From Pseudomonadales bacterium (lineage in GTDB: Bacteria; Pseudomonadota; Gammaproteobacteria; Pseudomonadales; Azotimanducaceae): 64,000 bases of DNA. The translations under genes were made by a program, and so were the position numbers. Positions 1 to 64,000 of this stretch are shown piece after piece (position 1 is the first letter of the stretch; the number at the start of each line of letters is the position of its first letter). The stretch spans positions 62,001-126,000 of the forward strand of contig JANQPF010000013.1 in NCBI GenBank assembly GCA_028285415.1, in the 5' to 3' direction. Below the pieces are notes generated by a model. The model saw only the letters and a program-made list of their open reading frames with translations. It did not search any database and was not told the origin of the DNA.

Positions 1-102
1 CAGGGTGCGCATACCACGCTCCTGATAGTTGTAGCTCGACTGGAGTAGCGCGGTCGACTTACCGGCGTTCATGGAAGAGTAGTAGAAGTAGAGTTTGGCC
101 AC
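1..102 (-). CDS. tdk: Thymidine kinase, N-terminal part (cut by window edge)
   Basis: Read on the minus strand from a GTG at 102, the first 34 codons give [17 protein letters not shown] and continue [13 protein letters not shown]. This is the P-loop start of bacterial type II thymidine kinase (cytosolic, phosphorylates thymidine in the nucleotide salvage pathway). The Walker A lysine and serine/threonine (GKST) are visible. The rest of the gene, including the zinc-binding lid, lies outside the window. No strong ribosome binding site precedes the GTG, so the start rests on homology. The gene lies about 100 nt downstream of a same-strand small membrane protein gene. Confidence 0.9.
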
Positions 103-204
103 GTTGCGATCGTTCGAATGATGGGGCTCGTAAGCGCCACGAGATTCTCACAATCTTCCGGTGAGCGCTATGACTTACGCGACCTGCGGCCGAATTATTA
201 CAAA

Positions 205-639
205 CTACAGCGTGAGCACCACCAGCGCGACCGCAAGCGCAACGATCAGAGCCGCCACGGCCGCCGCGACACGTGACATGTGCAGGAGAACGCGCTCCCG
301 CCGCTCGCCGGCGTCAGCCTCGAGATCCTGCGCGAGCGCAAGGAGCTCCGTATAGAGACGCGCCCTCACGCTGGCGCGATCGTTGCGGTCTTTGATCTCG
401 GCCGCCTGGGAGGATGCGAACTTCTTGATGAGCGCTCGTATCTCGGTGGCAAACTGTTGACGGTGCCGTGCCCGCGTTTCCCGTCGCCAGCTCAGGCTCG
501 AGGTGTGACGCACCAGCGTCCGCAGACGCGCCTGCAGGGCTTCGAGCGCCACCAGGTCAGCCTCAGCACCTTCGCCAGCGCGCTTTTCACCCGCAGCGCT
601 ACCCACGGGTACGGCCATGTCGATGTGTTGTATTGCCAT
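205..639 (-). CDS. Hypothetical tail-anchored membrane protein, 144 aa
   Basis: The product starts MAIQHIDMAVPVG, is rich in Arg, Ala and Glu with helical and likely coiled-coil character through residues 25-120, and ends in one strongly hydrophobic segment at about 122-144 (runs of Ala, Val and Leu). This suggests a cytoplasmic domain anchored by a C-terminal helix. A GGAGAG ribosome binding site lies about 8 nt before the ATG, which supports this strand over the overlapping long plus-strand frame. I do not recognise a family. It shares orientation with tdk. Confidence 0.6.
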   Translation of the reverse strand: MAIQHIDMAVPVGSAAGEKRAGEGAEADLVALEALQARLRTLVRHTSSLSWRRETRARHRQQFATEIRALIKKFASSQAAEIKDRNDRASVRARLYTELLALAQDLEADAGERRERVLLHMSRVAAAVAALIVALAVALVVLTL

Positions 640-816
640 GAAAATGCTCTCCAGATCCGATCATCGGCTCAGGTTGCTCCCGTTTCCGTGAACCACGTCG
701 CAGCTGGCGCGCGTCGGGCGAATCATCAACACGAGCCGATGAATGGTGTCGGTAATACCGACTGGTCCACCTCCCCCTTTCGCCTACAATGCCGCCGCAT
801 TTTGAGGAGATTAAAC

Positions 817-975
817 ATGGCGGAAGAACAGAAGAACGCAGAACTCACCCTGGGCGAGAAGATCAACCAGCTCATTCACGACCCCTTCGGCTCGGTCATT
901 GCCGCCGTTGTGCTCTGCTCCGCGGCCACCGCAATGGTGTTCGTCGGTATCAATGCCATCGGCACGGTCGTCTAG
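817..975 (+). CDS. Small single-pass membrane protein, 52 aa
   Basis: The ATG at 817 is preceded by a GAGGAG ribosome binding site at 804-809. The product begins MAEEQKNAELTLGEKINQ, has an acidic, probably cytoplasmic N-terminus, and one transmembrane helix at about residues 28-48 (SVIAAVVLCSAATAMVFVG). No family is recognised. A longer in-frame reading exists upstream, but it would run antisense through the 205-639 gene and has no better start signal. A GC-rich hairpin follows the stop. Confidence 0.6.
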   Translation: MAEEQKNAELTLGEKINQLIHDPFGSVIAAVVLCSAATAMVFVGINAIGTVV

Positions 976-988
976 CCAGCACACCCCC

Positions 989-1013
989 GCCGCCTGCCTT
1001 CCGCGCAGGCGGC
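989..1013 (+). terminator. Possible terminator hairpin
   Basis: GCCGCCTGC (989-997) pairs with GCAGGCGGC (1005-1013) over a 7-nt loop, just after the small membrane protein stop at 975. The downstream tract is only mildly T-rich, so this may be a weak or Rho-assisted terminator. Confidence 0.4.
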
Positions 1014-1104
1014 CAGCGCTCCTTTCAGCACCATCTATTGAGCTCATCCTGCGGCCACGCTAGGCTGCCCGTTAAGAAATGACGGGAGCTAATGAGGGGA
1101 GCTA

Positions 1105-1521
1105 ATGAGCGAAGCAAAAGTCGTCAAAACCGTAAACGCACCCGCCGCAGCCGTGTGGGCGCATCTCAGCAACTTCGCGGGCATCAAAGTCGGAGGTCCC
1201 GTGGAATCCGTCAGCTACGAAGGTGAGGGTGTGGGCATGGTCCGTACCATCGGCATGGGCGGTGGCCTCGTCATCGAACGCCTCGACGTGCACGACACCG
1301 AAGCTCGCACCTTCACGTACTCGATTATCAACGACGACTGCCCCCTGCCCTTCAGCGACTATTCGGCCACGGTGAGCATCGCGGACAACGGTGACGGCAC
1401 AAGCACCGTCGACTGGACCGGCACGTTCGAACCCAGGGGTGTGCCTGAAGCAGACGCGATCAATGTCGCCACCGGGATCTACGCAGGCGGCATCAAGGGC
1501 GCGCAGATTGCGCTGGAATAA
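1105..1521 (+). CDS. SRPBCC (START-like) family protein, 138 aa
   Basis: The pattern VVKTVNAPAAAVWAHLSNF at the N-terminus, alternating beta strands, and a C-terminal helix (YAGGIKGAQIALE) are typical of polyketide cyclase/MxaD-like SRPBCC proteins. These bind hydrophobic ligands in a helix-grip fold. No signal peptide is present, so it is cytosolic. The length matches the family (about 140 aa). A GGGGAG ribosome binding site lies a few bases before the ATG. The ligand cannot be told from sequence. Confidence 0.8.
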   Translation: MSEAKVVKTVNAPAAAVWAHLSNFAGIKVGGPVESVSYEGEGVGMVRTIGMGGGLVIERLDVHDTEARTFTYSIINDDCPLPFSDYSATVSIADNGDGTSTVDWTGTFEPRGVPEADAINVATGIYAGGIKGAQIALE

Positions 1522-1646
1522 CGTCCGAAGACGGGTGCCGCCGTTTCCAGGATAGCCCAGGAGCAACGTCCCGGCGTGGCTGGCAGTAGACCAACACAGC
1601 AAACTGCCGGGCGCATGCCGGGCAGCGCTTCCCGCCCGCCGTAAAC

Positions 1647-2600
1647 GTGACCGAACTGTCTTCCATACTCCTGAAGGAAATGGCCAAAGGCACGCTCACC
1701 CGACTGCCCGGCTGGCAGCGTCTGCGGCGCAAGCGCGGCGGCGAAGAGTCTGCCTCAGCAACGTACTGTTATGCGGTCTGGCTGAAACATCTCACCCTGC
1801 TCCACGCTGGCGGTGCACAGGCCATCCCCGAGAGCCTCGGGGAGCTCGGTCCGGGACATTCGTTGGGCGTGGGTCTCGCCGCGATGCTGAGCGGGGTGAA
1901 CCACTACGTTGCGCTGGATAGCCTGCCTTACGCCACGAGCGCGCGCGACCTGGCGGTGTTCGAGGAACTGGTGGTGCTCTTCCGTGAGCGAACGGGCCGG
2001 CCGAAAAAAGGCTGGCCGGACTTTGACGAGCATCTGGATGAGCGGCTTTTCCCCTCTTCAGTGCTGAGCGACGCGGTTCTGGAGCGCACGCTGGCGCCCG
2101 ACCGGCTCGACGCCATCAGACGCGTCATCGCTGGGGAGACCGTGCCAGGCTTGTCGATGCGCTATTGCGCGCCGTGGGACGACGCGGTGGAAGACAACTC
2201 GGTGGACGTGATTGTGTCGCACTCTGTGCTGGAACACGTCGACGATCTGCAAACGACCTATGCGGCGCTCTATCGATGGCTACGACCCGGCGGCCTGATG
2301 AGTCACCAGATTGATCTGACGTCGCACGCCACCAGCCGCTCGTGGGATGGCTACCGCTCCTATCCGGAATGGCTATGGTGGGTCGTGCGTGGAAAAAGAC
2401 CCTACCTAATCAACCGCGCGCCGCCCTCAGAGCACCTGCGCATCATGGCAATGAATGACTTCAAGATCGCCTGCAATCTACAGCGACGAGCAGACACCGC
2501 GCTGCCTGCCACGCGCCTGGCGAAGCGCTGGCACGGGCTGAGCGACAGTGATCGCTATTGCGACAGCACCTTCATACAGGCACAAAAATCGGTTGAATGA
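1647..2600 (+). CDS. SAM-dependent class I methyltransferase, 317 aa
   Basis: The region ESLGELGPGHSLGVGLAAML fits a divergent SAM-binding motif I. DSVDVIVSHSVLEHVDD, about 100 residues later, is the post-motif typical of Methyltransf_11/23 proteins, followed by ALYRWLRPGGLM. The protein is cytosolic with no signal peptide. The gene starts at a GTG with no clear ribosome binding site; an in-frame ATG at about 1680 is an alternative. The substrate is unknown, and no sugar or polyketide cluster surrounds it. Confidence 0.75.
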   Translation: MTELSSILLKEMAKGTLTRLPGWQRLRRKRGGEESASATYCYAVWLKHLTLLHAGGAQAIPESLGELGPGHSLGVGLAAMLSGVNHYVALDSLPYATSARDLAVFEELVVLFRERTGRPKKGWPDFDEHLDERLFPSSVLSDAVLERTLAPDRLDAIRRVIAGETVPGLSMRYCAPWDDAVEDNSVDVIVSHSVLEHVDDLQTTYAALYRWLRPGGLMSHQIDLTSHATSRSWDGYRSYPEWLWWVVRGKRPYLINRAPPSEHLRIMAMNDFKIACNLQRRADTALPATRLAKRWHGLSDSDRYCDSTFIQAQKSVE

Positions 2601-2624
2601 ACTGCCGGCCCACCGGCTAAGCCG

Positions 2625-3332
2625 TCAACGGCCAAATTTGAGCCAATCGTCGTCGACGGTCCAGGACACCCGCAAATTCCAGTGCTGCCCATCGTTGAAG
2701 CGTTCGAGCGTGGATGCACCATGGAGGTCGTTGTAGCCGAGACGCACGTCGACGGCACGAAAGGCGCGGGACAAGCCGACGTTACTGTAGGCGTAGCGTT
2801 CACCCACGACATCAGCAGTGAAGTGTTCACCACGCGTGACGTCCAGTATCAATCCCAGCGGCAGCGGATGCCGATAGGTGAGTTCCGCAACCTGGCTCTC
2901 TGCATTCTGCCCGAGCCAGTCGCGGCCATGTCCCAGCAGTACCGTCCACCGATCCATCACATGCAGCGCCAGCTGGAGTTCCGACCAGTCGTAAGCGCCC
3001 CTCGGCGTGTCGCGATCGAATCGGTAGCGCACCAGACTGATGTCCGTTGCCAGATGCTGGCCCCACCGTTTCTGCCAGCCGGCGAACAGATCCGTCTGCA
3101 ATGAGCGCTCGTCCTGCGGGTAGGAAACCCGGGCAGTCCAGACGCCCGCGTAAAATCCGTTGTCCATCTGATAGTCGAGCAGCGCATGCCAGGCAATCCC
3201 ATCGTGGGTCTGCAGGAGACCGCGGTAGAAGTGATTGTTGCCTGTGCCAATGCGCAGTCCCGGATCCGCCCACGCCGCGAAGCACCCAAGCGTGCCCACC
3301 AGGGCTAGCGTCAGCCTCAGCGAGCCGGACAC
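2625..3332 (-). CDS. TorF-family putative porin, 235 aa
   Basis: A signal peptide (MSGSLRLTLALVGTLGCFAAWA) is followed by amphipathic beta strands, with motifs such as NNHFYRGLLQT and YNDLHGAS. These are characteristic of the gammaproteobacterial TorF / TIGR02001 outer-membrane family. It starts at a GTG that overlaps the end of the upstream subtilase gene by 16 nt. It is therefore the last gene of a sigma / anti-sigma / protease / porin operon on the minus strand. Its role as target or sensor of that system is inferred from position only. Confidence 0.7.
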   Translation of the reverse strand: MSGSLRLTLALVGTLGCFAAWADPGLRIGTGNNHFYRGLLQTHDGIAWHALLDYQMDNGFYAGVWTARVSYPQDERSLQTDLFAGWQKRWGQHLATDISLVRYRFDRDTPRGAYDWSELQLALHVMDRWTVLLGHGRDWLGQNAESQVAELTYRHPLPLGLILDVTRGEHFTADVVGERYAYSNVGLSRAFRAVDVRLGYNDLHGASTLERFNDGQHWNLRVSWTVDDDWLKFGR

Positions 3333-4495
3333 AGCTTGCTGACCTCTATACCTTCGAGCACCGGCGGCTCCACCGTGCAGTCCGCCGCCTCCAGCCAGTC
3401 GAGCGCGGCCCGGGTGCTCGCCGGATTGTTGACGGCACGAATGACCGCTGCCATGCCGGACAAACCGGCCGCAGCCATAGACGAGCCGCTGAACACCCGG
3501 TAGCCGCCGCCGGCCTGTGTGCTCAGTTGCTCACCCTGGGCAAACCAGAACGGATTGTCCTCCCGCGCCGCCACAACGCCGTCAAGGTTGGCGGGGAAGT
3601 TCAAACTGCTCGGGCTGTTATCTGCCGCGATCACGACATGCCCGCGGTCCATGGCGCGTTTGATCAAGCTTTCGAGGAGTGGGTCGTCCGGCCCTGCGAG
3701 GCTGATGTTGAATATCTCGACATCGTCTTCGAGCGCCTCGCTGAGGGCCTTGGCAAGCGACAGCGACGTGCAGAGCGTTTCGTTGCCGCGTTCTGCACAA
3801 GCTGCAAACACCTGAATATCCGCAGCGGGTGCGAGGCCGACCAGACCTTCCCCGTTCCCCGAGGCGGCACCAATGATCCCGGCAACTGCGGTCCCATGAA
3901 GCCGGGCCGCGGTGCTATCGGATTCGAGAAATTCGATCTGACGCCGGATCTGCCCGGACAGATCCGGGTGGCCAACGTCCACTCCGCTATCGATGATCGC
4001 AACCCGCGCGCGCTCGCCGCGCGACACCGCGTGCACCTCCTGCAAGGCATGTTGGTAGCGGCCGTATTGCAAGGCAAATAGCGGATCGTCATACGCGGGC
4101 GCGGTGCGCGTCATCCCGGCAAAGCGATGATTCGGCTGCACGAGCTCTATGCGTGGGTCGGCCTGCAGCCTCGAGGTCAGCTGCGCCGCCGTTTCGTTCG
4201 AATCCGTCGCATAAGCCACACAGTAGACACCCAACGCCTCGATTGGCCAGGCTTCTATTTCAACCAGACCATGGTCGCGAGCAAACGCGTTCATGACTTT
4301 TCTGGCATGCAGCGTGACCGACCAGGTATGAGCGGCGCGGTAGGCATGCTGAGATCCGCCCGGCAGCGGGTCCCGAAACTGTCCCGCCTTGAACGTCACG
4401 AGCACATCCGCCCCCAGCTCCGTGCGGTTCCCGCCTTCATGCAACGCGCAGCCGCCCGAGACGAGCAGCAGCGCGGCGACGAACCAGCCTCTCAC
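3317..4495 (-). CDS. S8 subtilase lipoprotein with I9-type propeptide, 392 aa
   Basis: The chosen GTG at 4495 overlaps the anti-sigma stop (GTGA). It gives MRGWFVAALLLVSGGC, a lipobox with Cys16. Residues about 30-125 resemble an I9 inhibitor/propeptide domain (VLVTFKAG ... LTSRLQADPRIELVQPNHRF). The peptidase S8 domain has Asp169 (IIDSGVDVGHPDL), His200 (HGTAVAGIIGA) and Ser339 (SGSSMAAAG). The oxyanion region reads VVIAADNS, with Asp where subtilisins usually have Gly. It is a predicted membrane-tethered periplasmic or outer-membrane protease. The longer upstream frame was rejected because it lies inside the anti-sigma gene. Context implies a role in sigma-factor signalling or in maturing surface proteins. 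Confidence 0.85.
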   Translation of the reverse strand: MRGWFVAALLLVSGGCALHEGGNRTELGADVLVTFKAGQFRDPLPGGSQHAYRAAHTWSVTLHARKVMNAFARDHGLVEIEAWPIEALGVYCVAYATDSNETAAQLTSRLQADPRIELVQPNHRFAGMTRTAPAYDDPLFALQYGRYQHALQEVHAVSRGERARVAIIDSGVDVGHPDLSGQIRRQIEFLESDSTAARLHGTAVAGIIGAASGNGEGLVGLAPAADIQVFAACAERGNETLCTSLSLAKALSEALEDDVEIFNISLAGPDDPLLESLIKRAMDRGHVVIAADNSPSSLNFPANLDGVVAAREDNPFWFAQGEQLSTQAGGGYRVFSGSSMAAAGLSGMAAVIRAVNNPASTRAALDWLEAADCTVEPPVLEGIEVSKLCPAR

Positions 4496-5079
4496 CGCTC
4501 CCACTCCGCCCACGCTATGGACGGATGCGCGCGCAACCGCTGCACATAGCGATCGGGTTCGGCAACCGGTTCGAGCGCAATCCGATACACGCCACGCGGT
4601 GACGGGTTCCCGAGCAGTTCCGCGCCGGTGTCCATGAGCAGCATGCGAATATCTCTTTCGGGGGTCTCCGGATGGAACATCACCTGGACAACCAGCGCGT
4701 CCGAGCTCACTGCGGGTGCGGTGAGGCCACGATACATTACCGCTTCCTCCCGCGGAGCGAGCCAAGCCACCCCGGCTGCGACAACCAGCACGCCGGCGGC
4801 CATGGCGAGAGCGGCGCGCGTAAAAGACTGCCGGCCCGGACGAGGCATCGCGTGACGCAGGCGCTGATAGTTTTCGTCACGGTCGGCAAGCAGCCGCCGG
4901 AGCGATGGATCAACCGTGCTTTGCATCTCGCGCATTTGCGCCTGGGTCTGCGCCAGCTCCGCCGCGCAGACGGCACAGCCGGCAAGATGCCGGTGATAGG
5001 CGGCCATATCCGCCTCGTTCAGCGTGCCGTTGGCATACCAGGGTAACAGCGCGCACAAATCTCGATCGACAGCTTCCAC
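4492..5079 (-). CDS. Zinc-type anti-sigma factor with C-terminal I9-like domain, 195 aa
   Basis: The N-terminus carries a zinc anti-sigma motif, His31-x3-Cys35-x2-Cys38 (HLAGCAVC). A transmembrane helix lies at about 90-113 (ALAMAAGVLVVAAGVAWLA). The periplasmic tail (about 125-195) has the strand-helix-strand pattern of a subtilisin propeptide: VVQVMFHPETPERDIRMLL, GVYRIALEP, LRAHPSIAWAEWE. It is similar in layout to the propeptide of the neighbouring subtilase. The GTG start directly follows the sigma-factor stop, and its own stop overlaps the protease start. It should sequester the cognate ECF sigma factor at the membrane. Anti-sigma identity is well supported; the I9 reading is my inference. 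Confidence 0.8.
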   Translation of the reverse strand: MEAVDRDLCALLPWYANGTLNEADMAAYHRHLAGCAVCAAELAQTQAQMREMQSTVDPSLRRLLADRDENYQRLRHAMPRPGRQSFTRAALAMAAGVLVVAAGVAWLAPREEAVMYRGLTAPAVSSDALVVQVMFHPETPERDIRMLLMDTGAELLGNPSPRGVYRIALEPVAEPDRYVQRLRAHPSIAWAEWER

Positions 5080-5565
5080 TCAGGCCTCCAGCATCGCGCG
5101 CAGGCGCTTGCGCGCGTGAAACATACGGGTTTTCACAGTGTTCTCCCGGCACTTCAAGATGGCGCCAATTTCGCGGTAGGAGTAGCCGAACTCGTAGGTC
5201 AGCACGACCACCGCTTTTTGTGCCGGCGGCAGACTGGCAATTGCCGACTGCAGCTCGCCCTGGGACTCCACCGCACTCGTCACCGAGTCGACCAAGGGTA
5301 CCGGTCGTTCCCGACGCAGCGCTTTGAGCATCTTCTTGTAGGCAATGCCCATGATCCAGGTCGATGGGCTCGACGCGCCGCGGAAGGAGCCGGCGCTCTG
5401 CCAGACCACAAGAAAAACGTCATTGATGACCTCCTCCACCAGCCCGCGATCACGCGTCAGGCGTAGCAAAAAACGCCCGAGGCGCGGATAGAAAGACGTA
5501 TACAGGGCTTCCAACGCCTGTTCATCCGCCCGCGCGACGCGTTCGAGCAGCTCGCGTTCCGTCAC
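5080..5565 (-). CDS. ECF RNA polymerase sigma factor, 161 aa
   Basis: Region 2 (LEALYTSFYPRLGRFLLRL, EEVINDVFLVVW) and region 4 (SLPPAQKAVVVLTYEFGYSY, then REIGAILKCRENTVKTRMF) are clear, and the length is usual for the ECF group. It starts at GTG 5565 and is the first gene of the operon with anti-sigma, subtilase and porin. The intergenic region upstream holds two divergent, similar promoter-like elements. This suggests that the factor drives both its own operon and the divergent CHRD/porin pair. Confidence 0.92.
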   Translation of the reverse strand: MTERELLERVARADEQALEALYTSFYPRLGRFLLRLTRDRGLVEEVINDVFLVVWQSAGSFRGASSPSTWIMGIAYKKMLKALRRERPVPLVDSVTSAVESQGELQSAIASLPPAQKAVVVLTYEFGYSYREIGAILKCRENTVKTRMFHARKRLRAMLEA

Positions 5566-5596
5566 ATCTGACTCACTAACACCTACCTTCCCTTAT

Positions 5597-5685
5597 GTGT
5601 GAGTTCCTCGAAACGGGCAAAAAGTTCAATCGAAAAAATATTTTTCGGCGCGTGAACCTTTACGGCCCCAGCGGAGAACTCACCG
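5597..5685. promoter_or_regulatory. Divergent ECF-type promoters between sigma gene and CHRD gene
   Basis: On the minus strand, TGAAC and AACTCAC are separated by 18 nt before the sigma gene. On the plus strand, TGAAC and AACTCAC are separated by 19 nt before the CHRD gene (about 5652-5682). The matched half-sites facing each way resemble the -35 (GAAC) and -10 elements of an ECF sigma factor. The two differ by 1 nt in spacing. Autoregulation and co-control of the divergent genes are inferred. Confidence 0.5.
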
Positions 5686-5713
5686 GGAAAACCACCTGAA
5701 AAAGGAGTTCGCG

Positions 5714-7621
5714 ATGAACAAGGCAATTCAGCCCTTCGCCCTGCTCGTTCTGCTGGTCCTGGGGTCAGCCTGTTCCGACAGTAACAGTAACCGCCGGGCA
5801 ACGCCGGCACCGCCGCCTCCGAACACACAAACCCTTAACGTCGATCTGGCGTCAGTGGAGGTTATCGGCGGCGGTGCCGCCAGTGGCTCAGCGTCAGCAA
5901 GCTTCGTCTTGAATCTGGATGACCAGAGTATTACCGGCACGGTAACGCTGACGGGCATCGATGCCACTGCGGTACAGCTCGTGCAGGGCTTTGCCGGTGA
6001 GACCGGCGCGGTGGTCATCGATCTCGACGAAGACTCCGCGACGCAATGGTCGATACCGGACAGCACCGTATTGAGCGCAGCGGACGTCGACGCGCTCAAC
6101 GCCGGCGGTCTGCACATTACGGTGAAAAATACGGCCTTTCCTGATGGCGCGCTACGCGGCCAGATCCTCGTCGGCAACATTGAGCTCTACTTTGCCGTGC
6201 TTTCAGGTGAACAGCAGGTACCACCGCTCACCACGACCGCGAGCGCTGTCGCCGCGATTACCCTCGACCCGGCCAGCGGCGCGATTGTCGTGCATTTGAA
6301 CTCGAGCGGCGCGGACGACGCCGTCGCGGCGCACGTCCACGAAGCGCTGGCCGGGTTGAACGGACCGGTTCTCATCGAACTCGCTCCGGACCCCAACGAC
6401 CCGGCGCACTGGTTCGCCGAAGATGACAGCCTGGACGGCGACGGCCTCGACGCATTCAACGAAGGCGCGCTCTATCTGAACCTGCACACGCCGGCAAATC
6501 CCGGTGGCGAAGTGCGGGGCCAGATTGTCCCGCCGGGGATTGAGGTGGTCTTCACCGCGCTGGCTGCAGGCGACGTTGTACCTCCGTCATCAGCAACCGC
6601 CAGCGGCGTCGCCGCATCGACGTTAGCAAGCGCCACCATGACCATGACGACGAACGTCAATCTGGTTGGTCTGGACGATGCCGATGCCGTAGCAATCCGC
6701 CAGGCGCCCGTAGGCCAGAACGGACCGGACGTGTTCAACCTCAGTCAGAATCCAAACGAGCTGTCACAGTGGCAGCTCGACACGCAGACGCTCGACGACA
6801 ACACTTATGCCGCCCTCAACAACCGCGGGCTTTATGTCGAAGCCACGGCGCCGGGTTTCCCCGATGGTGCGGTACGCGGTCAGATTGAGCCCGAAGAATC
6901 CATGACCGGGCCGGGCGACGCCTTTGTTGTCGTCAGCACAAGCCCCGCTAACGGCGCTACCGTCAGCGCTCTGCCCGGGCAAATTGACATCACTCTGAAT
7001 CGCGCCCCGGCAGACGGCGCCGTTGATGCCGCACAGTTTGCTGTGACGGCAAGCGGCGGCGATGGCAGCTTCAACGATGGCAACGAGCTGAACGTGAACA
7101 TCGCGAGCGTCTCCAACACCAGCGAAGTCATCGCGCTGGACCTCACGGGCGCTAACGGTGGTGAAGACACTTACCGGATCAGCCTGGACCCCGAGGCAGG
7201 GCCAACGTTGACCGACGGAACAGGCCTCATCCTGGACGGCGACGAAGACGGCAATCCTGGCGGCACGTTTGCCAGCACGTTTGAAGTCGCAGCGGGGAAC
7301 GCAACGCCCACTTTGACAGAGATCCAGACAAACACGTTCACACCCAGCTGTGCCGTCTCCGGCTGCCATGCCGGGGCAAGCCCCGCACAGGGCATGGATC
7401 TCTCGGCCGGCAACGCGTTCAGCAACATTGTCGGCGTGCCGAGCAACCAGGTTCCGAACTTGAATCGAATCGAACCGTTCGACGCCAACGCCAGCTACCT
7501 GGTCGACAAAATTGAAGGTAACGGTCAGGGCAGTCGTATGCCGCTTGGCGGATCCGCGCTTCCCAATGAGGAAATTCAGGCGATACGAGACTGGGTCGAC
7601 GCCGGCGCTGAGGACAACTAA
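5714..7621 (+). CDS. Lipoprotein with three CHRD domains, an Ig-like domain and a CX4CH motif, 635 aa
   Basis: A lipoprotein signal (LLVLLVLGSAC, Cys at 20) precedes three CHRD repeats at about 35-150, 158-275 and 280-400. Each ends in a P-D/G-G-A/E-x-R-G-Q-I signature (PDGALRGQI, PGGEVRGQI, PDGAVRGQI). A bacterial Ig-like segment follows (about 405-520, VVSTSPANGATVSALPG). The C-terminus has Cys546, Cys551 and His552 (CAVSGCH), like the c-type haem sites of planctomycete-type cytochrome domains, and a typical RMPLGG ... IRDWVDAGA tail. It is surface or periplasmic. The ribosome binding site is AAAGGAG. It lies 3 nt upstream of the porin gene, so the two are probably co-expressed. Confidence 0.85.
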   Translation: MNKAIQPFALLVLLVLGSACSDSNSNRRATPAPPPPNTQTLNVDLASVEVIGGGAASGSASASFVLNLDDQSITGTVTLTGIDATAVQLVQGFAGETGAVVIDLDEDSATQWSIPDSTVLSAADVDALNAGGLHITVKNTAFPDGALRGQILVGNIELYFAVLSGEQQVPPLTTTASAVAAITLDPASGAIVVHLNSSGADDAVAAHVHEALAGLNGPVLIELAPDPNDPAHWFAEDDSLDGDGLDAFNEGALYLNLHTPANPGGEVRGQIVPPGIEVVFTALAAGDVVPPSSATASGVAASTLASATMTMTTNVNLVGLDDADAVAIRQAPVGQNGPDVFNLSQNPNELSQWQLDTQTLDDNTYAALNNRGLYVEATAPGFPDGAVRGQIEPEESMTGPGDAFVVVSTSPANGATVSALPGQIDITLNRAPADGAVDAAQFAVTASGGDGSFNDGNELNVNIASVSNTSEVIALDLTGANGGEDTYRISLDPEAGPTLTDGTGLILDGDEDGNPGGTFASTFEVAAGNATPTLTEIQTNTFTPSCAVSGCHAGASPAQGMDLSAGNAFSNIVGVPSNQVPNLNRIEPFDANASYLVDKIEGNGQGSRMPLGGSALPNEEIQAIRDWVDAGAEDN

Positions 7622-7624
7622 GTC

Positions 7625-8686
7625 ATGAAACGAGCAATGCTGCTTTCGCTGCTTGGTCTGACAGCACACTGCACGACCGTTCTCGCCGAGCCGTATTTTG
7701 CAGTCCGAGACGGCCTCGCTTGCGCAAGCTGCCACGTCAATCCAACCGGTGGCGGTCTGCGTAACGCCTTCGGCAATGTATACGCCCAGCAACAGCTGCC
7801 CGCAAACCCGGAGACATCGAGTCCTTGGACGGGTACGTTGGCCGAGCGGTTTGCGCTCGGCGGGAATCTTCGCGCAGCCGGTTCACAAACGGATCTGGAT
7901 GACCGCGACGACAGCCTCGATTTTGGCGTCGAGCGGGCGACGCTCTATGCCGCGGCAACCCTGAACGAGCACGTCTCACTCTACGTCGACCAGCAGGTGG
8001 CGCCAGGTGGATCTCTCAATCGTGAAGCCTGGCTCAAGTTCACACGAGACGACTGGTACGTCAAAGCCGGCCGCATGTTCCTGCCATACGGATGGCGGCT
8101 CGAGGACAACACCGCTCTGGTACGACAGACGACCGGTACCAGCATGCTGCAAGGGGACGACGGCGTCGAGTTCGGCTACGCAAGCGGCCGCCTCAGCGCG
8201 CAGCTTGCAGTCACAAACGGCGCCGGTGGCGGACCCGAGCAGGACGATGGCAAGCAGGTCGTGTTGTCCGCACTCTGGATGCACGGTTCATGGCAGGCGG
8301 GCTTGAGCGCGCTCGACAACAACACCGACGGTATCGACCGCACCGCGTACGGTCTTTTTGGCGGGGTCAGGACCGGTCCGGTCGCATGGCTTGCCGAGTA
8401 CAACCATATCGACAGCAGCGGCGCGCCGGCTGGAGACATCGATCAACAGGTTGCGCTGCTCGAGGCCAACTGGCTCGTGCGCAGCGGTCACAACCTGAAG
8501 TTGACCCTGGAGCACCTCGCCTTCGACGAGGACCTCGACGATCAGTCCAGGGTCAGCCTGGTGTACGAATACTTTCCGTGGCCGTTCGCGCAGATTCGCG
8601 CCGGGATAAGGAAACGCGACGACGATTCTGACAATCCCGTCACCAACAGCGAAACGGTGTTTCTGGAGCTGCACGGTTACTTCTGA
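7625..8686 (+). CDS. Outer-membrane porin with N-terminal CXXCH motif, 353 aa
   Basis: After a signal peptide ending TTVLAEP the mature start reads LACASCHVNPTGGGLRNAFG. Cys33, Cys36 and His37 form a CXXCH site. The remainder is a phosphate-selective-porin-like beta barrel (GRMFLPYGWRLEDNTALVRQ, GVEFGYASGRLSAQLAV, and a C-terminal Phe ending FLELHGYF, the usual outer-membrane signature). The length fits a 16-strand barrel. It is translationally coupled to the CHRD gene. If the motif binds haem, the pair would be a porin-cytochrome-like unit. Otherwise the cysteines may form a disulfide plug. Confidence 0.75.
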   Translation: MKRAMLLSLLGLTAHCTTVLAEPYFAVRDGLACASCHVNPTGGGLRNAFGNVYAQQQLPANPETSSPWTGTLAERFALGGNLRAAGSQTDLDDRDDSLDFGVERATLYAAATLNEHVSLYVDQQVAPGGSLNREAWLKFTRDDWYVKAGRMFLPYGWRLEDNTALVRQTTGTSMLQGDDGVEFGYASGRLSAQLAVTNGAGGGPEQDDGKQVVLSALWMHGSWQAGLSALDNNTDGIDRTAYGLFGGVRTGPVAWLAEYNHIDSSGAPAGDIDQQVALLEANWLVRSGHNLKLTLEHLAFDEDLDDQSRVSLVYEYFPWPFAQIRAGIRKRDDDSDNPVTNSETVFLELHGYF

Positions 8687-8705
8687 GGGATCGCCTCCCA
8701 ACCCG

Positions 8706-8730
8706 CGGCTGCCCTGACGACAGGCAGCCG
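8706..8730 (+). terminator. Terminator hairpin after porin gene
   Basis: CGGCTGCC (8706-8713) pairs with GGCAGCCG (8723-8730), 8 bp, followed by CTTT. It lies 20 nt after the porin stop. Confidence 0.6.
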
Positions 8731-8734
8731 CTTT

Positions 8735-8768
8735 GCGCCGGAATCCGGACGGCCCCGGATTCCGGCGC
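8735..8768. terminator. Second, bidirectional terminator hairpin
   Basis: A perfect 14-bp stem: GCGCCGGAATCCGG (8735-8748) with CCGGATTCCGGCGC (8755-8768) and a 6-nt loop, followed by CTTT. It sits between convergent genes ending at 8686 and 8798, so it probably serves both. Confidence 0.7.
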
Positions 8769-8797
8769 CTTTGTCGAGTTCAGGAAGCTTCGGCGGC

Positions 8798-9409
8798 TCA
8801 GCATTCAGCCGCGTTCGCCTTGATCCACGTCACCAGAGGTTCGAACCACGCATCCAGCGGGCGATAGAAGGCACCATGTTCCAGGCCGGTTGCCAGGGGT
8901 ATCTCACAGGTCTTTGCCGGGCTTCTTGCGAATAGCTCTGCGCAAGATCCCGCCGCATCGCTCGTTTCGTACTGGGACAAGATAGTGCCGTGAACCCGCA
9001 CGTCTTCGTAGCGCGCCAACCAACTTCCACACACAGCCTGAAAGACAAATCTCAATCGCTCATCCGCAAGCTGCTGAGACACCAGAATGGCAATCTGCGC
9101 TCCCTTGGAAAACCCGATCACAACGATGTCGTTCGGTGCGGTTCCCTTCTCAATCAGAGATCGAATCAGTTCGGCGGTAGCTGCCGCGTATTCCACTCTG
9201 TCCGTGTCTGGCGGACGTACCTCGCTGAGAACCGTGTGTCCGCTTTCCCTGAGTTTGGACACGATACTTCCGTACTCGTATGTCCCGTATCGCGGGTGAA
9301 CGGCGTTATCTCCCTTGTCCTCGACGATCTTTCCATGCAGATAGATCACCGTGGCTGCATCTGAACTGATGGACCAACATAGGAGCACGAACGTGAGGAT
9401 CAAGCGCAT
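8798..9409 (-). CDS. Secreted alpha/beta hydrolase, 203 aa
   Basis: The ATG at 9409 gives the signal peptide MRLILTFVLLCWSISSDAA. The upstream in-frame extension lacks signal character and was dropped. The mature protein has VIYLHGKIVED (oxyanion loop), a nucleophile elbow GFSKGAQ (G-x-S-x-G) and a late histidine in LEHGAFYRPLDAW, matching an alpha/beta hydrolase triad. Predicted periplasmic. The substrate is unknown. It is monocistronic, convergent with the porin gene. Confidence 0.75.
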   Translation of the reverse strand: MRLILTFVLLCWSISSDAATVIYLHGKIVEDKGDNAVHPRYGTYEYGSIVSKLRESGHTVLSEVRPPDTDRVEYAAATAELIRSLIEKGTAPNDIVVIGFSKGAQIAILVSQQLADERLRFVFQAVCGSWLARYEDVRVHGTILSQYETSDAAGSCAELFARSPAKTCEIPLATGLEHGAFYRPLDAWFEPLVTWIKANAAEC

Positions 9410-9522
9410 GCCTGGGAGCTTGGACCAGCCGCACTCTTGCCGCAACTCCCGCAACCCGGCAAGTACCCAATCCTGGGAACCGATGATTTACCATCCATTC
9501 AACAAATTCGGCGTTACCAGCT

Positions 9523-10425
9523 ATGGATGACCATTTGACCGACGTGCTGGCGTTTTACGATCTCGGGGAACTGCTGAAGTATCGCAGAGCCGGAGGCTTT
9601 GCGAACGAAAACTACTTTGTCACGACGAGTACAGGAAAGTACGTCATTAAGTTCCTGAGGGAACACACCGCTTCACACGTGGACTCGGAACTCACTTATC
9701 TTCAACGGCTCAGCCAAAATCATTTCCCGGCGGTCGCTTACATCGCAACCAGCCACGGCGACCGTGTCTACGAAAAAGGCGATGCCGCCGCAGTTGCCAT
9801 GCACAGGATCGAAGGAGCAGCGCCAGAGCGGTCTCATACGACAACCGCAGCCATGGGCGTTGCTCTGGCGCAGCTGCACGCCGTTCCGATCAGCGGGCTC
9901 AGCCCTCGCGTCAGTTTCCTCGATGCGTCGTTCGTCGATGGGGCACTCAATGAGCTGGACGGCCTGGTTCCAGCCGGGGACCTGCAACCTTACATAGATG
10001 CATCACGCCAACTGGCAGATTTCCGGTCCTCACTGCCCAGCAAAACGCGAAGCATCATCCACTGTGATTTCACACCCAACAACTGCCTGTTCCAACAAGA
10101 TCGACTCGTCGCCGTCATCGATTGGGAGGAAGTCACGATCGGCTACCCGCTGTTGGATCTGGCCAATGCGGTTCTTTCCACCTGTTTTGTCGATGCACAA
10201 TTCGACAAGAAGATGTTCGACGCGCTGGCAGACGCATACCGTGAGGAGAGCGGCATCAGCGAGTCTTCGCCAGGCGATCTCGAGCAGGCTCTCAGGTGGG
10301 CTGGACTGACGTTCTCGCTCTGGGTCTACCGGCATTGGGGAGTTCGTTCAAAAGACCCGTTCATCCTGAGCAACAGGCGCTTGTACTGGCGCTACGGCCT
10401 CGAAAACCTCGAGCTGGATTTCTAA
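9523..10425 (+). CDS. APH-fold kinase, homoserine kinase type II-like, 300 aa
   Basis: The Brenner motif IIHCDFTPNN (catalytic Asp and Asn) and the metal-binding IDWEEVTIGYPLLDLA are intact. The N-lobe has GGFANENYFVTTSTGKYVIKF. Overall length and N-terminal pattern match the ThrB/homoserine-kinase-like branch of the aminoglycoside phosphotransferase superfamily. It is cytosolic, standalone, with no threonine-biosynthesis gene nearby, so the true substrate (homoserine, choline-like or other) is open. Resistance should not be inferred. Confidence 0.75.
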   Translation: MDDHLTDVLAFYDLGELLKYRRAGGFANENYFVTTSTGKYVIKFLREHTASHVDSELTYLQRLSQNHFPAVAYIATSHGDRVYEKGDAAAVAMHRIEGAAPERSHTTTAAMGVALAQLHAVPISGLSPRVSFLDASFVDGALNELDGLVPAGDLQPYIDASRQLADFRSSLPSKTRSIIHCDFTPNNCLFQQDRLVAVIDWEEVTIGYPLLDLANAVLSTCFVDAQFDKKMFDALADAYREESGISESSPGDLEQALRWAGLTFSLWVYRHWGVRSKDPFILSNRRLYWRYGLENLELDF

Positions 10426-10452
10426 CCAGACGTTCTATTCGAGCGTCTGGTT
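10424..10452. terminator. Bidirectional terminator hairpin
   Basis: AACCAGACG (10424-10432) pairs with CGTCTGGTT (10444-10452), 9 bp. It overlaps the stop codons of the two convergent genes. Confidence 0.6.
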
Positions 10453-11118
10453 CAATCGATATCCGAGACCGTGAACCGTTTCGATGAAAGGCACACCGTC
10501 CAGGCTCGATAGCTTCTTCCTCAACCTGCTTATGTAGACGTCTACGACATTGGTTTGCGGATCTTTGTCGATACCCCAGATGTTATTGAGTATCCGCTCG
10601 CGACTTAGAATCCGCTCCGGATCCGACATCAAGAGTTCAAGCACGGCCAACTCCTTAGCCGTGCACTCAACCGGATCGTTCCTCAACGTTACCGCCATCG
10701 CGCGCAAGTCGAAGACGACCTCCCCAGCTCGCAATACGTGATCGACGTCGGTCTGCGTCTGGGCACGACGCCCTACCGCCTCGATGCGCGCCAGCAGCTC
10801 GTCGAGGTCGAACGGCTTGGTAATGTAGTCATCCGCGCCCATCCGCAGACCGCGCACGGTGTCTTCAGCCGTGTCCAAAGCGGTCAACATGATCACGGAC
10901 ACGTTTACCCGGCGCATTCGCAACGCCTGACAGACTTCCAATCCCGACATACCGGGCAGCATGAGATCAAGCAGGACGAGGTTAAAATCGCCATTCTCAG
11001 CGAGCTCCAATCCGGCGAGGCCATCGCTGGCTGTGGTCGTGATGTGTCCTTCGGACTTCAGCGCTCGCTGCAGAAAATCGGAGATTCTTGCATCGTCTTC
11101 GACAATCAACACCCGCAC
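10435..11118 (-). CDS. OmpR/PhoB-family response regulator, 227 aa
   Basis: The receiver domain starts MRVLIVEDDARISDFL with phosphoacceptor Asp in LVLLDLMLPG, then MLTALD and TKPFDLDELLARI. A winged-helix Trans_reg_C domain follows (LTAKEL-like ECTAKELAVLELLM, VDVYISRLRKKL, ETVHGLGYRL). The GTG start lies 15 nt after the kinase stop, forming a two-gene operon on the minus strand. Regulon unknown; outer-membrane protein genes lie just upstream. Confidence 0.92.
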   Translation of the reverse strand: MRVLIVEDDARISDFLQRALKSEGHITTTASDGLAGLELAENGDFNLVLLDLMLPGMSGLEVCQALRMRRVNVSVIMLTALDTAEDTVRGLRMGADDYITKPFDLDELLARIEAVGRRAQTQTDVDHVLRAGEVVFDLRAMAVTLRNDPVECTAKELAVLELLMSDPERILSRERILNNIWGIDKDPQTNVVDVYISRLRKKLSSLDGVPFIETVHGLGYRLNQTLE

Positions 11119-11133
11119 GCGATTGCCCCGACT

Positions 11134-12726
11134 TTAATCATGAACCGGTAGACGCACGAGAGCGGTCATCCCGTCCGCTTCTCGCTTCAGTTCGATGGAA
11201 CCTTCGTGAGCTTCGACAATGGCTTTGGCAACCGGCAAGCCCAATCCACTCCCTTCGGTTCTGTCGGAGGTTTCATCACCCCGGTAGAACCTATCGAATA
11301 CCTTCGGCAGGTCCCCTTCGCTCAGCACCGCGCCACGATCGCGCACCTCAAAAACCGCATGACTGCCTTGGCGTGCGAGCTTGATCGACAACTCCTGCCG
11401 GGTGTCTGAATACCGGATCGCGTTGTCTATCAGAATGGCGAACACCTGCCGCAGACGACCTGAGTCGCCTCTCGTAAACGTGCACTGCCGAGGCAGATCC
11501 TGCGTCATTGCCAACTCCTTCTTTGACAGCGCGCTTCTGAAATCCGCGCACACGTCTCTGATCAGTTCCAGCAGCTCAACCGATTTGTGTTCCATCAGAA
11601 GATTGCCTTCCTCCGCGCGGGCGATGAGGAGCAGGTCTTTGACGAGACGGTTCGTATGAATCGCCTGATCTCGAACTCGAGTGAGCGCCTCACAATACTC
11701 TTCAGAACTTTTGTCAGAACCGCGCATCACCATCTCCGCTTCACCCTGAATGAGCGTGAGCGGCGTGCGGAGCTCATGACTGATGTCCGCTAGAAATCTA
11801 CGCCGTGCAGCATCCGCATTACGAAGCTGGCCCAACGTGTGAGACAGTTCCTGCGTGCGTTCTGCAACCTGACGCTCCAGCGACGCTTGCGATTGACGGG
11901 CTTCGGTCCTGCGCGCGGACAGCTCCGCCGCCATGCGATTGAACGCATCAGCGAGGCGGCTGAACTCCAGATCCGGCAAGTCCACCAGCCGATGTTCCAG
12001 GTCACCTGAGGTGAACGCTTCTGCCGCGTCCTGCAGCTTCGAGAGAGACATCCGCAAACTCCGTGAAATCACGACAGCCGCCAACGTGCCCAACACCAGT
12101 GTGATCAAAATGGCGGTCGGGAGAAAGCGGCCGATGAACTCGCTCAGGGCAATGGCGTCAGCTTGTGTGGACTCGACGATGACACGCTCGATGGCAATGG
12201 CCTCGTCTATCAGACGATTGAAGCGGCCCGCTACTTCCTGGCTTTGCAGTTTGGCCAGCTCTTCCTGAGCCGCCTGCAGGTCGCCCGCCTCCACCCCCTG
12301 GCGAATCGTCGCCCCACCCTGGATGATGCGTTCAACAATCGACTCTATCTGGGAAAGGCGCTCCAGTTTTTCCGCAAAGTCAGGCTGCCCATCTAAGGCG
12401 TTTTCCACCTCGAGATTACGTTGGGTCTCGGTCAGCGCAGCCCAGAGAAGCTTCTCGTTCGCCAACCGCTCTTCGACATCTCCCACGTAACGAGTGGCGA
12501 CAATCTGGCCAACCGCGTTCAGCTTCCTGTACGTGTGGTCTGAAATTGCCTGGAAGCTGGACAATACCTTGTTGGCATTGACGCTGCGTTGGAGATGGTA
12601 CTGGTATTGCTCCGTGCTGACGTACAGCGATATCGCCAGCGCGGCAATCGTCAAAACAAGTACGCCCGCGCCGGAGATGAGCTTAATACCAAAGCTGGGA
12701 AGTATTCGTTTTAAGCTCATCACCAT
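11134..12726 (-). CDS. Membrane sensor histidine kinase with HAMP domain, 530 aa
   Basis: Order: transmembrane helix (about 15-35), a helical periplasmic sensor (about 36-195), a second helix (about 200-220), HAMP (ISRSLRMSLSKLQDAAEAF), a coiled coil, HisKA (FLADISHELRTPLTLI), and HATPase with DNAIRYS (N box), EVRDRGA (G1) and GSGLGLPVAKAIV. It is the partner of the adjacent OmpR-type regulator. The start may be ATG 12726 or ATG 12720. Confidence 0.92.
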   Translation of the reverse strand: MVMSLKRILPSFGIKLISGAGVLVLTIAALAISLYVSTEQYQYHLQRSVNANKVLSSFQAISDHTYRKLNAVGQIVATRYVGDVEERLANEKLLWAALTETQRNLEVENALDGQPDFAEKLERLSQIESIVERIIQGGATIRQGVEAGDLQAAQEELAKLQSQEVAGRFNRLIDEAIAIERVIVESTQADAIALSEFIGRFLPTAILITLVLGTLAAVVISRSLRMSLSKLQDAAEAFTSGDLEHRLVDLPDLEFSRLADAFNRMAAELSARRTEARQSQASLERQVAERTQELSHTLGQLRNADAARRRFLADISHELRTPLTLIQGEAEMVMRGSDKSSEEYCEALTRVRDQAIHTNRLVKDLLLIARAEEGNLLMEHKSVELLELIRDVCADFRSALSKKELAMTQDLPRQCTFTRGDSGRLRQVFAILIDNAIRYSDTRQELSIKLARQGSHAVFEVRDRGAVLSEGDLPKVFDRFYRGDETSDRTEGSGLGLPVAKAIVEAHEGSIELKREADGMTALVRLPVHD

Positions 12727-12785
12727 GCGTGCAATCTGCCTGTCTCGACGATGCTATAAGGTACCGCCCCCGGCCACCACAGGTT

Positions 12786-13460
12786 TCAGAAGCGCCAGCC
12801 AAACGTCAGCTGATAGACGAACGGATCAATCTCGACATCCGTTGTGAGGCGATTGGCGGGAAATCTGAAATCTGCATCCGTATCAATGTCGATCCACCAG
12901 ATGCTGGCATTAATGAACGCTTTGTCGTTCAACATGTAATCCATACCCACCTGCGCACTCAGCCCCCATGACGGGTCCAGCTCCAAAGAGCCGTTGCCGA
13001 GCACGCCTTCCAATTGACTGTCCACATCTTCTTCGAAAAACAGCGTGTAGTTGATGCCCGCTCCGACATACGGCTGAAAGCGACTGGCACTGTCATTGAT
13101 GTAGTAGAGCAACGATACCGTCGGCGGGAGATGTTTCGTTTCCCCGGCATCTACTTCGCCGAGGCCCAGGTCGCCCGTTTCCGCGGAAATGTCGTGCTTG
13201 AACGGCGTCGATGCCAGCACCTCCACAGCAATCCGATCGGTCAACATGTAAGCAAACGTCAAGCCAAGCTGCGTATTATCATCCACGTCGGCCTCGGAGG
13301 AACCTACCGCAACCCCATCGAGGACCAACGCGGAACTGCTGGCATCGGGATCGACGTTCGCGAGCCCCGCCCGCACCAGCAAAGAACCCTGCTCATGCGC
13401 AAACGCATTCGAAGCGAACAGAGCCGCCAGAACAAAAATAGAAACTGAATACTTAGCCAC
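12786..13460 (-). CDS. OmpW-family outer-membrane protein, 224 aa
   Basis: The signal peptide MAKYSVSIFVLAALFASNAFA is followed by the OmpW pattern GSLLVRAGLANVDPDASS, LAYMLTDRIAVEVLASTPF-like and PTVSLLYYI, ending in FGWRF. The length matches eight-stranded OmpW barrels, which form hydrophobic channels. It is followed on the same strand by the two-component genes after about 60 nt. Its own upstream neighbour is another outer-membrane protein gene. Confidence 0.85.
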   Translation of the reverse strand: MAKYSVSIFVLAALFASNAFAHEQGSLLVRAGLANVDPDASSSALVLDGVAVGSSEADVDDNTQLGLTFAYMLTDRIAVEVLASTPFKHDISAETGDLGLGEVDAGETKHLPPTVSLLYYINDSASRFQPYVGAGINYTLFFEEDVDSQLEGVLGNGSLELDPSWGLSAQVGMDYMLNDKAFINASIWWIDIDTDADFRFPANRLTTDVEIDPFVYQLTFGWRF

Positions 13461-13499
13461 CTTTATTACCTCTTCAAAATTTGTATTACTTCAAAACCA

Positions 13500-14228
13500 C
13501 TAGATCCGATATTTGAGGTGCAGCCTGAAGGTGTGATCCGAGGCCGAATCGGAAAGCCCGGCGTGATAGCTCGCCTCTGCCTTCACATCAAAAAGGGAGA
13601 ACTTCACGATGGGCCCGAGCGTATGCTCCTGCTCATCAAAACTTCCGACATCCGCGGTTGTGTTCAAGTCGTTGAACATCTCGAGACCCACTCGCACGCC
13701 GTTGTTCAGCTTGTAGCTGGCCTGCCATCGGGTTTCCAACAACAACCCGGCTTCAGCGCCGGAGTCAAACTGCTTTCCTGTCAGCACGTTCGAACGGAGT
13801 TGCCAGTTCGGCGTCACATCAACTTTGCCCGTCCATGCAACGCGCACTCTCGAGGGGAGGTCATCCCCTTCTGCAAGCTGCAGCTCGAAGCGCAACGCGC
13901 TGTCAAATCCTGCCGCTTCGTCCTCGTGCAGCTGATGCTGCAGCTCGAGCCGTGCATAGCGAAACTCCAACCCGCTTTCCTTGTCACTCTGCTGAGCAAT
14001 CAAGCGCCATCGCGTCTGGTCATTGAGCGAATGCTGATAGTGGAGTCGATGAGCGAACGTGTCCGGATCCCGGTCTTCGCCGGGTTCAAAACTGGAGCGA
14101 TATTCCCAGGAGCGGTCACGCTCGCTGACGTCAGGGCTGAAAACGCTACTGGTGTTCGCCAGCGCGTGCTGAGAGGTCAAAGTCAGGACAAGCGCAGCCA
14201 TCACGACGACGGGAGAACATCGAGTCAC
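13500..14228 (-). CDS. Putative outer-membrane beta-barrel protein, 242 aa
   Basis: A signal peptide ending SQHALA is followed by alternating strands (HRLHYQHSLNDQTRWRLIAQ, LEFRYARLELQHQL) and a terminal aromatic strand (HTFRLHLKYRI). The 240-aa length would suit 10-12 strands. No named family is certain. It lies between a terminator and the OmpW gene on the same strand. Confidence 0.65.
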   Translation of the reverse strand: MTRCSPVVVMAALVLTLTSQHALANTSSVFSPDVSERDRSWEYRSSFEPGEDRDPDTFAHRLHYQHSLNDQTRWRLIAQQSDKESGLEFRYARLELQHQLHEDEAAGFDSALRFELQLAEGDDLPSRVRVAWTGKVDVTPNWQLRSNVLTGKQFDSGAEAGLLLETRWQASYKLNNGVRVGLEMFNDLNTTADVGSFDEQEHTLGPIVKFSLFDVKAEASYHAGLSDSASDHTFRLHLKYRI

Positions 14229-14250
14229 AGGTTTTCCTCAAGTGAGAGAA

Positions 14251-14277
14251 AAGCGCTACCCGTCACGGGTAGCGCTT
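14251..14277 (-). terminator. Rho-independent terminator
   Basis: AAGCGCTACCCG (14251-14262) and CGGGTAGCGCTT (14266-14277) form a 12-bp stem with a 3-nt loop. On the minus strand it is followed by TTTTCTC. It terminates the secreted-protein gene at 14307-14816. Confidence 0.8.
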
Positions 14278-14306
14278 CATCGAATCAGGATGATTCAGTC
14301 GCGCTG

Positions 14307-14816
14307 CTAGTTCACAGCGTAAGGCACGGATGAGTGATGCAGGTTGATCTTCAGATCACCGTTCTCATCTTTGACGTAACCGAAGCTGTATTCCACCTTG
14401 GTTTCGTTGCCTTTGGTGTCCGTGAAATAGTAGTTGCCCATCGCCAACGCGGTGTCACCGTCAATCACGATGCCTTCGTTTTCCCATCGCACATCCGTGT
14501 AGGGTGCCAGCGCAAAGCCGTTGTCTTCCGCCATGTCCTGGCCGATGAAGTACGACAGCGCTTCTTTCTTGGTACCTCTGAACTGGTCCACGGAAGCCAG
14601 GGTTGGCTTGAAGAGCACCGTACCTTCATCGAAGCCGTAGAACTGATCAATGTGCTTGATCGCGGCTTCTTTGGGGTTTTCGGCCTTGCCGATCTTGACG
14701 ATGCCGTTACCCCATGCGGCCTGAGCCGCTTCCACGTCCTGGGTGCTGATGTCGCTCGCGTAAGCCGCCGTGAAGGGCATTGCAACGAGTGACAGGAGAA
14801 CTGCTGATTTTTTCAT
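14307..14816 (-). CDS. Secreted SnoaL/DUF4440-like protein, 169 aa
   Basis: The ATG at 14816 follows an AGAGG ribosome binding site and gives the signal peptide MKKSAVLLSLVAMPFTAAYA. The mature part has a cone-shaped alpha+beta pattern (AAIKHIDQFYGFDEGTVLFK, ALSYFIGQD, YTDVRWENEGIVIDGDTA, GYVKDENGDLKINLHHSS) seen in SnoaL/NTF2-like periplasmic proteins. Related proteins are often mislabelled phosphoribosyl-AMP cyclohydrolase; no such motif is seen. A strong own terminator suggests abundant monocistronic expression. Confidence 0.7.
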   Translation of the reverse strand: MKKSAVLLSLVAMPFTAAYASDISTQDVEAAQAAWGNGIVKIGKAENPKEAAIKHIDQFYGFDEGTVLFKPTLASVDQFRGTKKEALSYFIGQDMAEDNGFALAPYTDVRWENEGIVIDGDTALAMGNYYFTDTKGNETKVEYSFGYVKDENGDLKINLHHSSVPYAVN

Positions 14817-15024
14817 GTAGAACCTCTTTTCCAAAAGTTGACCGTTTTCTCCCCCTCCAGGTTGGCTGGAAGAAGAGCGTAATCCTTGCTCGAACGAGAT
14901 TCGTTACTCTCTTTCGAATGCGGGCCATCTTAGGAAAGCGGTCGTTGCATGAATTTAAAAAAACATGAACAGAACCTAAAATTTGGATTAACTCGTTGTG
15001 CTTCGAAGACGAGCGGCACCTGCT

Positions 15025-15912
15025 CTAAGTCGCTTGTTCTGGTGCCGTTGTCTCGCTGTCTTTGACCCAGGGCGCTTTCTGCATGAACTCGATTATGAGT
15101 GCCGCGAGCTTTTCCGGTTGATCCCAGCAGACGAGCGTTTTGCAATTGCTTATCCAGATCAGCTCGGCTGTGGGCACCTCGTCAACGAACCGCTCTGCCA
15201 GCGCCGGCTTGAACGCCCGGTCATCTTCACCCCATGCCACCAATATCGGTATGTTGGTCTCTCGCAAGGCACGCGCTGCACGATTCGTCACCTCGGCGCC
15301 AAAACCCGACAGCACTTTTTGCGCATCCACCCTGATTCGGGCATCCGCAAGCAGTGCATCAGCCCATCGATCGATCTTCACGGCATCGACCACGTTCGTG
15401 AGTCTGCCGAACACAAACGGCAGTCCCCAGAACGCACGGATCTTCAACGCGTGCCCTGCCAGTTTCATCCCACCTGGTATGTGAGGTAGCAAGTTGAAGT
15501 AAGAAAAGAGCTTGGGTGGGAAGTCGTCATACATGTCGCAGTTGGTGAGGACCACGCCGGCAACAACCTCAGGATGATTCGCAGCCAACACCTGACTGAT
15601 GGCACCGCCGCTGTCGTTGCCGACAATCGTTACTCGATCGAGCTGCAGCGCTTTGATCAGATCAACGACAGCGCGGGCGAGACCATCCACCGACAAGTCT
15701 GCGTCACTGCGGGCAGGTAGCCGGTGTGCGCCCATCGGCAGCGTAGGAAAAATACATCGGTATCGATCACTGAGCAGTGCGGGCATTTTGTCCCAGTGTG
15801 AAGCTTCCGCCAGCACCAGATGTAAAAAGACGAGCGCTGGACCCTCACCGACGTCCCGATACTCGATGTCACCCAGGTGCGTGGCGGCAGTTTGCGCTTC
15901 CGGCCAGCTCAT
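15025..15912 (-). CDS. Alpha/beta fold hydrolase, 295 aa
   Basis: HLVLAEASHWDKM, the nucleophile elbow VGNDSGGAIS (here G-N-D-S-G-G, with Asp at the nucleophile place typical of haloalkane dehalogenase/epoxide hydrolase relatives), ILVAWGEDDRAF and a late acidic/histidine region are visible. Cytosolic. It is the last gene of a three-gene operon with 4-nt overlaps (ATGA) after a DUF2834-like protein and a limonene-epoxide-hydrolase-like protein. The operon is divergent from a TetR gene, which suggests catabolism or detoxification of a hydrophobic compound. Confidence 0.8.
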   Translation of the reverse strand: MSWPEAQTAATHLGDIEYRDVGEGPALVFLHLVLAEASHWDKMPALLSDRYRCIFPTLPMGAHRLPARSDADLSVDGLARAVVDLIKALQLDRVTIVGNDSGGAISQVLAANHPEVVAGVVLTNCDMYDDFPPKLFSYFNLLPHIPGGMKLAGHALKIRAFWGLPFVFGRLTNVVDAVKIDRWADALLADARIRVDAQKVLSGFGAEVTNRAARALRETNIPILVAWGEDDRAFKPALAERFVDEVPTAELIWISNCKTLVCWDQPEKLAALIIEFMQKAPWVKDSETTAPEQAT

Positions 15913-16253
15913 GCGTTCGCTCTCTCGGACCCGAGCAGCATCACAGGCAAATTCCCATTTGTGCTGAAGCTGAGATAGAGAAGGTAGATGGTGAGAAACG
16001 GCGCTCCGAAGAAAAACGCCAGCGTACCCAACGCGAGACCCGAAGCAGAAAACTGGTTCCGCCAGGCCGTCCAGACTGCTGACATCGTGAGGAACCCCAA
16101 AAAGTCCACGTTGAACTGCCCGGCCCAGCCCATCTCCCGGATGTCACCGAAGAAATACGGGAATAGATTGATGCCATGCGCCAACACCACCGGGATGGTG
16201 TAGAGCGTGACTGCAACCAGAATCACGGCGAGAAGGATGCGCAGACCGTTCAC
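15909..16253 (-). CDS. Small membrane protein, DUF2834-like, 114 aa
   Basis: Three hydrophobic segments (about 5-28, 48-63, 72-95). The HGINLFPYFFGD, FNVDFLGFL and GAPFLTIYLLY pattern resembles DUF2834 inner-membrane proteins. Function unknown. Overlaps both neighbours by 4 nt, so it is translated as part of the TetR-controlled operon. Confidence 0.65.
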   Translation of the reverse strand: MNGLRILLAVILVAVTLYTIPVVLAHGINLFPYFFGDIREMGWAGQFNVDFLGFLTMSAVWTAWRNQFSASGLALGTLAFFFGAPFLTIYLLYLSFSTNGNLPVMLLGSERANA

Positions 16254-16705
16254 GGCGTGCCTCCCATGAGTTCTGCCATCGCCGTTTGAATGGTCTGGAC
16301 ATCAAAGTACTCGCGCCAATAAGAGATCTTCCCATCTTCAATTTCCATCACGGCGGTTACCGGCAGCTCAAACCAGCCTTGCGCAACACGATGCCGATCC
16401 AGACGCTGGACAAAAACGACGTTACCCTCTGCCGCCGTACGCTCGATAATGAACTCGTTTTCCTCAATGGGTGCGAAGAGAGGTTCCAACACCTCTCTTA
16501 CGCCACCGTGTCCGTGAACGGTCGTTCCCGGACTGTTCACGTATTCCACGTCCTCGGCGACATGGTCGAGGCCGGTCTCAAAATCCATGCTTTCCATCGC
16601 TTTGAGAAACGCAAGGGCTACCTGTGTGGGTGAGTCTTGGCTCATCGCATCCTCCGGGAGATAACTCATCAGAACCAGGGCCAGGGTGAGCAACGTTTTT
16701 CGCAT
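16250..16705 (-). CDS. Secreted limonene-1,2-epoxide-hydrolase-like (SnoaL fold) protein, 151 aa
   Basis: A signal peptide (MRKTLLTLALVLMSYL) is followed by VALAFLKAMESMDFETGLDHVAEDVEY, VHGHGGVREVLEPL and ITAVMEIEDGKISYWREYFD-type motifs of the LEH/NTF2 superfamily. First gene of the three-gene operon. The palindromic region between it and the divergent TetR gene probably holds its operator. A role in epoxide or terpenoid turnover is suggested but not proven. Confidence 0.75.
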   Translation of the reverse strand: MRKTLLTLALVLMSYLPEDAMSQDSPTQVALAFLKAMESMDFETGLDHVAEDVEYVNSPGTTVHGHGGVREVLEPLFAPIEENEFIIERTAAEGNVVFVQRLDRHRVAQGWFELPVTAVMEIEDGKISYWREYFDVQTIQTAMAELMGGTP

Positions 16706-16737
16706 CTGATACCCGCTCTATACTTAGCACTTGATAC

Positions 16738-16772
16738 GTAGCACTTGCTACATTGAACGTAGCGTACGCTAC
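16738..16772. promoter_or_regulatory. Two palindromic operators for the divergent TetR regulator
   Basis: GTAGCACTTGCTAC (16738-16751, 6-bp arms, 2-nt centre) and GTAGCGTACGCTAC (16759-16772, perfect palindrome) start 21 bp apart, two helical turns. They share GTAGC/GCTAC arms. They lie between the operon start at 16705 and the regulator, where TetR repressors normally bind. Confidence 0.7.
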
Positions 16773-16807
16773 ACACTACAATGGGTCAATACCTTTCAGG
16801 AATACCA

Positions 16808-17317
16808 GTGAGCCCGGATACCCTCGCCACTCAGATCAAACGCGAAGAGATTGTTCAGCGTGTCGCGAACCACCTCGTGGCCAGAGGATTCGAGGACAGC
16901 GGAGTCCGCGCGCTGGCCGCCAGCGCCGGCATCAGCGACCGGATGCTCATGTACTACTTCGAAACGAAGGAAGAGCTGATTGCCCAGGCGCTTCTGCTGC
17001 TTGCGGAAGGGATGGCCGCCTCACTTGACGAGCTGGTCCCGCAATCCCGCGCCTCTGCGTCGCAAATCGTTGCGGCACTCACAGACAACAACGAGCAGAG
17101 CGATCTTCAGCGCGGGGTTTTGATGCTCTGGTTCGAAATCATCGGTCTGGCCATTCGTGGCGGTGATCCTTACCGCGCCACGGCCAATCAGATTCTGGAA
17201 AACTATGAGCAGTGGATTGCCGGCAAGCTGCCACCAAATCAGCGGCACCGGGCGCGGGAGATACTCGCGCAGATAGAAGGGCAGCTTTTGCTGAACCTCC
17301 TCACCATGGGCAAGTAG
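16808..17317 (+). CDS. TetR-family regulator, 169 aa
   Basis: The helix-turn-helix is clear: GVRALAASAGISDRMLMYYFETKEELIAQALL. I chose GTG 16808 because it has an AGGA ribosome binding site at correct spacing. The ATG at 16781 lies 8 nt after an operator palindrome with no ribosome binding site. The C-terminal ligand domain is divergent. It most likely represses the divergent hydrolase operon and itself. Confidence 0.85.
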   Translation: MSPDTLATQIKREEIVQRVANHLVARGFEDSGVRALAASAGISDRMLMYYFETKEELIAQALLLLAEGMAASLDELVPQSRASASQIVAALTDNNEQSDLQRGVLMLWFEIIGLAIRGGDPYRATANQILENYEQWIAGKLPPNQRHRAREILAQIEGQLLLNLLTMGK

Positions 17318-17356
17318 ATTTAGCTTGGGCCGATACTTCCGTGTGGGCAATAACCC

Positions 17357-17779
17357 CTAGACCTGCACCGCCATTTCCACTTCCAACATCAAGTCTGAGG
17401 CCGCTAACGCTGAAACGCCTATCCCGGTCAGGCTGGGTTGGGAGCCGTTGAGGAATTCGAGCAGTATCGGAAAGGACTCGGACATTTTTTCTTCATCAAG
17501 GTCCACAACATAGATGCGTAGCCACACAATATCCTCGGTACCCGCATTGAGCGCCTCGAGAGCACCCGCCAGGTTGGCTACGACCCATCTCGTTTGTTCG
17601 GCGATGTTGTCAGGTGCCGGCTCTCCATTGCCTCTGGATGCTACCTGGCCTGAAACGTAGGCAATCCGCCCTGACTCGACTACGGAAATCTGTGAATAGC
17701 CTATCGACGTGGAATCAGGCAGTACCTCTGGATTGACGCGACTGATCACCGTGAAAACCTCCTCTTGTTTGAGATTCAC
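17357..17779 (-). CDS. RidA (YjgF/YER057c) family protein, 140 aa
   Basis: The fold signature ISVVESGRIAYVSGQVA, ALNAGTEDIVWLRIYVVD and PSLTGIGVSALA matches Rid proteins. These hydrolyse reactive enamine/imine intermediates or act on related substrates. The length is a little above the usual 130 aa. Arg in WLRIY is at the place used for carboxylate binding. It is convergent with the TetR gene. Subfamily unclear. Confidence 0.85.
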   Translation of the reverse strand: MNLKQEEVFTVISRVNPEVLPDSTSIGYSQISVVESGRIAYVSGQVASRGNGEPAPDNIAEQTRWVVANLAGALEALNAGTEDIVWLRIYVVDLDEEKMSESFPILLEFLNGSQPSLTGIGVSALAASDLMLEVEMAVQV

Positions 17780-17839
17780 CCTAGCACACTGAACGTCACA
17801 GCTTTGGAGGGTAGCCCGCGGCCCAGGCGCAAAACACGC

Positions 17840-18490
17840 TCATGCGTAATGCGTCAGGCACGCGCGCAACATCACCGCAACGAGCTCGGCTTGCGCTGCA
17901 ATGTAGTCTTCCGAAAACACGTCAACCTGGTGCACTTCGGCAATGACTTCATCGTCAATGAACGGAAAGTTGATCGCGCCGAAAATGGTTGGGATGACAT
18001 GGGCCGCAAACTGACGAGGCGCACGCGAGAAAACCGTCTCGACCGTCGCAACCAGCATCTTCTGCAACGGCTGCAGGTAATTCTGTTTCAACCACTGAGC
18101 TCGCTCTCCACCCTGACGGGTTTCATCTACCGCAATTCTGACCAGCCATGGGTTGTCCGCAGAAAACCTGACGATGGAACGCGCGAACTCGTCAGCCGCA
18201 GCCTGCGGCTCTCGAGCACTGAATTCAGTCGTGAACTGGACCGCCTCAGCTTTCAGCCCCTCAAAGGCTTCCGCAAGCGACTCTTTCCATAACGCCTCTT
18301 TTGAGGCGAAGTGATAATGCACCAGGGGTTTGGCAACCCCCGCGGACCGTGCAATCGCCTCGATACTAGCGCCCTTGAATCCGCACCGAGCAAACTCTTT
18401 CAGCGCTGCCGTCCGGATGGCCAATCTGCCGTCTTCTCTATCCAGCTTTGGACGACCGGGCTTGCGCTTTACAGCGATAGATTTGCTCAC
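17840..18490 (-). CDS. TetR-family regulator, 216 aa
   Basis: The GTG at 18490 gives SKSIAVKRKPGRPKLDREDG, a basic extension, then AALKEFARCGFKGASIEAIARS and AGVAKPLVHYHFASKEALW, a canonical TetR helix-turn-helix. A longer upstream reading would run into the divergent GST gene and is rejected. The AT-rich palindromic intergenic region suggests autorepression and control of the GST gene. Confidence 0.85.
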   Translation of the reverse strand: MSKSIAVKRKPGRPKLDREDGRLAIRTAALKEFARCGFKGASIEAIARSAGVAKPLVHYHFASKEALWKESLAEAFEGLKAEAVQFTTEFSAREPQAAADEFARSIVRFSADNPWLVRIAVDETRQGGERAQWLKQNYLQPLQKMLVATVETVFSRAPRQFAAHVIPTIFGAINFPFIDDEVIAEVHQVDVFSEDYIAAQAELVAVMLRACLTHYA

Positions 18491-18505
18491 GATGCCGCTT
18501 GACTC

Positions 18506-18557
18506 ATTTATTAGAATGGATAGTATAATATTTATTATGTCGAGCAGTCTAATAAAT
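18506..18557. promoter_or_regulatory. Nested AT-rich palindromes in the TetR/GST divergent promoter
   Basis: ATTTATTAGA (18506-18515) and TCTAATAAAT (18548-18557) form a 10-bp inverted repeat. Between them ATAATATTTATTAT (18525-18538) is a 14-nt palindrome. The region is much more AT-rich than its surroundings. Probable operators for the TetR regulator, overlapping the promoters. Confidence 0.6.
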
Positions 18558-18580
18558 TTCTCTGAATCGAGGACCTGACA

Positions 18581-19375
18581 ATGAAACTCACGCCCGACCA
18601 GGTCACAACCAAAGAGGTCACCGAGTGGCAAGGTGTCCACCTGCTCCACTACCACATGTCTTCCTGTTCCCAGAAAGTAAGGATCCTGCTTGGAGAGCTT
18701 GGGGTCGATTTCGAATCGCATCACGTTGATCTGCGTCAAAACCAGCAAAAGTCGGACTGGTATGTAGGCATCAACCCGAATGGTGTCGTGCCGACGCTGG
18801 TTCACAACGGCGACGTGCACATCGAAAGCAACGACATCATTGCGTACTTGAACCAACAATTCGCCACACCCGATACGTCACTGCTGCCTTCGAACGCCGA
18901 GGATGAGGAAGCGTTGCAAGAACTGCTCGACTTGGAGGATCAACTGCACGCTGACTTGCGGGCGGTAACTTTCACTTACATCGCACCGGCAATTCACGAG
19001 GATCCAGAAGCTGACGACAACCTGGGGTATATCGGACGATTTCACGATGCCTTTACACGCCTCAATCAGCGACTGGCGGAACGCACTTATCTACTTGGCG
19101 ACAAGTTGACCCTACCGGACGTTGCTTGGTTCATTACGCTGCATCGCCTTGCGCTGGCCGGCTACCCGCTGGAGGAACACGCTCATCTTGAACGCTACTA
19201 CCGGCACTTATCCCAGCGACCTGCATTCAAAGCGCAGATCGCGGCGGGTCCGTTGCCGCTGCGGCTAGCCGGTTTCGTGTATCGCACCTGTCTTCGACTC
19301 AAGCGCTCCCTCGCGCGCGACTTTGCGCGCTGGCGGCAAGGCGCTGAGCCCAGTCCAGAGGCAAGTCGGGGGTGA
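18581..19375 (+). CDS. Glutathione S-transferase family protein, 264 aa
   Basis: The N-terminal thioredoxin-fold GST domain has HYHMSSCSQKVRILLGELG, NPNGVVPTLVHNGD (cis-Pro) and ESNDIIAYL. The C-terminal helical domain (about 110-220) includes YLLGDKLTLPDVAWF. Cytosolic. It is divergent from a TetR regulator, suggesting induction by a xenobiotic or reactive metabolite. The extra C-terminal basic tail is not part of the GST fold. Confidence 0.85.
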   Translation: MKLTPDQVTTKEVTEWQGVHLLHYHMSSCSQKVRILLGELGVDFESHHVDLRQNQQKSDWYVGINPNGVVPTLVHNGDVHIESNDIIAYLNQQFATPDTSLLPSNAEDEEALQELLDLEDQLHADLRAVTFTYIAPAIHEDPEADDNLGYIGRFHDAFTRLNQRLAERTYLLGDKLTLPDVAWFITLHRLALAGYPLEEHAHLERYYRHLSQRPAFKAQIAAGPLPLRLAGFVYRTCLRLKRSLARDFARWRQGAEPSPEASRG

Positions 19376-19405
19376 TTCAGTCATTCAATCAGGCATGGAG
19401 GGTCG

Positions 19406-20005
19406 GTGACTAATCCACGCAGCAAAGCCAGTCTGCTTATCGGGGTCATCTTTATTGGCGTTGGACTTGCCGTGTTCGGCATACGTCTCATCCACGCCGG
19501 TCCATACGCGATGCCACACGGCGCGGCGCTCTTTGGTGGTATCGGTGCAATTGTGCTTGGCGGAATTTTGCTTGGGGTCGGAAGATTTCGACCATTCGGG
19601 TGGATTGCCGTCGCCGTCAGTCCCCTGGCACTGTTCCCAGCCCTCTACTCCATCATGGGTGAATCCGAAGAGGTGATCTCCCTGTACGCCAGAGATTCGC
19701 AAGAGAACGTCGTTGATCTCCGACTGTGGATTGTCGATCGTCCCGACGGCGCGTGGGTGGGCATGGCTCGCGAGAAGGCGTTGGCCCACGGCTTGGACGG
19801 TCAGACGCTCAGCATGCTACGCGCCGGCGAACTGGTTTGCGTCGTGCCGCGGTTACATGACGATCGCGATACCGCAGCTGCGGTACACGCGATGAAAGTC
19901 GAGAAATACGCGGTAGCGCAGATTTTTGGTTCGATCGGCCTGTATCCAACGGAGGCAACCGCCGCTACCGTTGCACTGCACCTCGAACCTTGCCCAACGT
20001 CTTGA
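19406..20005 (+). CDS. Hypothetical membrane protein with C-terminal soluble domain, 199 aa
   Basis: The GTG start follows GGAGGG. Three hydrophobic helices (about 9-30, 38-60, 66-84) precede a soluble domain with LRLWIVDRPDGAWVGMAREK and VAQIFGSIGLYP. The soluble part faintly recalls deazaflavin nitroreductase-like (split beta-barrel) proteins, but I am not sure. It follows the GST gene by 30 nt on the same strand and may be co-transcribed with it. Confidence 0.6.
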   Translation: MTNPRSKASLLIGVIFIGVGLAVFGIRLIHAGPYAMPHGAALFGGIGAIVLGGILLGVGRFRPFGWIAVAVSPLALFPALYSIMGESEEVISLYARDSQENVVDLRLWIVDRPDGAWVGMAREKALAHGLDGQTLSMLRAGELVCVVPRLHDDRDTAAAVHAMKVEKYAVAQIFGSIGLYPTEATAATVALHLEPCPTS

Positions 20006-20014
20006 GGTTTCCGT

Positions 20015-20899
20015 CTATTGCAGCGCCTTGAGCGCGTTGATCCGATCTTCCAAGGGCGGATGGGACGTGAACAACGCCTTCAACCCTTGCCGGGTACCGG
20101 CACTGATACCAAATGCCGCCATGGAATCCGGCATCTGGTCCGGCTGATCTGAATGACGCTGCAACCGCTGTAACGCCGCGATCATATTGCCGCGACCGGC
20201 AAGCTCCGCACCCGCCTCGTCTGCACGGAACTCACGCCGACGGGAAAACCACATCACAATCATGGTCGCGAGTATCCCGAGGACAATCTCTGCCACTATC
20301 GACGTCAGGTAGTAGCCGATGCCAAGCCCGCGCTCGTTGCGCAGCACAACTCGGTCGACAAAGAAGCCAATCAGACGCGCAAGGAACATGACAAACGTAT
20401 TCACCACACCTTGAATCAGGGTCAGCGTAATCATGTCGCCGTTTGCCACGTGGCCGACTTCATGTCCCAAGACCGCTTCTACCTCACCCTGGTTCATGTT
20501 GCGCAGAAGACCCGTGCTTACGGCAACCAGCGCGTTGTTTCGGTTTGCTCCCGTAGCAAAGGCGTTGGGTTGAGGGGAATCGAATATGGCCACTTCCGGC
20601 ATGCCAATGCCTGCTTGCTCAGCCTGTCTGGCAACCGTATCGACAAGCCAACGTTCCGTGCTGTCGCGCGGATCGGTGATCACCACAGCCCCGGTGCTGC
20701 GCTTGGCCATCCACTTAGATATGAAGAGGGAGATGAACGCGCCGCCAAACCCGAAAAGCGCACAAAATACGAGCAACGCGTTGACATCCAGATCCACCCC
20801 GTTGTTGAGCAGAATCGACTCGAAGCCGAGCAAACGAAACGTCAAACTCGCCAGTATGAGGACGGCAAAGTTGGTCATGAGGAATAGGGCAATTCGCAT
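20015..20899 (-). CDS. htpX: Membrane zinc metalloprotease HtpX, 294 aa
   Basis: Two N-terminal membrane helices, the zinc motif [13 protein letters not shown] (HEXXH) and the third ligand region [14 protein letters not shown] are all in place. [22 protein letters not shown] is the M48B signature. Full length for the family. HtpX is an inner-membrane protease that degrades misfolded membrane proteins under heat or envelope stress. A heat-shock-like promoter lies upstream. Confidence 0.95.
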
Positions 20900-20926
20900 A
20901 GCGCGTTTCCTGTCTGTGAATTTTTT

Positions 20927-20975
20927 GGGTTTAGCGACAATCCCCTACAGTGGGGCTAAACCCGGCATTTTCCAA
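20927..20975 (-). promoter_or_regulatory. Possible sigma-32 promoter and inverted repeat before htpX
   Basis: On the minus strand TTGGAAA (20969-20975) and CCCCACTG (20948-20955) are 13 nt apart, close to the sigma-32 pattern (TTGAAA, N11-16, CCCCAT). GGGTTTAGC (20927-20935) and GCTAAACCC (20955-20963) make a 9-bp inverted repeat around the -10 element, possibly an operator. Confidence 0.4.
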
Positions 20976-21099
20976 TCTACATAGCCGAGCGAAACCATCG
21001 GTAAAACCGAATGAAGTCGGGGGTCCCGCCCTGGCAACCGCAGACCTCAGGAAGGACCGGCTGATGCAGTCCAGAAGTTGCTTGCCCGTTCTCGCGTTC

Positions 21100-22278
21100 T
21101 TAATCCGGCCAATGCCAGCTCGGCTTATCGAGCATTCCCTGCCCTTGGACTTCGGTTTGTCCTAGTTCCTTTTCGAGCTGAATCTCGTTGCAGTCTTCGC
21201 CCTCTGCAAGCGCGTGCACCAGACGAGACGCGTGCGTGACGACCCAAATCTGACTGTGCTCAGACGCCCTGAGGATGAGGCGGCCCAAAGCCGGGAGGAG
21301 ATCGGGATGCAAGCTCGTTTCCGGCTCGTTGAGCACCATCAACGGTGGCGGCCGCGGCGTCATCAACGCTGCAATCCACAACAGGTATCGCAGTGTTCCA
21401 TCTGAGAGTTCTGACCCTGTTAAACCGCGGAGCAACCCTTCCTGATGAAACGTCAACGCAAATCGATTGTCCTCGCGAACCCCGATTTCAACGTGAGCTC
21501 CTGGAAAAGCGTCCGCGACGACCTCGTCCAATGCTCCTCTGTCGCCAATCTCTCGAATGGTCTGCCATGCTGCAGCGAGCGCCTGTCCATCATGATCGAG
21601 CACAGGCGTCCGCGTGCCCAGCTGAGGTTGTCGCGATGGCGCATCGCTATCGGTTCTGAGGTGATCGTAAAATCGCCAAGACCGTATCTCTTCCCTGAGT
21701 CTCACAATTTCCGGCGCTTTTTCAGGATCGCTACTATGCGTCAACATGCTTTCGAAGTTAGGCACGTGCTGCGCGATGACCTCCCAGCTTCGCGCAACTC
21801 TGGTTTTGACGACCGGGCCCTCTCGGTCTACCAGCGCACTGGCAGGACGATAGCTGGGACCCGACCAGATTGTTTCCCGCTTTATCTCCGGGTCCAACGA
21901 GAATGCCGAGGGCTCGGGATCAGCCGGGTCGGGCGGTGGCGGCAATCCAAGAGATACGGCATAGCCGAAGTCATCACCCGAAAATCCAAGTCGCAGCCGC
22001 TTTGGTCCGCTGCGATGGGTGCCTTGTACCGCGACCTCACCTTTCTTCATGCGATCCGAAACACTCGCTGGGCCCGCCCAGAACGTAGACTGCAGACCGC
22101 CCTCGCGAGCCAGCGCGTTGACTACGCCACCACTGGACGTTTCTGCGAGCAAGCGTAGCGCTCGATAGAGGTTTGATTTGCCGCTGCCATTCGGCCCGGT
22201 GATTACGTTGAGCGATGTGAGTGGTACGACGAGATCTAATACCGACCGGTAGTTACCTATGGCGAGAGTGTGCAACAC
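21100..22278 (-). CDS. AAA family ATPase (AAA_21/RecF-like), 392 aa
   Basis: The N-terminus TLAIGNYRSVLDLVVPLTSL and Walker A GPNGSGKSNLYRALRLL, the signature region SELSDGTLRYLLWIAAL and Walker B LMVLNEPETSLHPDLLPALG match the ABC-like OLD/RecF AAA_21 group. No TOPRIM nuclease domain follows (the end is LVHALAEGEDCNEI and a short tail). Such standalone ATPases occur in defence or repair contexts, but no partner is adjacent except the divergent ClpS-AAA fusion. Function is unknown. Confidence 0.8.
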   Translation of the reverse strand: MLHTLAIGNYRSVLDLVVPLTSLNVITGPNGSGKSNLYRALRLLAETSSGGVVNALAREGGLQSTFWAGPASVSDRMKKGEVAVQGTHRSGPKRLRLGFSGDDFGYAVSLGLPPPPDPADPEPSAFSLDPEIKRETIWSGPSYRPASALVDREGPVVKTRVARSWEVIAQHVPNFESMLTHSSDPEKAPEIVRLREEIRSWRFYDHLRTDSDAPSRQPQLGTRTPVLDHDGQALAAAWQTIREIGDRGALDEVVADAFPGAHVEIGVREDNRFALTFHQEGLLRGLTGSELSDGTLRYLLWIAALMTPRPPPLMVLNEPETSLHPDLLPALGRLILRASEHSQIWVVTHASRLVHALAEGEDCNEIQLEKELGQTEVQGQGMLDKPSWHWPD

Positions 22279-22439
22279 GCTTGTTCTGTTCCCTTAGTCC
22301 CTGGGTCCGATCAACTACTCATCATACCGAGATCAACAAGCTTGCTCTCCCGAAATGGTGCAGAACCGTGCAGCAAACCACCAAAAACGTGATGCAGGTA
22401 TGCTAGTTTCGCGACTCCTCAGAACACCAGACAGCTGAT

Positions 22440-24185
22440 ATGCAGGATGCACCGGAGACCGATGCTCGCTTCGAGATCACAATCTACAACGATAGCGCTA
22501 CGCCGTTCGCTTTCGTTGTTGACCTCATCTCCCGTGTGTTCGCATTACCCAGGTACGAGGCGGAGGCCCTGGCTCAAAGGATCAACAAATCCGGCAAATG
22601 GGCATTCGGCCCTTATCCCGAAACGATAGCGAAGGCGATACATACTGAATTGGAAACGTCTATCGAAGAGAACGAGCACAAGCTACTCGTAGATTGCCGG
22701 GACTACACAAGTCCTGATGAGCAGGGACCAAAGCAGTGCTCTTTCTGCGGCAAAGTAAGCAACGCGGTAGAGCACCTCTTCGCCGGAGACAAAGCAAACA
22801 TCTGTGACGAATGCACCGTTCGCAGCGCGGGACACCTGCAGGATCTACTACCCACCTCCAAGCATCGCTACACGTTTCAGCTTCTTGATTGGCACTTCGG
22901 CGATGTCTCACCGGACAGCTTTGTAAAAACCAGCCGCACTTATCCCGGCAGGGTTCGCGCAGACTTGCAGACAGCGATTGAGAAGTTGTTTTCGGCAAAG
23001 GCGATCCGTGCTTTGGGCGTCAAGCAGCAGTACGGACATGAACATATTGACCTGACGACCGTATGGACAAAAGGGCGCAACGCTCACGGTATCGCGCCGC
23101 TGTCTTTCGAAGAAATAGACATCGGCGAGGCCGCGCCAAAACAATGTCAAATCAACGGCCTGTGGCTCCTTGAAGAGGACAATGCTCGCTACGCCGCGGT
23201 TCTATCGCGCGAAAACGATTACACCGGTGGTTTCAAGATCTTTCTGGAAATCGGCGGACCGCAGGGTGAACAAACGGCAGCCATCTGTCGACGTATCTTC
23301 GACTCAATCGAAGAACACATCCGCGAGGCAAAGTCCTATCGGGGCAAAGTCTTGTCCCTGGAGCAATCCCCGCGTTATGGAGGCAGTTCTACGGGGATCA
23401 CCGTCCACCGAATCGAATCCGTGGATAGGGACCAGGTCATCCTTCCGGAACTTTCGCTCAAGGAACTGGACAGATCGATCATTCGCTTCTGCGAACAACG
23501 AGATCAACTTCGTGAATTAGGACTACGGACCAAACGCGGCGTGTTGTTCTACGGACCGCCCGGGACCGGGAAAACCCATACGATTCGGTACCTGGCATCG
23601 CAGTTGCCCGGACACACGACGTTTCTCGTCACCGCGGAACAAATTGGCCTGCTACCAGAGTACTTCTCGCTAGCCCGCTTACTACAGCCCGTAATCTTCG
23701 TTATCGAAGATGCCGACCTGCTCGCTAAGTCCCGCGAGCGCATGCATGGACCGGCGGATGAAATCCTTCTCAATCAACTTCTGAACGAAATGGACGGTCT
23801 GAAAGAGGATGCGGACATACTCTTCATTCTCTCGACCAACAAACCGGAAGTTCTGGAGGAAGCGCTCATAGCACGGCCAGGTCGCATCGATCAGCTCATA
23901 GAGTTCCCCAGGCCCGACGACGGTTGCCGTCGTCGACTGATGACCTTGTATGGCGGAAGCCTGGTCATTCCGAATGATCTGACTGATGACATCGTTTCGC
24001 GCACAGAAGGTGTGAGCGCGTCTTTCATCAAAGAACTGATGAGACGTCTTGCTCAGTATTCGATAGAACGAGAGGCAAAAGGGACGGTTGAGCAAGACGA
24101 CGTTCAACAGGCACTGGAAGAGATGCTCTCCCAGGCCAGCGTCCTCAATCTTGCAGTCCTAGGCGGCAATCAGGATGACCCATAG
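22440..24185 (+). CDS. ClpS-like / ClpX-type C4 zinc finger / AAA ATPase fusion, 581 aa
   Basis: Residues about 10-86 match the ClpS adaptor core: YNDSATP (Asn17, Asp18, Thr21-Pro22), FVVDLISRVFALPRYEAEAL, and ENEHKLL. The ClpS His that helps bind N-degrons is replaced by Asn49. Residues 100-125 form a ClpX-like C4 zinc site (Cys100, Cys103, Cys122, Cys125; CSFCGKVSNAVEHLFAG). Residues about 140-330 are unassigned. The C-terminal AAA domain has Walker A GPPGTGKTH at 372-380, Walker B VIFVIEDAD and the second region ARPGRIDQLIEFPRPD, like FtsH/CDC48-group ATPases. No protease domain is present. I infer an unfoldase with a built-in substrate adaptor. The weak ribosome binding site gives slight doubt about the start. 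Confidence 0.85.
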   Translation: MQDAPETDARFEITIYNDSATPFAFVVDLISRVFALPRYEAEALAQRINKSGKWAFGPYPETIAKAIHTELETSIEENEHKLLVDCRDYTSPDEQGPKQCSFCGKVSNAVEHLFAGDKANICDECTVRSAGHLQDLLPTSKHRYTFQLLDWHFGDVSPDSFVKTSRTYPGRVRADLQTAIEKLFSAKAIRALGVKQQYGHEHIDLTTVWTKGRNAHGIAPLSFEEIDIGEAAPKQCQINGLWLLEEDNARYAAVLSRENDYTGGFKIFLEIGGPQGEQTAAICRRIFDSIEEHIREAKSYRGKVLSLEQSPRYGGSSTGITVHRIESVDRDQVILPELSLKELDRSIIRFCEQRDQLRELGLRTKRGVLFYGPPGTGKTHTIRYLASQLPGHTTFLVTAEQIGLLPEYFSLARLLQPVIFVIEDADLLAKSRERMHGPADEILLNQLLNEMDGLKEDADILFILSTNKPEVLEEALIARPGRIDQLIEFPRPDDGCRRRLMTLYGGSLVIPNDLTDDIVSRTEGVSASFIKELMRRLAQYSIEREAKGTVEQDDVQQALEEMLSQASVLNLAVLGGNQDDP

Positions 24186-24252
24186 AAACCAGAGGGCGAG
24201 CTTCGTGAACCACATCACCAAACCCGACCTGTTCAAGCGGCACTCTGGCCGG

Positions 24253-24885
24253 ATGAACACCTCTATGTCGCTGCCAGCCTTCGTTCTAAGCCTGTGGATT
24301 GTGATGGCCGCTCTAACGGCGCATGCCGCAGACGAACGTAGCGGACAGCAAGTAGAACAGGACGTTTGGCTCGATCAGTTGTTGGAGAACGTAACCGTCG
24401 ACTACGGCAAGTTTCGTCCACTAACCGACGACAGTGCTACGAGCGTTGTCGACCGCTATGGCATCGAAGCGGACGCGGTGTTTCTGCATGAAGATTGGAA
24501 ATCCACCCACGGCTTCGGACCGGCTGCCTTTGTGAAGGTGGTATCCGGTGCTGAGATGGGGCATTGGCATCGATTGGAAGAGGCGCTAGCTGGCGGAGCG
24601 CCACGCAAACAGGGCAATTTGTCACCGGCGCTACGACGTGCGCTGGCCGATGTCGTGAGCGATCCATCGTCCGATGTAGAGTTTGACGCCAACCTGCGCA
24701 TCGTCTCATGGCGCAGTACATGGCGGGATGGTGACGACCTTTATCACCGGCTGAATACCCTTCAATGGAGCGCAGACGATCAGAGCGTCACCCAGACGGT
24801 GATGTTGGTGGCCGATGCTGACTTTGCTCAGACCAGCGGGGACATGGCGCGTTTTTTCGAGACCATGGTCGTGCTGATGCAATAA
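24253..24885 (+). CDS. Secreted hypothetical protein, 210 aa
   Basis: The ATG at 24253 gives the signal peptide MNTSMSLPAFVLSLWIVMAALTAHA. An earlier in-frame ATG at 24175 overlapping the AAA gene adds a basic stretch that is not signal-like. The mature part is acidic, with repeated Asp/Trp-containing segments (VVSDPSSDVEFDANLRIVSW). No family is recognised. It lies 70 nt after the ClpS-AAA gene on the same strand; a link is possible but unproven. Confidence 0.6.
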   Translation: MNTSMSLPAFVLSLWIVMAALTAHAADERSGQQVEQDVWLDQLLENVTVDYGKFRPLTDDSATSVVDRYGIEADAVFLHEDWKSTHGFGPAAFVKVVSGAEMGHWHRLEEALAGGAPRKQGNLSPALRRALADVVSDPSSDVEFDANLRIVSWRSTWRDGDDLYHRLNTLQWSADDQSVTQTVMLVADADFAQTSGDMARFFETMVVLMQ

Positions 24886-24965
24886 CAGCTGGCTGGCTAC
24901 CGAACTGGCTAAAACTTGCCCAGCCGAGCCATCAACGCGTCATAGTCTTGGAAGCTTGGTACGAA

Positions 24966-25010
24966 TGGTAGCTAGGGGGAGACTTGAACTCCCGACCTCA
25001 GGATTATGAA
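24966..25010 (-). repeat. Displaced 45-nt copy of tRNA-Met 3' half (attachment site)
   Basis: These 45 nt are identical to 29383-29427, the 3' half of the tRNA-Met gene from CCA to the anticodon loop. Identity stops sharply at both ends. This is the direct repeat left when an integrase-type element inserts into a tRNA gene. The 253-nt stretch 24886-25138 otherwise holds only short hairpins (CGACTT/AAGTCG at about 25020). Confidence 0.9.
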
Positions 25011-25128
25011 CCGCCTTTTTCGACTTTGAAGTCGTTTTAAGCAGCCTGAAGGAGCCTCGTAAAGCCCTGTTTTTATTGACATTTACTACGAGGGCGTTTT
25101 AGATCCCCTTAACGTGTTTGTTCTAGAC

Positions 25129-25147
25129 CGTCTACATAGTGTCTACA
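25129..25147 (+). repeat. 19-nt end repeat of the island, left copy
   Basis: CGTCTACATAGTGTCTACA occurs here and at 29317-29335. It contains two GTCTACA units 11 nt apart. The pair sits just inside each end of the tRNA-Met island, as expected for arm-type integrase binding sites. Confidence 0.75.
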
Positions 25148-25513
25148 AAAGTGCACCATCCTGGGGTCAGGATTACCAAAAGCAGCCTCGCCAAAATAGC
25201 TCCGCCCACAAACGGACAGTGCTTCGTGAGGGATACGGAATTGCGCGGATTTGGGGTGCGCATCACCGCCAGTGGCCTCAAATCCTTCATTCTCGAAAAG
25301 CGCGTGAACGGACGTGTCAGACGCATGACGCTCGGACGTGAAGGTGAACTCACCGTTGCCCAAGCCCGCAATCGCGCCCAACAGCTGCTCGGTCAGATTG
25401 CCCTAGGCGACGATGCCGTGCAGAAACGCCGCCGAGAACGCGCGCGGCAAGTCACCCTCGACGAGGTCTACACCGAATTCCTCAGGGTGCGCAGCCAACT
25501 GAGCGATGGTTAA
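25139..25513 (+). pseudogene. Truncated tyrosine integrase (N-terminal arm-binding domain only), 124 codons
   Basis: ITKSSLAKIAPPTNGQCFVR, then LRGFGVRITASGLKSFILEK and MTLGREGELTVAQARNRAQQ are the arm-type DNA-binding domain (DUF4102-like) of P4-family integrases. QVTLDEVYTEFLRVRSQL begins the core-binding domain and then stops. The catalytic domain (about 250 residues with R-H-R-Y) is missing. The GTG at 25139 lies within the 19-nt end repeat; GTG 25154 is an alternative. The element is therefore unable to mobilise itself. The break falls at about 25505, where an unrelated small gene begins. Confidence 0.85.
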
Positions 25514-25814
25514 AAACCATATTCCACTGATGACCGATCGGGACAAAGCGATCATCGGCTACCTAATTCATCACAATCAGAAGACATTCCAAACTTCATC
25601 AGACGGAGGTTACGCAGCACCTTTGATCGGCAAAGGAATTATCCGAGTGTGCGCCGTTCGCGGCCAGCAGGTAGACATGTCCTGGGTACCATTTGCAGTT
25701 ACGGACGAAGCGTGGAGTATCTTTAAAGAATCGCGTGAACTCTTCCCTTACCAGCCACCTCCAGCGGGAAAGACCGAAGTACACCCTTGGGCAATATCTT
25801 GGATGGTACGATAG
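25506..25814 (+). CDS. Hypothetical small protein, 102 aa (possible gene cassette)
   Basis: A soluble protein with LMTDRDKAIIGYLIHHNQ (helical, winged-helix-like start) and a C-terminal ELFPYQPPPAGKTEVHPWA segment. Either ATG 25506 or ATG 25530 could be the start. The second is 21 nt after a GTTAAAA sequence at 25509, where the integrase frame is broken. A long hairpin follows the stop. I do not recognise a family. Confidence 0.55.
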   Translation: MVKNHIPLMTDRDKAIIGYLIHHNQKTFQTSSDGGYAAPLIGKGIIRVCAVRGQQVDMSWVPFAVTDEAWSIFKESRELFPYQPPPAGKTEVHPWAISWMVR

Positions 25815-25829
25815 GCTTGATCATCCATT

Positions 25830-25911
25830 TGACACCTAACGAACCGCTAATTCGGACGGACTATCCGTCATACTGTTAGTAGTTCGCTAAGCTCGGTGTC
25901 AGACGTTACGC
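25830..25911 (+). repeat. attC-like imperfect hairpin 1
   Basis: TGACACC (25830-25836) pairs with GGTGTCA (25895-25901). CTAACGAAC pairs with GTTCGCTAAG with one mismatch, and GACGG pairs with CCGTC at the tip. It contains ACCTAAC (matches RYYYAAC) and ends near GTTACGC (25905-25911, one mismatch to GTTRRRY). The next ORF starts 13 nt later. The layout fits an integron cassette recombination site, with degenerate boxes. Confidence 0.4.
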
Positions 25912-25923
25912 GAAGGTAAGTCC

Positions 25924-26640
25924 ATGAGTGACGATGAAGAAAAGAAATACCGTCCACCAACCTCAAACAAAGCTGATGTAGCACATGCAGTTGCTCGAGC
26001 TGGGCTCGGGGTTATTCCAATTGCCGGGACCGCTTCAATCGAACTCTTAAGTGCGATAGTCACACCCTCTATCGAAAAGCGTCGAGATCAGTGGATGCAA
26101 GAAATAGGTGAAGGTCTTAGGCAATTGGAACGCGACGTAGGGGTAGTGTTAGAAAACCTTCAGGAGCATGAAGCGTTCATAGATCTTGCGCTCGAAGCAT
26201 CGCAGATAGCTATTAGAACCAGCAACCGAGAAAAGCGTGAAGCGCTGCGCAACGCTGTGTTGAATACAGCCCTCCCGGAAGCCCCAGAAGAGTCAATGCA
26301 GAAAATGCTCCTGACATTTGTCGATACACTGAGCGCGGTGCACCTTAAACTTTTAGTTTTGTTCAACGATCCTCAGGGATTCGTCAATGCTCACCAATCG
26401 AATTTCGGGAATATCTCAATGGGCGCAGCTAGTCACCTAGTGGAAGCTGCTTATCCTGAGTTGCGCGGTGAGCGCCACATCTACGATCCAGTCTGGAAGG
26501 ACCTCTATTCCCGCGCTCTGGTCAACACGGAATCTCTGCATATGATGATGACTGGGATGGGAATTTTGGAAAGGCGCACAACGGCAATCGGAGAAATGCT
26601 GGTCGAATTTATAAGGAGTCCGTTGCCAAGTGACGCTTAA
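25924..26640 (+). CDS. Hypothetical protein, 238 aa (possible gene cassette)
   Basis: An ATG after AAGG. After a basic, polar start there is a moderately hydrophobic Gly/Ala segment (about 28-46, RAGLGVIPIAGTASIELLSA), then a long helical region (RDQWMQEIGEGLRQLERDVG, EAFIDLALEASQIAIRTS). The C-terminal third is mixed. No signal peptide or recognised family. It is bracketed by two attC-like hairpins, and codon and base use are more AT-rich than flanking chromosomal genes. Confidence 0.65.
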   Translation: MSDDEEKKYRPPTSNKADVAHAVARAGLGVIPIAGTASIELLSAIVTPSIEKRRDQWMQEIGEGLRQLERDVGVVLENLQEHEAFIDLALEASQIAIRTSNREKREALRNAVLNTALPEAPEESMQKMLLTFVDTLSAVHLKLLVLFNDPQGFVNAHQSNFGNISMGAASHLVEAAYPELRGERHIYDPVWKDLYSRALVNTESLHMMMTGMGILERRTTAIGEMLVEFIRSPLPSDA

Positions 26641-26715
26641 CAATGGCGCACGCCGCGTAGTCAAACCTTTGGAGCGAAGTGACTTTTACGCCAGTGGTTC
26701 AACGTCGCGTTAGGG
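26635..26715 (+). repeat. attC-like imperfect hairpin 2
   Basis: GCTTAAC (26635-26641, matches RYYYAAC) and GTTAGGG (26709-26715, six of seven GTTRRRY positions) bound a region that folds by CAC / GTG, GCGT / ACGC and AGTCA / TGACT pairing. TTCAACGTCGCGTTAGGG resembles known attC right ends. The following ORF starts 8 nt later, the usual cassette geometry. Confidence 0.5.
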
Positions 26716-26722
26716 TGCAGTA

Positions 26723-27292
26723 ATGGACCTCACGCTATTCTACAGAGGACCGCTGGTAGCGAACGGAAAGCCCGACGACAAGCATCTGATTCGATCCTAC
26801 CTGCATCCGCAACTAAAGGAGCTATGGGAGCACGAGCCGCTTTCAAGAATGAAGGAGCTTCTGGATCCAGATAGAAAGCCAGAAAATCCGCCCGGGGGGA
26901 ACAGCCTCATATTCGAATCTGGAGGTCACTCTTTTGCTTGCCTAGTCAGTAAAAGGCTTCACACCACAGCAAGCTTGGACATTACCTTGCTTAGGCCCGA
27001 AAAGATCGGAAACATCCTCACGCAATCAGGTGATCTCGATAACAGACTCAAAACCCTCTTGGACGCATTGTCGATGCCAAGGCATGAAAATCAGATTTCC
27101 AAGGCTTGGCAACCCTCGGCCGAGGAAATCCCTTTTTACTGTCTGCTTGAAGACGATGGCCTCGTCACCCGGGTCAACATCGATTCGCGTCGATGGCTGA
27201 ATCCCAGCGCGCGCAGCGATTCTGAAGTAGTTCTCCTAATCCATGTTCGGACAACCACTCATCGAAAGACATACGAGAACTTCGACTTCTAG
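26723..27292 (+). CDS. RusA-like putative resolvase/nuclease, 189 aa
   Basis: The motif GDLDNRLKTLLDAL (Asp104, Asp106, Asn107, Lys110, Asp114) and a later LLEDDGLV (Asp144, Asp145) match in order and spacing the RusA Holliday-junction resolvase active site (D-x-D-N-x2-K-x3-DAL, then DD). An N-terminal extension of about 90 residues includes LFYRGPLVANGKPDDK. RusA proteins are usually about 120 aa, so this is a larger variant. Assignment rests on motif only. Confidence 0.5.
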   Translation: MDLTLFYRGPLVANGKPDDKHLIRSYLHPQLKELWEHEPLSRMKELLDPDRKPENPPGGNSLIFESGGHSFACLVSKRLHTTASLDITLLRPEKIGNILTQSGDLDNRLKTLLDALSMPRHENQISKAWQPSAEEIPFYCLLEDDGLVTRVNIDSRRWLNPSARSDSEVVLLIHVRTTTHRKTYENFDF

Positions 27293-27411
27293 AGTCCCAG
27301 CCATAAATCGAAGCTGATGTACGAACTCGAGCCTAGTCTGCCATCATGCGGAAGCGGTAGGTCAATCGCGAAGCGGAACCAGAAGGGTTTTCGACCACTC
27401 TGAAACTGACA

Positions 27412-27873
27412 TTAGCTACCTTTCGTGTAAACAGGGAACGTAAATCCAACGCAATCCGCAATTAGCTCGCTAATCAAATCGTTGTCGTACTCAATACCGA
27501 AAACACCTGTGTGTGTTTTATCGTCGTCTTCAGGAATATGCTGAAATCGCAGCGAAGCATCGACCGTCGCTTTCACGTAACTCGTTGTCTGTCCCACTTG
27601 AAAAAGAGCGAAGGCGGAGGTCTTGCCGGGTGTGAAGTCCTTCTCTTCAATGTAAATACGGGAGAGTTCCGCCAGCTGCTTCTCGAAGGATTCTTGATCG
27701 GTAAGGTTCGGGCAACTGACTGACAGATATTCTTCCAATGTTCCGTCGCCATCCATTCTGAGCATAAAAGCCGAGCCTGTTACTTCACCTTGATCGATCT
27801 TGGATGCTGGAACGTATCGAGCGCAATAGAAGGAATCTTCTATCGCTCGCGTGCTGTCGCTAGAGTTCGTCAA
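27412..27873 (-). CDS. Hypothetical protein, 153 aa (third gene of island operon)
   Basis: Starts at TTG 27873 with an AGGA ribosome binding site about 9 nt upstream, and overlaps the end of the previous gene by 14 nt. A soluble alpha/beta protein with FYCARYVPASKIDQGEVTGS, LSVSCPNLTDQESFEKQLAE and HIPEDDDKTHTGVFGIEYD. No family is recognised. Overlapping translation suggests a complex with the two proteins encoded upstream. Confidence 0.6.
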   Translation of the reverse strand: MTNSSDSTRAIEDSFYCARYVPASKIDQGEVTGSAFMLRMDGDGTLEEYLSVSCPNLTDQESFEKQLAELSRIYIEEKDFTPGKTSAFALFQVGQTTSYVKATVDASLRFQHIPEDDDKTHTGVFGIEYDNDLISELIADCVGFTFPVYTKGS

Positions 27874-28519
27874 TACCCAAATCCTGAAAGAACGTATCTA
27901 CTGTCGATGAACCAGAAGATCGGTTGATACGAGTTCTGTGTGCTACGTTTGGTCGCATTAACACAAACTTCAGATCTATTGGGTTTAGGAATTCAACAAC
28001 GGCGCGGTCATTAAACCTTTTTTTCCATTCTGCCCTTAGATTGCCTTCGTACGTTAAAACCAACCTTGGGCGGCGCTTGATCCGAGTCCTATTCGTGTAG
28101 ATGAATCTGAAGAATCCTTTTAAGGAATTCGAATTCGGGGCATTTTGGCCTGGCCCCTCTTCTGCCGCGAGTTGCCGCAGCTCTTCCACCCTCTCAATCA
28201 TAGGCTCAACGAAACTGTGCGGTTTGCTCTTCCGCAACAACGTCAAGTAGAAGTCGACAGAGAAATCACCTCGATCTTCGAGGCTCGTGTTCGCGTCATC
28301 TCTCTCGGTCTGGGCACCTTCGCTTTCTGACGGATTCGTGAACGTCTGAACGTCGAACTGGGTAACGCCGTGCCAACCTGACTGAAAAGACTCGAACGAA
28401 TCTTCAACTTCCGAGTAAAAGCCCGTGCGATAAAAGTCGATTCCAAACGGAGTTTTAACTGGGGAGGTTGTGTTTGAGGATTCATCAAACTCTTCGGTAT
28501 CGAACAGAGGTTCAGCCAC
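27860..28519 (-). CDS. Hypothetical protein, 219 aa (second gene of island operon)
   Basis: I chose GTG 28519 because it overlaps the previous stop by 8 nt and has AGGA at good spacing; GTG 28561 is an alternative. The protein is acidic at the N-terminus (AEPLFDTEEFDESSNTTSP), then basic (FIYTNRTRIKRRPRLVLTYE, RAEWKKRFNDRAVVEFLNP). No signal peptide or membrane segment. No family is recognised. Confidence 0.6.
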   Translation of the reverse strand: MAEPLFDTEEFDESSNTTSPVKTPFGIDFYRTGFYSEVEDSFESFQSGWHGVTQFDVQTFTNPSESEGAQTERDDANTSLEDRGDFSVDFYLTLLRKSKPHSFVEPMIERVEELRQLAAEEGPGQNAPNSNSLKGFFRFIYTNRTRIKRRPRLVLTYEGNLRAEWKKRFNDRAVVEFLNPIDLKFVLMRPNVAHRTRINRSSGSSTVDTFFQDLGIDEL

Positions 28520-29180
28520 GAATAAATCCTGCAGCTTGTTCAACGAATTGACCAAAATCACTAAGGTCTTTTCGATAGTCCTGTAGCACTCTTATCGCCT
28601 CTTCATATGTATCTATGTCGTGGTGGTAGTTTGAACCTATCAATACGGCGTCTTTTTCAAACACCGCCCCAGTCTCATCAACAAATTTACCCTTTCCTGA
28701 TGAAATCTCGATATTTCGAGTGTGACCAACTCGCTTATAGGTCATCTTCGTCTGGACTGTACCTAACCCATCGGTCCACGGCCCCGATCCTCCAAAACAC
28801 TCTATCAGGCGCGAATGCGCATTCTCACAGTCAAACAGCATTTTGAGGTTATTGCCGATCGCGGTGTACGGTACATGCCGCAACGTGTCCGCATACCTAA
28901 CAGCAATTCGGTTCGCGTTGTCTATTTGCGCTTGCGTAACCTTCCCCGCAAGTGGGACACAGTTAACAGATAGCTTGTTCGTCTCCAAAACGATCTTCGT
29001 TCCGTTTTGGTACTCAAGTGTCGAGACGGGCGGCGTAATTATCGCTGGCGCGGCAAGTTTCCAATCTGCCTCCTCACCCGGCAATATTTCATTCCTAAAC
29101 AACCAATCATGATTGAGAATCGAAGGGTTATGAGCGTTCGCCGCTATGACGAACGAGGCTTGGGACAAGGTAGCAGTCAT
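28512..29180 (-). CDS. Hypothetical protein, 222 aa (first gene of island operon)
   Basis: The ATG at 29180 is preferred over the adjacent TTG. The pattern NPSILNHDWLFRNEILP, then STLEYQNGTKIVLETNKLSV and ADTLRHVPYTAIGNNLKML is shared, as I recall, with an uncharacterised bacterial protein family of scattered occurrence. No catalytic motif is evident. First of three overlapping genes transcribed away from tRNA-Met. Placement on a small island suggests a defence, toxin-antitoxin or immunity role, but nothing in the sequence proves it. Confidence 0.65.
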   Translation of the reverse strand: MTATLSQASFVIAANAHNPSILNHDWLFRNEILPGEEADWKLAAPAIITPPVSTLEYQNGTKIVLETNKLSVNCVPLAGKVTQAQIDNANRIAVRYADTLRHVPYTAIGNNLKMLFDCENAHSRLIECFGGSGPWTDGLGTVQTKMTYKRVGHTRNIEISSGKGKFVDETGAVFEKDAVLIGSNYHHDIDTYEEAIRVLQDYRKDLSDFGQFVEQAAGFIRG

Positions 29181-29316
29181 CAATTAGCCAGAGAATCGTG
29201 TCGACTAATTTTAGCATCAATCTGTGCAGATTCGTTGAGCCGGAAGCCCAACACGCTGGCTCTCCCGCGCTACCAAGTAGGTGCGAATTCAGACCGGTGG
29301 TGGATAACCCGCAAGG

Positions 29317-29335
29317 CGTCTACATAGTGTCTACA
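29317..29335 (+). repeat. 19-nt end repeat of the island, right copy
   Basis: CGTCTACATAGTGTCTACA, identical and in the same orientation to 25129-25147, 47 nt inside the tRNA end of the island. Confidence 0.75.
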
Positions 29336-29382
29336 CGAGGTAGACCACACACAAGGCCAGTTCATCAACTTTTTGATTTAAC

Positions 29383-29459
29383 TGGTAGCTAGGGGGAGAC
29401 TTGAACTCCCGACCTCAGGATTATGAATCCTGCGCTCTAACCAGCTGAGCTACCTAGCC
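29383..29459 (-). tRNA. tRNA-Met (CAT anticodon), elongator type
   Basis: A 77-nt cloverleaf: acceptor GGCTAGG/CCTAGCT (G-U first pair), D arm GCTC-AGCTGGTTA-GAGC, anticodon stem CAGGA/TCCTG with loop TTCATAA, T arm GGGAG-TTCAAGT-CTCCC, and encoded CCA. The first pair and D loop fit elongator rather than initiator tRNA; a CAT-anticodon tRNA-Ile2 is less likely. It is the integration site of the island to its left. Confidence 0.95.
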
Positions 29460-29550
29460 ACAAAGAATCCGCAGCGGACTGCGAGGGAGGCGCATTTTCC
29501 TCACAGTCATTTCTCATGTCAATGCGCCTGCAATCCCCGCTCAACGGCGA

Positions 29551-29582
29551 TTTGAACGAATCACGGGTAGCACGTTACTCAT
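29551..29582 (+). promoter_or_regulatory. ECF promoter copy 3 (before secreted 122-aa protein)
   Basis: TTTGAACG (29551-29558), 15 nt, GTTACTCAT (29574-29582). Same elements and exact spacing as the promoters at 35155 and 41248. Lies 31 nt before the ATG at 29613. Confidence 0.75.
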
Positions 29583-29612
29583 GGGTATCCAAACTCGATC
29601 AAGGATCCTCCG

Positions 29613-29981
29613 ATGAAAACGATTTCGATCATCGCAGTGCTGGCTATCAGTCTGCTGGTGCAGGCTGTCCACGCCTCCGGCTGGAGCAATGTTGCCATCA
29701 ATGGCCAGCGCCTGACCGTCGCACAGCTCCAGCAGCTCGAAATTGCGATCGGCTCGCAGATTGCGCCCGGCGCTTACCTCGTGGATGCGCAAGGCTGCTG
29801 GGCCAATCTCAGCACGGGCGAAGTGGGCTGTCTTGGCTCGGTTGATACCCACTCTCGGTACGGCAGCGGTGAGCGCACCAGCGACGGCAGCTGGAATCAC
29901 TACAGCAATTCAGCCGGCATGGGCGTCGGCGGCACCAGCGACGGCTGCATCTATACCACCACCGGCTGGTCCAACTGCTGA
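29613..29981 (+). CDS. Small secreted protein, 122 aa
   Basis: Ribosome binding site AAGGA. Signal peptide MKTISIIAVLAISLLVQAVHA; the mature protein starts SGWSNVAINGQRLTVAQLQQ, has a helix, then a Gly/Ser/Thr-rich C-terminus (GSGERTSDGSWNHYSNSAGM) with two cysteine pairs and ends TTGWSNC. No family is recognised. The promoter links it to the sigma factor at 35221 and the EDND-repeat locus, so it may be another surface component. Confidence 0.7.
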   Translation: MKTISIIAVLAISLLVQAVHASGWSNVAINGQRLTVAQLQQLEIAIGSQIAPGAYLVDAQGCWANLSTGEVGCLGSVDTHSRYGSGERTSDGSWNHYSNSAGMGVGGTSDGCIYTTTGWSNC

Positions 29982-30004
29982 GACATGAGTCGTCGACGGT
30001 TCGC

Positions 30005-30700
30005 TCAGGAGCGTGGACCGTCGACCAGGCCGAGGCGCATGGCTTCGAACACCGCCTCGCTGCGCGAATGCACCGACAGCTTCTGGTACAGCCTGCGCGT
30101 GTAAGAGCTGACGGTGCTGACCTTCACTTCGAGAAGCTCCGCAATGTCCTGATAGCTGTAGCCTTTGGCGGCAAGCTGCAGCACTTCCAGCTCGCGCTCG
30201 CTCAACAACGTCACTTCCGGGGGGCGGGCTGGGGCCGAATCGCCACCCTCTTTCTCTTTGCCGGGTACTGCGGGACGTAAGCGCTTGATGAGATAACGGG
30301 CGATGGGTGCTGAGATGGGCGCGCCACCCGCCAGCAGCTGCTGCAGGCAGGCTTCAATCTGTAAACTCGTGTCCGACTTCAGCAGATATCCCTGAGCGCC
30401 GGCCTCAATGGCCCGGATGACGCTGCGCTCGTCGCCGAACACCGAAATCACGAGTATCGGCAGATCCGGGTGGCGCTCGCTTTGCGCCGTAATGATATCG
30501 AGACCCGTTCCATCCGGCAGGCCCAGATCCACCAGCAGCAAGTCCGGCGCATCGGCCGCGAGCGCTTTCTGCGCCTCGGCGACGCTTCCGCACGCAGCCA
30601 GCACCTTGAACTGCGCGAGCGTTTCGAGCTTGTCCGCAAGCTGCGCCCGGGTATTCGGGTCATCTTCCACAATGACAACGCCGTATTCTTCCGACATCAC
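30005..30700 (-). CDS. NarL/LuxR-family response regulator, 231 aa
   Basis: Receiver with VVIVEDDPNTRAQLADKL, phosphoacceptor Asp in LLLVDLGLPDG and LLKSDTSLQ, then a LuxR helix-turn-helix (LSERELEVLQLAAKGYSYQD, VSTVSSYTRRLYQKLSVHSR). The start overlaps the upstream kinase stop by 4 nt. Targets unknown; porin and sigma-factor genes lie upstream. Confidence 0.92.
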   Translation of the reverse strand: MMSEEYGVVIVEDDPNTRAQLADKLETLAQFKVLAACGSVAEAQKALAADAPDLLLVDLGLPDGTGLDIITAQSERHPDLPILVISVFGDERSVIRAIEAGAQGYLLKSDTSLQIEACLQQLLAGGAPISAPIARYLIKRLRPAVPGKEKEGGDSAPARPPEVTLLSERELEVLQLAAKGYSYQDIAELLEVKVSTVSSYTRRLYQKLSVHSRSEAVFEAMRLGLVDGPRS

Positions 30701-32550
30701 CCCTCCGTCCTCTCCGCATTTTGCGCTTCCGTCTTTCTATCCAGCCACAACGTGACGCGCGTTCCCCCGTCAGTCCCGGTCTCGATGGCAAGCTCACCGC
30801 CAAGCTGACGCGCCCGGTCACGCATGTTCTGCAATCCCCTGCCGCCCTCACCCTCCGTCAAGCTGGCGAAGCCACACCCATCGTCGGCAATGGCAACGAA
30901 GCGACGATCCATCTCGACGCCCGTGGAAAGCGTTATCGTCTGCGCACCGGCATGTTTGACGACGTTGGTCAGCGATTCTTGAACGATGCGCAATACGTGC
31001 CCTGCAACGTCCGGCGCAAGGTCCGTCGTTCCTGGCACATCCTCGACGCGCCAGCGGAACTTCAATCCCTGGCGGGTAAGACGCGGCTCGACGCGCTCGC
31101 GAACGAGCGCAAGAATTTCTAACAAATCGGTTTCGTCGCGATCCAGGGAATGAACCATCATGCGCATGTCATCGAGACTGTCTCTAAGTGCCGCTTCGAG
31201 CTCTTCGGCATCAAAACGGCGGCTTTCGACGAGCGCCAGGGTCGAGACGAGCTGGTTACCGAGACCGTCGTGCATGTCCCGCACCATGCGTTCACGCTCG
31301 TTGAGCACCGCCTCGCGTCGCTCCGCTTCGGCAATCCTCGAATAATTGGCCTGCAGCTCCGCATGTTTCTCCGCCACGCGATCTTCCAGTTCCTCGTTCA
31401 GCGTCAGCACCGTCTGCAAGTGCATCCGCGCGCGTGAAATCAACACCATCATCAGCGCAAACGCATAGAGCGGCGGGTTGAACACGCTGAGCACCTGGTC
31501 GGCGAAGTAATCACCTCCACGTACGACCCCGGTGATGTCGTGCACGATGATCAACGGGACCGCGCTCAGCGCGGCAATGATGAGCCAGCGGCGCGGCGGG
31601 CCTGCGGCAAGCTGCAGCACGCGCACGAAGAGCCACAAGCCAAGCGAATAGGTGAACGGCGTCCACAGCACCGCAACCTGGTAGACACGCACCTGCGGTA
31701 CCAGTAACAGCGCGAGGGCATAGAACGCCGTGATCCACATCACTACGGTCTCGAACCGGCCACGCCGTTCCGCAATGTCGTTCAATGCAAACAGGAAAAA
31801 AACGAACGAGAGATGGAACATTAGAGGTCGCAGACGATCGGTGACCAGCGCCATCATCTCGGGAAACGAAACGTACAGCCCAAGCACGGACCATGAGGCC
31901 GCCACCAGCCCGGCAGTCAGATACTGCACGCCGCGTGCGGAAGGATCGCGACGATAGGTTGCCAGAAAAATGAGCGCTGAGACGACGCTGAAGCCACCAA
32001 GGACAAGCGGCAGATAAACCAGCGTCAACTTCTTCCGCGCGAACGTTTTTCTGAGCTCTGCTTCAGGGCCTATGACAGGTCCACGCACGAAGTTGATGGT
32101 TGCCGCGGTCCCCGTAAACCGCATGAGTACGGTGTGCTCGCCCGCGGTCGACAGGCTGCGTGGCACGGTCATCATCAGCGGGCCGGAAACGATGGGGACA
32201 CCCGTTCCGGTAAGCGGCACCGACCCGCCCAGATATTCATCATCCCAGTACACTTCGAGCAGGCCGGAGGTGTTGGGCACCATCAACGCGAGCGGTGTGC
32301 CCTCGCGGCCGAAGTGCGACGGAATCTCTACCCGCAGCTGGTACCAGCCTGCCGTCGCCTGCAGTCGACGTTCCAGCCGCCAGTAATCCGGAAAGCCAAC
32401 CGTCGCGGCGTCCGTAAAGTCCGGCGCGCGCACAGACTCACCCAGCCACAACCTGGCTTCGCCCGGCACGATCGGCGAAGCCGGTTGCGCCGCCAACGGC
32501 AGCGAGCACAGGGTCAAAACGGCGACGAGCAGCGGACGCAACCCGATCAC
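30697..32550 (-). CDS. NarL-type (HisKA_3) sensor histidine kinase with seven-helix membrane domain, 617 aa
   Basis: A signal peptide (about 1-22), a periplasmic beta-rich domain (about 25-170, similar to 7TMR-DISM extracellular modules), about seven membrane helices (about 175-380), a coiled coil, the HisKA_3 motif ERERMVRDMHDGLGNQLVST, and HATPase with IVQESLTNVVKHA and GRGLQNMRDRARQLGG. Partner of the LuxR-type regulator by 4-nt overlap. The periplasmic domain suggests sensing of a carbohydrate or envelope signal. Confidence 0.9.
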   Translation of the reverse strand: MIGLRPLLVAVLTLCSLPLAAQPASPIVPGEARLWLGESVRAPDFTDAATVGFPDYWRLERRLQATAGWYQLRVEIPSHFGREGTPLALMVPNTSGLLEVYWDDEYLGGSVPLTGTGVPIVSGPLMMTVPRSLSTAGEHTVLMRFTGTAATINFVRGPVIGPEAELRKTFARKKLTLVYLPLVLGGFSVVSALIFLATYRRDPSARGVQYLTAGLVAASWSVLGLYVSFPEMMALVTDRLRPLMFHLSFVFFLFALNDIAERRGRFETVVMWITAFYALALLLVPQVRVYQVAVLWTPFTYSLGLWLFVRVLQLAAGPPRRWLIIAALSAVPLIIVHDITGVVRGGDYFADQVLSVFNPPLYAFALMMVLISRARMHLQTVLTLNEELEDRVAEKHAELQANYSRIAEAERREAVLNERERMVRDMHDGLGNQLVSTLALVESRRFDAEELEAALRDSLDDMRMMVHSLDRDETDLLEILALVRERVEPRLTRQGLKFRWRVEDVPGTTDLAPDVAGHVLRIVQESLTNVVKHAGAQTITLSTGVEMDRRFVAIADDGCGFASLTEGEGGRGLQNMRDRARQLGGELAIETGTDGGTRVTLWLDRKTEAQNAERTEG

Positions 32551-32565
32551 CGCCTGGCCCGGGCA

Positions 32566-33471
32566 TCAGAGCCGGTACTTTGCTTCGAATACAACGCCTT
32601 CGTTTTCAGCATCGATGTCATCGTTCTCTTCGCTGAAATAGCTCAGTGACAGAGAGATCTTATCGGTGGGGAAATAGTTGGTCCAAAGGTTCCAGGCATC
32701 GGTATCTCCGCTGGCGTCGCGTTTCGCCAGCCGATAGTCGGCGCCGACGCCGAAGGCTTCGTTGAAGAACCAGGAAAACTCTGCCTCGATGTCCGATCCG
32801 TCATCGTCGCCGATCGCGACGTCACCCTGCACATCACCGTAGAGGAGCTTGGCCTGCCACGTCATGCCGCTCTCCAGCTGCTGGACGTGGGTGACGTCTA
32901 CCGCCCACCGTTCGTAGTCGACGCTGTCGACGTCTTCATTGTCGTAGCCGAGGCGGACCTGCGTGTACTGTGCCACGTAGTAGCCAAGGGCTGCGCGATA
33001 CAAGTCGACGTCTTCATCAGCCCCGCCGCTGTCGACCTCCGACTGCCCGAACGCACCCTCGAGCACCCAGTTGTTGACGACAATCCGCGTGAACGCTTCC
33101 CAGGACTCCGTTTCGACGTCGCTGTCATCGGTTTCCACTTCGCTGTAGCGCCCGCCAACGCTGGACGCGCGATCCATGAACGGCGCCAGCCGCCGCGGCC
33201 CGTGCGAGGTGTCGACCGGGGCAAAGAACACCTCGCCGCCTACCTGCCAGCCGCTGTAGTCGTCGTCCGCGGATGTCGAGGTGACGGGCGGGGGTTCAAT
33301 CGGCGGGGTCTCGGTGGGCTCGCCAACCGGAGGGGGTGTATACCCCGGCGTGCTGCTGCCTGACACCGATATGTCTCCGGCCAGGTAACCAAAACTCAAC
33401 TCACTCCGATACTCGGCGCCCCAGGCCGCATGTGCGGCGAGACTCAGTGCTAAAACCATCAATCTGCGCAT
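32566..33471 (-). CDS. Putative outer-membrane beta-barrel protein, 301 aa
   Basis: Signal peptide MRRLMVLALSLAAHAAWGA, a Pro/Thr-rich linker (PPPVGEPTETPPIEPPPV, about 45-65), then acidic loops between amphipathic strands (YYVAQYTQVRLGYDNEDVD, SLSLSYFSEENDDID) and a terminal strand VVFEAKYRL. It lies 30 nt downstream of the ECF sigma gene on the same strand, so is probably its co-transcribed partner, and 15 nt upstream of the kinase gene. Confidence 0.7.
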   Translation of the reverse strand: MRRLMVLALSLAAHAAWGAEYRSELSFGYLAGDISVSGSSTPGYTPPPVGEPTETPPIEPPPVTSTSADDDYSGWQVGGEVFFAPVDTSHGPRRLAPFMDRASSVGGRYSEVETDDSDVETESWEAFTRIVVNNWVLEGAFGQSEVDSGGADEDVDLYRAALGYYVAQYTQVRLGYDNEDVDSVDYERWAVDVTHVQQLESGMTWQAKLLYGDVQGDVAIGDDDGSDIEAEFSWFFNEAFGVGADYRLAKRDASGDTDAWNLWTNYFPTDKISLSLSYFSEENDDIDAENEGVVFEAKYRL

Positions 33472-33501
33472 GGCGCTTTCTCCTTGCTCAATAGCGTGAC
33501 T

Positions 33502-34095
33502 TCACTGCCGGCCAATCAAAGCAGCCGCTGACGGCGGCGCATCGTCGAGCGTTTTCTGCAGCGCCCGCCGGGCGTAGTGCATGCGCGTGCGCACCGTGGC
33601 TGGAGGACAACCCACAATCTCAGCAATCTCCTGATAGGAGCATTCGTGAAAGAACGTCAGCTCGAGCACATCTCGATGCTCCGCGCTGAGCCGCCGGAGC
33701 GACTCAAGCAAGAGCTTTCGCAAACGCGCGCGTTCCTCATCGCTGCGCAGCGCTTCGATCTCATGGTTGTCATCTTCAAGCCACTCGCCCTGTTCCGGCA
33801 TATAGCTCAGCCACTGCTTGCCGCGCATAGCGTTGAACGCTTTGTTTCTCGCAATGCCGAGCATCCAGGTCGTGACCTTCGCTTCACCGCGAAAAGATCG
33901 CGCACAGCGCCATATCTCCAGCGCTACGTCGTTGGCCGTTTCCTCTGCAAGCGCCGGGTCCTGGGTCAGCCGTAGCAGGTAGCGATAGATCCGCTCTCCA
34001 TGACGGTCGAGAAACCGTTCGAGAGCCTGCTGATCATTCGCTGCCATTCGCTTCACGAGATCGATGTCCGTATCTGCCTCAGCGGCGACGCCCAT
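33502..34095 (-). CDS. ECF RNA polymerase sigma factor, 197 aa
   Basis: ATG 34095 gives MGVAAEADTDIDLVKRMAAN, a typical ECF start; upstream in-frame codons lack ECF features. Region 2 (ALERFLDRHGERIYRYLLRL, AEETANDVALEIWR) and region 4 (LRRLSAEHRDVLELTFFHEC, YQEIAEIVGCPPATVRTRM) are clear. It is closely related to the sigma factor at 35221. No anti-sigma gene is adjacent; the outer-membrane protein gene follows directly. Confidence 0.9.
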   Translation of the reverse strand: MGVAAEADTDIDLVKRMAANDQQALERFLDRHGERIYRYLLRLTQDPALAEETANDVALEIWRCARSFRGEAKVTTWMLGIARNKAFNAMRGKQWLSYMPEQGEWLEDDNHEIEALRSDEERARLRKLLLESLRRLSAEHRDVLELTFFHECSYQEIAEIVGCPPATVRTRMHYARRALQKTLDDAPPSAAALIGRQ

Positions 34096-34254
34096 GCTGA
34101 CCACTCCCGGTGATTGCGCGACAGAGCTTACGCGGCGTCGCTTGCAGGGTTTGCCACCTGAATTGCGTACACGGGTGAACAGATTCACGGCGAGACGCCA
34201 CATATCAACAGACGCCACCCCGGCACCCACTCAACCCCTCAAAGGAGACCTTCC

Positions 34255-34857
34255 ATGACTTTCAAACCCTTCTTACGAAACGCCCTGGCTGGCATGCTGC
34301 TGATGGCGCTCGTCAGCCCCATGGCCGTCCATGCCGCCCCGTGCGAGCTGGAGCGAAACGAGCACGGCATGTGGATCAGCAACTGCTCGATCAAAGATCT
34401 CTTCGGTGAAATCATCGAAGTTGAGCTCATCCCGACGCCGATATGGATCGGACTGCCGGATCTGTATGCAGATGACGGCGACTACTACGTCAACGGCACT
34501 GTGGTAGAAGTTGAGGTGCGCACCGGCAACAGCGGCCCGATGAACGCACGAGATTTCGACGTCACGGCGCAGATCGACATCAAATACCCGAACGGTACGG
34601 TCTACAGCTCCGCAACCGTCACCGGACGAGTGCCCGGAGTGGCTTCCGGTCAGCGCGTTCGCACCGTGCTCGGCACGGTGACGGTTCCCGACCGCGTCTC
34701 CGACTGGGACGTGCACACGACGTTCTATGTGGATTCCGCCGGGATGTCAGGCGGCGGCGAGATCTGGGAGCTCGACGAGACCAACAACGTCTTCGATGAC
34801 GGCATATGTCGGGTGTACGGCAAGGATCCTGATGTGACCGTTGGCCCCTGCCAGTAG
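34255..34857 (+). CDS. Secreted CARDB-like protein, 200 aa
   Basis: Ribosome binding site AAAGGAG. Signal peptide ending VSPMAVHAA. The mature part has PDLYADDGDYYVNGTVVEVE, VRTGNSGPMNARDFDV and WELDETNNVFDD, the adhesion-type CARDB/Ig-like beta-sandwich pattern, plus two cysteine pairs. Divergent from an ECF sigma gene, suggesting that sigma factor may control it. Function as a surface or adhesion protein is inferred. Confidence 0.7.
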   Translation: MTFKPFLRNALAGMLLMALVSPMAVHAAPCELERNEHGMWISNCSIKDLFGEIIEVELIPTPIWIGLPDLYADDGDYYVNGTVVEVEVRTGNSGPMNARDFDVTAQIDIKYPNGTVYSSATVTGRVPGVASGQRVRTVLGTVTVPDRVSDWDVHTTFYVDSAGMSGGGEIWELDETNNVFDDGICRVYGKDPDVTVGPCQ

Positions 34858-34864
34858 CTTCCGT

Positions 34865-34886
34865 GGGTGGTCCACCCGGACCACCC
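34865..34886 (+). terminator. Terminator-like hairpin; rest of 34858-35220 mostly non-coding
   Basis: GGGTGGTCC (34865-34873) pairs with GGACCACCC (34878-34886) with a 4-nt loop, 8 nt after the stop. The remaining 330 nt before 35221 show no supported gene, only the ECF promoter near the end. Confidence 0.6.
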
Positions 34887-35154
34887 TCATCCCTCCACTG
34901 TTTCCGCCCTTCTGTCAGCTACCTGACCGATATAACCAAACAGATCAGTTAAGCTTGCACTTTCCTTACTTTTGTTCGGTTGAAAGGGCTCTGACGACTG
35001 CGCAATATAGGAAATTGGGGGTATGACGCGCATACGCGCGCAAGCCAGAAAAGAACGAACGACACACGATTGTGCGACCAGCGGGGGCTTCGCTTACGCC
35101 TTGCCTTGCGGCCCATCGACGCCGCAAAGACAACGTAAAAAAAGTTCATGAATC

Positions 35155-35187
35155 TTTGAACCGATTCCCGCCAGCCTGTTACTCAAT
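35155..35187 (+). promoter_or_regulatory. ECF promoter copy 1 (autoregulation of sigma gene)
   Basis: TTTGAACC (35155-35162), 15 nt, GTTACTCAAT (35178-35187), 33 nt before the sigma gene ATG. GAACC is a common ECF -35 element. Identical in both boxes to the copy at 41248-41280. Confidence 0.8.
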
Positions 35188-35220
35188 GTACGAACGGGCA
35201 ATTCGAGGTGGCCAGCGACG

Positions 35221-35859
35221 ATGTCGTCAGCACAGTTGAGCGTTATGTCGGCACAAGTACCAGCCGGACAAGAGGATCGCGCGACTTCAGAGGATGTCGA
35301 GCATGTCCTCGTTGCACGCATCGCTCAGGGTGACAAGCAGGCCTTCGAATTGCTGTTCAAACACTACGGCGAGCGGGTTTTCCGCTACGCATTCCGCTTG
35401 ATCAGCAACGCATCGAAAGCAGAAGAGGTCACCAACGACGTCATGCTCGAAGTCTGGAAAAACGCCGCCAAGTTCGAAGGTCGCTCGAAGGTGAGCACCT
35501 GGATACTGGGCATCACCCGGCACGTAGCGCTCAACGCCGTGCGCCGCAAAGAATTCAACACGATCGACGTCGAACACGCCCCGGAAATTGCAGACCCGAA
35601 CGAGAGCGTGGCGGAGGTCGACCGGGACCGCACGACGCTGAAAGCGGCGTTGCGGAGCGCGCTGGGCCAATTATCCACCGAACACCGGGACGTCGTGGAG
35701 CTGACCTTCTTCCACGGCTGCTCCTACCAGGAGATTGCCGCGATCGTGCAGTGTCCGGAAAACACCGTGAAAACCAGGATGTTTCACGCGAAGAAGCAGT
35801 TGCAGGGATTGCTCGTCGAAGCTGGCATTGACCCCGCCAGCGTGGAGATGGCGTCATGA
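35221..35859 (+). CDS. ECF RNA polymerase sigma factor, 212 aa
   Basis: After a 30-residue extension, region 2 (AFELLFKHYGERVFRYAFRL, AEEVTNDVMLEVWKN, WILGITRHVALN) and region 4 (LGQLSTEHRDVVELTFFHGC, YQEIAAIVQCPENTVKTRMF) are complete. The stop overlaps the anti-sigma start by 4 nt. The sequence upstream carries the bipartite promoter found before two other secreted-protein genes in the window, so it is likely autoregulated and controls a surface-protein regulon. Confidence 0.93.
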   Translation: MSSAQLSVMSAQVPAGQEDRATSEDVEHVLVARIAQGDKQAFELLFKHYGERVFRYAFRLISNASKAEEVTNDVMLEVWKNAAKFEGRSKVSTWILGITRHVALNAVRRKEFNTIDVEHAPEIADPNESVAEVDRDRTTLKAALRSALGQLSTEHRDVVELTFFHGCSYQEIAAIVQCPENTVKTRMFHAKKQLQGLLVEAGIDPASVEMAS

Positions 35860-36536
35860 ACAGACAAGAAGCAGAAGAGCTGTTGCCCTGGTTTGTTGCC
35901 GGTAGCTTGAACGCGGACGAAACCCGCGCGGTGCAGGCGTTCATCGACAGCGGAGAAATCAGTGCCGCTGAGCTGAACGAAGTGTCGCTCTTTGCCGAAA
36001 CGATCAACGAGCAGTCGGCGCACGAGCCCGAATACAATCCCGCCATTCTCGACAACGCCATGGCAAAACTCGACGCGGTGGTACAGGAAGCGTCCGATGA
36101 GCCACTCATCGTGCGCGAGCCAATCGCTGAACCCGGGCTTCTCGAACGGATCAGCACGTTCTTCAAATGGGACGACACGCCGCGCATGGCCAAGCTTGCC
36201 ATCGGCGCCCAGTTTGCCGCGGTGCTGGCCATGGTCGTGTTCGTGACCGCATCCGACAACGGCGGTTCGTTCTTCCCCCGCGGGGCAGCAACGTACGAAA
36301 CGGTATCCGGCACGGCCGCAGTCACAACGGCAGATTTGACGATCGCGTTTGCTGCGGACACAACGCTCGAGGAAGTGACGGCACTCCTCGCCACAGTGGA
36401 CGGTCGCATCGTCGACGGCCCCAACAGTCTTGGCATGTACAACATTGCGCTGCCGGAAGATGCAGACGTCACGGCGCTCCAGACTGAGCTCAGTGCAAGC
36501 GCGCTGACCACGTTCGTGCAGCCGGTGCAGCCATGA
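35856..36536 (+). CDS. Anti-sigma factor with C-terminal I9-like domain, 226 aa
   Basis: The N-terminus NRQEAEELLPWFVAGSLNAD is an anti-sigma domain start, but the H-x3-C-x2-C zinc motif is absent. A transmembrane helix lies at about 110-130 (KLAIGAQFAAVLAMVVFVTA). The periplasmic tail (about 150-226) reads TADLTIAFAADTTLEEVTAL, VDGRIVDGPNSLGMYNIALP and ALTTFVQPVQP, a beta-alpha-beta pattern of subtilisin propeptides like that in the other anti-sigma factor in this window. 4-nt overlaps with the sigma factor before and the subtilase after. Confidence 0.8.
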   Translation: MNRQEAEELLPWFVAGSLNADETRAVQAFIDSGEISAAELNEVSLFAETINEQSAHEPEYNPAILDNAMAKLDAVVQEASDEPLIVREPIAEPGLLERISTFFKWDDTPRMAKLAIGAQFAAVLAMVVFVTASDNGGSFFPRGAATYETVSGTAAVTTADLTIAFAADTTLEEVTALLATVDGRIVDGPNSLGMYNIALPEDADVTALQTELSASALTTFVQPVQP

Positions 36537-38077
36537 TTCGTCTCACCGCGAGCCTCACCCTGCCGCTGTGTCTGTGCGTCGCCGCGCTGACACACGCGGC
36601 CAGCCCGCCGAACGACCCGCACTATCAGGCACAGGGCTCCTGGGGCCAGGCGTTCGACGATCAGTGGGCACTGAAGTCACAGCGGGTGTACGCCGACATT
36701 GCGCCCGCCGACCCCCAGGCCGAGGTGATCGTCGCCGTCATTGATACCGGCCTCGACTACACGCACGAGGATCTCGCCAGTGAGAAGATCTGGCGCAACG
36801 CGGCCGAAACGAAAAACGGACGCGACGATGACGGCAATGGCTACGTTGACGATCTCATCGGCTGGAATTTCGTCGATCACTCCAATAACCCGTGGGACTT
36901 GAGCGGACACGGCACGCATATCGCCGGCGTCGTTGCCGCCTGCACGAACAATGGCATTGGCATCGCGGGCGCCAGCCCCACAGCCACGATCATGCCGCTG
37001 AAGGTGGCCAACTTCGTCGGCCAGGCACAGAGCGCCAACGTCGCCGCGGCCATCCACTACGCCGTGGATCACGGCGCTCGGATCATCAACCTGAGTCTCG
37101 GCAGCGAGCTCGTCACGGATCTCGAGCGGCGTGCGGCGGAATATGCGCGGGAGCGCGACGTCTTGATTGTCGTCTCCGCCGGCAACCGGGGCCTTTCCGC
37201 AGAACAGCAGGGTTATCCAACGCTGCCCGGCGTGCTCGTCGTGGGCGCAAGCGATGTGGCCGGCGCGCGCGCCGGATTCTCGAACTTCGGCGGCAACCTG
37301 GCACTGCTGGCCCCGGGTGTAGACGTGTTGTCCCTGCGCGCGCGGGATACCGATTTCATCGCCTTGTCCGATCCACTCGATTATCCGGGCGAAGCCGCCG
37401 TTGTTGGCGAAGACGCCCGCTACTACCGCGCATCCGGCACGTCTTTCTCTGCCGCCATCACCACCGGCATTGCATCACGCCTGCTGGCGGCGCAGCCGCG
37501 GATGTCCAGCAGCGAGCTCAAACAGCGACTGATTCAGGGGGCCATCGATGTCGAACCCCCCGGGGTAGACCAGCTCTCCGGCTACGGTCAGCTGGACTAC
37601 ATCGCGAGTCTCGGCGTGGATCCCGGGCAGGCGATTGATGCGCGGCTTGCCAGCGCCGCGCTCGAGCTCGATGACGCGAGCCTCTATGTCACCCTGACCG
37701 GCACCGCCGCCGCGGCATCGTTTACCGGGGCAGAGTTACAAGTCCGCGCCGCTGCAGGATCGATACCCGTCCCGGCAGAACCTGAGGACGGTAAAAAGCG
37801 TAAGAAGAAAAAGAAGAAACGCTCGAAGAAAGACGAACCACCGCCACCCGATCCTTATGCGTGGCAGACCATTGCCACGATGAGCGAGCCGGTACAGGGG
37901 GGCTCGCTGGGTCGATACGGTGTGACCGAGCTCACCAGCACGGCGGGAGGTTCCACACAGTGGGAACTGCGGCTGGTGGTCACCAACCAGAATGGTGCCA
38001 CCCGTGAGGCGCAGATGAGCCTGGCGCTGCCGGCGCCGGAGCTGCCCGCGGAACCGGAGGTGGCACAGGATGAATAG
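36533..38077 (+). CDS. S8 subtilase without its own propeptide, 514 aa
   Basis: Signal peptide (MIRLTASLTLPLCLCVAALTHA), then directly NDPHYQAQGSWGQAFDDQWA, the N-terminal segment of the catalytic domain. Asp71 (VIDTGLDYTHEDL), His126 (GHGTHIAGVVAA) and Ser304 (SGTSFSAAITTG) form the triad. The C-terminal region (about 360-514) is an added beta domain, interrupted by a Lys/Arg-rich linker (KKRKKKKKKRSKKDE, about 422-440) and Pro. No cis propeptide is visible, whereas the upstream anti-sigma has an I9-like domain, so inhibition in trans is plausible. Overlaps both neighbours. Confidence 0.88.
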   Translation: MIRLTASLTLPLCLCVAALTHAASPPNDPHYQAQGSWGQAFDDQWALKSQRVYADIAPADPQAEVIVAVIDTGLDYTHEDLASEKIWRNAAETKNGRDDDGNGYVDDLIGWNFVDHSNNPWDLSGHGTHIAGVVAACTNNGIGIAGASPTATIMPLKVANFVGQAQSANVAAAIHYAVDHGARIINLSLGSELVTDLERRAAEYARERDVLIVVSAGNRGLSAEQQGYPTLPGVLVVGASDVAGARAGFSNFGGNLALLAPGVDVLSLRARDTDFIALSDPLDYPGEAAVVGEDARYYRASGTSFSAAITTGIASRLLAAQPRMSSSELKQRLIQGAIDVEPPGVDQLSGYGQLDYIASLGVDPGQAIDARLASAALELDDASLYVTLTGTAAAASFTGAELQVRAAAGSIPVPAEPEDGKKRKKKKKKRSKKDEPPPPDPYAWQTIATMSEPVQGGSLGRYGVTELTSTAGGSTQWELRLVVTNQNGATREAQMSLALPAPELPAEPEVAQDE

Positions 38078-40124
38078 ACACGCCTTTCTTTTCGGCTGCC
38101 TCACGCTGCCCTTCCTGCTGGGCGCGACCACCGAGCCCGTCAACTCCGACGACGAGACGGCGCTCCTTGCACCTGTCACCGATGCGACGGTTGAAACCGC
38201 GGCCCTGGATGCGCCGGTACCCGTCTCGCGCATGGAGCCGGTCACAATCAATCTGCCGGATCCAACGCGCAACGTGCTGCTCACGAGCACAACCGAAGTG
38301 CAGTCCTGGCTCGAGCAGAACCAGATCATCAACGCTCGCGTGCTGCGCCAGGGTCGCCAAAACCTCGTGCAGTTCAACATGTCCGAGTCCCAGTGGCAGC
38401 AGCGCGAAGCGTCCATCTGTGGACAGAGCGGCGTTGCCGCCTGTGAAACGAGTGTCTGCCAGGGCATCCAGGCCAGCGACAGCGGCAATGCCAAAGCGCG
38501 CATCATGCGCAAGGCACCCGAAGTCGAAACCGCCGAGGCGGCGGGCGGCGAAGGCGGCATGTGTCGGAACGTTGACCCCATTCCCCCGCTCGCCAGCGAA
38601 GCCGGCCCCGGCGTGGCCCTCGACCTTGATCTCCGTGGATTGAGCGACAACGGCGCGGACAGCACCCGGGCAGAGACCGCGGACACCCAGGCGGTCGCAT
38701 CCCCGGAAAAGGAAGTCGCCGAGGCTCCGCCGGAACCGACGACAGCCGAATCGGCAGAGGTGTCCGCAACGCCCGAGGAGGCGTTTGACCCCTATGCCCC
38801 TGCAGAACCGACCCACAACGCCGCCGATTTTGCGCTCAACGTCCTGGCCAGCAGCGCCGACAGCATCACCCTGGAAGCGTCCAACCTGCCCGCGGACACC
38901 ACCGGCTACGAGGTTCTCGTCGGCGAAGGCTGTCGCACCACCACCGTACCGCTATCGAGCGTGGCGCCCGCGCACATTCCAAGCCTGGTTGTCGCAATCG
39001 TCTCCGGCAACGCGAGCCAGATCGGCAGCAACTACGGCCTTTCCATCATCAGCGAAAGTCAGCTCACAAGCACCGGCGATACCATTGCAGTCTACTTCGG
39101 CGTGCAGCCCATCGTGCAGACGCTGGCGGCCCTGGCGCTGGATCCGGCCGTATCGGCGGTCAGCCGCGAGCACGTCTTCGAGACCACCGCCGGTCCGGTC
39201 TATTCGGATCCGATGGCGCAGTTCAATTACGGTCCGGGTCAGACGGGCGCGCTGGCGCTGCACCCGGCTTCCGACGGGGCCGGACAGACCATTGCCGTCA
39301 TCGACACCGGCGTCGCCGTGGATCACCCGGACCTGAAAGATCCGGACCAGCCGGATCGCATCGAAGCGCTGGATCTGACAGGAAAAGGTTGGAGCAGTGA
39401 CGCTCACGGCACTGCAGTTACCGGCATCATCGCCGCCGCGGCCGACAACGCGCTCGGCACCTACGGCGTCGCCCCGGCCGCAAAAATCCTAGCGCTCAAA
39501 GCCTGTCAGCCCAACGAAGAAAACGGCTTGGCCGCGCGCTGCTGGACCAGCACGCTGGTGAAAGCGCTGGACGCTGCGATTGCCCGCGACGCGCAGATCA
39601 TCAACATGAGTCTCGCCGGGCCACCTGACGATCTCGTGGCTAAATACGTCGCCCTGGCCGTTTCGCAGAATCGGCTGATCATCGCCGGCGCAGGCAACGG
39701 CGGCGCCGAAGCGGGCGCGGCTTACCCCGCGGCTCTGCCCGGCGTGCTCGCCGTAACCGCCGTCGATCAATTCAACGCGCCTTACCAGCAGGCGAACCAG
39801 GGTGAGTACGTGGACCTCGCAGCGCCAGGCGTCGACATCCTCACCCTGGCACCGGATGGCACCTTTCCGTTGTCTTCGGGCACTTCATGGGCAGCCGCCC
39901 ACGTCAGCGGCATCGCCGCGCTGATCAGGCCGCTCATGCCGCTGTCGAACGCCAGTGACATTGCCCTTGTGCTCAGCAGTCAGGCTCGCGATCTCGGCAC
40001 CGCGGACAAAGATCCACAGTTCGGCAACGGCATCGTCGATGCGTGTGCCACCGCCGCGGCCGCAAGCGCCGATGCCATCACCTGCACCCCAACCGGGGAG
40101 GAGACCCGTCATGTACCGCGTTAG
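38070..40124 (+). CDS. S8 subtilase with long cysteine-containing pro-region, 684 aa
   Basis: A signal peptide (about 1-20) is followed by a pro-region of nearly 390 residues. It includes a helical part with several cysteines (EASICGQSGVAACETSVCQG), an acidic Ala/Glu/Pro/Thr linker (about 190-250) and a second domain (about 250-390). The catalytic domain has Asp412 (IAVIDTGVAVDHPDL), His446 (HGTAVTGIIAA) and Ser606 (SGTSWAAAHVSG). Cysteines in the catalytic domain (KACQPNE, RCWTS) may form disulfides. Predicted secreted or periplasmic. Overlaps the previous protease gene by 8 nt, so two different subtilases are made together. Confidence 0.88.
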   Translation: MNRHAFLFGCLTLPFLLGATTEPVNSDDETALLAPVTDATVETAALDAPVPVSRMEPVTINLPDPTRNVLLTSTTEVQSWLEQNQIINARVLRQGRQNLVQFNMSESQWQQREASICGQSGVAACETSVCQGIQASDSGNAKARIMRKAPEVETAEAAGGEGGMCRNVDPIPPLASEAGPGVALDLDLRGLSDNGADSTRAETADTQAVASPEKEVAEAPPEPTTAESAEVSATPEEAFDPYAPAEPTHNAADFALNVLASSADSITLEASNLPADTTGYEVLVGEGCRTTTVPLSSVAPAHIPSLVVAIVSGNASQIGSNYGLSIISESQLTSTGDTIAVYFGVQPIVQTLAALALDPAVSAVSREHVFETTAGPVYSDPMAQFNYGPGQTGALALHPASDGAGQTIAVIDTGVAVDHPDLKDPDQPDRIEALDLTGKGWSSDAHGTAVTGIIAAAADNALGTYGVAPAAKILALKACQPNEENGLAARCWTSTLVKALDAAIARDAQIINMSLAGPPDDLVAKYVALAVSQNRLIIAGAGNGGAEAGAAYPAALPGVLAVTAVDQFNAPYQQANQGEYVDLAAPGVDILTLAPDGTFPLSSGTSWAAAHVSGIAALIRPLMPLSNASDIALVLSSQARDLGTADKDPQFGNGIVDACATAAAASADAITCTPTGEETRHVPR

Positions 40125-41124
40125 CGCGCTCGTCTTTCTGGGATTGATTCTCGCACCGCTCGGCGGTCACGCCGGCGGCGGCTACATCCCGCCGAGCGAC
40201 AAAGGCGATTTCCAGTATTCCAGCCCGTCCGCCTACCCACAGATTGATCTCGATCTCGGTCCCATCCAGCGGGAGGTTGCTACCGCGGCGGCCACGCGCT
40301 GCGGCACGCCGCTGGCAGCTTCACCACTGGACCTCGGCAATGCCGAGAGCTTCATGGGCAAAATGGTGGGCAAGGCCGCTAACGCTGCAATCGGTCAGCT
40401 GGTCGGCGGACTGCTCGGCGGCGGCGGGGGTAGCAAGAAGAAGCCGAAGATGGCAAAAGACCCCATCAAGAAAAAGTACAAGCAGAAAATTGAGCATCCC
40501 GACGGGGACGCGCGACTGCGCATCGGTGGGCAGAAGTACGCTGACGGCTTTCTCATCAGCGCCCGGGTCGACAAAGCGAAAGGCAAAGGCACGTTTCACA
40601 CCATGTTCCTTGAGCAACCCGACTGCTCGCGCATCTGGCCCGAACAATACCTGCAGTATGGCCTGTGGGGCAGCTGGAGCCTGTCCGTATCGGTGACTAC
40701 CACCCGCTCCACGTATCGCGACGGCCAGCTGGTCGACCGCTCGACGTCGCAATCCGGCTGGTCCCGCTCCGGCGACTTCGACTTCAACCGTGGCTTCTCG
40801 CTGTGGGACCAGCTGCCCGGTGAAACCCAGCGGCTCGTACTCGATGCGGACGAGGCTTATCTCACGCAGCTGAGGCGCCAGATCGACGTGCCGGCCTGGC
40901 AGCAGATGGGCTATGCCAAACCCGCGGAAGGCATTCGCGCCGCCGGAGGCGTTTTCCGTCTCGACCCTGCTGAACTCTCACCGGATACCCTGGCAGTGGT
41001 GCACATCACGAATGTGGACAACGGGCGCTACCGTACCATCGGTTTCCCCATGCGCATGACCAATCAGGGCGACGGACTGGTGTCATTCGACCTGCATCCG
41101 GATTTTTCCCTGCCCGGCGATTGA
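40111..41124 (+). CDS. Secreted hypothetical protein, 337 aa
   Basis: ATG 40111 overlaps the protease end by 14 nt. Signal peptide (MYRVSALVFLGLILAPLGGHA), then GGGYIPPSDKGDFQYSSPSA, a Gly-rich hydrophobic stretch (AAIGQLVGGLLGGGGGSKKK, about 94-112) and a basic segment. A beta-rich C-terminal part follows (FHTMFLEQPDCSRIWPEQYL, YGLWGSWSLSVSVTTTRSTY). The Gly-rich helix could insert in a membrane or pore. No family is recognised. Last gene before the promoter of the EDND-repeat gene. Confidence 0.7.
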   Translation: MYRVSALVFLGLILAPLGGHAGGGYIPPSDKGDFQYSSPSAYPQIDLDLGPIQREVATAAATRCGTPLAASPLDLGNAESFMGKMVGKAANAAIGQLVGGLLGGGGGSKKKPKMAKDPIKKKYKQKIEHPDGDARLRIGGQKYADGFLISARVDKAKGKGTFHTMFLEQPDCSRIWPEQYLQYGLWGSWSLSVSVTTTRSTYRDGQLVDRSTSQSGWSRSGDFDFNRGFSLWDQLPGETQRLVLDADEAYLTQLRRQIDVPAWQQMGYAKPAEGIRAAGGVFRLDPAELSPDTLAVVHITNVDNGRYRTIGFPMRMTNQGDGLVSFDLHPDFSLPGD

Positions 41125-41173
41125 GACCGCTCGCTCGGCTACCCCGCTTCGGGGATCACATCTGCCCGACGTA

Positions 41174-41204
41174 GCAGGCGACCCCGTCGCCGGATGACGC
41201 CTGC
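41174..41204 (+). terminator. Possible terminator hairpin in the 41125-41334 gap
   Basis: GCAGGCG (41174-41180) pairs with CGCCTGC (41198-41204). A smaller CCCCG/CGGGG hairpin precedes it at about 41144. They separate the sigma/protease operon from the EDND-repeat transcription unit. Confidence 0.4.
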
Positions 41205-41247
41205 TCTATCCAGGGCAGCCCGCGTGGTGCAAATTTTTTTCACTTTT

Positions 41248-41280
41248 TTTGAACCCCCCGACAAACCCCCGTTACTCAAT
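41248..41280 (+). promoter_or_regulatory. ECF promoter copy 2 (before EDND-repeat gene)
   Basis: TTTGAACC (41248-41255), 15 nt, GTTACTCAAT (41271-41280), 54 nt before the ATG. Both boxes and the spacing are identical to the promoter of the sigma gene at 35155-35187. T-tracts at 41235 and 41244 just upstream may act as UP-like sequence. Confidence 0.8.
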
Positions 41281-41334
41281 CGATAAGGCAGCCATGTAGT
41301 CGCCGAAACTCAACACCTCGTAACGGAGATCGTA

Positions 41335-42096
41335 ATGAAAAAATTTGCCCCCACTCTGATTGTTGCCGGATTGTTCGCAGCTGGCGCCGTCCACGCCGAT
41401 AGCCCCTACGCATCATGGGACGCTTCTCGTACCACGGACGTTGTCATCGAAGATTCGTTCAACCGCAGCACCTCTTCCGAGTACACCTCACAGTACAGCG
41501 AAGACAACGACGTTGCCGTCGACGTTCGCACCTCTGAGGACAACGACGTCAGCTCCTGGTACAGCTCCGAGGACAACGATTCTTCCAGCTGGTACTCACA
41601 CGTTGAAGACAACGACACGCACACCGAAGACAACGACATCACGGAAGACAACGACTACACCAGCACCATCGACTTCCAGATTGCCACGCCTACCCTGACC
41701 CAGCACAAATATCAGGACCAGCAGGCCGGTCATCAGGCAGGTCAAACGGTTGTTGGCGCCGCTCGCGGACACGAAGTTGGCGTTTCCGGCGGACCGACGG
41801 TCGTCAGCGCAGGCAACGACGAGCAGGTCTTCTACGGCCCGGCAATGGTGAACAACAACACCAACCAGCTCCCGCAGAACAACCTCTTCGTCCAGGGCAG
41901 CAACGGCGCACCGATCAGCCAGTCCAACACCTTCGCAGGTCGTGACATGGGTCCGAAGGGTGTGTTCGCACCGGTAGGCAACACGTCTGCCACGGTCTTC
42001 GGCGACACGCTGCAGAGCTCTGCCGGTCAGCTTGGCCAGTCTGGCGACTCGAGCAACTCGATTGCCGACCAGATGAACTCAGGCGTCAGCAAGTAA
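41335..42096 (+). CDS. Secreted EDND-repeat protein, 253 aa; likely export substrate
   Basis: Ribosome binding site CGGAG. Signal peptide (MKKFAPTLIVAGLFAAGAVHA). Residues about 45-115 carry six EDND units set in Ser/Thr/Tyr/Trp-rich sequence (SEDNDVAVDVRT, SEDNDVSSWYS, VEDNDTHT). The C-terminal half is rich in Asn, Gln, Gly and Val (NNNTNQLPQNNLFVQGSNG), as in amyloid or fibre-forming surface proteins. No cysteines. The acidic repeats may bind calcium. It has its own ECF promoter and is followed by a terminator-like hairpin, so is probably made in excess over the genes downstream, which include a CsgG-type exporter. Confidence 0.8.
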   Translation: MKKFAPTLIVAGLFAAGAVHADSPYASWDASRTTDVVIEDSFNRSTSSEYTSQYSEDNDVAVDVRTSEDNDVSSWYSSEDNDSSSWYSHVEDNDTHTEDNDITEDNDYTSTIDFQIATPTLTQHKYQDQQAGHQAGQTVVGAARGHEVGVSGGPTVVSAGNDEQVFYGPAMVNNNTNQLPQNNLFVQGSNGAPISQSNTFAGRDMGPKGVFAPVGNTSATVFGDTLQSSAGQLGQSGDSSNSIADQMNSGVSK

Positions 42097-42117
42097 GCCA
42101 GCTCCACCAACCTGAAC

Positions 42118-42136
42118 AGGGGGCCTCGCGCCCCCT
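42118..42136 (+). terminator. Attenuator hairpin after EDND-repeat gene
   Basis: AGGGGGC (42118-42124) pairs with GCCCCCT (42130-42136), followed by TCTCTTT. It lies between the EDND gene and the small secreted protein genes. Partial read-through would give high substrate and low exporter levels. Confidence 0.6.
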
Positions 42137-42155
42137 TCTCTTTGAGGACAAAACA

Positions 42156-42599
42156 ATGCGCCGACCCAATACCCTACTCCTCCTCGTTTCCCTGGCCGTG
42201 CTGGCCATCAGCTCCGGCGGCGTTAGCGCCCAGACTGGCCCCCAGGCTCAAGCCGCAGGACCAAGCAAAGAGCAGATCCTGCTGCAGCGCGTATACGAGA
42301 TGCGCATGCGCTTCGAACAGGAGCGAGCACAGCGCGACGCAGAAGCACGCGCCAACGTCCGCTTACAGACCCAGGGTGGTCTCGCGGGGCGCGCGGACAG
42401 CCCCACCGTATCGGGTCTGCGACAACAGACGAACCAGCAGCTTGCACGCTTCGAATCGAGCTTCCGCTGCCTGGACGTCGACGTGGAGGCCAACAGCGGC
42501 AACACCGTTGTCATCTGCGGTGACAACTCCGGCGACATCAACGGCACCAACGTCTCCGCACAGCGCGACATCGTCACCGTACAGGGAGGCCGCCCGTGA
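42156..42599 (+). CDS. Small secreted protein, 147 aa, of the CsgG-type locus
   Basis: Signal peptide (MRRPNTLLLLVSLAVLAISSGGVSA), a helical segment (ILLQRVYEMRMRFEQERAQRD, about 40-65), then a C-terminal beta-like stretch with Asn, Gly and Val (NSGNTVVICGDNSGDINGTN) and two cysteines. The tail resembles short fibre-subunit or nucleator segments in curli and holdfast-anchor systems, but no homology can be claimed. The stop overlaps the next start by 4 nt (GTGA). Confidence 0.7.
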   Translation: MRRPNTLLLLVSLAVLAISSGGVSAQTGPQAQAAGPSKEQILLQRVYEMRMRFEQERAQRDAEARANVRLQTQGGLAGRADSPTVSGLRQQTNQQLARFESSFRCLDVDVEANSGNTVVICGDNSGDINGTNVSAQRDIVTVQGGRP

Positions 42600-42895
42600 A
42601 ACGTTTCCTGATGATCCTCTTGATCGCGGGTTTTGCCGCCTCCAGCGCCAACGCCACACCCCCGTTCGGCCACTATCTCCACGGTTTTCTGCTGCTGCCC
42701 GAGCAGCGCTACGACCCCGCGGTGCAGCGCTATCTGGCGGAGCAATCGCTCAGGGCGCTGCCGCTCTACGACGGCCAGCTCTACTACGTTCACCCGGTCA
42801 GCAACGTCGGCACCTACAACGAGCAGATGCAGATCCGCTACCTGGAATCGATGTTGAGGGACAAGGTGAAAGACGATGAACCTGTCAGCGACTGA
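42596..42895 (+). CDS. Small secreted protein, 99 aa, of the CsgG-type locus
   Basis: GTG start in the 4-nt overlap. Signal peptide (MKRFLMILLIAGFAASSANA). The mature part (TPPFGHYLHGFLLLPEQRYD, ALPLYDGQLYYVHPVSNVGT) is short and Tyr/Pro-rich. By size and position it could be an accessory factor like CsgE/CsgF, but I see no sequence match. Confidence 0.65.
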   Translation: MKRFLMILLIAGFAASSANATPPFGHYLHGFLLLPEQRYDPAVQRYLAEQSLRALPLYDGQLYYVHPVSNVGTYNEQMQIRYLESMLRDKVKDDEPVSD

Positions 42896-42942
42896 CCGTG
42901 ACCTACGTCTGACCACCGCAAAATACACAAGGACCTGAGATC

Positions 42943-43938
42943 ATGACACGCTCCCGACTGATACTTCTCGTTTGCATGGGCCTGTTGCTGACCGCAGCCG
43001 TCGGCGTCGCAGAAGCAAAGAGCAAGAAGGACAAACCCATGAAAGCGGCCGCGCTGGAGCAGGCACTCGACAACATGCAGTGCTCCGGCCTGAAGCCCCG
43101 CGTCGCCATCTACGGGTTTTACGCGACCGGCAAGATGGCCGCATTCGAGGGCTATAACGTCGGTGACGGCCTGGCCGCCCAGCTTGCGACGGAGCTGACC
43201 CGCACCAACTGTTTCATCGTTCTGGACCGGACCGGCCTTTCCAACCTCCTGCGCGAGCAGGAACTCGGCCTCGCGGGCGTCGTCGGCCGCGAAACCGCGC
43301 CGGGCGCGGGACGGATCGTCGGGGCGGAAGTCATCATTAAAGGTACCGTGACCGAGTTCGATCCGAACAAGAAAGGCGGCGGCTTGACCCTCGGCATGGG
43401 CCTGCCCAACACGCCGCTCGGCATCCGGCTCGGACGCAACGGCAGCAAGGCGCACGTAGGTCTCGACATCTCCATCATCGATGCGACGACGGGGCACACC
43501 AAGTCTTCCCACCGCGTCATCGCGGACTCCAAAACCGGCGGCTGGACAATTGGCCTCGACTACAAGCGCGCCAGCCTCGGTGGCGACACGTTCGCCAAGT
43601 CGCCTCTCGGCGTTGCCTCACGCAACGCGCTCGGCCAGGCGGTACTGAAAATCGCCGAGGATCTGCAGCAATCCGTCGAGCGGCGCTTTCAGGTCGCCGG
43701 TACCGATGCCGGAGAGGTTTTCCTGAACGCGGATCGCGCTTCCGGCGTACGCGAAGGTGATCTCTTGAAAGTGTCCACGGTAGTGCGCCGTCTGGTGGAT
43801 CCGGCCACGGGACTCTTGCTCGACACCGTCGAGCGCGAGGTGGGCAAGGTGCGGGTGATCGAAGTCAACGAGCGCTACGCCCGGGCTGAGATCATCGACG
43901 GCGACAAGGTGCGCCGCGGCGACTTTGTCCACCTTTGA
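42943..43938 (+). CDS. CsgG/HfaB-family outer-membrane secretion channel, 331 aa
   Basis: KPRVAIYGFYATGK-like PRVAIYGFYATGKMA, GDGLAAQLATELTRTNCFIV, LDRTGLSNLLREQELGL and GAEVIIKGTVTEFDP are CsgG signatures; HVGLDISIIDATTGHTKSS is the transmembrane-hairpin region. Curli CsgG forms a nonameric export channel for amyloid subunits. Here the signal peptide ends in AEA with no lipobox cysteine, unlike CsgG. A C-terminal extension (about 245-331, VREGDLLKVSTVVRRLVDPA) resembles FlgT-C. It ends the unit, before a strong terminator. Confidence 0.85.
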   Translation: MTRSRLILLVCMGLLLTAAVGVAEAKSKKDKPMKAAALEQALDNMQCSGLKPRVAIYGFYATGKMAAFEGYNVGDGLAAQLATELTRTNCFIVLDRTGLSNLLREQELGLAGVVGRETAPGAGRIVGAEVIIKGTVTEFDPNKKGGGLTLGMGLPNTPLGIRLGRNGSKAHVGLDISIIDATTGHTKSSHRVIADSKTGGWTIGLDYKRASLGGDTFAKSPLGVASRNALGQAVLKIAEDLQQSVERRFQVAGTDAGEVFLNADRASGVREGDLLKVSTVVRRLVDPATGLLLDTVEREVGKVRVIEVNERYARAEIIDGDKVRRGDFVHL

Positions 43939-43958
43939 AAACTGGCGGGTGCAATAAG

Positions 43959-43983
43959 AAAGGGGTGCCAACGGCACCCCTTT
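43959..43983. terminator. Strong bidirectional terminator
   Basis: AAAGGGGTGCC (43959-43969) and GGCACCCCTTT (43973-43983), 11-bp stem with a 3-nt loop, then TATTAT. Shared by the CsgG gene and the convergent outer-membrane protein gene. Confidence 0.85.
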
Positions 43984-44005
43984 ATTATCAGTAAGCGAAA
44001 GTCGC

Positions 44006-44599
44006 TTAGAACTCGACGCGTACGCCAGCCTGCCAGCTGGTGACGTCATCACCAAACTCGACACCGGCGCCCAGCGCAAAGTTCTCCGTGAAGTAGTAGC
44101 GACCGCCAAAGGCAAATGACGTGTCGTCACCGCCGTCATCGAGATCAACGTAGTTCACGCCACCTTCGAGCTCAATGTTGTCGGTCACTTTACCGCGCAG
44201 ACCAACGCCCGCGCCGTAGCCGTCGTCTTCAATATCACCAAACGGAGTATCTACCTCCGCATCGATGTAGCTCAGCGACGCGACGAAATCGAGCTTGTCG
44301 GTAATCGGGGCATGACCGCCGATACCAACCGCCCACTGATCGAGATCGACGCTGAAGTCGAACTCCTGGGTCCCGTACCCTGCGGTCAGGAAGAAGTTCT
44401 CACCCAGCTCGACGGAGCCGTTCAGCAACAGGCCGTCACCGTCGACGTCGAGACCATCGTCAATCTCCGTGTCCACGTAAGCCGCTTCGATGTAGTTGTA
44501 GCTCATGCCGTCGTCGGCCAGAGCCGGGGCTGCCATGCCGGCGCCCAGGGCAAAAAGACCAAAACCCATACTAATAAAACGATACTTCTTTGGTTTCAT
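44006..44599 (-). CDS. Outer-membrane beta-barrel protein, 197 aa
   Basis: ATG 44599 with an AGGAGAG ribosome binding site; signal peptide (FISMGFGLFALGAGMAAPALA). Eight acidic amphipathic strands (MSYNYIEAAYVDTEIDDG, FFLTAGYGTQEFDFSVDLDQ, WQAGVRVEF at the end) match small OmpA-like barrels. Function unknown; convergent with the CsgG locus. Confidence 0.8.
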   Translation of the reverse strand: MKPKKYRFISMGFGLFALGAGMAAPALADDGMSYNYIEAAYVDTEIDDGLDVDGDGLLLNGSVELGENFFLTAGYGTQEFDFSVDLDQWAVGIGGHAPITDKLDFVASLSYIDAEVDTPFGDIEDDGYGAGVGLRGKVTDNIELEGGVNYVDLDDGGDDTSFAFGGRYYFTENFALGAGVEFGDDVTSWQAGVRVEF

Positions 44600-44848
44600 T
44601 CGTACTCTCCTGTTCATTTCTCCAATGAGGTATTGCCGGTCACCGATGCCTTTTGACGACCTTGGGTGACACGACACGGTGGGCATCATGCTGCCGCCAA
44701 CCTGAACGAAAGCTTAAGGCGCGTCTTTTCAGTCTGGAATTTCTGCGCCAGTCCACACTTCCGCAACTTCGTTGCCCTAACTCTGACCAGTACCTTGTCG
44801 CCAACGCTCGACGATGGATAATCGATATCGGCAAACGAAGGAAAAGAT

Positions 44849-46483
44849 ATGAGCTCGAGGCTATTCACGTTGTTGACAGTTCTCCTGACGGGAGGATGCG
44901 CAGCGTCAAACGTTCAGATTCTGCAGGAACTGACTGACGAGTCGGTTATACCGCCCGGTCACGGCATGGTAGTTCTACAGGTTGCCGACACCACGCCGAC
45001 AGGCCGCGTCTATCAGATCAACCAGGTGACGTTTGCGGCCCAGGATGTCAACGTCACCGAAGCCAAGTTACCCAGGGTTCAAGCAACCGAAGGCTATGCC
45101 AGCAGCACATCCCTCTTCGTTGCAACGCTTCCGGCCAACGACTACGCAATCACCTCGCTGCGCAGCTTCCATCGAGTCGGTGACGCCTATTTCTCACGCT
45201 TCTATCCCGGTGACATCGAACTCGGCACGTTTACCGTCGCCGCGGGCGAAGTGACGGACCTCGGTACCATTGCGGTCTACATTGACCGCAGCGCAGAGGA
45301 CTACCTGTATGCTTCCGCGCGAGTCGGTGTGAACGAGCACGGTCAGAGTTGGGTGCGCGATAATCTGCCGTCTCTGGCAACGGCTGTCACCAACATGGAT
45401 GCCCCGTCGAGCTGGCACGAAGACGGTAACGACTTCGAGCGTGACAACGACTACCGTCGCGCAGCCAATCGTCAGCTGGTTTTCGGCCTTCCTCACGTCA
45501 AGCCTGATACCGGCGGTCTCGTCTATCCCGGCAGACTCGGTATGATTCTGCGCCGCGACGGTCCCGGAGCGTGGGCGCTGGAAGGATTCGAAGAGGACGT
45601 CGAGTTGTCCATGCTGTCCGAGTTGGCAGGAGACACCGTCATCATCACCGAATTCAACGACATCTATCGCCGCACCGGCGCCGATGACGATTGGCAGGCT
45701 GTACCCCCCATACCCACAGAGGACAGAGTTACCTACATCAATAGTCATCCGGATCTGGGCATCTACGCCGTGTCGCAGAGCGCCAACGGCGTCGCCATAT
45801 GGACCACCACAAACTTTGGCGGTACGTGGTCTCAGCGGAACTCGCTGGAGCCCGAGCTCGGTTTCTTCGCATCACTCGACAAGAATCTGCTCGGCCTGGA
45901 CCAGAGTATAAAAGGCGCAACCTACCTGGCGAGCGAGACCGCTCTGTTTCTAGTGCTGCGCAATTCACTGTATCGCTACGACCTTGCGGCAAACACGTTT
46001 ACCGATCTCAAGACTTCAAACGTCGACTCACTGCAATCTCGCAATGCGGTTCTCACCGTATCGAGCGCCGGGCTTTTTTCAAGCAATCGGGTGTCTTTCG
46101 ACGACGGTCAATCCTGGACGTCGTACACGGGTCCACTCGATCCCGAATACACACCGGAGCAGATCGAAGACCTGAACAAGAATCCTCACAAACGCAAGAG
46201 AACGCGCCGCCTGAAGCTGATCGGTCACCCTATCTTTCTCAACGAAAACGTCGGGTTCGGCGTGCACGCAGCGCGCCGCAACGGCGACGCATTTCTCGTG
46301 CGCACGGAGGACGGTGCCGAGAACTGGAAACGCGTTGATGCGCCTTTGCCGGAAGGGTGTCTCGACCTCGAGCTTGCCAATGCGTCCGAGCTTCTCTTGC
46401 AGTGTTTCCTATCCGGCGAGTTCTATCGTTCAACGAACGAAGGCATGACCTGGGAAATCGACCGGGAGGTATCAGACACTTGA
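44849..46483 (+). CDS. Lipoprotein with BNR/VPS10-like beta-propeller repeats, 544 aa
   Basis: A lipobox (FTLLTVLLTGGC, Cys at 17) then a beta-rich N-domain (about 35-165). The C-terminal part has Asp-box-like repeats (TTNFGGTWSQRN, VSFDDGQSWTSYTG, RTEDGAENWKRVD, STNEGMTWEIDR), as in BNR/sialidase/YCF48 propellers. Surface or periplasmic. Followed by a secreted 179-aa protein (TGATG junction) and an S9 peptidase; the three form an operon. Role unknown. Confidence 0.75.
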   Translation: MSSRLFTLLTVLLTGGCAASNVQILQELTDESVIPPGHGMVVLQVADTTPTGRVYQINQVTFAAQDVNVTEAKLPRVQATEGYASSTSLFVATLPANDYAITSLRSFHRVGDAYFSRFYPGDIELGTFTVAAGEVTDLGTIAVYIDRSAEDYLYASARVGVNEHGQSWVRDNLPSLATAVTNMDAPSSWHEDGNDFERDNDYRRAANRQLVFGLPHVKPDTGGLVYPGRLGMILRRDGPGAWALEGFEEDVELSMLSELAGDTVIITEFNDIYRRTGADDDWQAVPPIPTEDRVTYINSHPDLGIYAVSQSANGVAIWTTTNFGGTWSQRNSLEPELGFFASLDKNLLGLDQSIKGATYLASETALFLVLRNSLYRYDLAANTFTDLKTSNVDSLQSRNAVLTVSSAGLFSSNRVSFDDGQSWTSYTGPLDPEYTPEQIEDLNKNPHKRKRTRRLKLIGHPIFLNENVGFGVHAARRNGDAFLVRTEDGAENWKRVDAPLPEGCLDLELANASELLLQCFLSGEFYRSTNEGMTWEIDREVSDT

Positions 46484-47022
46484 TGCGTCTGGCCATCAGC
46501 CTGGTTGCAGTCCTTCAGGTCCTGCCGGTAGCCGCCGAAAATCCTGTGAGCTGGTACAACGACTTTGCCTCGGTTGCCGACACGTTAAAAAGCAACGAAG
46601 CACTGTTTCTCCTGGATACGCTCACCGAGCGCGAGGGTGTCAGCTGGCATTTGACCGACAAAACGGTGTCCCCGTTAAAGCCACCGATGGGACGTCAGCT
46701 GCGTCTGGTGAAGCTCAGGGTCGGCAAGTACGCGTGGGGTAGCGTGGAAGTACCCTACTTCGATCTCCCGTATCGGCTTTCCCTGGCTGATCAGAAACGC
46801 TGGCAGTTTACCGTCGCACGCGACCGGCTCAACTACCTGGGCATGCAATTCGTTGGCGAAACCAGAGCAACGAGCTCCATAGACGTGCGCCTGATCAACC
46901 GAACGGCGGAAGTGCGGGCGCTGCTGCTGGAGAATCATCCGGAACTCCTTAACCGATTCGAGCTCACTTACAACGGTTACTACCCGGACGATTTCCTGCG
47001 CTTTGTCAGCGAGGCGCAGTGA
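46483..47022 (+). CDS. Secreted hypothetical protein, 179 aa
   Basis: ATG 46483 shares its A with the previous TGA stop. Signal peptide (MRLAISLVAVLQVLPVAA). The mature protein is alpha/beta (FASVADTLKSNEALFLLDTL, QLRLVKLRVGKYAWGSVEVP, LSLADQKRWQFTVARDRLNY). No family is recognised. Overlaps the next gene by 4 nt, so it is translationally coupled to an S9 peptidase. Confidence 0.65.
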   Translation: MRLAISLVAVLQVLPVAAENPVSWYNDFASVADTLKSNEALFLLDTLTEREGVSWHLTDKTVSPLKPPMGRQLRLVKLRVGKYAWGSVEVPYFDLPYRLSLADQKRWQFTVARDRLNYLGMQFVGETRATSSIDVRLINRTAEVRALLLENHPELLNRFELTYNGYYPDDFLRFVSEAQ

Positions 47023-49028
47023 TGAGGCAAGTTTTCCAAGCTCTCATACCGGTTCTGCTACTGACCTGCGCCGCCCCAATCGCAGTAGCTGCAGATGCCA
47101 CGTTCTTCAGCGATGAACGGCTGAGCGGCTTTCGTCTGAGCCCGGACGGCAATCAGCTTGCTTTCGTCGTCGACGTGGAGGGCGGTGAAGAAGTGCGGTC
47201 CATTGACCTGCAGACAGGCGCTGAAGCGGTGCTATTCGCAACGCCCCTGGTTGGCTCCGAAAACGTCACAATCTCCGCCATTTCCTGGATCGACGGCACA
47301 CACATTCTGGCAAACGTATACGCGCTGACCGAGGGGGTCGCGCGGCTTTCCGATACGCGCAATCGACATCACAAATTGATCCTCAACACGGCCGACCGGT
47401 CTGTGCGCTTCATCCAGACATCAGGACGCGTCATCAGCACCCTGCCTCTCGAACCGGACAAGCTCTTGATGTCCGTTATGGCATCGACGTCATACGTTTA
47501 CAAGATTGATGTCACCAAACTCACGGTCTGGGGCCAGAAGCTCAAGAAGACGGCAAAAGTCGACGGTGGCCAGTTTTCTCGCGCAAACCGCATTGCAGAG
47601 ATAGACGGCTTTGCATTCAACTGGCTTGCGGATGGCAACGGCAGCATCCGCGCGGTCATGCACTGGTCACAGGATGAAGGTGTGCAGCTTTCTACCCGCG
47701 ATGACATGTCGAGTATCTGGGAGGTCCAGGCAAGCTGGCGTGAAAAGAACAACCGGAAAAAGCGCAGTCGACAGGCTTTGATTGCGGCGGACCTCGAAGC
47801 CACCGAGTACCGCTTACTGTCTCTGGTGCCCAACAGTTCCGACTTTCTCGTGCTCAGCAAAGGCGAAGGCGGGCGCCAGGCGTTGCTGCAACTCAGTCTG
47901 GCAAAGGGCACCACCGAGACGATCTACGAGCATCCACAGGCGGAGATCCTTGGCGTCAACTTCCACAGGACGAGCGGTCAGCTCCTGTCCGCCCACTACT
48001 TCGACAGCGGTTACATTGGCCAGCACTACTTTCAGGAAGGACCGTCCCAGGTGGCGCAGTTGGCGGCGGCCGAGTATCCCCGACATCGAACATTGGTGGT
48101 CGGGATGGACAACGAGCAGCAGCGCTACGCGGTACTCGTCTACGCCAACAACGACCCGGGTAAGCTGATCGTCTACGATCTGCCGAACAGACTTGCGCTG
48201 CACACGCAGAGCCTCGCTCCCGCGCTGGACGGCCTGAAGCTTGCGCCGAGCACAAGCGGCAAGGTGGATGTGGAGGGAACGCCTGTCGAGTACTTTCTGA
48301 CACGACACGAAAGCGCGGACCCAATGCCGCTCATCGTCTACCCCCACGGCGGCCCGTTCGGCGTCGTCGACGACCGGCAATACGATCCCGCCGTGCAGTA
48401 TCTGGCAGCCCACGACTTCGCCGTGCTGCAGATCAACTACCGCGGCTCCGGCGGCTACGGCAGCGAGTTTCTCGAGGCAGGCAAAGGCGAATACGGGGAC
48501 ATGATGCTCGCCGACATCGAGGCCGCGGTAAGCGCAGCGATTACCGGCGGCGGCATCGACGCGGAGCGAATGTGCCTGCTCGGCGACAGCTACGGCGGCT
48601 ACGCCGCAATCATGCTGGCGCTCAGAAATCCCGAGCGCTTCCGCTGCGCCGCAACGTTTGCGGGCGTGTACGATCTCGGCCTCTTTCTGGGACGCCTGGA
48701 AGATGCCTCACGCAAGGCTGTCGTTGAACTTTTCATCGGCAATACAGATGAAGCAACGCTACGGGAGAACTACGATCGTCTCAAAGCCCTGTCTCCCCTT
48801 TACCAGCTGGAGTCGCTCGCAATCCCCGTCATGATCACTCACGGCAACGATGACAGACAGGTCGATATCGAGCACGCGTTACGCATGGAAACCAGGCTTA
48901 AGCAACTCGAAAAGCCATTTACAGTGCAGTACTACCCCGACATCGGGCACGGCTTCGACTCGCCGGAAACGTATTTCCACCACATGCGCGCGGTTACGAA
49001 CTTTATTACCGAGCACACTGCCAACTAG
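47019..49028 (+). CDS. S9 prolyl-oligopeptidase-family peptidase, secreted, 669 aa
   Basis: Signal peptide (about 1-27), an N-terminal beta-propeller (FRLSPDGNQLAFVVDVEGGE, TRDDMSSIWEVQASW) and a C-terminal alpha/beta hydrolase domain with PLIVYPHGGPFGVVDD, INYRGSGGYGSEF, nucleophile GDSYGGYAAIM, PVMITHGNDDRQV and final His in YPDIGHGFDSPE. A typical S9C-like acylaminoacyl peptidase layout, periplasmic. Last gene of its operon. Confidence 0.92.
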   Translation: MMRQVFQALIPVLLLTCAAPIAVAADATFFSDERLSGFRLSPDGNQLAFVVDVEGGEEVRSIDLQTGAEAVLFATPLVGSENVTISAISWIDGTHILANVYALTEGVARLSDTRNRHHKLILNTADRSVRFIQTSGRVISTLPLEPDKLLMSVMASTSYVYKIDVTKLTVWGQKLKKTAKVDGGQFSRANRIAEIDGFAFNWLADGNGSIRAVMHWSQDEGVQLSTRDDMSSIWEVQASWREKNNRKKRSRQALIAADLEATEYRLLSLVPNSSDFLVLSKGEGGRQALLQLSLAKGTTETIYEHPQAEILGVNFHRTSGQLLSAHYFDSGYIGQHYFQEGPSQVAQLAAAEYPRHRTLVVGMDNEQQRYAVLVYANNDPGKLIVYDLPNRLALHTQSLAPALDGLKLAPSTSGKVDVEGTPVEYFLTRHESADPMPLIVYPHGGPFGVVDDRQYDPAVQYLAAHDFAVLQINYRGSGGYGSEFLEAGKGEYGDMMLADIEAAVSAAITGGGIDAERMCLLGDSYGGYAAIMLALRNPERFRCAATFAGVYDLGLFLGRLEDASRKAVVELFIGNTDEATLRENYDRLKALSPLYQLESLAIPVMITHGNDDRQVDIEHALRMETRLKQLEKPFTVQYYPDIGHGFDSPETYFHHMRAVTNFITEHTAN

Positions 49029-49160
49029 ACCCCAACCACACCAATAGTGGGGCTCGTTAGTAGTGCTCGTTGCCTCGCTTACCATTGTAGCGTGATGCTG
49101 CGCGCAACTGCGTTTTCGCAGGAACCTGGATTAAACTGCGAAAAAATCCCGGAGCAATCA

Positions 49161-49814
49161 ATGATCACCGTTCTCGGCAGACGCAACTCCGCCAACGTAC
49201 AGAAGGTCATGTGGACGCTGGGGGAGCTCGACGTTCCCTACCGGCGTGAGGACGTGGGCGGTTCGTTTGGCTACCCGGACGACTATCCCAATCCCAACCC
49301 GGTCGTGCCGACGATCGTGGACGATGGCATCACGGTGTGGGAGTCAGGCGCCTGTGTCCGCCATCTGGCGCGTACCTACGGCCGCGGCACGCTCTGGCCT
49401 GACGATCCCGCCACACTCGCCACTGCCGACATGTGGATGGAGTGGCATCGCAGCGACATCAGCGCGGCGTTTTTTCCGCTCTTCATGACCAAAGTTCGCG
49501 GCCTCGAAACCACGCCGGAAAAGCTGGCACAGCTGACCGCAAGCTGCAGCCGCATCTTCGGCCAGCTGGATCAACAGCTGGCTGACCGGGCATACATCTG
49601 TGGAGATACGCTGACCATCGCGGACATCGTCAACGGGGCCATCATGTTCCGTTACATGACGTTGCCCGTCGAGCGTGCGGCGCTGCCGCACCTCGAGGCT
49701 TGGTATGCGCGCCTGACAGAGCGCCCGGCGTATCGGAAGCACGTCATGATCGAGTACGGGAGTAATCTCGAGGAGTGGAACGCCCACGAAGCGGCTAATG
49801 CCGAAATCCAGTAG
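49161..49814 (+). CDS. Glutathione S-transferase family protein, 217 aa
   Basis: ATG 49161 follows GGAG. The N-domain has VLGRRNSANVQKVMWTLGEL, NPNPVVPTIVDDG and VWESGACVRHLA; the C-domain has ADRAYICGDTLTIADIVNGA. Standard length. Overlaps the following DUF1080 gene by 17 nt. Substrate unknown. Confidence 0.88.
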   Translation: MITVLGRRNSANVQKVMWTLGELDVPYRREDVGGSFGYPDDYPNPNPVVPTIVDDGITVWESGACVRHLARTYGRGTLWPDDPATLATADMWMEWHRSDISAAFFPLFMTKVRGLETTPEKLAQLTASCSRIFGQLDQQLADRAYICGDTLTIADIVNGAIMFRYMTLPVERAALPHLEAWYARLTERPAYRKHVMIEYGSNLEEWNAHEAANAEIQ

Positions 49815-50508
49815 CCTCGGCAACGTCAAACGCGTGCTCTGTCTTGTCGCAACCGCCGGCGGCACCGCCAGCCTGCACGCGAACGCCGCGTCCGGTTCAT
49901 GGGTGTGGCTCTTCGACGGCGCAGATCTCAACGCCTGGCGTAACTACCAGGCCGCCGAACCGTCAGCCGGCTGGCAGATTGTCGACGGCAACCTCACACG
50001 GGTCGGCAGCGCCGGGGATCTCATCACACGCGAGACGTATGCAGACTTTGAGCTCGAGCTCGAATGGCGCGTGGCACCCGGTGGCAACAGCGGCATCTTC
50101 TTTCACGCGGACGAAACCCAGCCACGCATCTATCTGACCGCGCCGGAGCTGCAGATTCTCGATGACGCGGGCCACCGCGACGGCAACGATCCGCTGACGT
50201 CGGCGGGCAGCAACTACGCGCTCCATCCCGTGCCCCGAGGCATCGTCAAATCCGCAGGCGAATGGAACCACGTGCGGCTGCGCGTCGATGGCGACGTTGT
50301 GACGCACTGGCTGAACGACGTCAAGGTGGTCGAGTACGAGCTTGGCAGCGCAGACTGGCGGCAACGCGTAGCGGCCAGCAAATTCGCCGACTGGCCTCGC
50401 TACGGCAGTCTCCGAGAAGGCCACATTGGCCTGCAGGATCATGGTGACGAAGTTGCTTTCCGGCACATCAGAATCCGCCGTCTGAGCCCGGTCGCCGCGC
50501 AGCAGTAA
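49798..50508 (+). CDS. Secreted DUF1080 (3-keto-disaccharide hydrolase-like) protein, 236 aa
   Basis: An N-terminal signal-like segment (about 1-31), then WVWLFDGADLNAWRN, DFELELEWRVAPGGNSGIFF, PELQILDDAGHRDG, GEWNHVRLRVDGDVVTHWLN and GHIGLQDHGDEVAFRHIRIR. These are the strand signatures of the concanavalin-like DUF1080 family, some members of which hydrolyse 3-keto-glycosides. Full length. Confidence 0.9.
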   Translation: MPKSSSLGNVKRVLCLVATAGGTASLHANAASGSWVWLFDGADLNAWRNYQAAEPSAGWQIVDGNLTRVGSAGDLITRETYADFELELEWRVAPGGNSGIFFHADETQPRIYLTAPELQILDDAGHRDGNDPLTSAGSNYALHPVPRGIVKSAGEWNHVRLRVDGDVVTHWLNDVKVVEYELGSADWRQRVAASKFADWPRYGSLREGHIGLQDHGDEVAFRHIRIRRLSPVAAQQ

Positions 50509-50595
50509 CCGCGCGTCGCGACCTCGGATATCCCTTAGTTCGTCGGCATCGGCAGCCATGCTATCAAGGTCGTATCGGCTACCGGGAAAACGACT

Positions 50596-51066
50596 ATGGC
50601 ACCATTTCAGACACCACTACGGACGCTGAGCTCAACCCTGACCCGGCTGCTCTTCACCCTCAGCATCGTTTGCTGCACCCAGGCGTGTGCGAATGCTGGT
50701 GAAGTGACATCAAGCGCAGCCTCCGACGCCTCGGCCAACACCGGTGAATACGTTTTCACCAAGCACTGCGCAACCTGTCACGGCGAGTCCGGCGCGGGGA
50801 TTGAGCCCTGGTACCCTTCTCTCCAGCGCCTCGCCGCCATGCGAGAACCCTCCGACATGGTCGAAACCGTCATTACCGGGAGATTTCGACGCGCTGGTGA
50901 AATGAACGGTCATACGATCCCCATCATGCCTGCCTGGGGGCAGCTCAGTGACGTCGAGGTCGCGGCGATCGTGAACTACATTCAGCAGAACTGGGGCAGC
51001 ATGCCAAAGCCGGTGACAGCCGAAGACGTGGCCGCCATTCGAACCACACTCTGGGAAATCGACTGA
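50596..51066 (+). CDS. Secreted mono-haem cytochrome c, 156 aa
   Basis: Signal peptide (about 1-34). The haem motif CATCHGESGAG lies at about residue 57, followed by a distal Met candidate in IPIMPAWGQLSDVEVAAIVN, the class I cytochrome c/CcoP-like pattern. Periplasmic electron carrier or oxidase donor, within a region rich in respiratory genes. Confidence 0.88.
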   Translation: MAPFQTPLRTLSSTLTRLLFTLSIVCCTQACANAGEVTSSAASDASANTGEYVFTKHCATCHGESGAGIEPWYPSLQRLAAMREPSDMVETVITGRFRRAGEMNGHTIPIMPAWGQLSDVEVAAIVNYIQQNWGSMPKPVTAEDVAAIRTTLWEID

Positions 51067-51117
51067 GGGGTAGCGGGTCAGGGCTCGAGTTCGGATCGAG
51101 CCCCGTCTCTCCAGGTG

Positions 51118-51690
51118 TCAGCCTTCGAAATCGTCGGCCGTTGGTGACAGTTCTCCGAATTCGCCGCCGGTCGGCAAGTTGGGCTTGAACTGAATGTGAC
51201 AGCCCTCGCAGATCTCCACCAGGTCGTCACCGACGAGGGCAATGGCTTCGAGATCCCTGCTTCTCACCGCACGAACCGCACTTTCGCCAACCATGCGCAT
51301 GTCGTTCGACCAGCGCTGCCAGTCCTCGCTGCCCGCCCAGGCGTCATCGAGGGGACCCGTTCCAGGCACGCCAAGGAGCGCACCCGCAAGCTCGAGTTGA
51401 ACAGCGCGGCGCTCGAGTTCGCGCCATTCCGCGTCGGTTTCGGGATTCCGCCATGCCGCCACCCAGATCGGATCAGCCGCATGATTGACCATCGCCACCA
51501 TGACCGCATTCAAGCTTACCGGGAGTCGCAAGACACCGGCATCGCCTGCCGGTGTGCTCTCGGCAGCCGGGGCCGGCTGCGCTGCTGCGGAAGTTTCCGT
51601 AGGCTCCGCACCACCACAGGCGCTGAGAGCCGCGCAGACCCCCGCAATGACTGCGCCTCGATGCACGAGGTGCCGCATGACATTCTGCAT
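51118..51690 (-). CDS. Lipoprotein cytochrome with C-terminal CXXCH, 190 aa
   Basis: ATG 51690 with GGGGAG upstream. Lipobox (VCAALSACGG), an Ala/Pro/Thr linker, then a four-helix-type domain (DPIWVAAWRNPETDAEWREL) and a C-terminal haem motif VEICEGCHIQF, the arrangement of cytochrome c'-like proteins. Probably membrane-tethered in the periplasm. Convergent with the previous cytochrome gene. Confidence 0.8.
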   Translation of the reverse strand: MQNVMRHLVHRGAVIAGVCAALSACGGAEPTETSAAAQPAPAAESTPAGDAGVLRLPVSLNAVMVAMVNHAADPIWVAAWRNPETDAEWRELERRAVQLELAGALLGVPGTGPLDDAWAGSEDWQRWSNDMRMVGESAVRAVRSRDLEAIALVGDDLVEICEGCHIQFKPNLPTGGEFGELSPTADDFEG

Positions 51691-51717
51691 TTCTGATCTC
51701 CCCTGGTTACGTGTTGC

Positions 51718-52068
51718 TCAGCCTTCCATGACGTTGGCGCACTCGATACAGAGCCGCGCCGCAGGCAGCGCTTCGAGGCGCTCAGCCGCAATCGGCTCGC
51801 CGCATTCCGTGCACTGTCCATAGGTGCCGGCATCAAGACGAGCCAGCGCGTCGTCGACGGCCCGCAGCTGCTCGTAGAGCTCATCCTCGAGTGCCACCAT
51901 CGTTTCGTCGTTCTCCAGCTCAACCGCCTGCTCAGCAAAATCCTGAGGCAGGGGTTCTTCGCGATGGCTGACATGGCGCGCAAGTTTTTCACGGCGCACG
52001 TTGATGCTGGCCTGGTATTCCTCGAGACGGGCTCGTGCTTGTTCGGCATTCATAGTGCGGATCTTCAA
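51718..52068 (-). CDS. DksA/TraR-type zinc-finger protein, 116 aa
   Basis: A coiled-coil region (ARARLEEYQASINVRREKLA) and acidic tip (DDALARLDAGTYG) precede the C4 zinc finger CTECGEPIAAERLEALPAAR, then LCIEC. The DxxDxA-like tip of true DksA is not clear, so it may be a short TraR/YocK-like member. It would bind RNA polymerase through the secondary channel. Upstream of the divergent small heat-shock genes. Confidence 0.82.
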   Translation of the reverse strand: MKIRTMNAEQARARLEEYQASINVRREKLARHVSHREEPLPQDFAEQAVELENDETMVALEDELYEQLRAVDDALARLDAGTYGQCTECGEPIAAERLEALPAARLCIECANVMEG

Positions 52069-52150
52069 AACGAGTTGTTATTTCAGCTTAGAGGGCACCG
52101 ATATCGCCAGGTATCAGGGGAAGTTGCATAGGCGCTGCGGGAACTACGTA

Positions 52151-52176
52151 ATGAAAGCCGTATCGGCCGTCCCAAT
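52151..52176 (+). promoter_or_regulatory. Possible sigma-32 promoter for hsp20 genes
   Basis: ATGAAA (52151-52156), 14 nt, CCCAAT (52171-52176). Weak but plausible match to the heat-shock pattern. The 186-nt gap shows nothing else clear. Confidence 0.3.
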
Positions 52177-52254
52177 GATCAGTGCTGAGGGGGTGGCATC
52201 CAGTGCCACTCAGCAGCGGTTTAGACACACTTTCAACAGGGACCAGGAGCCATC

Positions 52255-52689
52255 ATGAGTTCATTGATCAAACCCACCGATGTATTCGACGATTTCTACC
52301 GTCCTTTCGGCAGCCTCTTAGCGCAAGGATTTCCATCTCGTCTGCTTGCGGACAGCGACGTCTGGATGCCGGCGGCTGACGTTCGCCGGGACGGCGACGG
52401 CTATGTCATCGATATGGAAGTACCGGGATTCAAGCCGGATCAGATCAACGTGGAAGCCCACGACAACGTGCTGACCATCGAAGGTGAGCGCAGTGACGAA
52501 AGCGAAGAGAAGCAGGAAGACACCGGCTACATCCGCCGCGAACGCCGTTACGGCAAGTTCACGCGGCGCTTCACGCTTCCCGCAGGGGTGGACGCTGAGG
52601 CCATTGGTGCCCAGGTCACCGACGGTGTGCTGCACGTCAGCATTCCCAGCGCCACGGCAAACGGGCCCCAGAAGATCACGGTGGAGTAA
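52255..52689 (+). CDS. Hsp20/alpha-crystallin small heat-shock protein, 144 aa
   Basis: The alpha-crystallin domain is complete: DVRRDGDGYVIDMEVPGFKP, INVEAHDNVLTIEGERSDES, YGKFTRRFTLPAGVDAE and a C-terminal GPQKITVE. Ribosome binding site CAGGAG. Cytosolic ATP-independent holdase. Followed by a second hsp20 gene after 3 nt, one operon. Confidence 0.95.
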   Translation: MSSLIKPTDVFDDFYRPFGSLLAQGFPSRLLADSDVWMPAADVRRDGDGYVIDMEVPGFKPDQINVEAHDNVLTIEGERSDESEEKQEDTGYIRRERRYGKFTRRFTLPAGVDAEAIGAQVTDGVLHVSIPSATANGPQKITVE

Positions 52690-52692
52690 CCC

Positions 52693-53163
52693 ATGGCATC
52701 ACAAGTTCCAACCAACGACAACGGCAACGCCTGGCAGTGGCTGGTGAACGGGTGGCATGCGCTGCGGGACAAGGCCGTCAGCGCCATGACCTACTTCACA
52801 CCCGAGCGGGAGCAGGAACAAACCGCACAACGTTGGGGTGTTCTGGCTACGGACGTGTCCGAGCAGAAATCGAGCGTTCACGTGGAGCTGGAGCTCCCCG
52901 GCATGGACAAGGCTGATCTCAGTGTCGAAGTGCTGGATAACGCGCTCGTGGTTACCGGCGAGAAGCGCACCAGCGCCACGCGGCAGGAGGGCTCCCTTGT
53001 GGTCACCGAGCGAGCGTATGGCAGCTTCAAGCGGGTTGTCCCGTTGCCCTGCAACGTCGAAAGCGAAGGCACAACGGCCAGATACCAGGACGGGGTTTTG
53101 AGCGTGACCATGCCCAAGGATCGCCGTCAGCAGCCGCGCACGATCAAGATAGAGCGCGGGTAA
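52693..53163 (+). CDS. Hsp20/alpha-crystallin small heat-shock protein, 156 aa
   Basis: A longer N-terminal arm (WQWLVNGWHALRDKAVSAMT) then HVELELPGMDKADLSVEVLD, VTGEKRTSATRQEG, YGSFKRVVPLPCNVES and a basic tail TIKIERG. A second, divergent small heat-shock protein co-transcribed with the first, as expected for hetero-oligomers. Confidence 0.93.
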   Translation: MASQVPTNDNGNAWQWLVNGWHALRDKAVSAMTYFTPEREQEQTAQRWGVLATDVSEQKSSVHVELELPGMDKADLSVEVLDNALVVTGEKRTSATRQEGSLVVTERAYGSFKRVVPLPCNVESEGTTARYQDGVLSVTMPKDRRQQPRTIKIERG

Positions 53164-53219
53164 CCACAGCCCGCCCCATCATCTCCACAACCCGCCCCAC
53201 CACCCCGGGGCGGGCAAAT

Positions 53220-53255
53220 GCGTCGAGCATCCTCCGGGATGCCGACGCTTTTTTT
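53220..53255 (+). terminator. Rho-independent terminator after hsp20 pair
   Basis: GCGTCGAGCATCC (53220-53232) pairs, with one mismatch, with GGATGCCGACGC (53237-53248), followed by seven T. A second GC hairpin lies just upstream (about 53191-53214). Confidence 0.9.
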
Positions 53256-53292
53256 AGTCGACGCTATGTTCCGTTGTCAGGGAGGCAGGCAG

Positions 53293-53877
53293 TTAGCTGC
53301 TGACGTGGTCGTAGAGACTGTCATAGCGCCCCTGGCGCAGCTTGAACATGGGGTCTTCCTGACGAGCCAGTTCCTCCGCAATCTCACGCCAGTCAGCTTC
53401 CTCCAGCAGGCGCTGTGCGAGCGGAAACAAGTGCACCTGCTCGTTGCGCATGTGCGAACGCTGCATGTCCAGATACCGCTCGCAGTGTTCAACAACCACG
53501 TCAATTGGCACCACAATGTCGTTGAGAATACGGTCGATATCCGCGGCGAGCCTTGAGGTTGCGCCGATGATCTCGGCGTGCTGGGAGAGATTGAAGTGCA
53601 CGAGTTCGCGTTCGGCCGGGGTCAGCCCCTTGTCCAGCACCTTATCGAACATCCGATCTTCCAACGGATGATGCACGGCGTCCGGATACTCACTCACGTA
53701 AGCCAGCACCTCAGCCAGGAGCGACCAGTCCACCTCCTCATCATCGTCATTGCGCCTGGCAAGCTGCGCCTCCAGCACGCGCATGACTTTGGCTAGATGG
53801 TGGTGGTCCTCCTCGAGCCGGCTCAGCACCAGCGCTTCGTCATTTCCTGATTGGTGTTCCCCGTCCTCGCCTGCCAT
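53293..53877 (-). CDS. Hemerythrin HHE-domain protein, 194 aa
   Basis: Helices with spaced His and Glu: RLEEDHHHLAKVMRVLEAQL, YPDAVHHPLEDRMFDKVL, HFNLSQHAEIIGATSRLA and QRSHMRNEQVHLFPLAQRLL. These supply the di-iron ligands of a hemerythrin-like four-helix bundle, used in oxygen, NO or iron handling. The ATG shares a base with the preceding receiver-domain stop (TGATG), so the two are coupled. Confidence 0.88.
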   Translation of the reverse strand: MAGEDGEHQSGNDEALVLSRLEEDHHHLAKVMRVLEAQLARRNDDDEEVDWSLLAEVLAYVSEYPDAVHHPLEDRMFDKVLDKGLTPAERELVHFNLSQHAEIIGATSRLAADIDRILNDIVVPIDVVVEHCERYLDMQRSHMRNEQVHLFPLAQRLLEEADWREIAEELARQEDPMFKLRQGRYDSLYDHVSS

Positions 53878-54266
53878 CAGGCCGGCGCCCCTAGGAAGGC
53901 TACCAGCGCGCTGTGCTCCGTAATGGGTTTCGCCCAGACAAAGTCGATGCCGAGCTTGTGCGCTAGTGCTGTCTGCTCACCGCTGGGACGACTCAACACC
54001 AGTGCAAACGGCGCACGGTGACCACGCCGGCAGAGCTCCTGATAAATATGTACGCCGCTGCTGTCAGGCAGCTGCGCCTCACAGATCACGCACTTGGTGG
54101 TCAACCGTTGATCAACCTGACGCAGGAAGGCAGCGCCGGTGGCGAACGCGATGACGTCGTGGCCACTGGATTGGCAGAGGTAGGTCAGGCCGTCGCGCAC
54201 GGCAGGGTCGCCGTCTACAACGCACACCAGAGGTTGCTCGTGCTGCTTGTTGAGAACCGTTTTCAT
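53877..54266 (-). CDS. Stand-alone receiver-like protein with Glu at the phosphorylation site, 129 aa
   Basis: ATG 54266. The receiver fold resembles FixJ N-domains (VCVVDGDPAVRDGLTYLCQS, AFATGAAFLRQV). The normal phosphoacceptor position reads CVICEAQLPDSSG with Glu63 in place of Asp; acidic Asp18/Asp20, Ser92 and Lys113 are kept. No output domain. Glu often mimics constitutive phosphorylation. It is coupled to the hemerythrin gene. Confidence 0.8.
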   Translation of the reverse strand: MKTVLNKQHEQPLVCVVDGDPAVRDGLTYLCQSSGHDVIAFATGAAFLRQVDQRLTTKCVICEAQLPDSSGVHIYQELCRRGHRAPFALVLSRPSGEQTALAHKLGIDFVWAKPITEHSALVAFLGAPA

Positions 54267-54311
54267 TGGCGAAGCGTAGCGCCGCATTTCCTTGGCGCCC
54301 AATGCGGGAAT

Positions 54312-54755
54312 CTACTTAGAGCCATCGTTCTGCTCGCTGAGCTGCGGCGCCAGGCGCATATAGGCGATCCCCGGGGCCAGCGCCCAGCACCAGGCAAGCT
54401 CCGTGACTTCGTCGTATTCCGAATCGTATCTTGCCGCCGTGTCGAGAAGCGCCCGCATCCACGCGTCGAAGAGATCGGGGGCGAGGCCAAGCTGATGATG
54501 CAACATCGCCAGACGCTCCATCTCCGGTGTCGGCGCATCGACGACGTAAAAAGACACGAGCTGAAACACCGATTTCTTGAGCATCTGCACCTGACGCACC
54601 ACGTTGGTGGCGGTAAACATGTCTGCAATGCCCGGTTCCTCAAGGAATCGGTTGTAAAAAGCGGTGAAGAATTCATCCGCCCGCTCATCCATCCCCACGT
54701 CCTGCCCGAAGATGCGCGCGTAACTCGCCTCGAATCGAGGATTGGGTAGCGCCAT
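54312..54755 (-). CDS. Globin-family protein, 147 aa
   Basis: ATG 54755. Globin helices: ADEFFTAFYNRFLEEPGIAD, VRQVQMLKKSVFQLVSFYVV, LAMLHHQLGLAPDLFDAWMR and a proximal His candidate in the HHQLGL stretch. The closest class seems to be single-domain globins (SDgb). Probable role in oxygen or NO sensing or detoxification, consistent with the flanking hemerythrin and cbb3 genes. Confidence 0.8.
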   Translation of the reverse strand: MALPNPRFEASYARIFGQDVGMDERADEFFTAFYNRFLEEPGIADMFTATNVVRQVQMLKKSVFQLVSFYVVDAPTPEMERLAMLHHQLGLAPDLFDAWMRALLDTAARYDSEYDEVTELAWCWALAPGIAYMRLAPQLSEQNDGSK

Positions 54756-54914
54756 GCCGGCATCCCCTGCCCTGTGTGGCGACTTATGAAAGCGCTCCGG
54801 CGCCCTTCTGCGCCATAGGGGAATTCCCTCATCCGCCACCAGCTATTTACGCATAGGCCCGCGCGCAGGGACTCTCTAAGGTTGGATCACCACTCCTCAA
54901 GCTGGATAGGCGAC

Positions 54915-55361
54915 ATGACCTACAACAAGATTCTCGTAGCAGTTGATCTGACCGACGAAGCAGAAGAAGTCATGGCTGCGGCCCGCAACGTGGCCGACGC
55001 CCAGACCAGTGCGGAAGTCGACGCGGTATGCGTCGTGCGACCCCTGGCGCGCACCTACGGCGGACTCGACATGGCTAATGTCGTGGCGGGCGTGCCTTTC
55101 GAGGAAGAAATGCGTCAGCAGGCCGAAGAGAAGCTGCGTGCCCTGGGCTCAGAGTTCAAGATCAACGACGTCTACGTACGTCTGGGCACACCTGCCTACG
55201 AAATTCGCGAGCTCGCCGAGGAAATTGCCGCTGACCTGATTGTGATCGGGACCCACGGCCGACACGGCATCGGACTTCTGCTCGGTTCTACGGCAAACGC
55301 CGTGCTGCACGGTGTGGGCTGCGACGTCCTCGTCGTGAAAATCCATCCCCAGGAGAGCTGA
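54915..55361 (+). CDS. Universal stress protein UspA-like, 148 aa
   Basis: KILVAVDLTDEAEEVMAAAR at the N-terminus and the ATP-binding motif GTHGRHGIGLLLGSTANAVL (G-2x-G-9x-G-S) are complete. Cytosolic. Lies directly upstream of the cbb3 operon on the same strand, a common arrangement for Anr/FNR-controlled stress proteins, although I see no FNR box. Confidence 0.92.
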   Translation: MTYNKILVAVDLTDEAEEVMAAARNVADAQTSAEVDAVCVVRPLARTYGGLDMANVVAGVPFEEEMRQQAEEKLRALGSEFKINDVYVRLGTPAYEIRELAEEIAADLIVIGTHGRHGIGLLLGSTANAVLHGVGCDVLVVKIHPQES

Positions 55362-55388
55362 TCTCCTATCGGGAAGTACTAATGGTGC

Positions 55389-55406
55389 GGGGGGCCAGCG
55401 CCCCCT
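55389..55406 (+). terminator. Short GC hairpin between uspA-like gene and ccoN
   Basis: GGGGGC (55390-55395) pairs with GCCCCC (55400-55405) with a 4-nt loop and a G-T pair outside. No T-run follows; may attenuate read-through into ccoN. Confidence 0.3.
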
Positions 55407-55441
55407 AGCATCCCCCAAAAAACAGGCAACAAGGAAAGATA

Positions 55442-56905
55442 GTGACGTCGGTCGAAGAATCCAGCTACGACCTGGGAGTCGTACGTTTTTTTGCAATCGC
55501 CACTGTCGTCTGGGGGCTGGTAGGGATGGGCGTAGGCCTCCTGCTGGCGGCCCAACTGGCATGGCCCGCTCTCAACTTTGATATACCCTGGCTCAGTTAC
55601 GGCCGCTTGCGACCGCTCCATACCAACGCGGTGATTTTTGCGTTTGGCGGCTGCGCGCTGATGGCCAGCGCGTTTTACGTCGTCCAGCGCACCTGTCGCA
55701 CACCGTTGATATCCAGAGGGCTCGCCTGGTTCGTGTTCTGGGGCTGGCAGCTCGTCATCCTGAGCGCTGCCATCACGTTGCCGCTGGGCATCACCAGCAG
55801 CAAGGAGTACGCGGAGCTCGAATGGCCCATCGACATTCTGATTGCGGTGGTGTGGGTGGCATTCGGAATCGTGTTTTTCGGCACCATCGCCAAACGCAAG
55901 GTTGAGCACATTTACGTCGCCAACTGGTTTTTCGGTGCGCTCATCATCGGCGTTGCCATTCTGCACATCTTCAACAGTCTCGCCCTGCCGGTGAGTCTGA
56001 CTAAAAGCTACTCCGCCTACGCCGGGTCGATGGACGCCATGATGCAGTGGTGGTACGGGCACAATGCCGTGGGCTTTTTCCTGACCGCCGGGTTCCTCGG
56101 CATCATGTACTACTTCGTACCCAAACAAGCGGGGCGGCCGGTCTATTCTTATCGCCTTTCCATCGTGCACTTCTGGGCACTCATCGCAATTTACGTGTGG
56201 GCCGGACCGCACCATCTGCACTACACCTCGCTGCCCGACTGGGCGCAGAGCCTTGGCATGGTCATGTCCCTCGTGCTGCTGGCACCTTCCTGGGGCGGTA
56301 TGATCAACGGCATCATGACCCTCTCCGGGGCGTGGGAAAAACTACGCACGGATCCGATCATCAAGTTTCTGATCGTCTCCATCTCCTTCTACGGCATGTC
56401 GACCTTCGAAGGTCCGATGATGTCGATCAAGACCATCAACGCGCTGTCGCACAATACCGACTGGACCGTGGGCCACGTGCACTCCGGCGCGCTCGGCTGG
56501 GTTGCCATGGTGAGCATGGGCGCGCTGTACCACCTCATTCCGATTCTCTTCGGCAGAAAGCCGGGCGAGATGTACAGCGTCAAGCTCATCAACCTGCACT
56601 TCTGGCTTGCCACACTCGGCACCGTCATCTACATCGCCTCGATGTGGGTGAACGGCCTCCTGCAGGGCCTGATGTGGCGTGCCACGAGCATCGACGGCAC
56701 GCTGACGTACAGCTTCGCCGAAGCGGTTGAGGCGAGCTATCCCGGTTACTACGCCCGCTTCATTGGCGGCGCCATTTTCTTCATCGGCATGTGCGTGATG
56801 GCCTTCAACGTGTACCAGACGACGCAGGGCAAAACGCGCAGCGAGGCAGCCGCTCCGGCAACGCCGCTCATGAAGCCGACCGCAGCAGAAGGAGCATCCG
56901 CATGA
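55442..56905 (+). CDS. ccoN: cbb3-type cytochrome oxidase subunit I
   Basis: GTG start after AAGGAAAG. Twelve hydrophobic helices; haem and CuB ligand regions [43 protein letters not shown] and [15 protein letters not shown]. Full length (487 aa). Catalytic subunit of the high-affinity oxygen reductase in the inner membrane. The stop overlaps ccoO by 4 nt. Confidence 0.97.
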
Positions 56906-57558
56906 GCCACGAGAAAATCGAAACCCGGGTGGGCGTGCTGATCGGACTGATTCTCTTTGCGGTCAGCATTGGCGGCGTCGTCGAGATCTTTCCGCTGCTT
57001 TTCGACTCCGGCACAAAACCGATTGCGAACCTGCGGCCTTACGACGCGCTCTCTCTCGAAGGTCGCGACATCTACATTCGCGAAGGGTGTGTCGGCTGCC
57101 ACACGCAGATGGTGCGCACGCTGCGCTCGGAGTCACAGCGCTACGGCCACTACTCCGTCGCCGGCGAAGACCTTTACGAGCGTCCGTTCCTGTGGGGATC
57201 AAAGCGCACCGGGCCGGACCTCGCGCGCGTCGGCGGTCGCTACAGCGACGATTGGCATCGCGCGCACCTGGCAGACCCACGCAGCGTCGTGCCGGTGTCC
57301 AACATGCCGGCTTATCCCTGGCTCTTCGAGAACACCCTGACCGGTGAGGACACCGCCACCAAGATGGAAACCCTACGTACCCTTGGCGTGCCCTATAGCG
57401 ACGCGGAGATTGCGGGCGCGCAGGCTGCAGTTGCAGGCCGTACGGAAGCCGAGGCGCTCATTGCCTACCTGCAGACCCTGGGTCTCGACATGCGCAACTA
57501 CAGCGCGGAAGCAGAGGCGGAAGCAGCGCCTGCGGCGAGTTCAGCGGGAGGGCAGTAA
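56902..57558 (+). CDS. ccoO: cbb3 oxidase subunit II, mono-haem cytochrome c
   Basis: One N-terminal membrane helix ([20 protein letters not shown]), haem motif [13 protein letters not shown], then [20 protein letters not shown] and a distal Met in [10 protein letters not shown]. 218 aa. A C-terminal Ala/Glu extension is slightly longer than usual. Confidence 0.97.
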
Positions 57559-57704
57559 TGGACATCGACATACGCATCATTTCGCTGGTTTTCGTAGTGG
57601 TGAGCTTTGCCGTTCTCTTCACCTGGGTGTTTCTGCCCAAGAACCGCGACCGCCTGGAAGCACAGGGCCGCATGGCCATAGAAGACGAAGGAGATAATCG
57701 ATGA
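57558..57704 (+). CDS. ccoQ: cbb3 oxidase small subunit CcoQ, 48 aa
   Basis: ATG 57558 shares a base with the ccoO stop. One membrane helix (IISLVFVVVSFAVLFTWVFL) followed by PKNRDRLEAQGRMAIEDE, the usual CcoQ tail. The stop overlaps the ccoP start (ATGA). Stabilises the complex. Confidence 0.93.
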   Translation: MDIDIRIISLVFVVVSFAVLFTWVFLPKNRDRLEAQGRMAIEDEGDNR

Positions 57705-58570
57705 GCGCGGGTTGGCACTGGTTTGTCATCTTAGGCACCATCCTGAGCCTCGCAGCAATGGGATGGCTGCTCGTATCCAATCGCACCACGTCCGGCGAAG
57801 AAACCACCGGACACGAATGGGACGGTATCCAGGAGCTCGACAACCCCCTGCCCATGTGGTGGGTAGGCATGTTTGTCGTCTCCATCGTCTTTACGCTGAT
57901 CTACCTCGCCTACTATCCCGGTCTCGGCAACTTCGACGGCGCAGGTGCCTGGAGTTCAGAGGACCAGCACCAGGCGGAAGTCGACGCACACGAGGCGCGC
58001 TTCGCGCCCCTCTACGCTGAGCTCGGCGCCATCGACAGCGACGCGCTGATGGGCGATCGGCGTGCGATGCAGGTTGGCCGGCGGCTTTTCATCAACCACT
58101 GCTCTACCTGTCACGGCGTCAATGCCAACGGCTCTTTCGGTTTCCCGAACCTGACCGATGAGGAGTGGATCTGGGGCGGTGACTACAACGCGATCAGAAC
58201 CACGCTGGTGCAGGGTCGCGTTGCGCAGATGCCGGCATGGGGACCAGCGCTGGGTGAAGAAGGCGTGACCAACGTCGCCAACTACGTGCGCAAGCTTGCG
58301 GGCCTCGACCACGATGCTGAAGCCGCCGCGGCCGGAATGCAGTCATACAACACCATCTGCATCGCCTGCCACACGCCGGAAGGCAAAGGCAATCCGCTGC
58401 TCGGCTCCCCGGATCTGGACAACGACATCTGGCTCTACGGGAGCAGCGTCGAAGAGATCTCGTTCACCATCACGCATGGCCGTCAGGGCAACATGCCCGC
58501 TCAGGCGGACATCCTGACCGATGACAAGATCCACATCCTCACGAGCTATGTGCGGAGCCTCAGCCAGTGA
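57701..58570 (+). CDS. ccoP: cbb3 oxidase subunit III, di-haem cytochrome c
   Basis: Two membrane helices (about 5-25 and 50-70, MWWVGMFVVSIVFTLIYLAY), then two class I cytochrome domains with CSTCHGVNANG and CIACHTPEGKG, and distal Met regions QMPAWG and GNMPAQ. 289 aa. Overlaps ccoQ and ccoG. Confidence 0.97.
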   Translation: MSAGWHWFVILGTILSLAAMGWLLVSNRTTSGEETTGHEWDGIQELDNPLPMWWVGMFVVSIVFTLIYLAYYPGLGNFDGAGAWSSEDQHQAEVDAHEARFAPLYAELGAIDSDALMGDRRAMQVGRRLFINHCSTCHGVNANGSFGFPNLTDEEWIWGGDYNAIRTTLVQGRVAQMPAWGPALGEEGVTNVANYVRKLAGLDHDAEAAAAGMQSYNTICIACHTPEGKGNPLLGSPDLDNDIWLYGSSVEEISFTITHGRQGNMPAQADILTDDKIHILTSYVRSLSQ

Positions 58571-59955
58571 ACGGACCGGCCGAAGAGCCAATTCGCCTCG
58601 AGGGCTTCGGCCCGAAGGACCTGTATGAAAAGCGGGAGAAGATTTTCACCCGTTACGTGGGCGGGTTCTTTCAGAAGCTGAGGTTCTATACGGGATGGCC
58701 GCTGCTTGTCGGCTACTTCCTCGTACCCTGGCTCATGTGGGGGGATCGTCAGGCGGTGCTGTTCGATCTGCCGGCGCGTCAGTTCCACCTGCTGGGCCTG
58801 ACCATCTGGCCCCAGGATCTGTGGCTCCTCGGCTGGCTATTGATGATTGCAGCGTTTGGCCTCTTCACGGTCACCACGATGGTCGGTCGGCTGTGGTGCG
58901 GATTCACCTGCCCGCAGACCGTCTGGACGGCGGTGTTCATGTGGGCCGAGCAGATCACCGAAGGCGAGCGTCACCAGCGGATCCGCCTCGACAAAGCTCC
59001 CTGGAACTTCGACAAGATCCGCCGCCGCACGGCCAAGCACGTGCTGTGGCTCGGCTTCGCCGGTCTCACCGGTCTCACGTTCGTCGGCTACTTCACGCCC
59101 ATCCGCGAGCTGACTGTCTCGTTGGCCAGCTTCGAAGTCAGCGGCTGGGCACTCTTCTGGACGTTCTTCTTTACCGCCGCCACCTACGTCAACGCCGGCT
59201 GGATGCGCGAGCAGGTCTGCAAATACATGTGCCCCTACGCGCGCTTTCAATCGGCAATGATCGACAAAGATACGCTGATCGTCTCGTACGATGCGGCGCG
59301 CGGAGAACAGCGCGGTTCACGCAAGCGCAACGCGGACAAAGGAGAGCTCGGCGACTGCATCGACTGTCAGCTGTGTGTGCAGGTCTGCCCCACCGGCATC
59401 GACATCCGCGACGGCCTGCAATATGAGTGCATCGAGTGCGCCCACTGCATCGACGCGTGCGCCCAGGTCATGGACAAAATGGGCTATGAACCGGGACTCA
59501 TCCGCTACACCACCGAGCGCGCTCTGGAAGGTGGGCCAACGCGGATCCTGCGCGGTCGCAGCATCGGCTACGCGCTGGTGTGCGTGGTACTGATCGGCGC
59601 GTTTACGTTCGCGCTTTTCAACCGACATTCGTTTGCTTTCGACGTGCTGCGTGAACGCGGCCAGCTTTATACCACCAGCTCGACCGGTGCCGTTCAGAAC
59701 GACTACCAGCTGAAGATCATGAACAAATCCCAGACCCCCGCGGCTTTTGCAGTCTCGCTCGTCAACCCCGGGCACATCAAAATGACTTCCGCGACGACCA
59801 TTGGCATCGCCGCGGGCGACATCGAAAACCTGTCGTTGCAACTCGTGAGCGAGAGCGCGGCACCCGGCAGCACACCCGTTGAGCTCAAGGTTTGCCGCGA
59901 GACCGAATGTGTCGTCGAAACGACGACGTTCTTCGCACCGGGAGCGGCGCGATGA
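58567..59955 (+). CDS. ccoG: CcoG/RdxA/FixG copper-chaperone ferredoxin
   Basis: GTG start in a 4-nt overlap. Several membrane helices, cysteine motifs CGFTCPQTVW and CKYMCPYARF, two 4Fe-4S clusters (CIDCQLCVQVCPTG and CIECAHCIDAC), and a C-terminal Ig-like domain. Needed for reduction and delivery of copper during cbb3 assembly. Confidence 0.95.
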   Translation: MNGPAEEPIRLEGFGPKDLYEKREKIFTRYVGGFFQKLRFYTGWPLLVGYFLVPWLMWGDRQAVLFDLPARQFHLLGLTIWPQDLWLLGWLLMIAAFGLFTVTTMVGRLWCGFTCPQTVWTAVFMWAEQITEGERHQRIRLDKAPWNFDKIRRRTAKHVLWLGFAGLTGLTFVGYFTPIRELTVSLASFEVSGWALFWTFFFTAATYVNAGWMREQVCKYMCPYARFQSAMIDKDTLIVSYDAARGEQRGSRKRNADKGELGDCIDCQLCVQVCPTGIDIRDGLQYECIECAHCIDACAQVMDKMGYEPGLIRYTTERALEGGPTRILRGRSIGYALVCVVLIGAFTFALFNRHSFAFDVLRERGQLYTTSSTGAVQNDYQLKIMNKSQTPAAFAVSLVNPGHIKMTSATTIGIAAGDIENLSLQLVSESAAPGSTPVELKVCRETECVVETTTFFAPGAAR

Positions 59956-60134
59956 GCAGGCGCAAAGACAGAAACCCCATGCTTGCGCTCGTCATCGGCA
60001 TTCCGCTCGCGAGCGTGGTTTTCGGCGCCCTGATGTTCTACTTCGCCCTGACCTCAACCGACAGCAGCATTCTGGTTGAAGACGCACCCATGTCGAAGAC
60101 GAGCTGGCGCGCCGCTGAGGAACCGGCGCGATGA
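59952..60134 (+). CDS. Short membrane protein in the FixH/CcoH position, 60 aa
   Basis: ATG 59952 overlaps the ccoG stop. One helix (LALVIGIPLASVVFGALMFYFA) and a short polar tail ending SKTSWRAAEEPAR. FixH/CcoH proteins are usually about 150-170 aa with a periplasmic domain; here only the membrane anchor remains. Overlaps ccoI by 4 nt. Likely still part of the assembly operon. Confidence 0.7.
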   Translation: MSRRKDRNPMLALVIGIPLASVVFGALMFYFALTSTDSSILVEDAPMSKTSWRAAEEPAR

Positions 60135-62233
60135 CCGTCACGACAATCAACGTCGCCGACATGCACTGCGCTGCCTGCACCAACAAGATCAGCGCGGCCC
60201 TCGAGCAGCTCGGTACCGTTTCCCAGCTGCAGTTCAATCCGGTGCGCCGGCAGGTATTCGTCACTCATGACGCCAGTCTCGCGGCGAGCCAGCTCCTGGA
60301 ACGGATAGAAGACATCGGTTTCACACCCCGTCTGGAAGGCGACAGCCGAGTAGATACCACCGCCAACCGCGCCATGCTGAAGCGCCTGGGCGTTGCCGGC
60401 CTCGCGATGATGCAGGTCATGATGGTGCAGATTGCGCTGTATGCCGGTGCGTTTCAGGGCATCGAAGAAGGCATTCGTCGCCTTCTCGAGTTTACCGCGC
60501 TCCTCTTCTGCATCCCCGTGGTGACCTACTCCGCCGTGCCGTTTTTCGTCAACGCCCTGAAGTTCAAGCGCCAGGGTTTGAACATGGACACGCCCATCGC
60601 GCTGGCCATTGCCATTGCGTTCTCCATCAGCCTGACAAGCACATTCACGGGAAGCGGCGAGGTGTATTACGACTCCGTGGTGATGTTTACCTTTCTGATG
60701 CTCGGTGCACGCTATCTCGAGCAGCGCATGCGTCACCATCTGCAGGTTGAAGATGCCCTGCTCTCCGCGCTTCCGGTTCGTACCCTCGTCGTACGCAACA
60801 ACAAGCACGAAGAAATCCCGGTTTCGGAACTGCGCCTTGGCGACGAGCTCTGGATAGCGGAAGGTGCGCGTTTGCCGGCAGATGGGCAGCTCCTGTCCAA
60901 ATCGGCGATGCTGGAGGAAGCCTGGCTTACCGGCGAGGACAAGTGGCGCCATCACGAAAGGGGGGCTCAACTCTATGCCGGCACGCTGAACACGGGGCCG
61001 GCGTTTGCCATGGCCGTCACCGCCCTCGCGGCGGATTCCCGAGCCGCTGAGATCGACAAACTGGCCAACACCGCGATGGCGCACAAGCACAAGCTGGCCC
61101 GCCTGGCTGACGCGGTAGCCCGGGTTTTCATTCCAACTATTCTCGTGCTTGCAACGGCCACCTATCTGATCTGGCAGCTGTTCGATCCCGCTCAGGCGCT
61201 CACCGCGGCGCTCGCCGTGCTGGTTGTCAGCTGTCCCTGTGCGCTGTCACTGGCAACGCCGACGGCGTTGACTGCGGCGCTGACCCGCCTACGCCAAGCC
61301 GGCGTGCTGGTCAAAGTCACGCAGTCGCTCGAGAGCGTTACCCATATCAGCGACGTGTACTTCGACAAGACCGGCACCCTGACTGACCCCCGCCCGCAGC
61401 TGACGCGTATTGCACCGCAGCCCGGATTTTCACGTGAGCAATGTCTGGAGACCGCCGCGGCCCTGCAGATGCACTCGAGCCACCCGCTGGCACGGGCTTT
61501 CCACAGGCCGACGCGGTACGTTGCCGAAAACGTCGAGGTGCAGACCGGAGCCGGTATCAGCGGCACGATCAACGGCAACTCCGCACGCATCGGATCGGCT
61601 TCGTTCTGCGGCTTCGAACCCGACTCGAGTGAATACACCCAAGACAAAACGGTATTTCTCAGCATCAACGCGCAGCCTGCTGCCGTATTCCACCTGAGCC
61701 ACGATCTGCGCAGCGACGCATCGGCAACGATGACGGCCCTCAAGCAGCAGGGTCTGGCAGTGCACATGGTGTCCGGCGACAACGACGAGAACTGCGCGAA
61801 CGTTGCCGAACGCCTGCGCATCGATTATCAGGCGGCGACCACGCCTGAAGGCAAACCAGCGGCACTCAAAGCAGCCGGCAGCGGTGCGCTCTACGTCGGC
61901 GACGGCATCAACGATCTTCCCGCCCTCGCAAGCGCCGACATTTCCGCGGCCACGCTGGAGACGGCGGACCTGGTCAAATCAAAAGCAGACGTCATTCTGC
62001 TCAGCAAACGCCTGAGCACGCTGGTCGATCTTTTCAACGTCGGCCATCGCACTCGCCGGATCATGTACGAGAATCTCGGTTGGGCACTGGCCTACAACGT
62101 GATTGCAATCCCGCTGGCAGCGCTCGGCTACGTACCCCCCTGGGGTGCAGCTCTTGGTATGTCGCTGAGCTCGCTCATTGTCATGGCCAATGCGGGACGG
62201 CTTCTGAAGACACCAATCGGAGCGCGGACATGA
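60131..62233 (+). CDS. ccoI: Copper-transporting P1B-type ATPase CcoI/FixI
   Basis: N-terminal HMA domain with MHCAACTNKI, then membrane helices, LTGEDK, VVSCPCALSLATP (CPC metal site), DKTGTLTD (phosphorylated Asp) and GDGINDLPAL. 700 aa, shorter than some FixI that carry an extra N-terminal zinc-ribbon. Exports copper for cbb3 maturation. Confidence 0.95.
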   Translation: MTVTTINVADMHCAACTNKISAALEQLGTVSQLQFNPVRRQVFVTHDASLAASQLLERIEDIGFTPRLEGDSRVDTTANRAMLKRLGVAGLAMMQVMMVQIALYAGAFQGIEEGIRRLLEFTALLFCIPVVTYSAVPFFVNALKFKRQGLNMDTPIALAIAIAFSISLTSTFTGSGEVYYDSVVMFTFLMLGARYLEQRMRHHLQVEDALLSALPVRTLVVRNNKHEEIPVSELRLGDELWIAEGARLPADGQLLSKSAMLEEAWLTGEDKWRHHERGAQLYAGTLNTGPAFAMAVTALAADSRAAEIDKLANTAMAHKHKLARLADAVARVFIPTILVLATATYLIWQLFDPAQALTAALAVLVVSCPCALSLATPTALTAALTRLRQAGVLVKVTQSLESVTHISDVYFDKTGTLTDPRPQLTRIAPQPGFSREQCLETAAALQMHSSHPLARAFHRPTRYVAENVEVQTGAGISGTINGNSARIGSASFCGFEPDSSEYTQDKTVFLSINAQPAAVFHLSHDLRSDASATMTALKQQGLAVHMVSGDNDENCANVAERLRIDYQAATTPEGKPAALKAAGSGALYVGDGINDLPALASADISAATLETADLVKSKADVILLSKRLSTLVDLFNVGHRTRRIMYENLGWALAYNVIAIPLAALGYVPPWGAALGMSLSSLIVMANAGRLLKTPIGART

Positions 62234-62376
62234 ACATATTGATGCTGCTGATCCCCCTGTCGATTGTGCTGCTGAGCGTCGCGGCGTGGGCATTCATCTG
62301 GGCGGTCAATCACCGTCAGTTCGAAAATCTGGATAAACAAGCGGTGGACATTCTCGCCGAAGAATCGAAGGAGTAA
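62230..62376 (+). CDS. ccoS: cbb3 oxidase maturation protein CcoS, 48 aa
   Basis: ATG 62230 overlaps the ccoI stop. One N-terminal helix (LMLLIPLSIVLLSVAAWAFI) followed by WAVNHRQFENLDKQAVDILA, the conserved CcoS pattern. Confidence 0.93.
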   Translation: MNILMLLIPLSIVLLSVAAWAFIWAVNHRQFENLDKQAVDILAEESKE

Positions 62377-62381
62377 GACTC

Positions 62382-62984
62382 GTGAGTACAATACTAAATG
62401 GCTTCCTGCTGATGTTTACCCCGCAAAAAGCCTGGCAGAACATCGCGGACGATAATCCCGGTGCGGCGAAGGTGCTGCTGACCCACACCATTCCGTTTGC
62501 GGTCATTCCGGCGCTGTGCTGGTACATCGGTGTCACCCAGTACGGCTGGGACGTCGCCGGAGAGACGATGCGTTTGACGCCGGAAAGCGCGTTGCCGATG
62601 TGCATCATGTTCTTCCTGGCCTGCGTTGGCGGCGTGGTGTTCCTGGCCCTCATGGTGCAGTGGATGTCCGAAACGTATGGCGACAAAGCCAACTTCTCGC
62701 AGGCAGCCACGCTCATTTCGTATACGGCCACTCCCTTCTTCGTAGCGGGTCTGCTTGGCCTCTATCCCGTGCTCTGGCTGGATATCACGCTCGGCGTGGC
62801 GGTTGCCTGTTACTGCATTTATTTGCTCTACGCCGGCGTGGCGCCCGTCATGCACGTCGTGCAGGAACGCGGTTTTCTGTACGCCAGCGCCGTGTTCGCG
62901 GTAGCGCTCGTCTCGTTCGTGGGATTGCTCACGGTTACCGTTTTGCTATGGGACTTCGGCCCCGCACCGGAATACACTTACTGA
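62382..62984 (+). CDS. Yip1-family inner-membrane protein, 200 aa
   Basis: GTG start 5 nt after ccoS. Begins LNGFLLMFTPQKAWQNIADD, the Yip1-type entry motif, then about five membrane helices (FFLACVGGVVFLALMVQWMS, TPFFVAGLLGLYPVLWLDIT). Co-transcribed at the end of the cco operon; function unknown. Confidence 0.82.
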   Translation: MSTILNGFLLMFTPQKAWQNIADDNPGAAKVLLTHTIPFAVIPALCWYIGVTQYGWDVAGETMRLTPESALPMCIMFFLACVGGVVFLALMVQWMSETYGDKANFSQAATLISYTATPFFVAGLLGLYPVLWLDITLGVAVACYCIYLLYAGVAPVMHVVQERGFLYASAVFAVALVSFVGLLTVTVLLWDFGPAPEYTY

Positions 62985-63014
62985 TCGAAAACATCAGGTA
63001 AGAAGGGTGCGCGC

Positions 63015-63353
63015 ATGACTGATTCAGGCTGGCAGGTGTTCGACGTTGCGAAGTTGGCGGCGGCGGACGCCAGCGCGCCCGTAAGCTACCAGGAATTCCT
63101 CCGCGTGCCTTCCATGCACTGTGGCGTTTATCGCCTCTCGAAAGGTTCCTCCGACATGCAGACTCCGCACGACGAGGACGAGGTGTACTACGTGGTGGAA
63201 GGCAAAGCGCAGCTGAAAGTTGCCGGGGAAACCCGCGACGTGGGTCCGGGCTCAGTCATGTACGTCCGCGCCAGCGAGGAGCACGCGTTCTTCGAGATAC
63301 AGGAAGACATGGTGCTGCTGGTGTTCTTTGCAACCGGACGCACGGACGGCTGA
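63015..63353 (+). CDS. Cupin-domain protein, 112 aa
   Basis: A single conserved cupin barrel with MQTPHDEDEVYYVVEGKAQL and PGSVMYVRASEEHAFFEIQE (His/Glu/His metal ligands). Soluble, small. Metal-dependent role unknown. Same strand, 30 nt after the Yip1-like gene. Confidence 0.85.
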   Translation: MTDSGWQVFDVAKLAAADASAPVSYQEFLRVPSMHCGVYRLSKGSSDMQTPHDEDEVYYVVEGKAQLKVAGETRDVGPGSVMYVRASEEHAFFEIQEDMVLLVFFATGRTDG

Positions 63354-63358
63354 CGCCA

Positions 63359-63808
63359 TCACTGACTGCTTTCTTTCAGCTCCACCAGCTTGAAAACCCA
63401 GGTGTCCACCGGGACGCCGTGCAGGATACTGGCCGCTTTTGATCCCAACACCCGCTGCCACCCGGCCCGTCCATGAGAGCCGAGCATGCACGCATCGTAG
63501 CCGCCTTCGTCGAGGAGCGCGTGCACCTCATGCGCAACCCGGCCATAGCGGACGTGGAGCCGCGTTTCATCAATGCCGAAGGGGGCGCATAGCTCAATCA
63601 GGCGGCGTCGGGCATCAGCCATCGTCTGCTCGTAACGCTGCTGATACATCTCACCGCTCATGGTGGGATCAATGCTATAAGCCACCGATGTCGGATCGAC
63701 AACGTGCACCACTTCCAACTGATCACCCTCACCGCAGACCGCCTGAGCACGCTCAAGCACAGCCGTGGCCGGTTGGTCCAGGAGTTCAATTGCAGCGAGG
63801 TATTTCAT
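63359..63808 (-). CDS. Universal stress protein UspA-like, 149 aa
   Basis: ATG 63808; YLAAIELLDQPATAVLERAQ and GSHGRAGWQRVLGSKAASIL (G-2x-G-9x-G-S type nucleotide site with Ser/Lys). The N-terminal strand reads KYLAAIELL, lacking the usual VDxS. Convergent with the cupin gene. From 63809 to the window end no gene could be supported. Confidence 0.85.
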   Translation of the reverse strand: MKYLAAIELLDQPATAVLERAQAVCGEGDQLEVVHVVDPTSVAYSIDPTMSGEMYQQRYEQTMADARRRLIELCAPFGIDETRLHVRYGRVAHEVHALLDEGGYDACMLGSHGRAGWQRVLGSKAASILHGVPVDTWVFKLVELKESSQ

Positions 63809-64000
63809 GGTATCTCCGGAGCGCTGTAGCGCCTGAGCAAGCCTAAGGGCTTGGACCCGGCGGTTCACTAAGTATTTTCCTTAAGCCCGACCAGCGGCAC
63901 TGCGGGTATTGCGGATATTCGACGCGGTTGAGGATGTTAGGGTGCGCCAAACACAACCAGGGCGGGTATTTTGAGCCAACCCGTTGCTCTCGACCGAAGC

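Follow-up and report, generated by a model that had tools for sequence, protein, structure and literature searches.

A conserved locus pairing a CsgG-domain protein with a secreted EDND-repeat protein in Azotimanducaceae: a candidate export system, probably under an ECF sigma factor

The window analyzed here is a stretch of 64,000 nucleotides from a Pseudomonadales bacterium of the family Azotimanducaceae (assembly GCA_028285415.1, contig JANQPF010000013.1). On its forward strand, a gene for a secreted protein with EDND repeats is followed by genes for two small secreted proteins and a CsgG-domain protein, and the open reading frames at 41335-43938 lie exactly where an earlier note on this DNA had placed them. 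Genes for an ECF sigma factor, an anti-sigma factor, two subtilases and a further secreted protein, for which Pfam and NCBIfam scans gave no match, are located upstream (Table 1). Signal peptides of the locus proteins were called by eye.

Table 1. Coordinates of genes and promoter-like sites in the window
Feature	Position	Strand	Description
Promoter-like site, one mismatch	29553..29581	+	Pattern match to the same site
122-aa secreted protein	29613..29981	+	Possible further regulon member
Promoter-like site TGAACC-N15-GTTACTCA	35157..35185	+	5' of sigma gene
ECF sigma factor	35221..35859	+	212 aa; Pfam Sigma70_r2 1.3e-15, r4_2 2.5e-15
Anti-sigma factor	35856..36536	+	226 aa; N-terminus like zf-HC2, membrane segment called by eye, subtilase-prodomain-like end
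Subtilase A	36533..38077	+	514 aa; Pfam Peptidase_S8 2e-47, residues 64-352
Subtilase B	38070..40124	+	684 aa; Pfam Peptidase_S8 3.1e-37, residues 403-654
337-aa secreted protein	40111..41124	+	ATG chosen; ORF opens at 39955
Promoter-like site	41250..41278	+	5' of EDND gene
EDND protein	41335..42096	+	253 aa; likely exported client; secreted, with no Cys in the mature form
147-aa secreted protein	42156..42599	+	Predicted long helix, two invariant Cys; likely accessory factor
99-aa secreted protein	42596..42895	+	Cys-free when mature; likely accessory factor
Promoter-like site	42877..42905	+	5' of csgG; overlaps 99-aa gene end
CsgG-domain protein	42943..43938	+	331 aa; FlgT-like C-terminal domain; PF03783 9.1e-28

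The EDND protein is encoded in 11 of 200 genomes sampled from the family, and an ortholog of the CsgG-domain protein is found in the same 11 (E ≤ 2.8e-118; next match 2.6e-36). In each of them the EDND gene has a CsgG neighbor; a search for an EDND gene lacking one, which the earlier note had offered as a refutation, returned none. The order described in that note, EDND protein, two small secreted proteins and CsgG-type protein, is confirmed in the window and preserved in 13 of 13 genomes compared, namely the 11 EDND genomes, the window's own included, and those of the additional loci L024 and L026 (loci L022, L023, L025, L027, L028 and L029 are those of genomes G103, G157, G100, G066, G017 and G137 and were counted once). 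A profile of the 99-aa protein matches the same 11 genomes at E ≤ 1e-31; six matches in genus g8 (E 1.3e-4 to 7.8e-4) fall inside open reading frames of 670-687 aa and were taken as chance. The 147-aa protein has a weak match in genome G478 (E 0.0066). At the level of sequence, these comparisons show the EDND protein, the two small proteins and the CsgG-domain protein to be one conserved unit. The four-gene set first delimited is real but too small, as gene-order comparison indicates that the sigma factor, the anti-sigma factor, both subtilases and the 337-aa protein also belong.

The window's EDND protein contains six EDND units, whereas 1000 shuffles of its composition average 0.008. Its initial description as a secreted, cysteine-free protein with six such units is accurate for the window, and the mature protein is Cys-free in all 14 orthologs (two have one Cys each, within the signal peptide as judged by eye), but EDND is not a constant feature: the number of units ranges from 0 to 8 (n=14), and the 2 orthologs without any have SDDD instead. 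The better-conserved part is the C-terminal region, which is rich in Asn, Gln and Gly, and not the EDND units. Just past the signal peptide, PY-x2-W is invariant and DSF nearly invariant. The curlin repeat model (Curlin_rpt) found no match in any of the 14 orthologs at E up to 5, the QxGxxN motif was absent from the same 14, and hhalign comparison with CsgA and CsgB aligned only the signal peptide or chance segments. Against PDB profiles the best E-value of the EDND alignment was 2.5; in Pfam, matches confined to single alignment members, such as an ice-binding beta roll at 0.0069 in 1 of the 14, were taken as chance.

The 147-aa protein has two cysteines in 13 of 13 orthologs, and its structure model, with a pLDDT of 61 and an unreliable C-terminal half, contains a helix at residues 38-72. 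In PDB profile searches the best E-values were 0.68 for the 147-aa alignment and 0.3 for the 99-aa alignment; a Pfam match to YfkB at 0.0037, confined to 1 of 13 alignment members, was taken as chance. NCBIfam, searched up to E 1, gave no Hfa match for the window's EDND, 147-aa or 99-aa proteins. Searches for CsgE and CsgF, with positive E. coli controls, gave 0 of 11 EDND genomes for either protein. The earlier view that the partners are unlike CsgA, CsgB, CsgE and CsgF holds at the sensitivity used. The two small proteins are likely accessory factors.

The CsgG-domain protein scores 97.4 bits against the Pfam CsgG domain, compared with a curated cut-off of 20.8. It aligns with E. coli CsgG in hhalign (96.6%, 5.3e-10) and not with E. 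coli LpoB (0.5%), and its PDB sequence matches are to CsgG and not FlgT (E up to 10). The CsgG alignment spans both membrane-hairpin regions, placed as in E. coli CsgG, with gaps of 6 and of 4+1 and with LDYKRASLGG aligned with IDYQRLLEGE. Hydrophobic alternation is seen at residues 147-164, in the first hairpin region; the second lies outside the 25 best alternating windows, and the model has a pLDDT below 50 in both putative hairpins (144-166 and 199-215). The channel had been described as lacking a lipobox, and by eye none of 13 N-termini has a canonical one, whereas the CsgG of E. coli is a lipoprotein; the -LAC- of L024 and L064 departs from the lipobox consensus. The FlgT-like C-terminal extension noted earlier is also borne out, by an FlgT_C match of 19.5 bits (0.0014) that stays under the cut-off of 27; in its own genome, FlgT_C at E ≤ 0.001 matches this protein only, again below the cut-off.

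Structural comparison of the model places FlgT above CsgG. In Foldseek the whole fold is matched best by FlgT and by the flagellar ring holding FlgT (3.3e-16 and 1.1e-15, TM 0.53-0.57), with CsgG at 1.6e-9 (TM 0.36, rmsd 12.8); the FlgT match spans 303 columns and takes in the entire model with its C-terminal domain, and PelC is also among the matches. FlgT is not known to be a pore. Because the fold comparison puts FlgT before CsgG, we regard the CsgG-domain protein as a putative pore. It might instead be a periplasmic ring or scaffold beneath the outer membrane, similar to FlgT or PelC, with the EDND protein held there or leaving by another route. The fold ranking, the lack of a canonical lipobox and the unremarkable alternation of the second hairpin region argue for such a ring, as does a second CsgG protein encoded in this genome, which resembles the present one over the latter's residues 75-329 and adjoins what by eye are ABC-transporter-like genes (L070). 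The ring is nevertheless disfavored by the PDB sequence matches to CsgG, by the hhalign alignment through both hairpin regions, by an FlgT_C score below its cut-off and by the absence of flagellar genes from the scanned window proteins (sets of 9 and 8); we consider it a serious but rather unlikely alternative. The alternation result for the second hairpin region slightly lowered our confidence in the export system set out below and slightly raised that in the ring.

A rare promoter-like site, TGAACC-N15-GTKACYYA, is found 5' of the EDND, csgG and sigma genes. In its strict form it precedes the EDND gene in all 13 cases with upstream DNA (the 14th is cut by a contig end) and csgG in 12 of 13, and it is found before neither the 147-aa gene nor the 99-aa gene (0 of 13 each). 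The window's genome has 6 sites, against 0 in a whole-genome control with the reversed pattern, and ten relatives have 48, against 1 control site; since the pattern was derived from the EDND, csgG and sigma genes, the hits at these genes are partly by construction. Of the relatives' sites, 22 of 48 lie before other genes or are unassigned. Sites also stand before genes for a TPR protein, for a membrane protein and for small proteins. In genome G047 the sigma-subtilase block has a contig to itself, separated by no less than about 45 kb as judged from contig ends, and both blocks retain the site. Given the shared site, the likely substrate and the putative channel, the EDND protein and the CsgG-type protein, probably belong to one sigma regulon.

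The regulatory genes are those of an ECF sigma factor, with regions 2 and 4, and a zinc-finger-type anti-sigma factor, zf-HC2 being detected, with a limit of E 1, in 8 of 8 orthologs of the latter (best 1.3e-7). The end of the anti-sigma factor resembles the subtilase prodomain Fervidolysin_NPro in 4 of the 8 under the same limit (best 4e-5); the window's own anti-sigma factor falls under the cut-off of both models (0.12 and 0.017, respectively). In subtilase A the catalytic domain begins at residue 64, too early for a separate prodomain to fit before it, and in subtilase B about 400 residues precede it. Relatives of the anti-sigma factor occur in 34 of 200 family genomes at E ≤ 1e-5, strong ones (E ≤ 1.5e-65) in 11, which are 10 of the 11 EDND genomes plus G069; in G069, a genome 77% complete and in 680 contigs, neither an EDND nor a CsgG ortholog was found. 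A second sigma, anti-sigma and subtilase set is located at 3317-5565 of the window, on the opposite strand.

As the anti-sigma end is prodomain-like and subtilase A has no space for a prodomain, the subtilases may be regulatory. The earlier suggestion that they could mature the fiber has a competitor, based on their proximity to an anti-sigma factor with a prodomain-like end, and control of the sigma switch appears more likely than cutting of the client. As a further and rather unlikely possibility, the periplasmic, prodomain-like end would be a sensor that folds or holds subtilase A, whose release or action on the anti-sigma factor would free the sigma factor for production of the CsgG ring and the EDND protein, so that the protease state of the envelope would gate export.

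On balance we favor, by a modest degree of confidence, a self-contained, ECF-sigma-controlled CsgG-type outer-membrane export system. In such a system the membrane anti-sigma factor would hold the sigma factor which, once freed, would raise the output of itself, the EDND protein and the CsgG ring, with the subtilases acting on this switch. Sec would carry the locus proteins across the inner membrane, the CsgG protein would assemble into an outer-membrane ring, each subunit contributing two membrane hairpins, and through this ring the EDND protein, unfolded and free of Cys, would exit. CsgA carries an export segment; in the EDND protein the PY-x2-W and DSF segments could be the export tag. The 147-aa and 99-aa proteins might have CsgE-like or CsgF-like jobs, in gating or in retention of the client at the surface. 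The EDND repeats would be an exposed acidic spacer, for which a freely varying number is expected, and stickiness or assembly would reside in the conserved C-terminal region. What stands of the originally proposed export system with an EDND substrate is the conserved pairing of the CsgG-type and EDND proteins; an open pore, EDND export and a fiber are proposals.

Two other readings take the neighborhood differently. In one, the subtilases and the prodomain-like anti-sigma factor are the core of a sensing or defense circuit, and the EDND, small and CsgG proteins are its output upon envelope damage. The prodomain-like ends, the second set in the window, the anti-sigma relatives in 34 of 200 family genomes, 11 of them strong, and the sites before TPR, membrane and small protein genes speak for it, but it leaves unexplained the fixed block from the EDND gene to csgG, which in G047 stands apart from the protease block, and we judge it improbable. 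The other, a true curli or holdfast-anchor system with subunits that have drifted past recognition, would account for the proximity of a CsgG-family protein to a secreted, repeat-bearing protein with an N/Q/G-rich C-terminal region. It is very improbable given the missing CsgE, CsgF, Curlin_rpt and QxGxxN and the scores for the CsgG equivalog NF011731 (19.9 bits, cut-off 505) and the HfaB equivalog (12.8 bits, cut-off 300); membership in curli proper was rejected on the former score together with the lack of curlin repeats in the 14 EDND proteins and, in the 11 genomes, of CsgE and CsgF.

The preferred export system shares with curli a protein of the CsgG family that aligns across the channel domain, a secreted likely client with a variable number of repeats, and two small secreted proteins and a regulator in the locus. 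It differs in that no curlin repeats, CsgE, CsgF or canonical lipobox were found, in the additional FlgT-like domain and subtilases, and in having an ECF sigma factor where curli has CsgD. In Caulobacter HfaABD, too, according to passages of PMC6707917, a CsgG-like protein has two partners, neither of them CsgE or CsgF, and surface proteins need the CsgG-like protein; HfaA is described there as curlin-like, unlike the EDND protein, and the HfaB model is far under its cut-off here. FlgT has the best whole-model fold match and a similar C-terminal domain, although the locus protein is closer to CsgG in sequence; PelC and other CsgG-fold outer-membrane rings have the fold in common but differ in their partners among the neighbors scanned. 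In ECF54, as passages of PMC8999054 put it, a subtilase adjoining the sigma gene is proposed to act on sigma control without an anti-sigma factor, whereas here a prodomain-like anti-sigma gene lies between the two.

The CsgG family reaches beyond curli: in a table of a 2012 survey the Pfam CsgG model has 171 of 601, and the text terms non-specific CsgG matches likely paralogs (PMC3521004). With defined partners, a likely client and a probable sigma regulon, one non-curli CsgG protein now has a role that is directly testable. New here are the upstream ECF sigma factor, anti-sigma factor and two subtilases and the shared site before the EDND, csgG and sigma genes; ECF sigma factors with a nearby subtilase and no anti-sigma factor had already been noted (in passages of PMC8999054). 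If the prodomain-like anti-sigma factor works as proposed, the wiring from protease to transcription would have no counterpart in the literature searched, and if the sensor reading is true, envelope protease state would gate a CsgG-type export that lacks curlin, CsgE and CsgF.

An open reading frame at 34255-34857 is CARDB-like, below the cut-off, and has relatives beside the locus in L060 and L066 alone. In G157 a strict site precedes a gene whose product resembles, by eye, the window's 122-aa secreted protein.

Re-reading of the open reading frames returned exactly the coordinates at which the earlier note had placed four genes, encoding the EDND protein, proteins of 147 and 99 aa, and a CsgG-domain protein. 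As far as sequence can tell, the best account of the locus is a CsgG-type export system that would have its own client, accessory proteins and a sigma circuit; no description of such a locus was found in the literature on CsgG relatives, ECF sigma factors and subtilases, of which few subscription papers were covered. A search with the EDND protein found it in 11 of 200 family genomes, the source genome included, and the window CsgG protein retrieved relatives of some kind in 47 of 200. CsgG orthologs (E <= 2.8e-118, identity at least 60%) are confined to 11 genomes, the identical set to the EDND carriers, and the next match lies at E 2.6e-36 and 33% identity. The 99-aa profile matches the same 11 genomes at E <= 1e-31, with six further weak matches, all within long open reading frames. 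The carriers are spread over seven of 37 genera and, since at least three genera (g1, g18 and g33) include both carriers and genomes that gave no EDND match, the distribution of the locus is patchy. The order EDND-147-99-csgG recurs in 13 genomes, namely the 11 family carriers and those of locus stretches L024 and L026. Across 293 genomes of the order, the 147-aa profile recovered the source genome and one doubtful place only, and across 369 genomes of the class the EDND profile recovered the source genome only; as the ten known relatives surfaced in neither, these samples hold few further carriers, if any. The named relatives were all assembled from metagenomes and carry the labels Gammaproteobacteria, Pseudomonadales, Pseudomonadaceae or Proteobacteria.

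The window EDND protein contains the six EDND units previously reported for it, compared with a mean of 0.008 in composition shuffles. Four of the six are encoded by identical codons and two show synonymous differences; Tandem Repeats Finder (score 40) detected no tandem array over them. Directly after the signal peptide, residues P24, Y25 and W28 are invariant among orthologs, and D40, S41 and F42 nearly so. The export segment of CsgA is N-terminal, and by this analogy the conserved segment is a candidate export tag. Within the EDND, 147-aa and 99-aa families no Pfam match is shared; none of the three has a PDB match, and their window members yielded nothing of note in NCBIfam. The proposed lack of likeness to CsgA, CsgB, CsgE and CsgF was borne out by hhalign (147-aa and 99-aa profiles against CsgE and CsgF, EDND against CsgA and CsgB, and 147-aa against CsgB), which gave signal-peptide or chance matches only, with single sequences as curli templates, against which distant kinship may have escaped notice. 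Searches of the 11 EDND genomes found neither CsgE nor CsgF in any of them. In L024 the EDND gene is present twice, each copy preceded by a motif of its own; between the copies lies an outer-membrane protein gene, the product of which is a relative of the protein encoded at window positions 44006-44689.

Side-by-side comparison of upstream regions revealed TGAACC, 15 bases, then GTTACTCA or GTGACCYA. The strict pattern (TGAACC-N15-GTKACYYA, sought up to 200 bp upstream of genes) precedes all 13 EDND genes with upstream DNA, a fourteenth being truncated by a contig end, and 12 of 13 csgG genes; sigma genes are likewise preceded by it, and none of the 13 147-aa or 13 99-aa genes has it within 200 bp. 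The pattern was drawn from these same genes, so their own matches are not independent evidence. On sequence grounds, the independent evidence for the motif is its low background, its absence before the small genes, its persistence in genome G047, where two blocks at least about 45 kb apart both retain it, and the parallel between the one-mismatch window site at 29553 and genome G157, whose protein downstream of a strict site resembles, by eye, the 122-aa window protein. The source genome holds six strict sites versus none for the backwards-read pattern; three belong to sigma, EDND and csgG, one to a membrane protein without a Pfam match, and a pair to a TPR protein, a candidate further regulon member judging by these sites. 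Ten relatives hold 48 strict sites versus one in the control, and 26 of the 48 can be assigned by position to one of the sigma, EDND and csgG genes. When up to two mismatches are allowed, the window alone has four sites (shuffle mean 1.27; four reached in one of 100 shuffles). In five genomes the motif also stands before the gene of a small protein (about 55 aa), which is divergent from the sigma gene in G066, G017, G047 and G137; a weaker match occurs in L130 (2.3e-4).

Coordinates of features of the locus, candidate regulon members and related genes
Feature	Location	Strand	Evidence
EDND gene (253 aa)	window 41335-42096		
147-aa gene	window 42156-42599		
99-aa gene	window 42596-42895		
csgG (331 aa)	window 42943-43938		
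Second ECF sigma, zf-HC2 anti-sigma and subtilase set	window 3317-5565	-	Pfam, anti-sigma profile
Further ECF sigma factor close to the locus	window 33502-34230	- (opposite strand)	
One-mismatch motif and 122-aa secreted Cys-containing protein	window 29553-29981	+	motif scan
G157 protein	C11:3573		
TPR protein downstream of a pair of motif sites, close to a contig end	L105:268-780 (source genome G000, contig C29)	-	
About 55-aa protein	L067:2076-2237		
About 55-aa protein	L068:2179-2328		
About 55-aa protein	L136:2544-2708		
About 55-aa protein	L138:2476-2646		
About 55-aa protein	L127:787-951		
Two EDND genes	L024:3436-6005		
Second CsgG-domain protein	L070:7242-8438	-	

Upstream of EDND, the order in relatives is ECF sigma factor (as the window sigma is), anti-sigma, subtilase A, subtilase B and a 337-aa secreted protein. 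One rival explanation starts from these genes and takes the locus for a protease-sensing island, with the EDND, small-protein and csgG genes as its output. The 337-aa protein and subtilase B lie at the locus, complete or partial, in 11 of 13 genomes, the exceptions being G100 (short contig) and G047 (block on a separate contig); subtilase A and sigma were found there in fewer, because several stretches stop short of them, and G026 has sigma and anti-sigma on a different contig of the draft. Among eight aligned anti-sigma orthologs, with E up to 1, all match zf-HC2 and four the fervidolysin prodomain family (best 4e-5); residues 165-217 of the window protein score 15.9 bits against that model, below its cut-off of 21. 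The catalytic domain of subtilase A begins at residue 64, which leaves no prodomain after the signal peptide, and about 400 residues precede that of subtilase B, with a chance-level Pfam match only (0.17). We infer that the prodomain-like end of the anti-sigma may act in trans on subtilase A. Of 200 family genomes, 34 have anti-sigma relatives at E <= 1e-5. Eleven of these are strong matches: ten of the 11 EDND genomes (the fragment G100 is missing) and the fragmented genome G069, where the searches detected no EDND and no CsgG ortholog. In the second sigma/anti-sigma/subtilase set of the window, the locus anti-sigma profile aligns to the anti-sigma in two pieces, the prodomain-like part included, and the prodomain model gives no match. 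On the export-system reading, the upstream regulators would form its sigma circuit.

The other rival concerns the CsgG-domain protein, which would form a ring without a pore. Its CsgG domain is certain (9.1e-28), and the FlgT-like C-terminal extension suggested for it reappears as a FlgT_C resemblance (0.0014, beneath the cut-off). Its closest solved structure by sequence is E. coli CsgG (profile 1.1e-6), the C-terminal part also touching TsaP at 0.031; with two paralogs added to the profile, hhalign reaches E. coli CsgG at 96.6% and 5.3e-10, and E. coli LpoB gave no match. The alignment covers both regions where CsgG has its membrane hairpins, leaving gaps of 6 and of 4+1 residues there. Residues 147-164 show strong hydrophobic alternation, but the second hairpin region is absent from the 25 best alternating windows. 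An AlphaFold2 model (pLDDT 69) falls below 50 at 144-166 and 199-215, which coincide with the two hairpin regions, as well as at 21-31 and 112-123. The top Foldseek match is FlgT (3.3e-16, TM 0.53), followed by the flagellar ring containing FlgT, by CsgG (1.6e-9, TM 0.36) and by other rings such as PelC. From the sequence matches, hhalign, alternation, the model and this ranking taken together, the fold family is certain, the C-terminal part resembles FlgT, and the pore predicted for the export system is likely. The source genome encodes a second CsgG-domain protein, which matches residues 75-329 of the one in the window; none of the locus partners lies in the 16-kb stretch that contains its gene, the neighbors of which look by eye like ABC transporter and TonB-type receptor genes.
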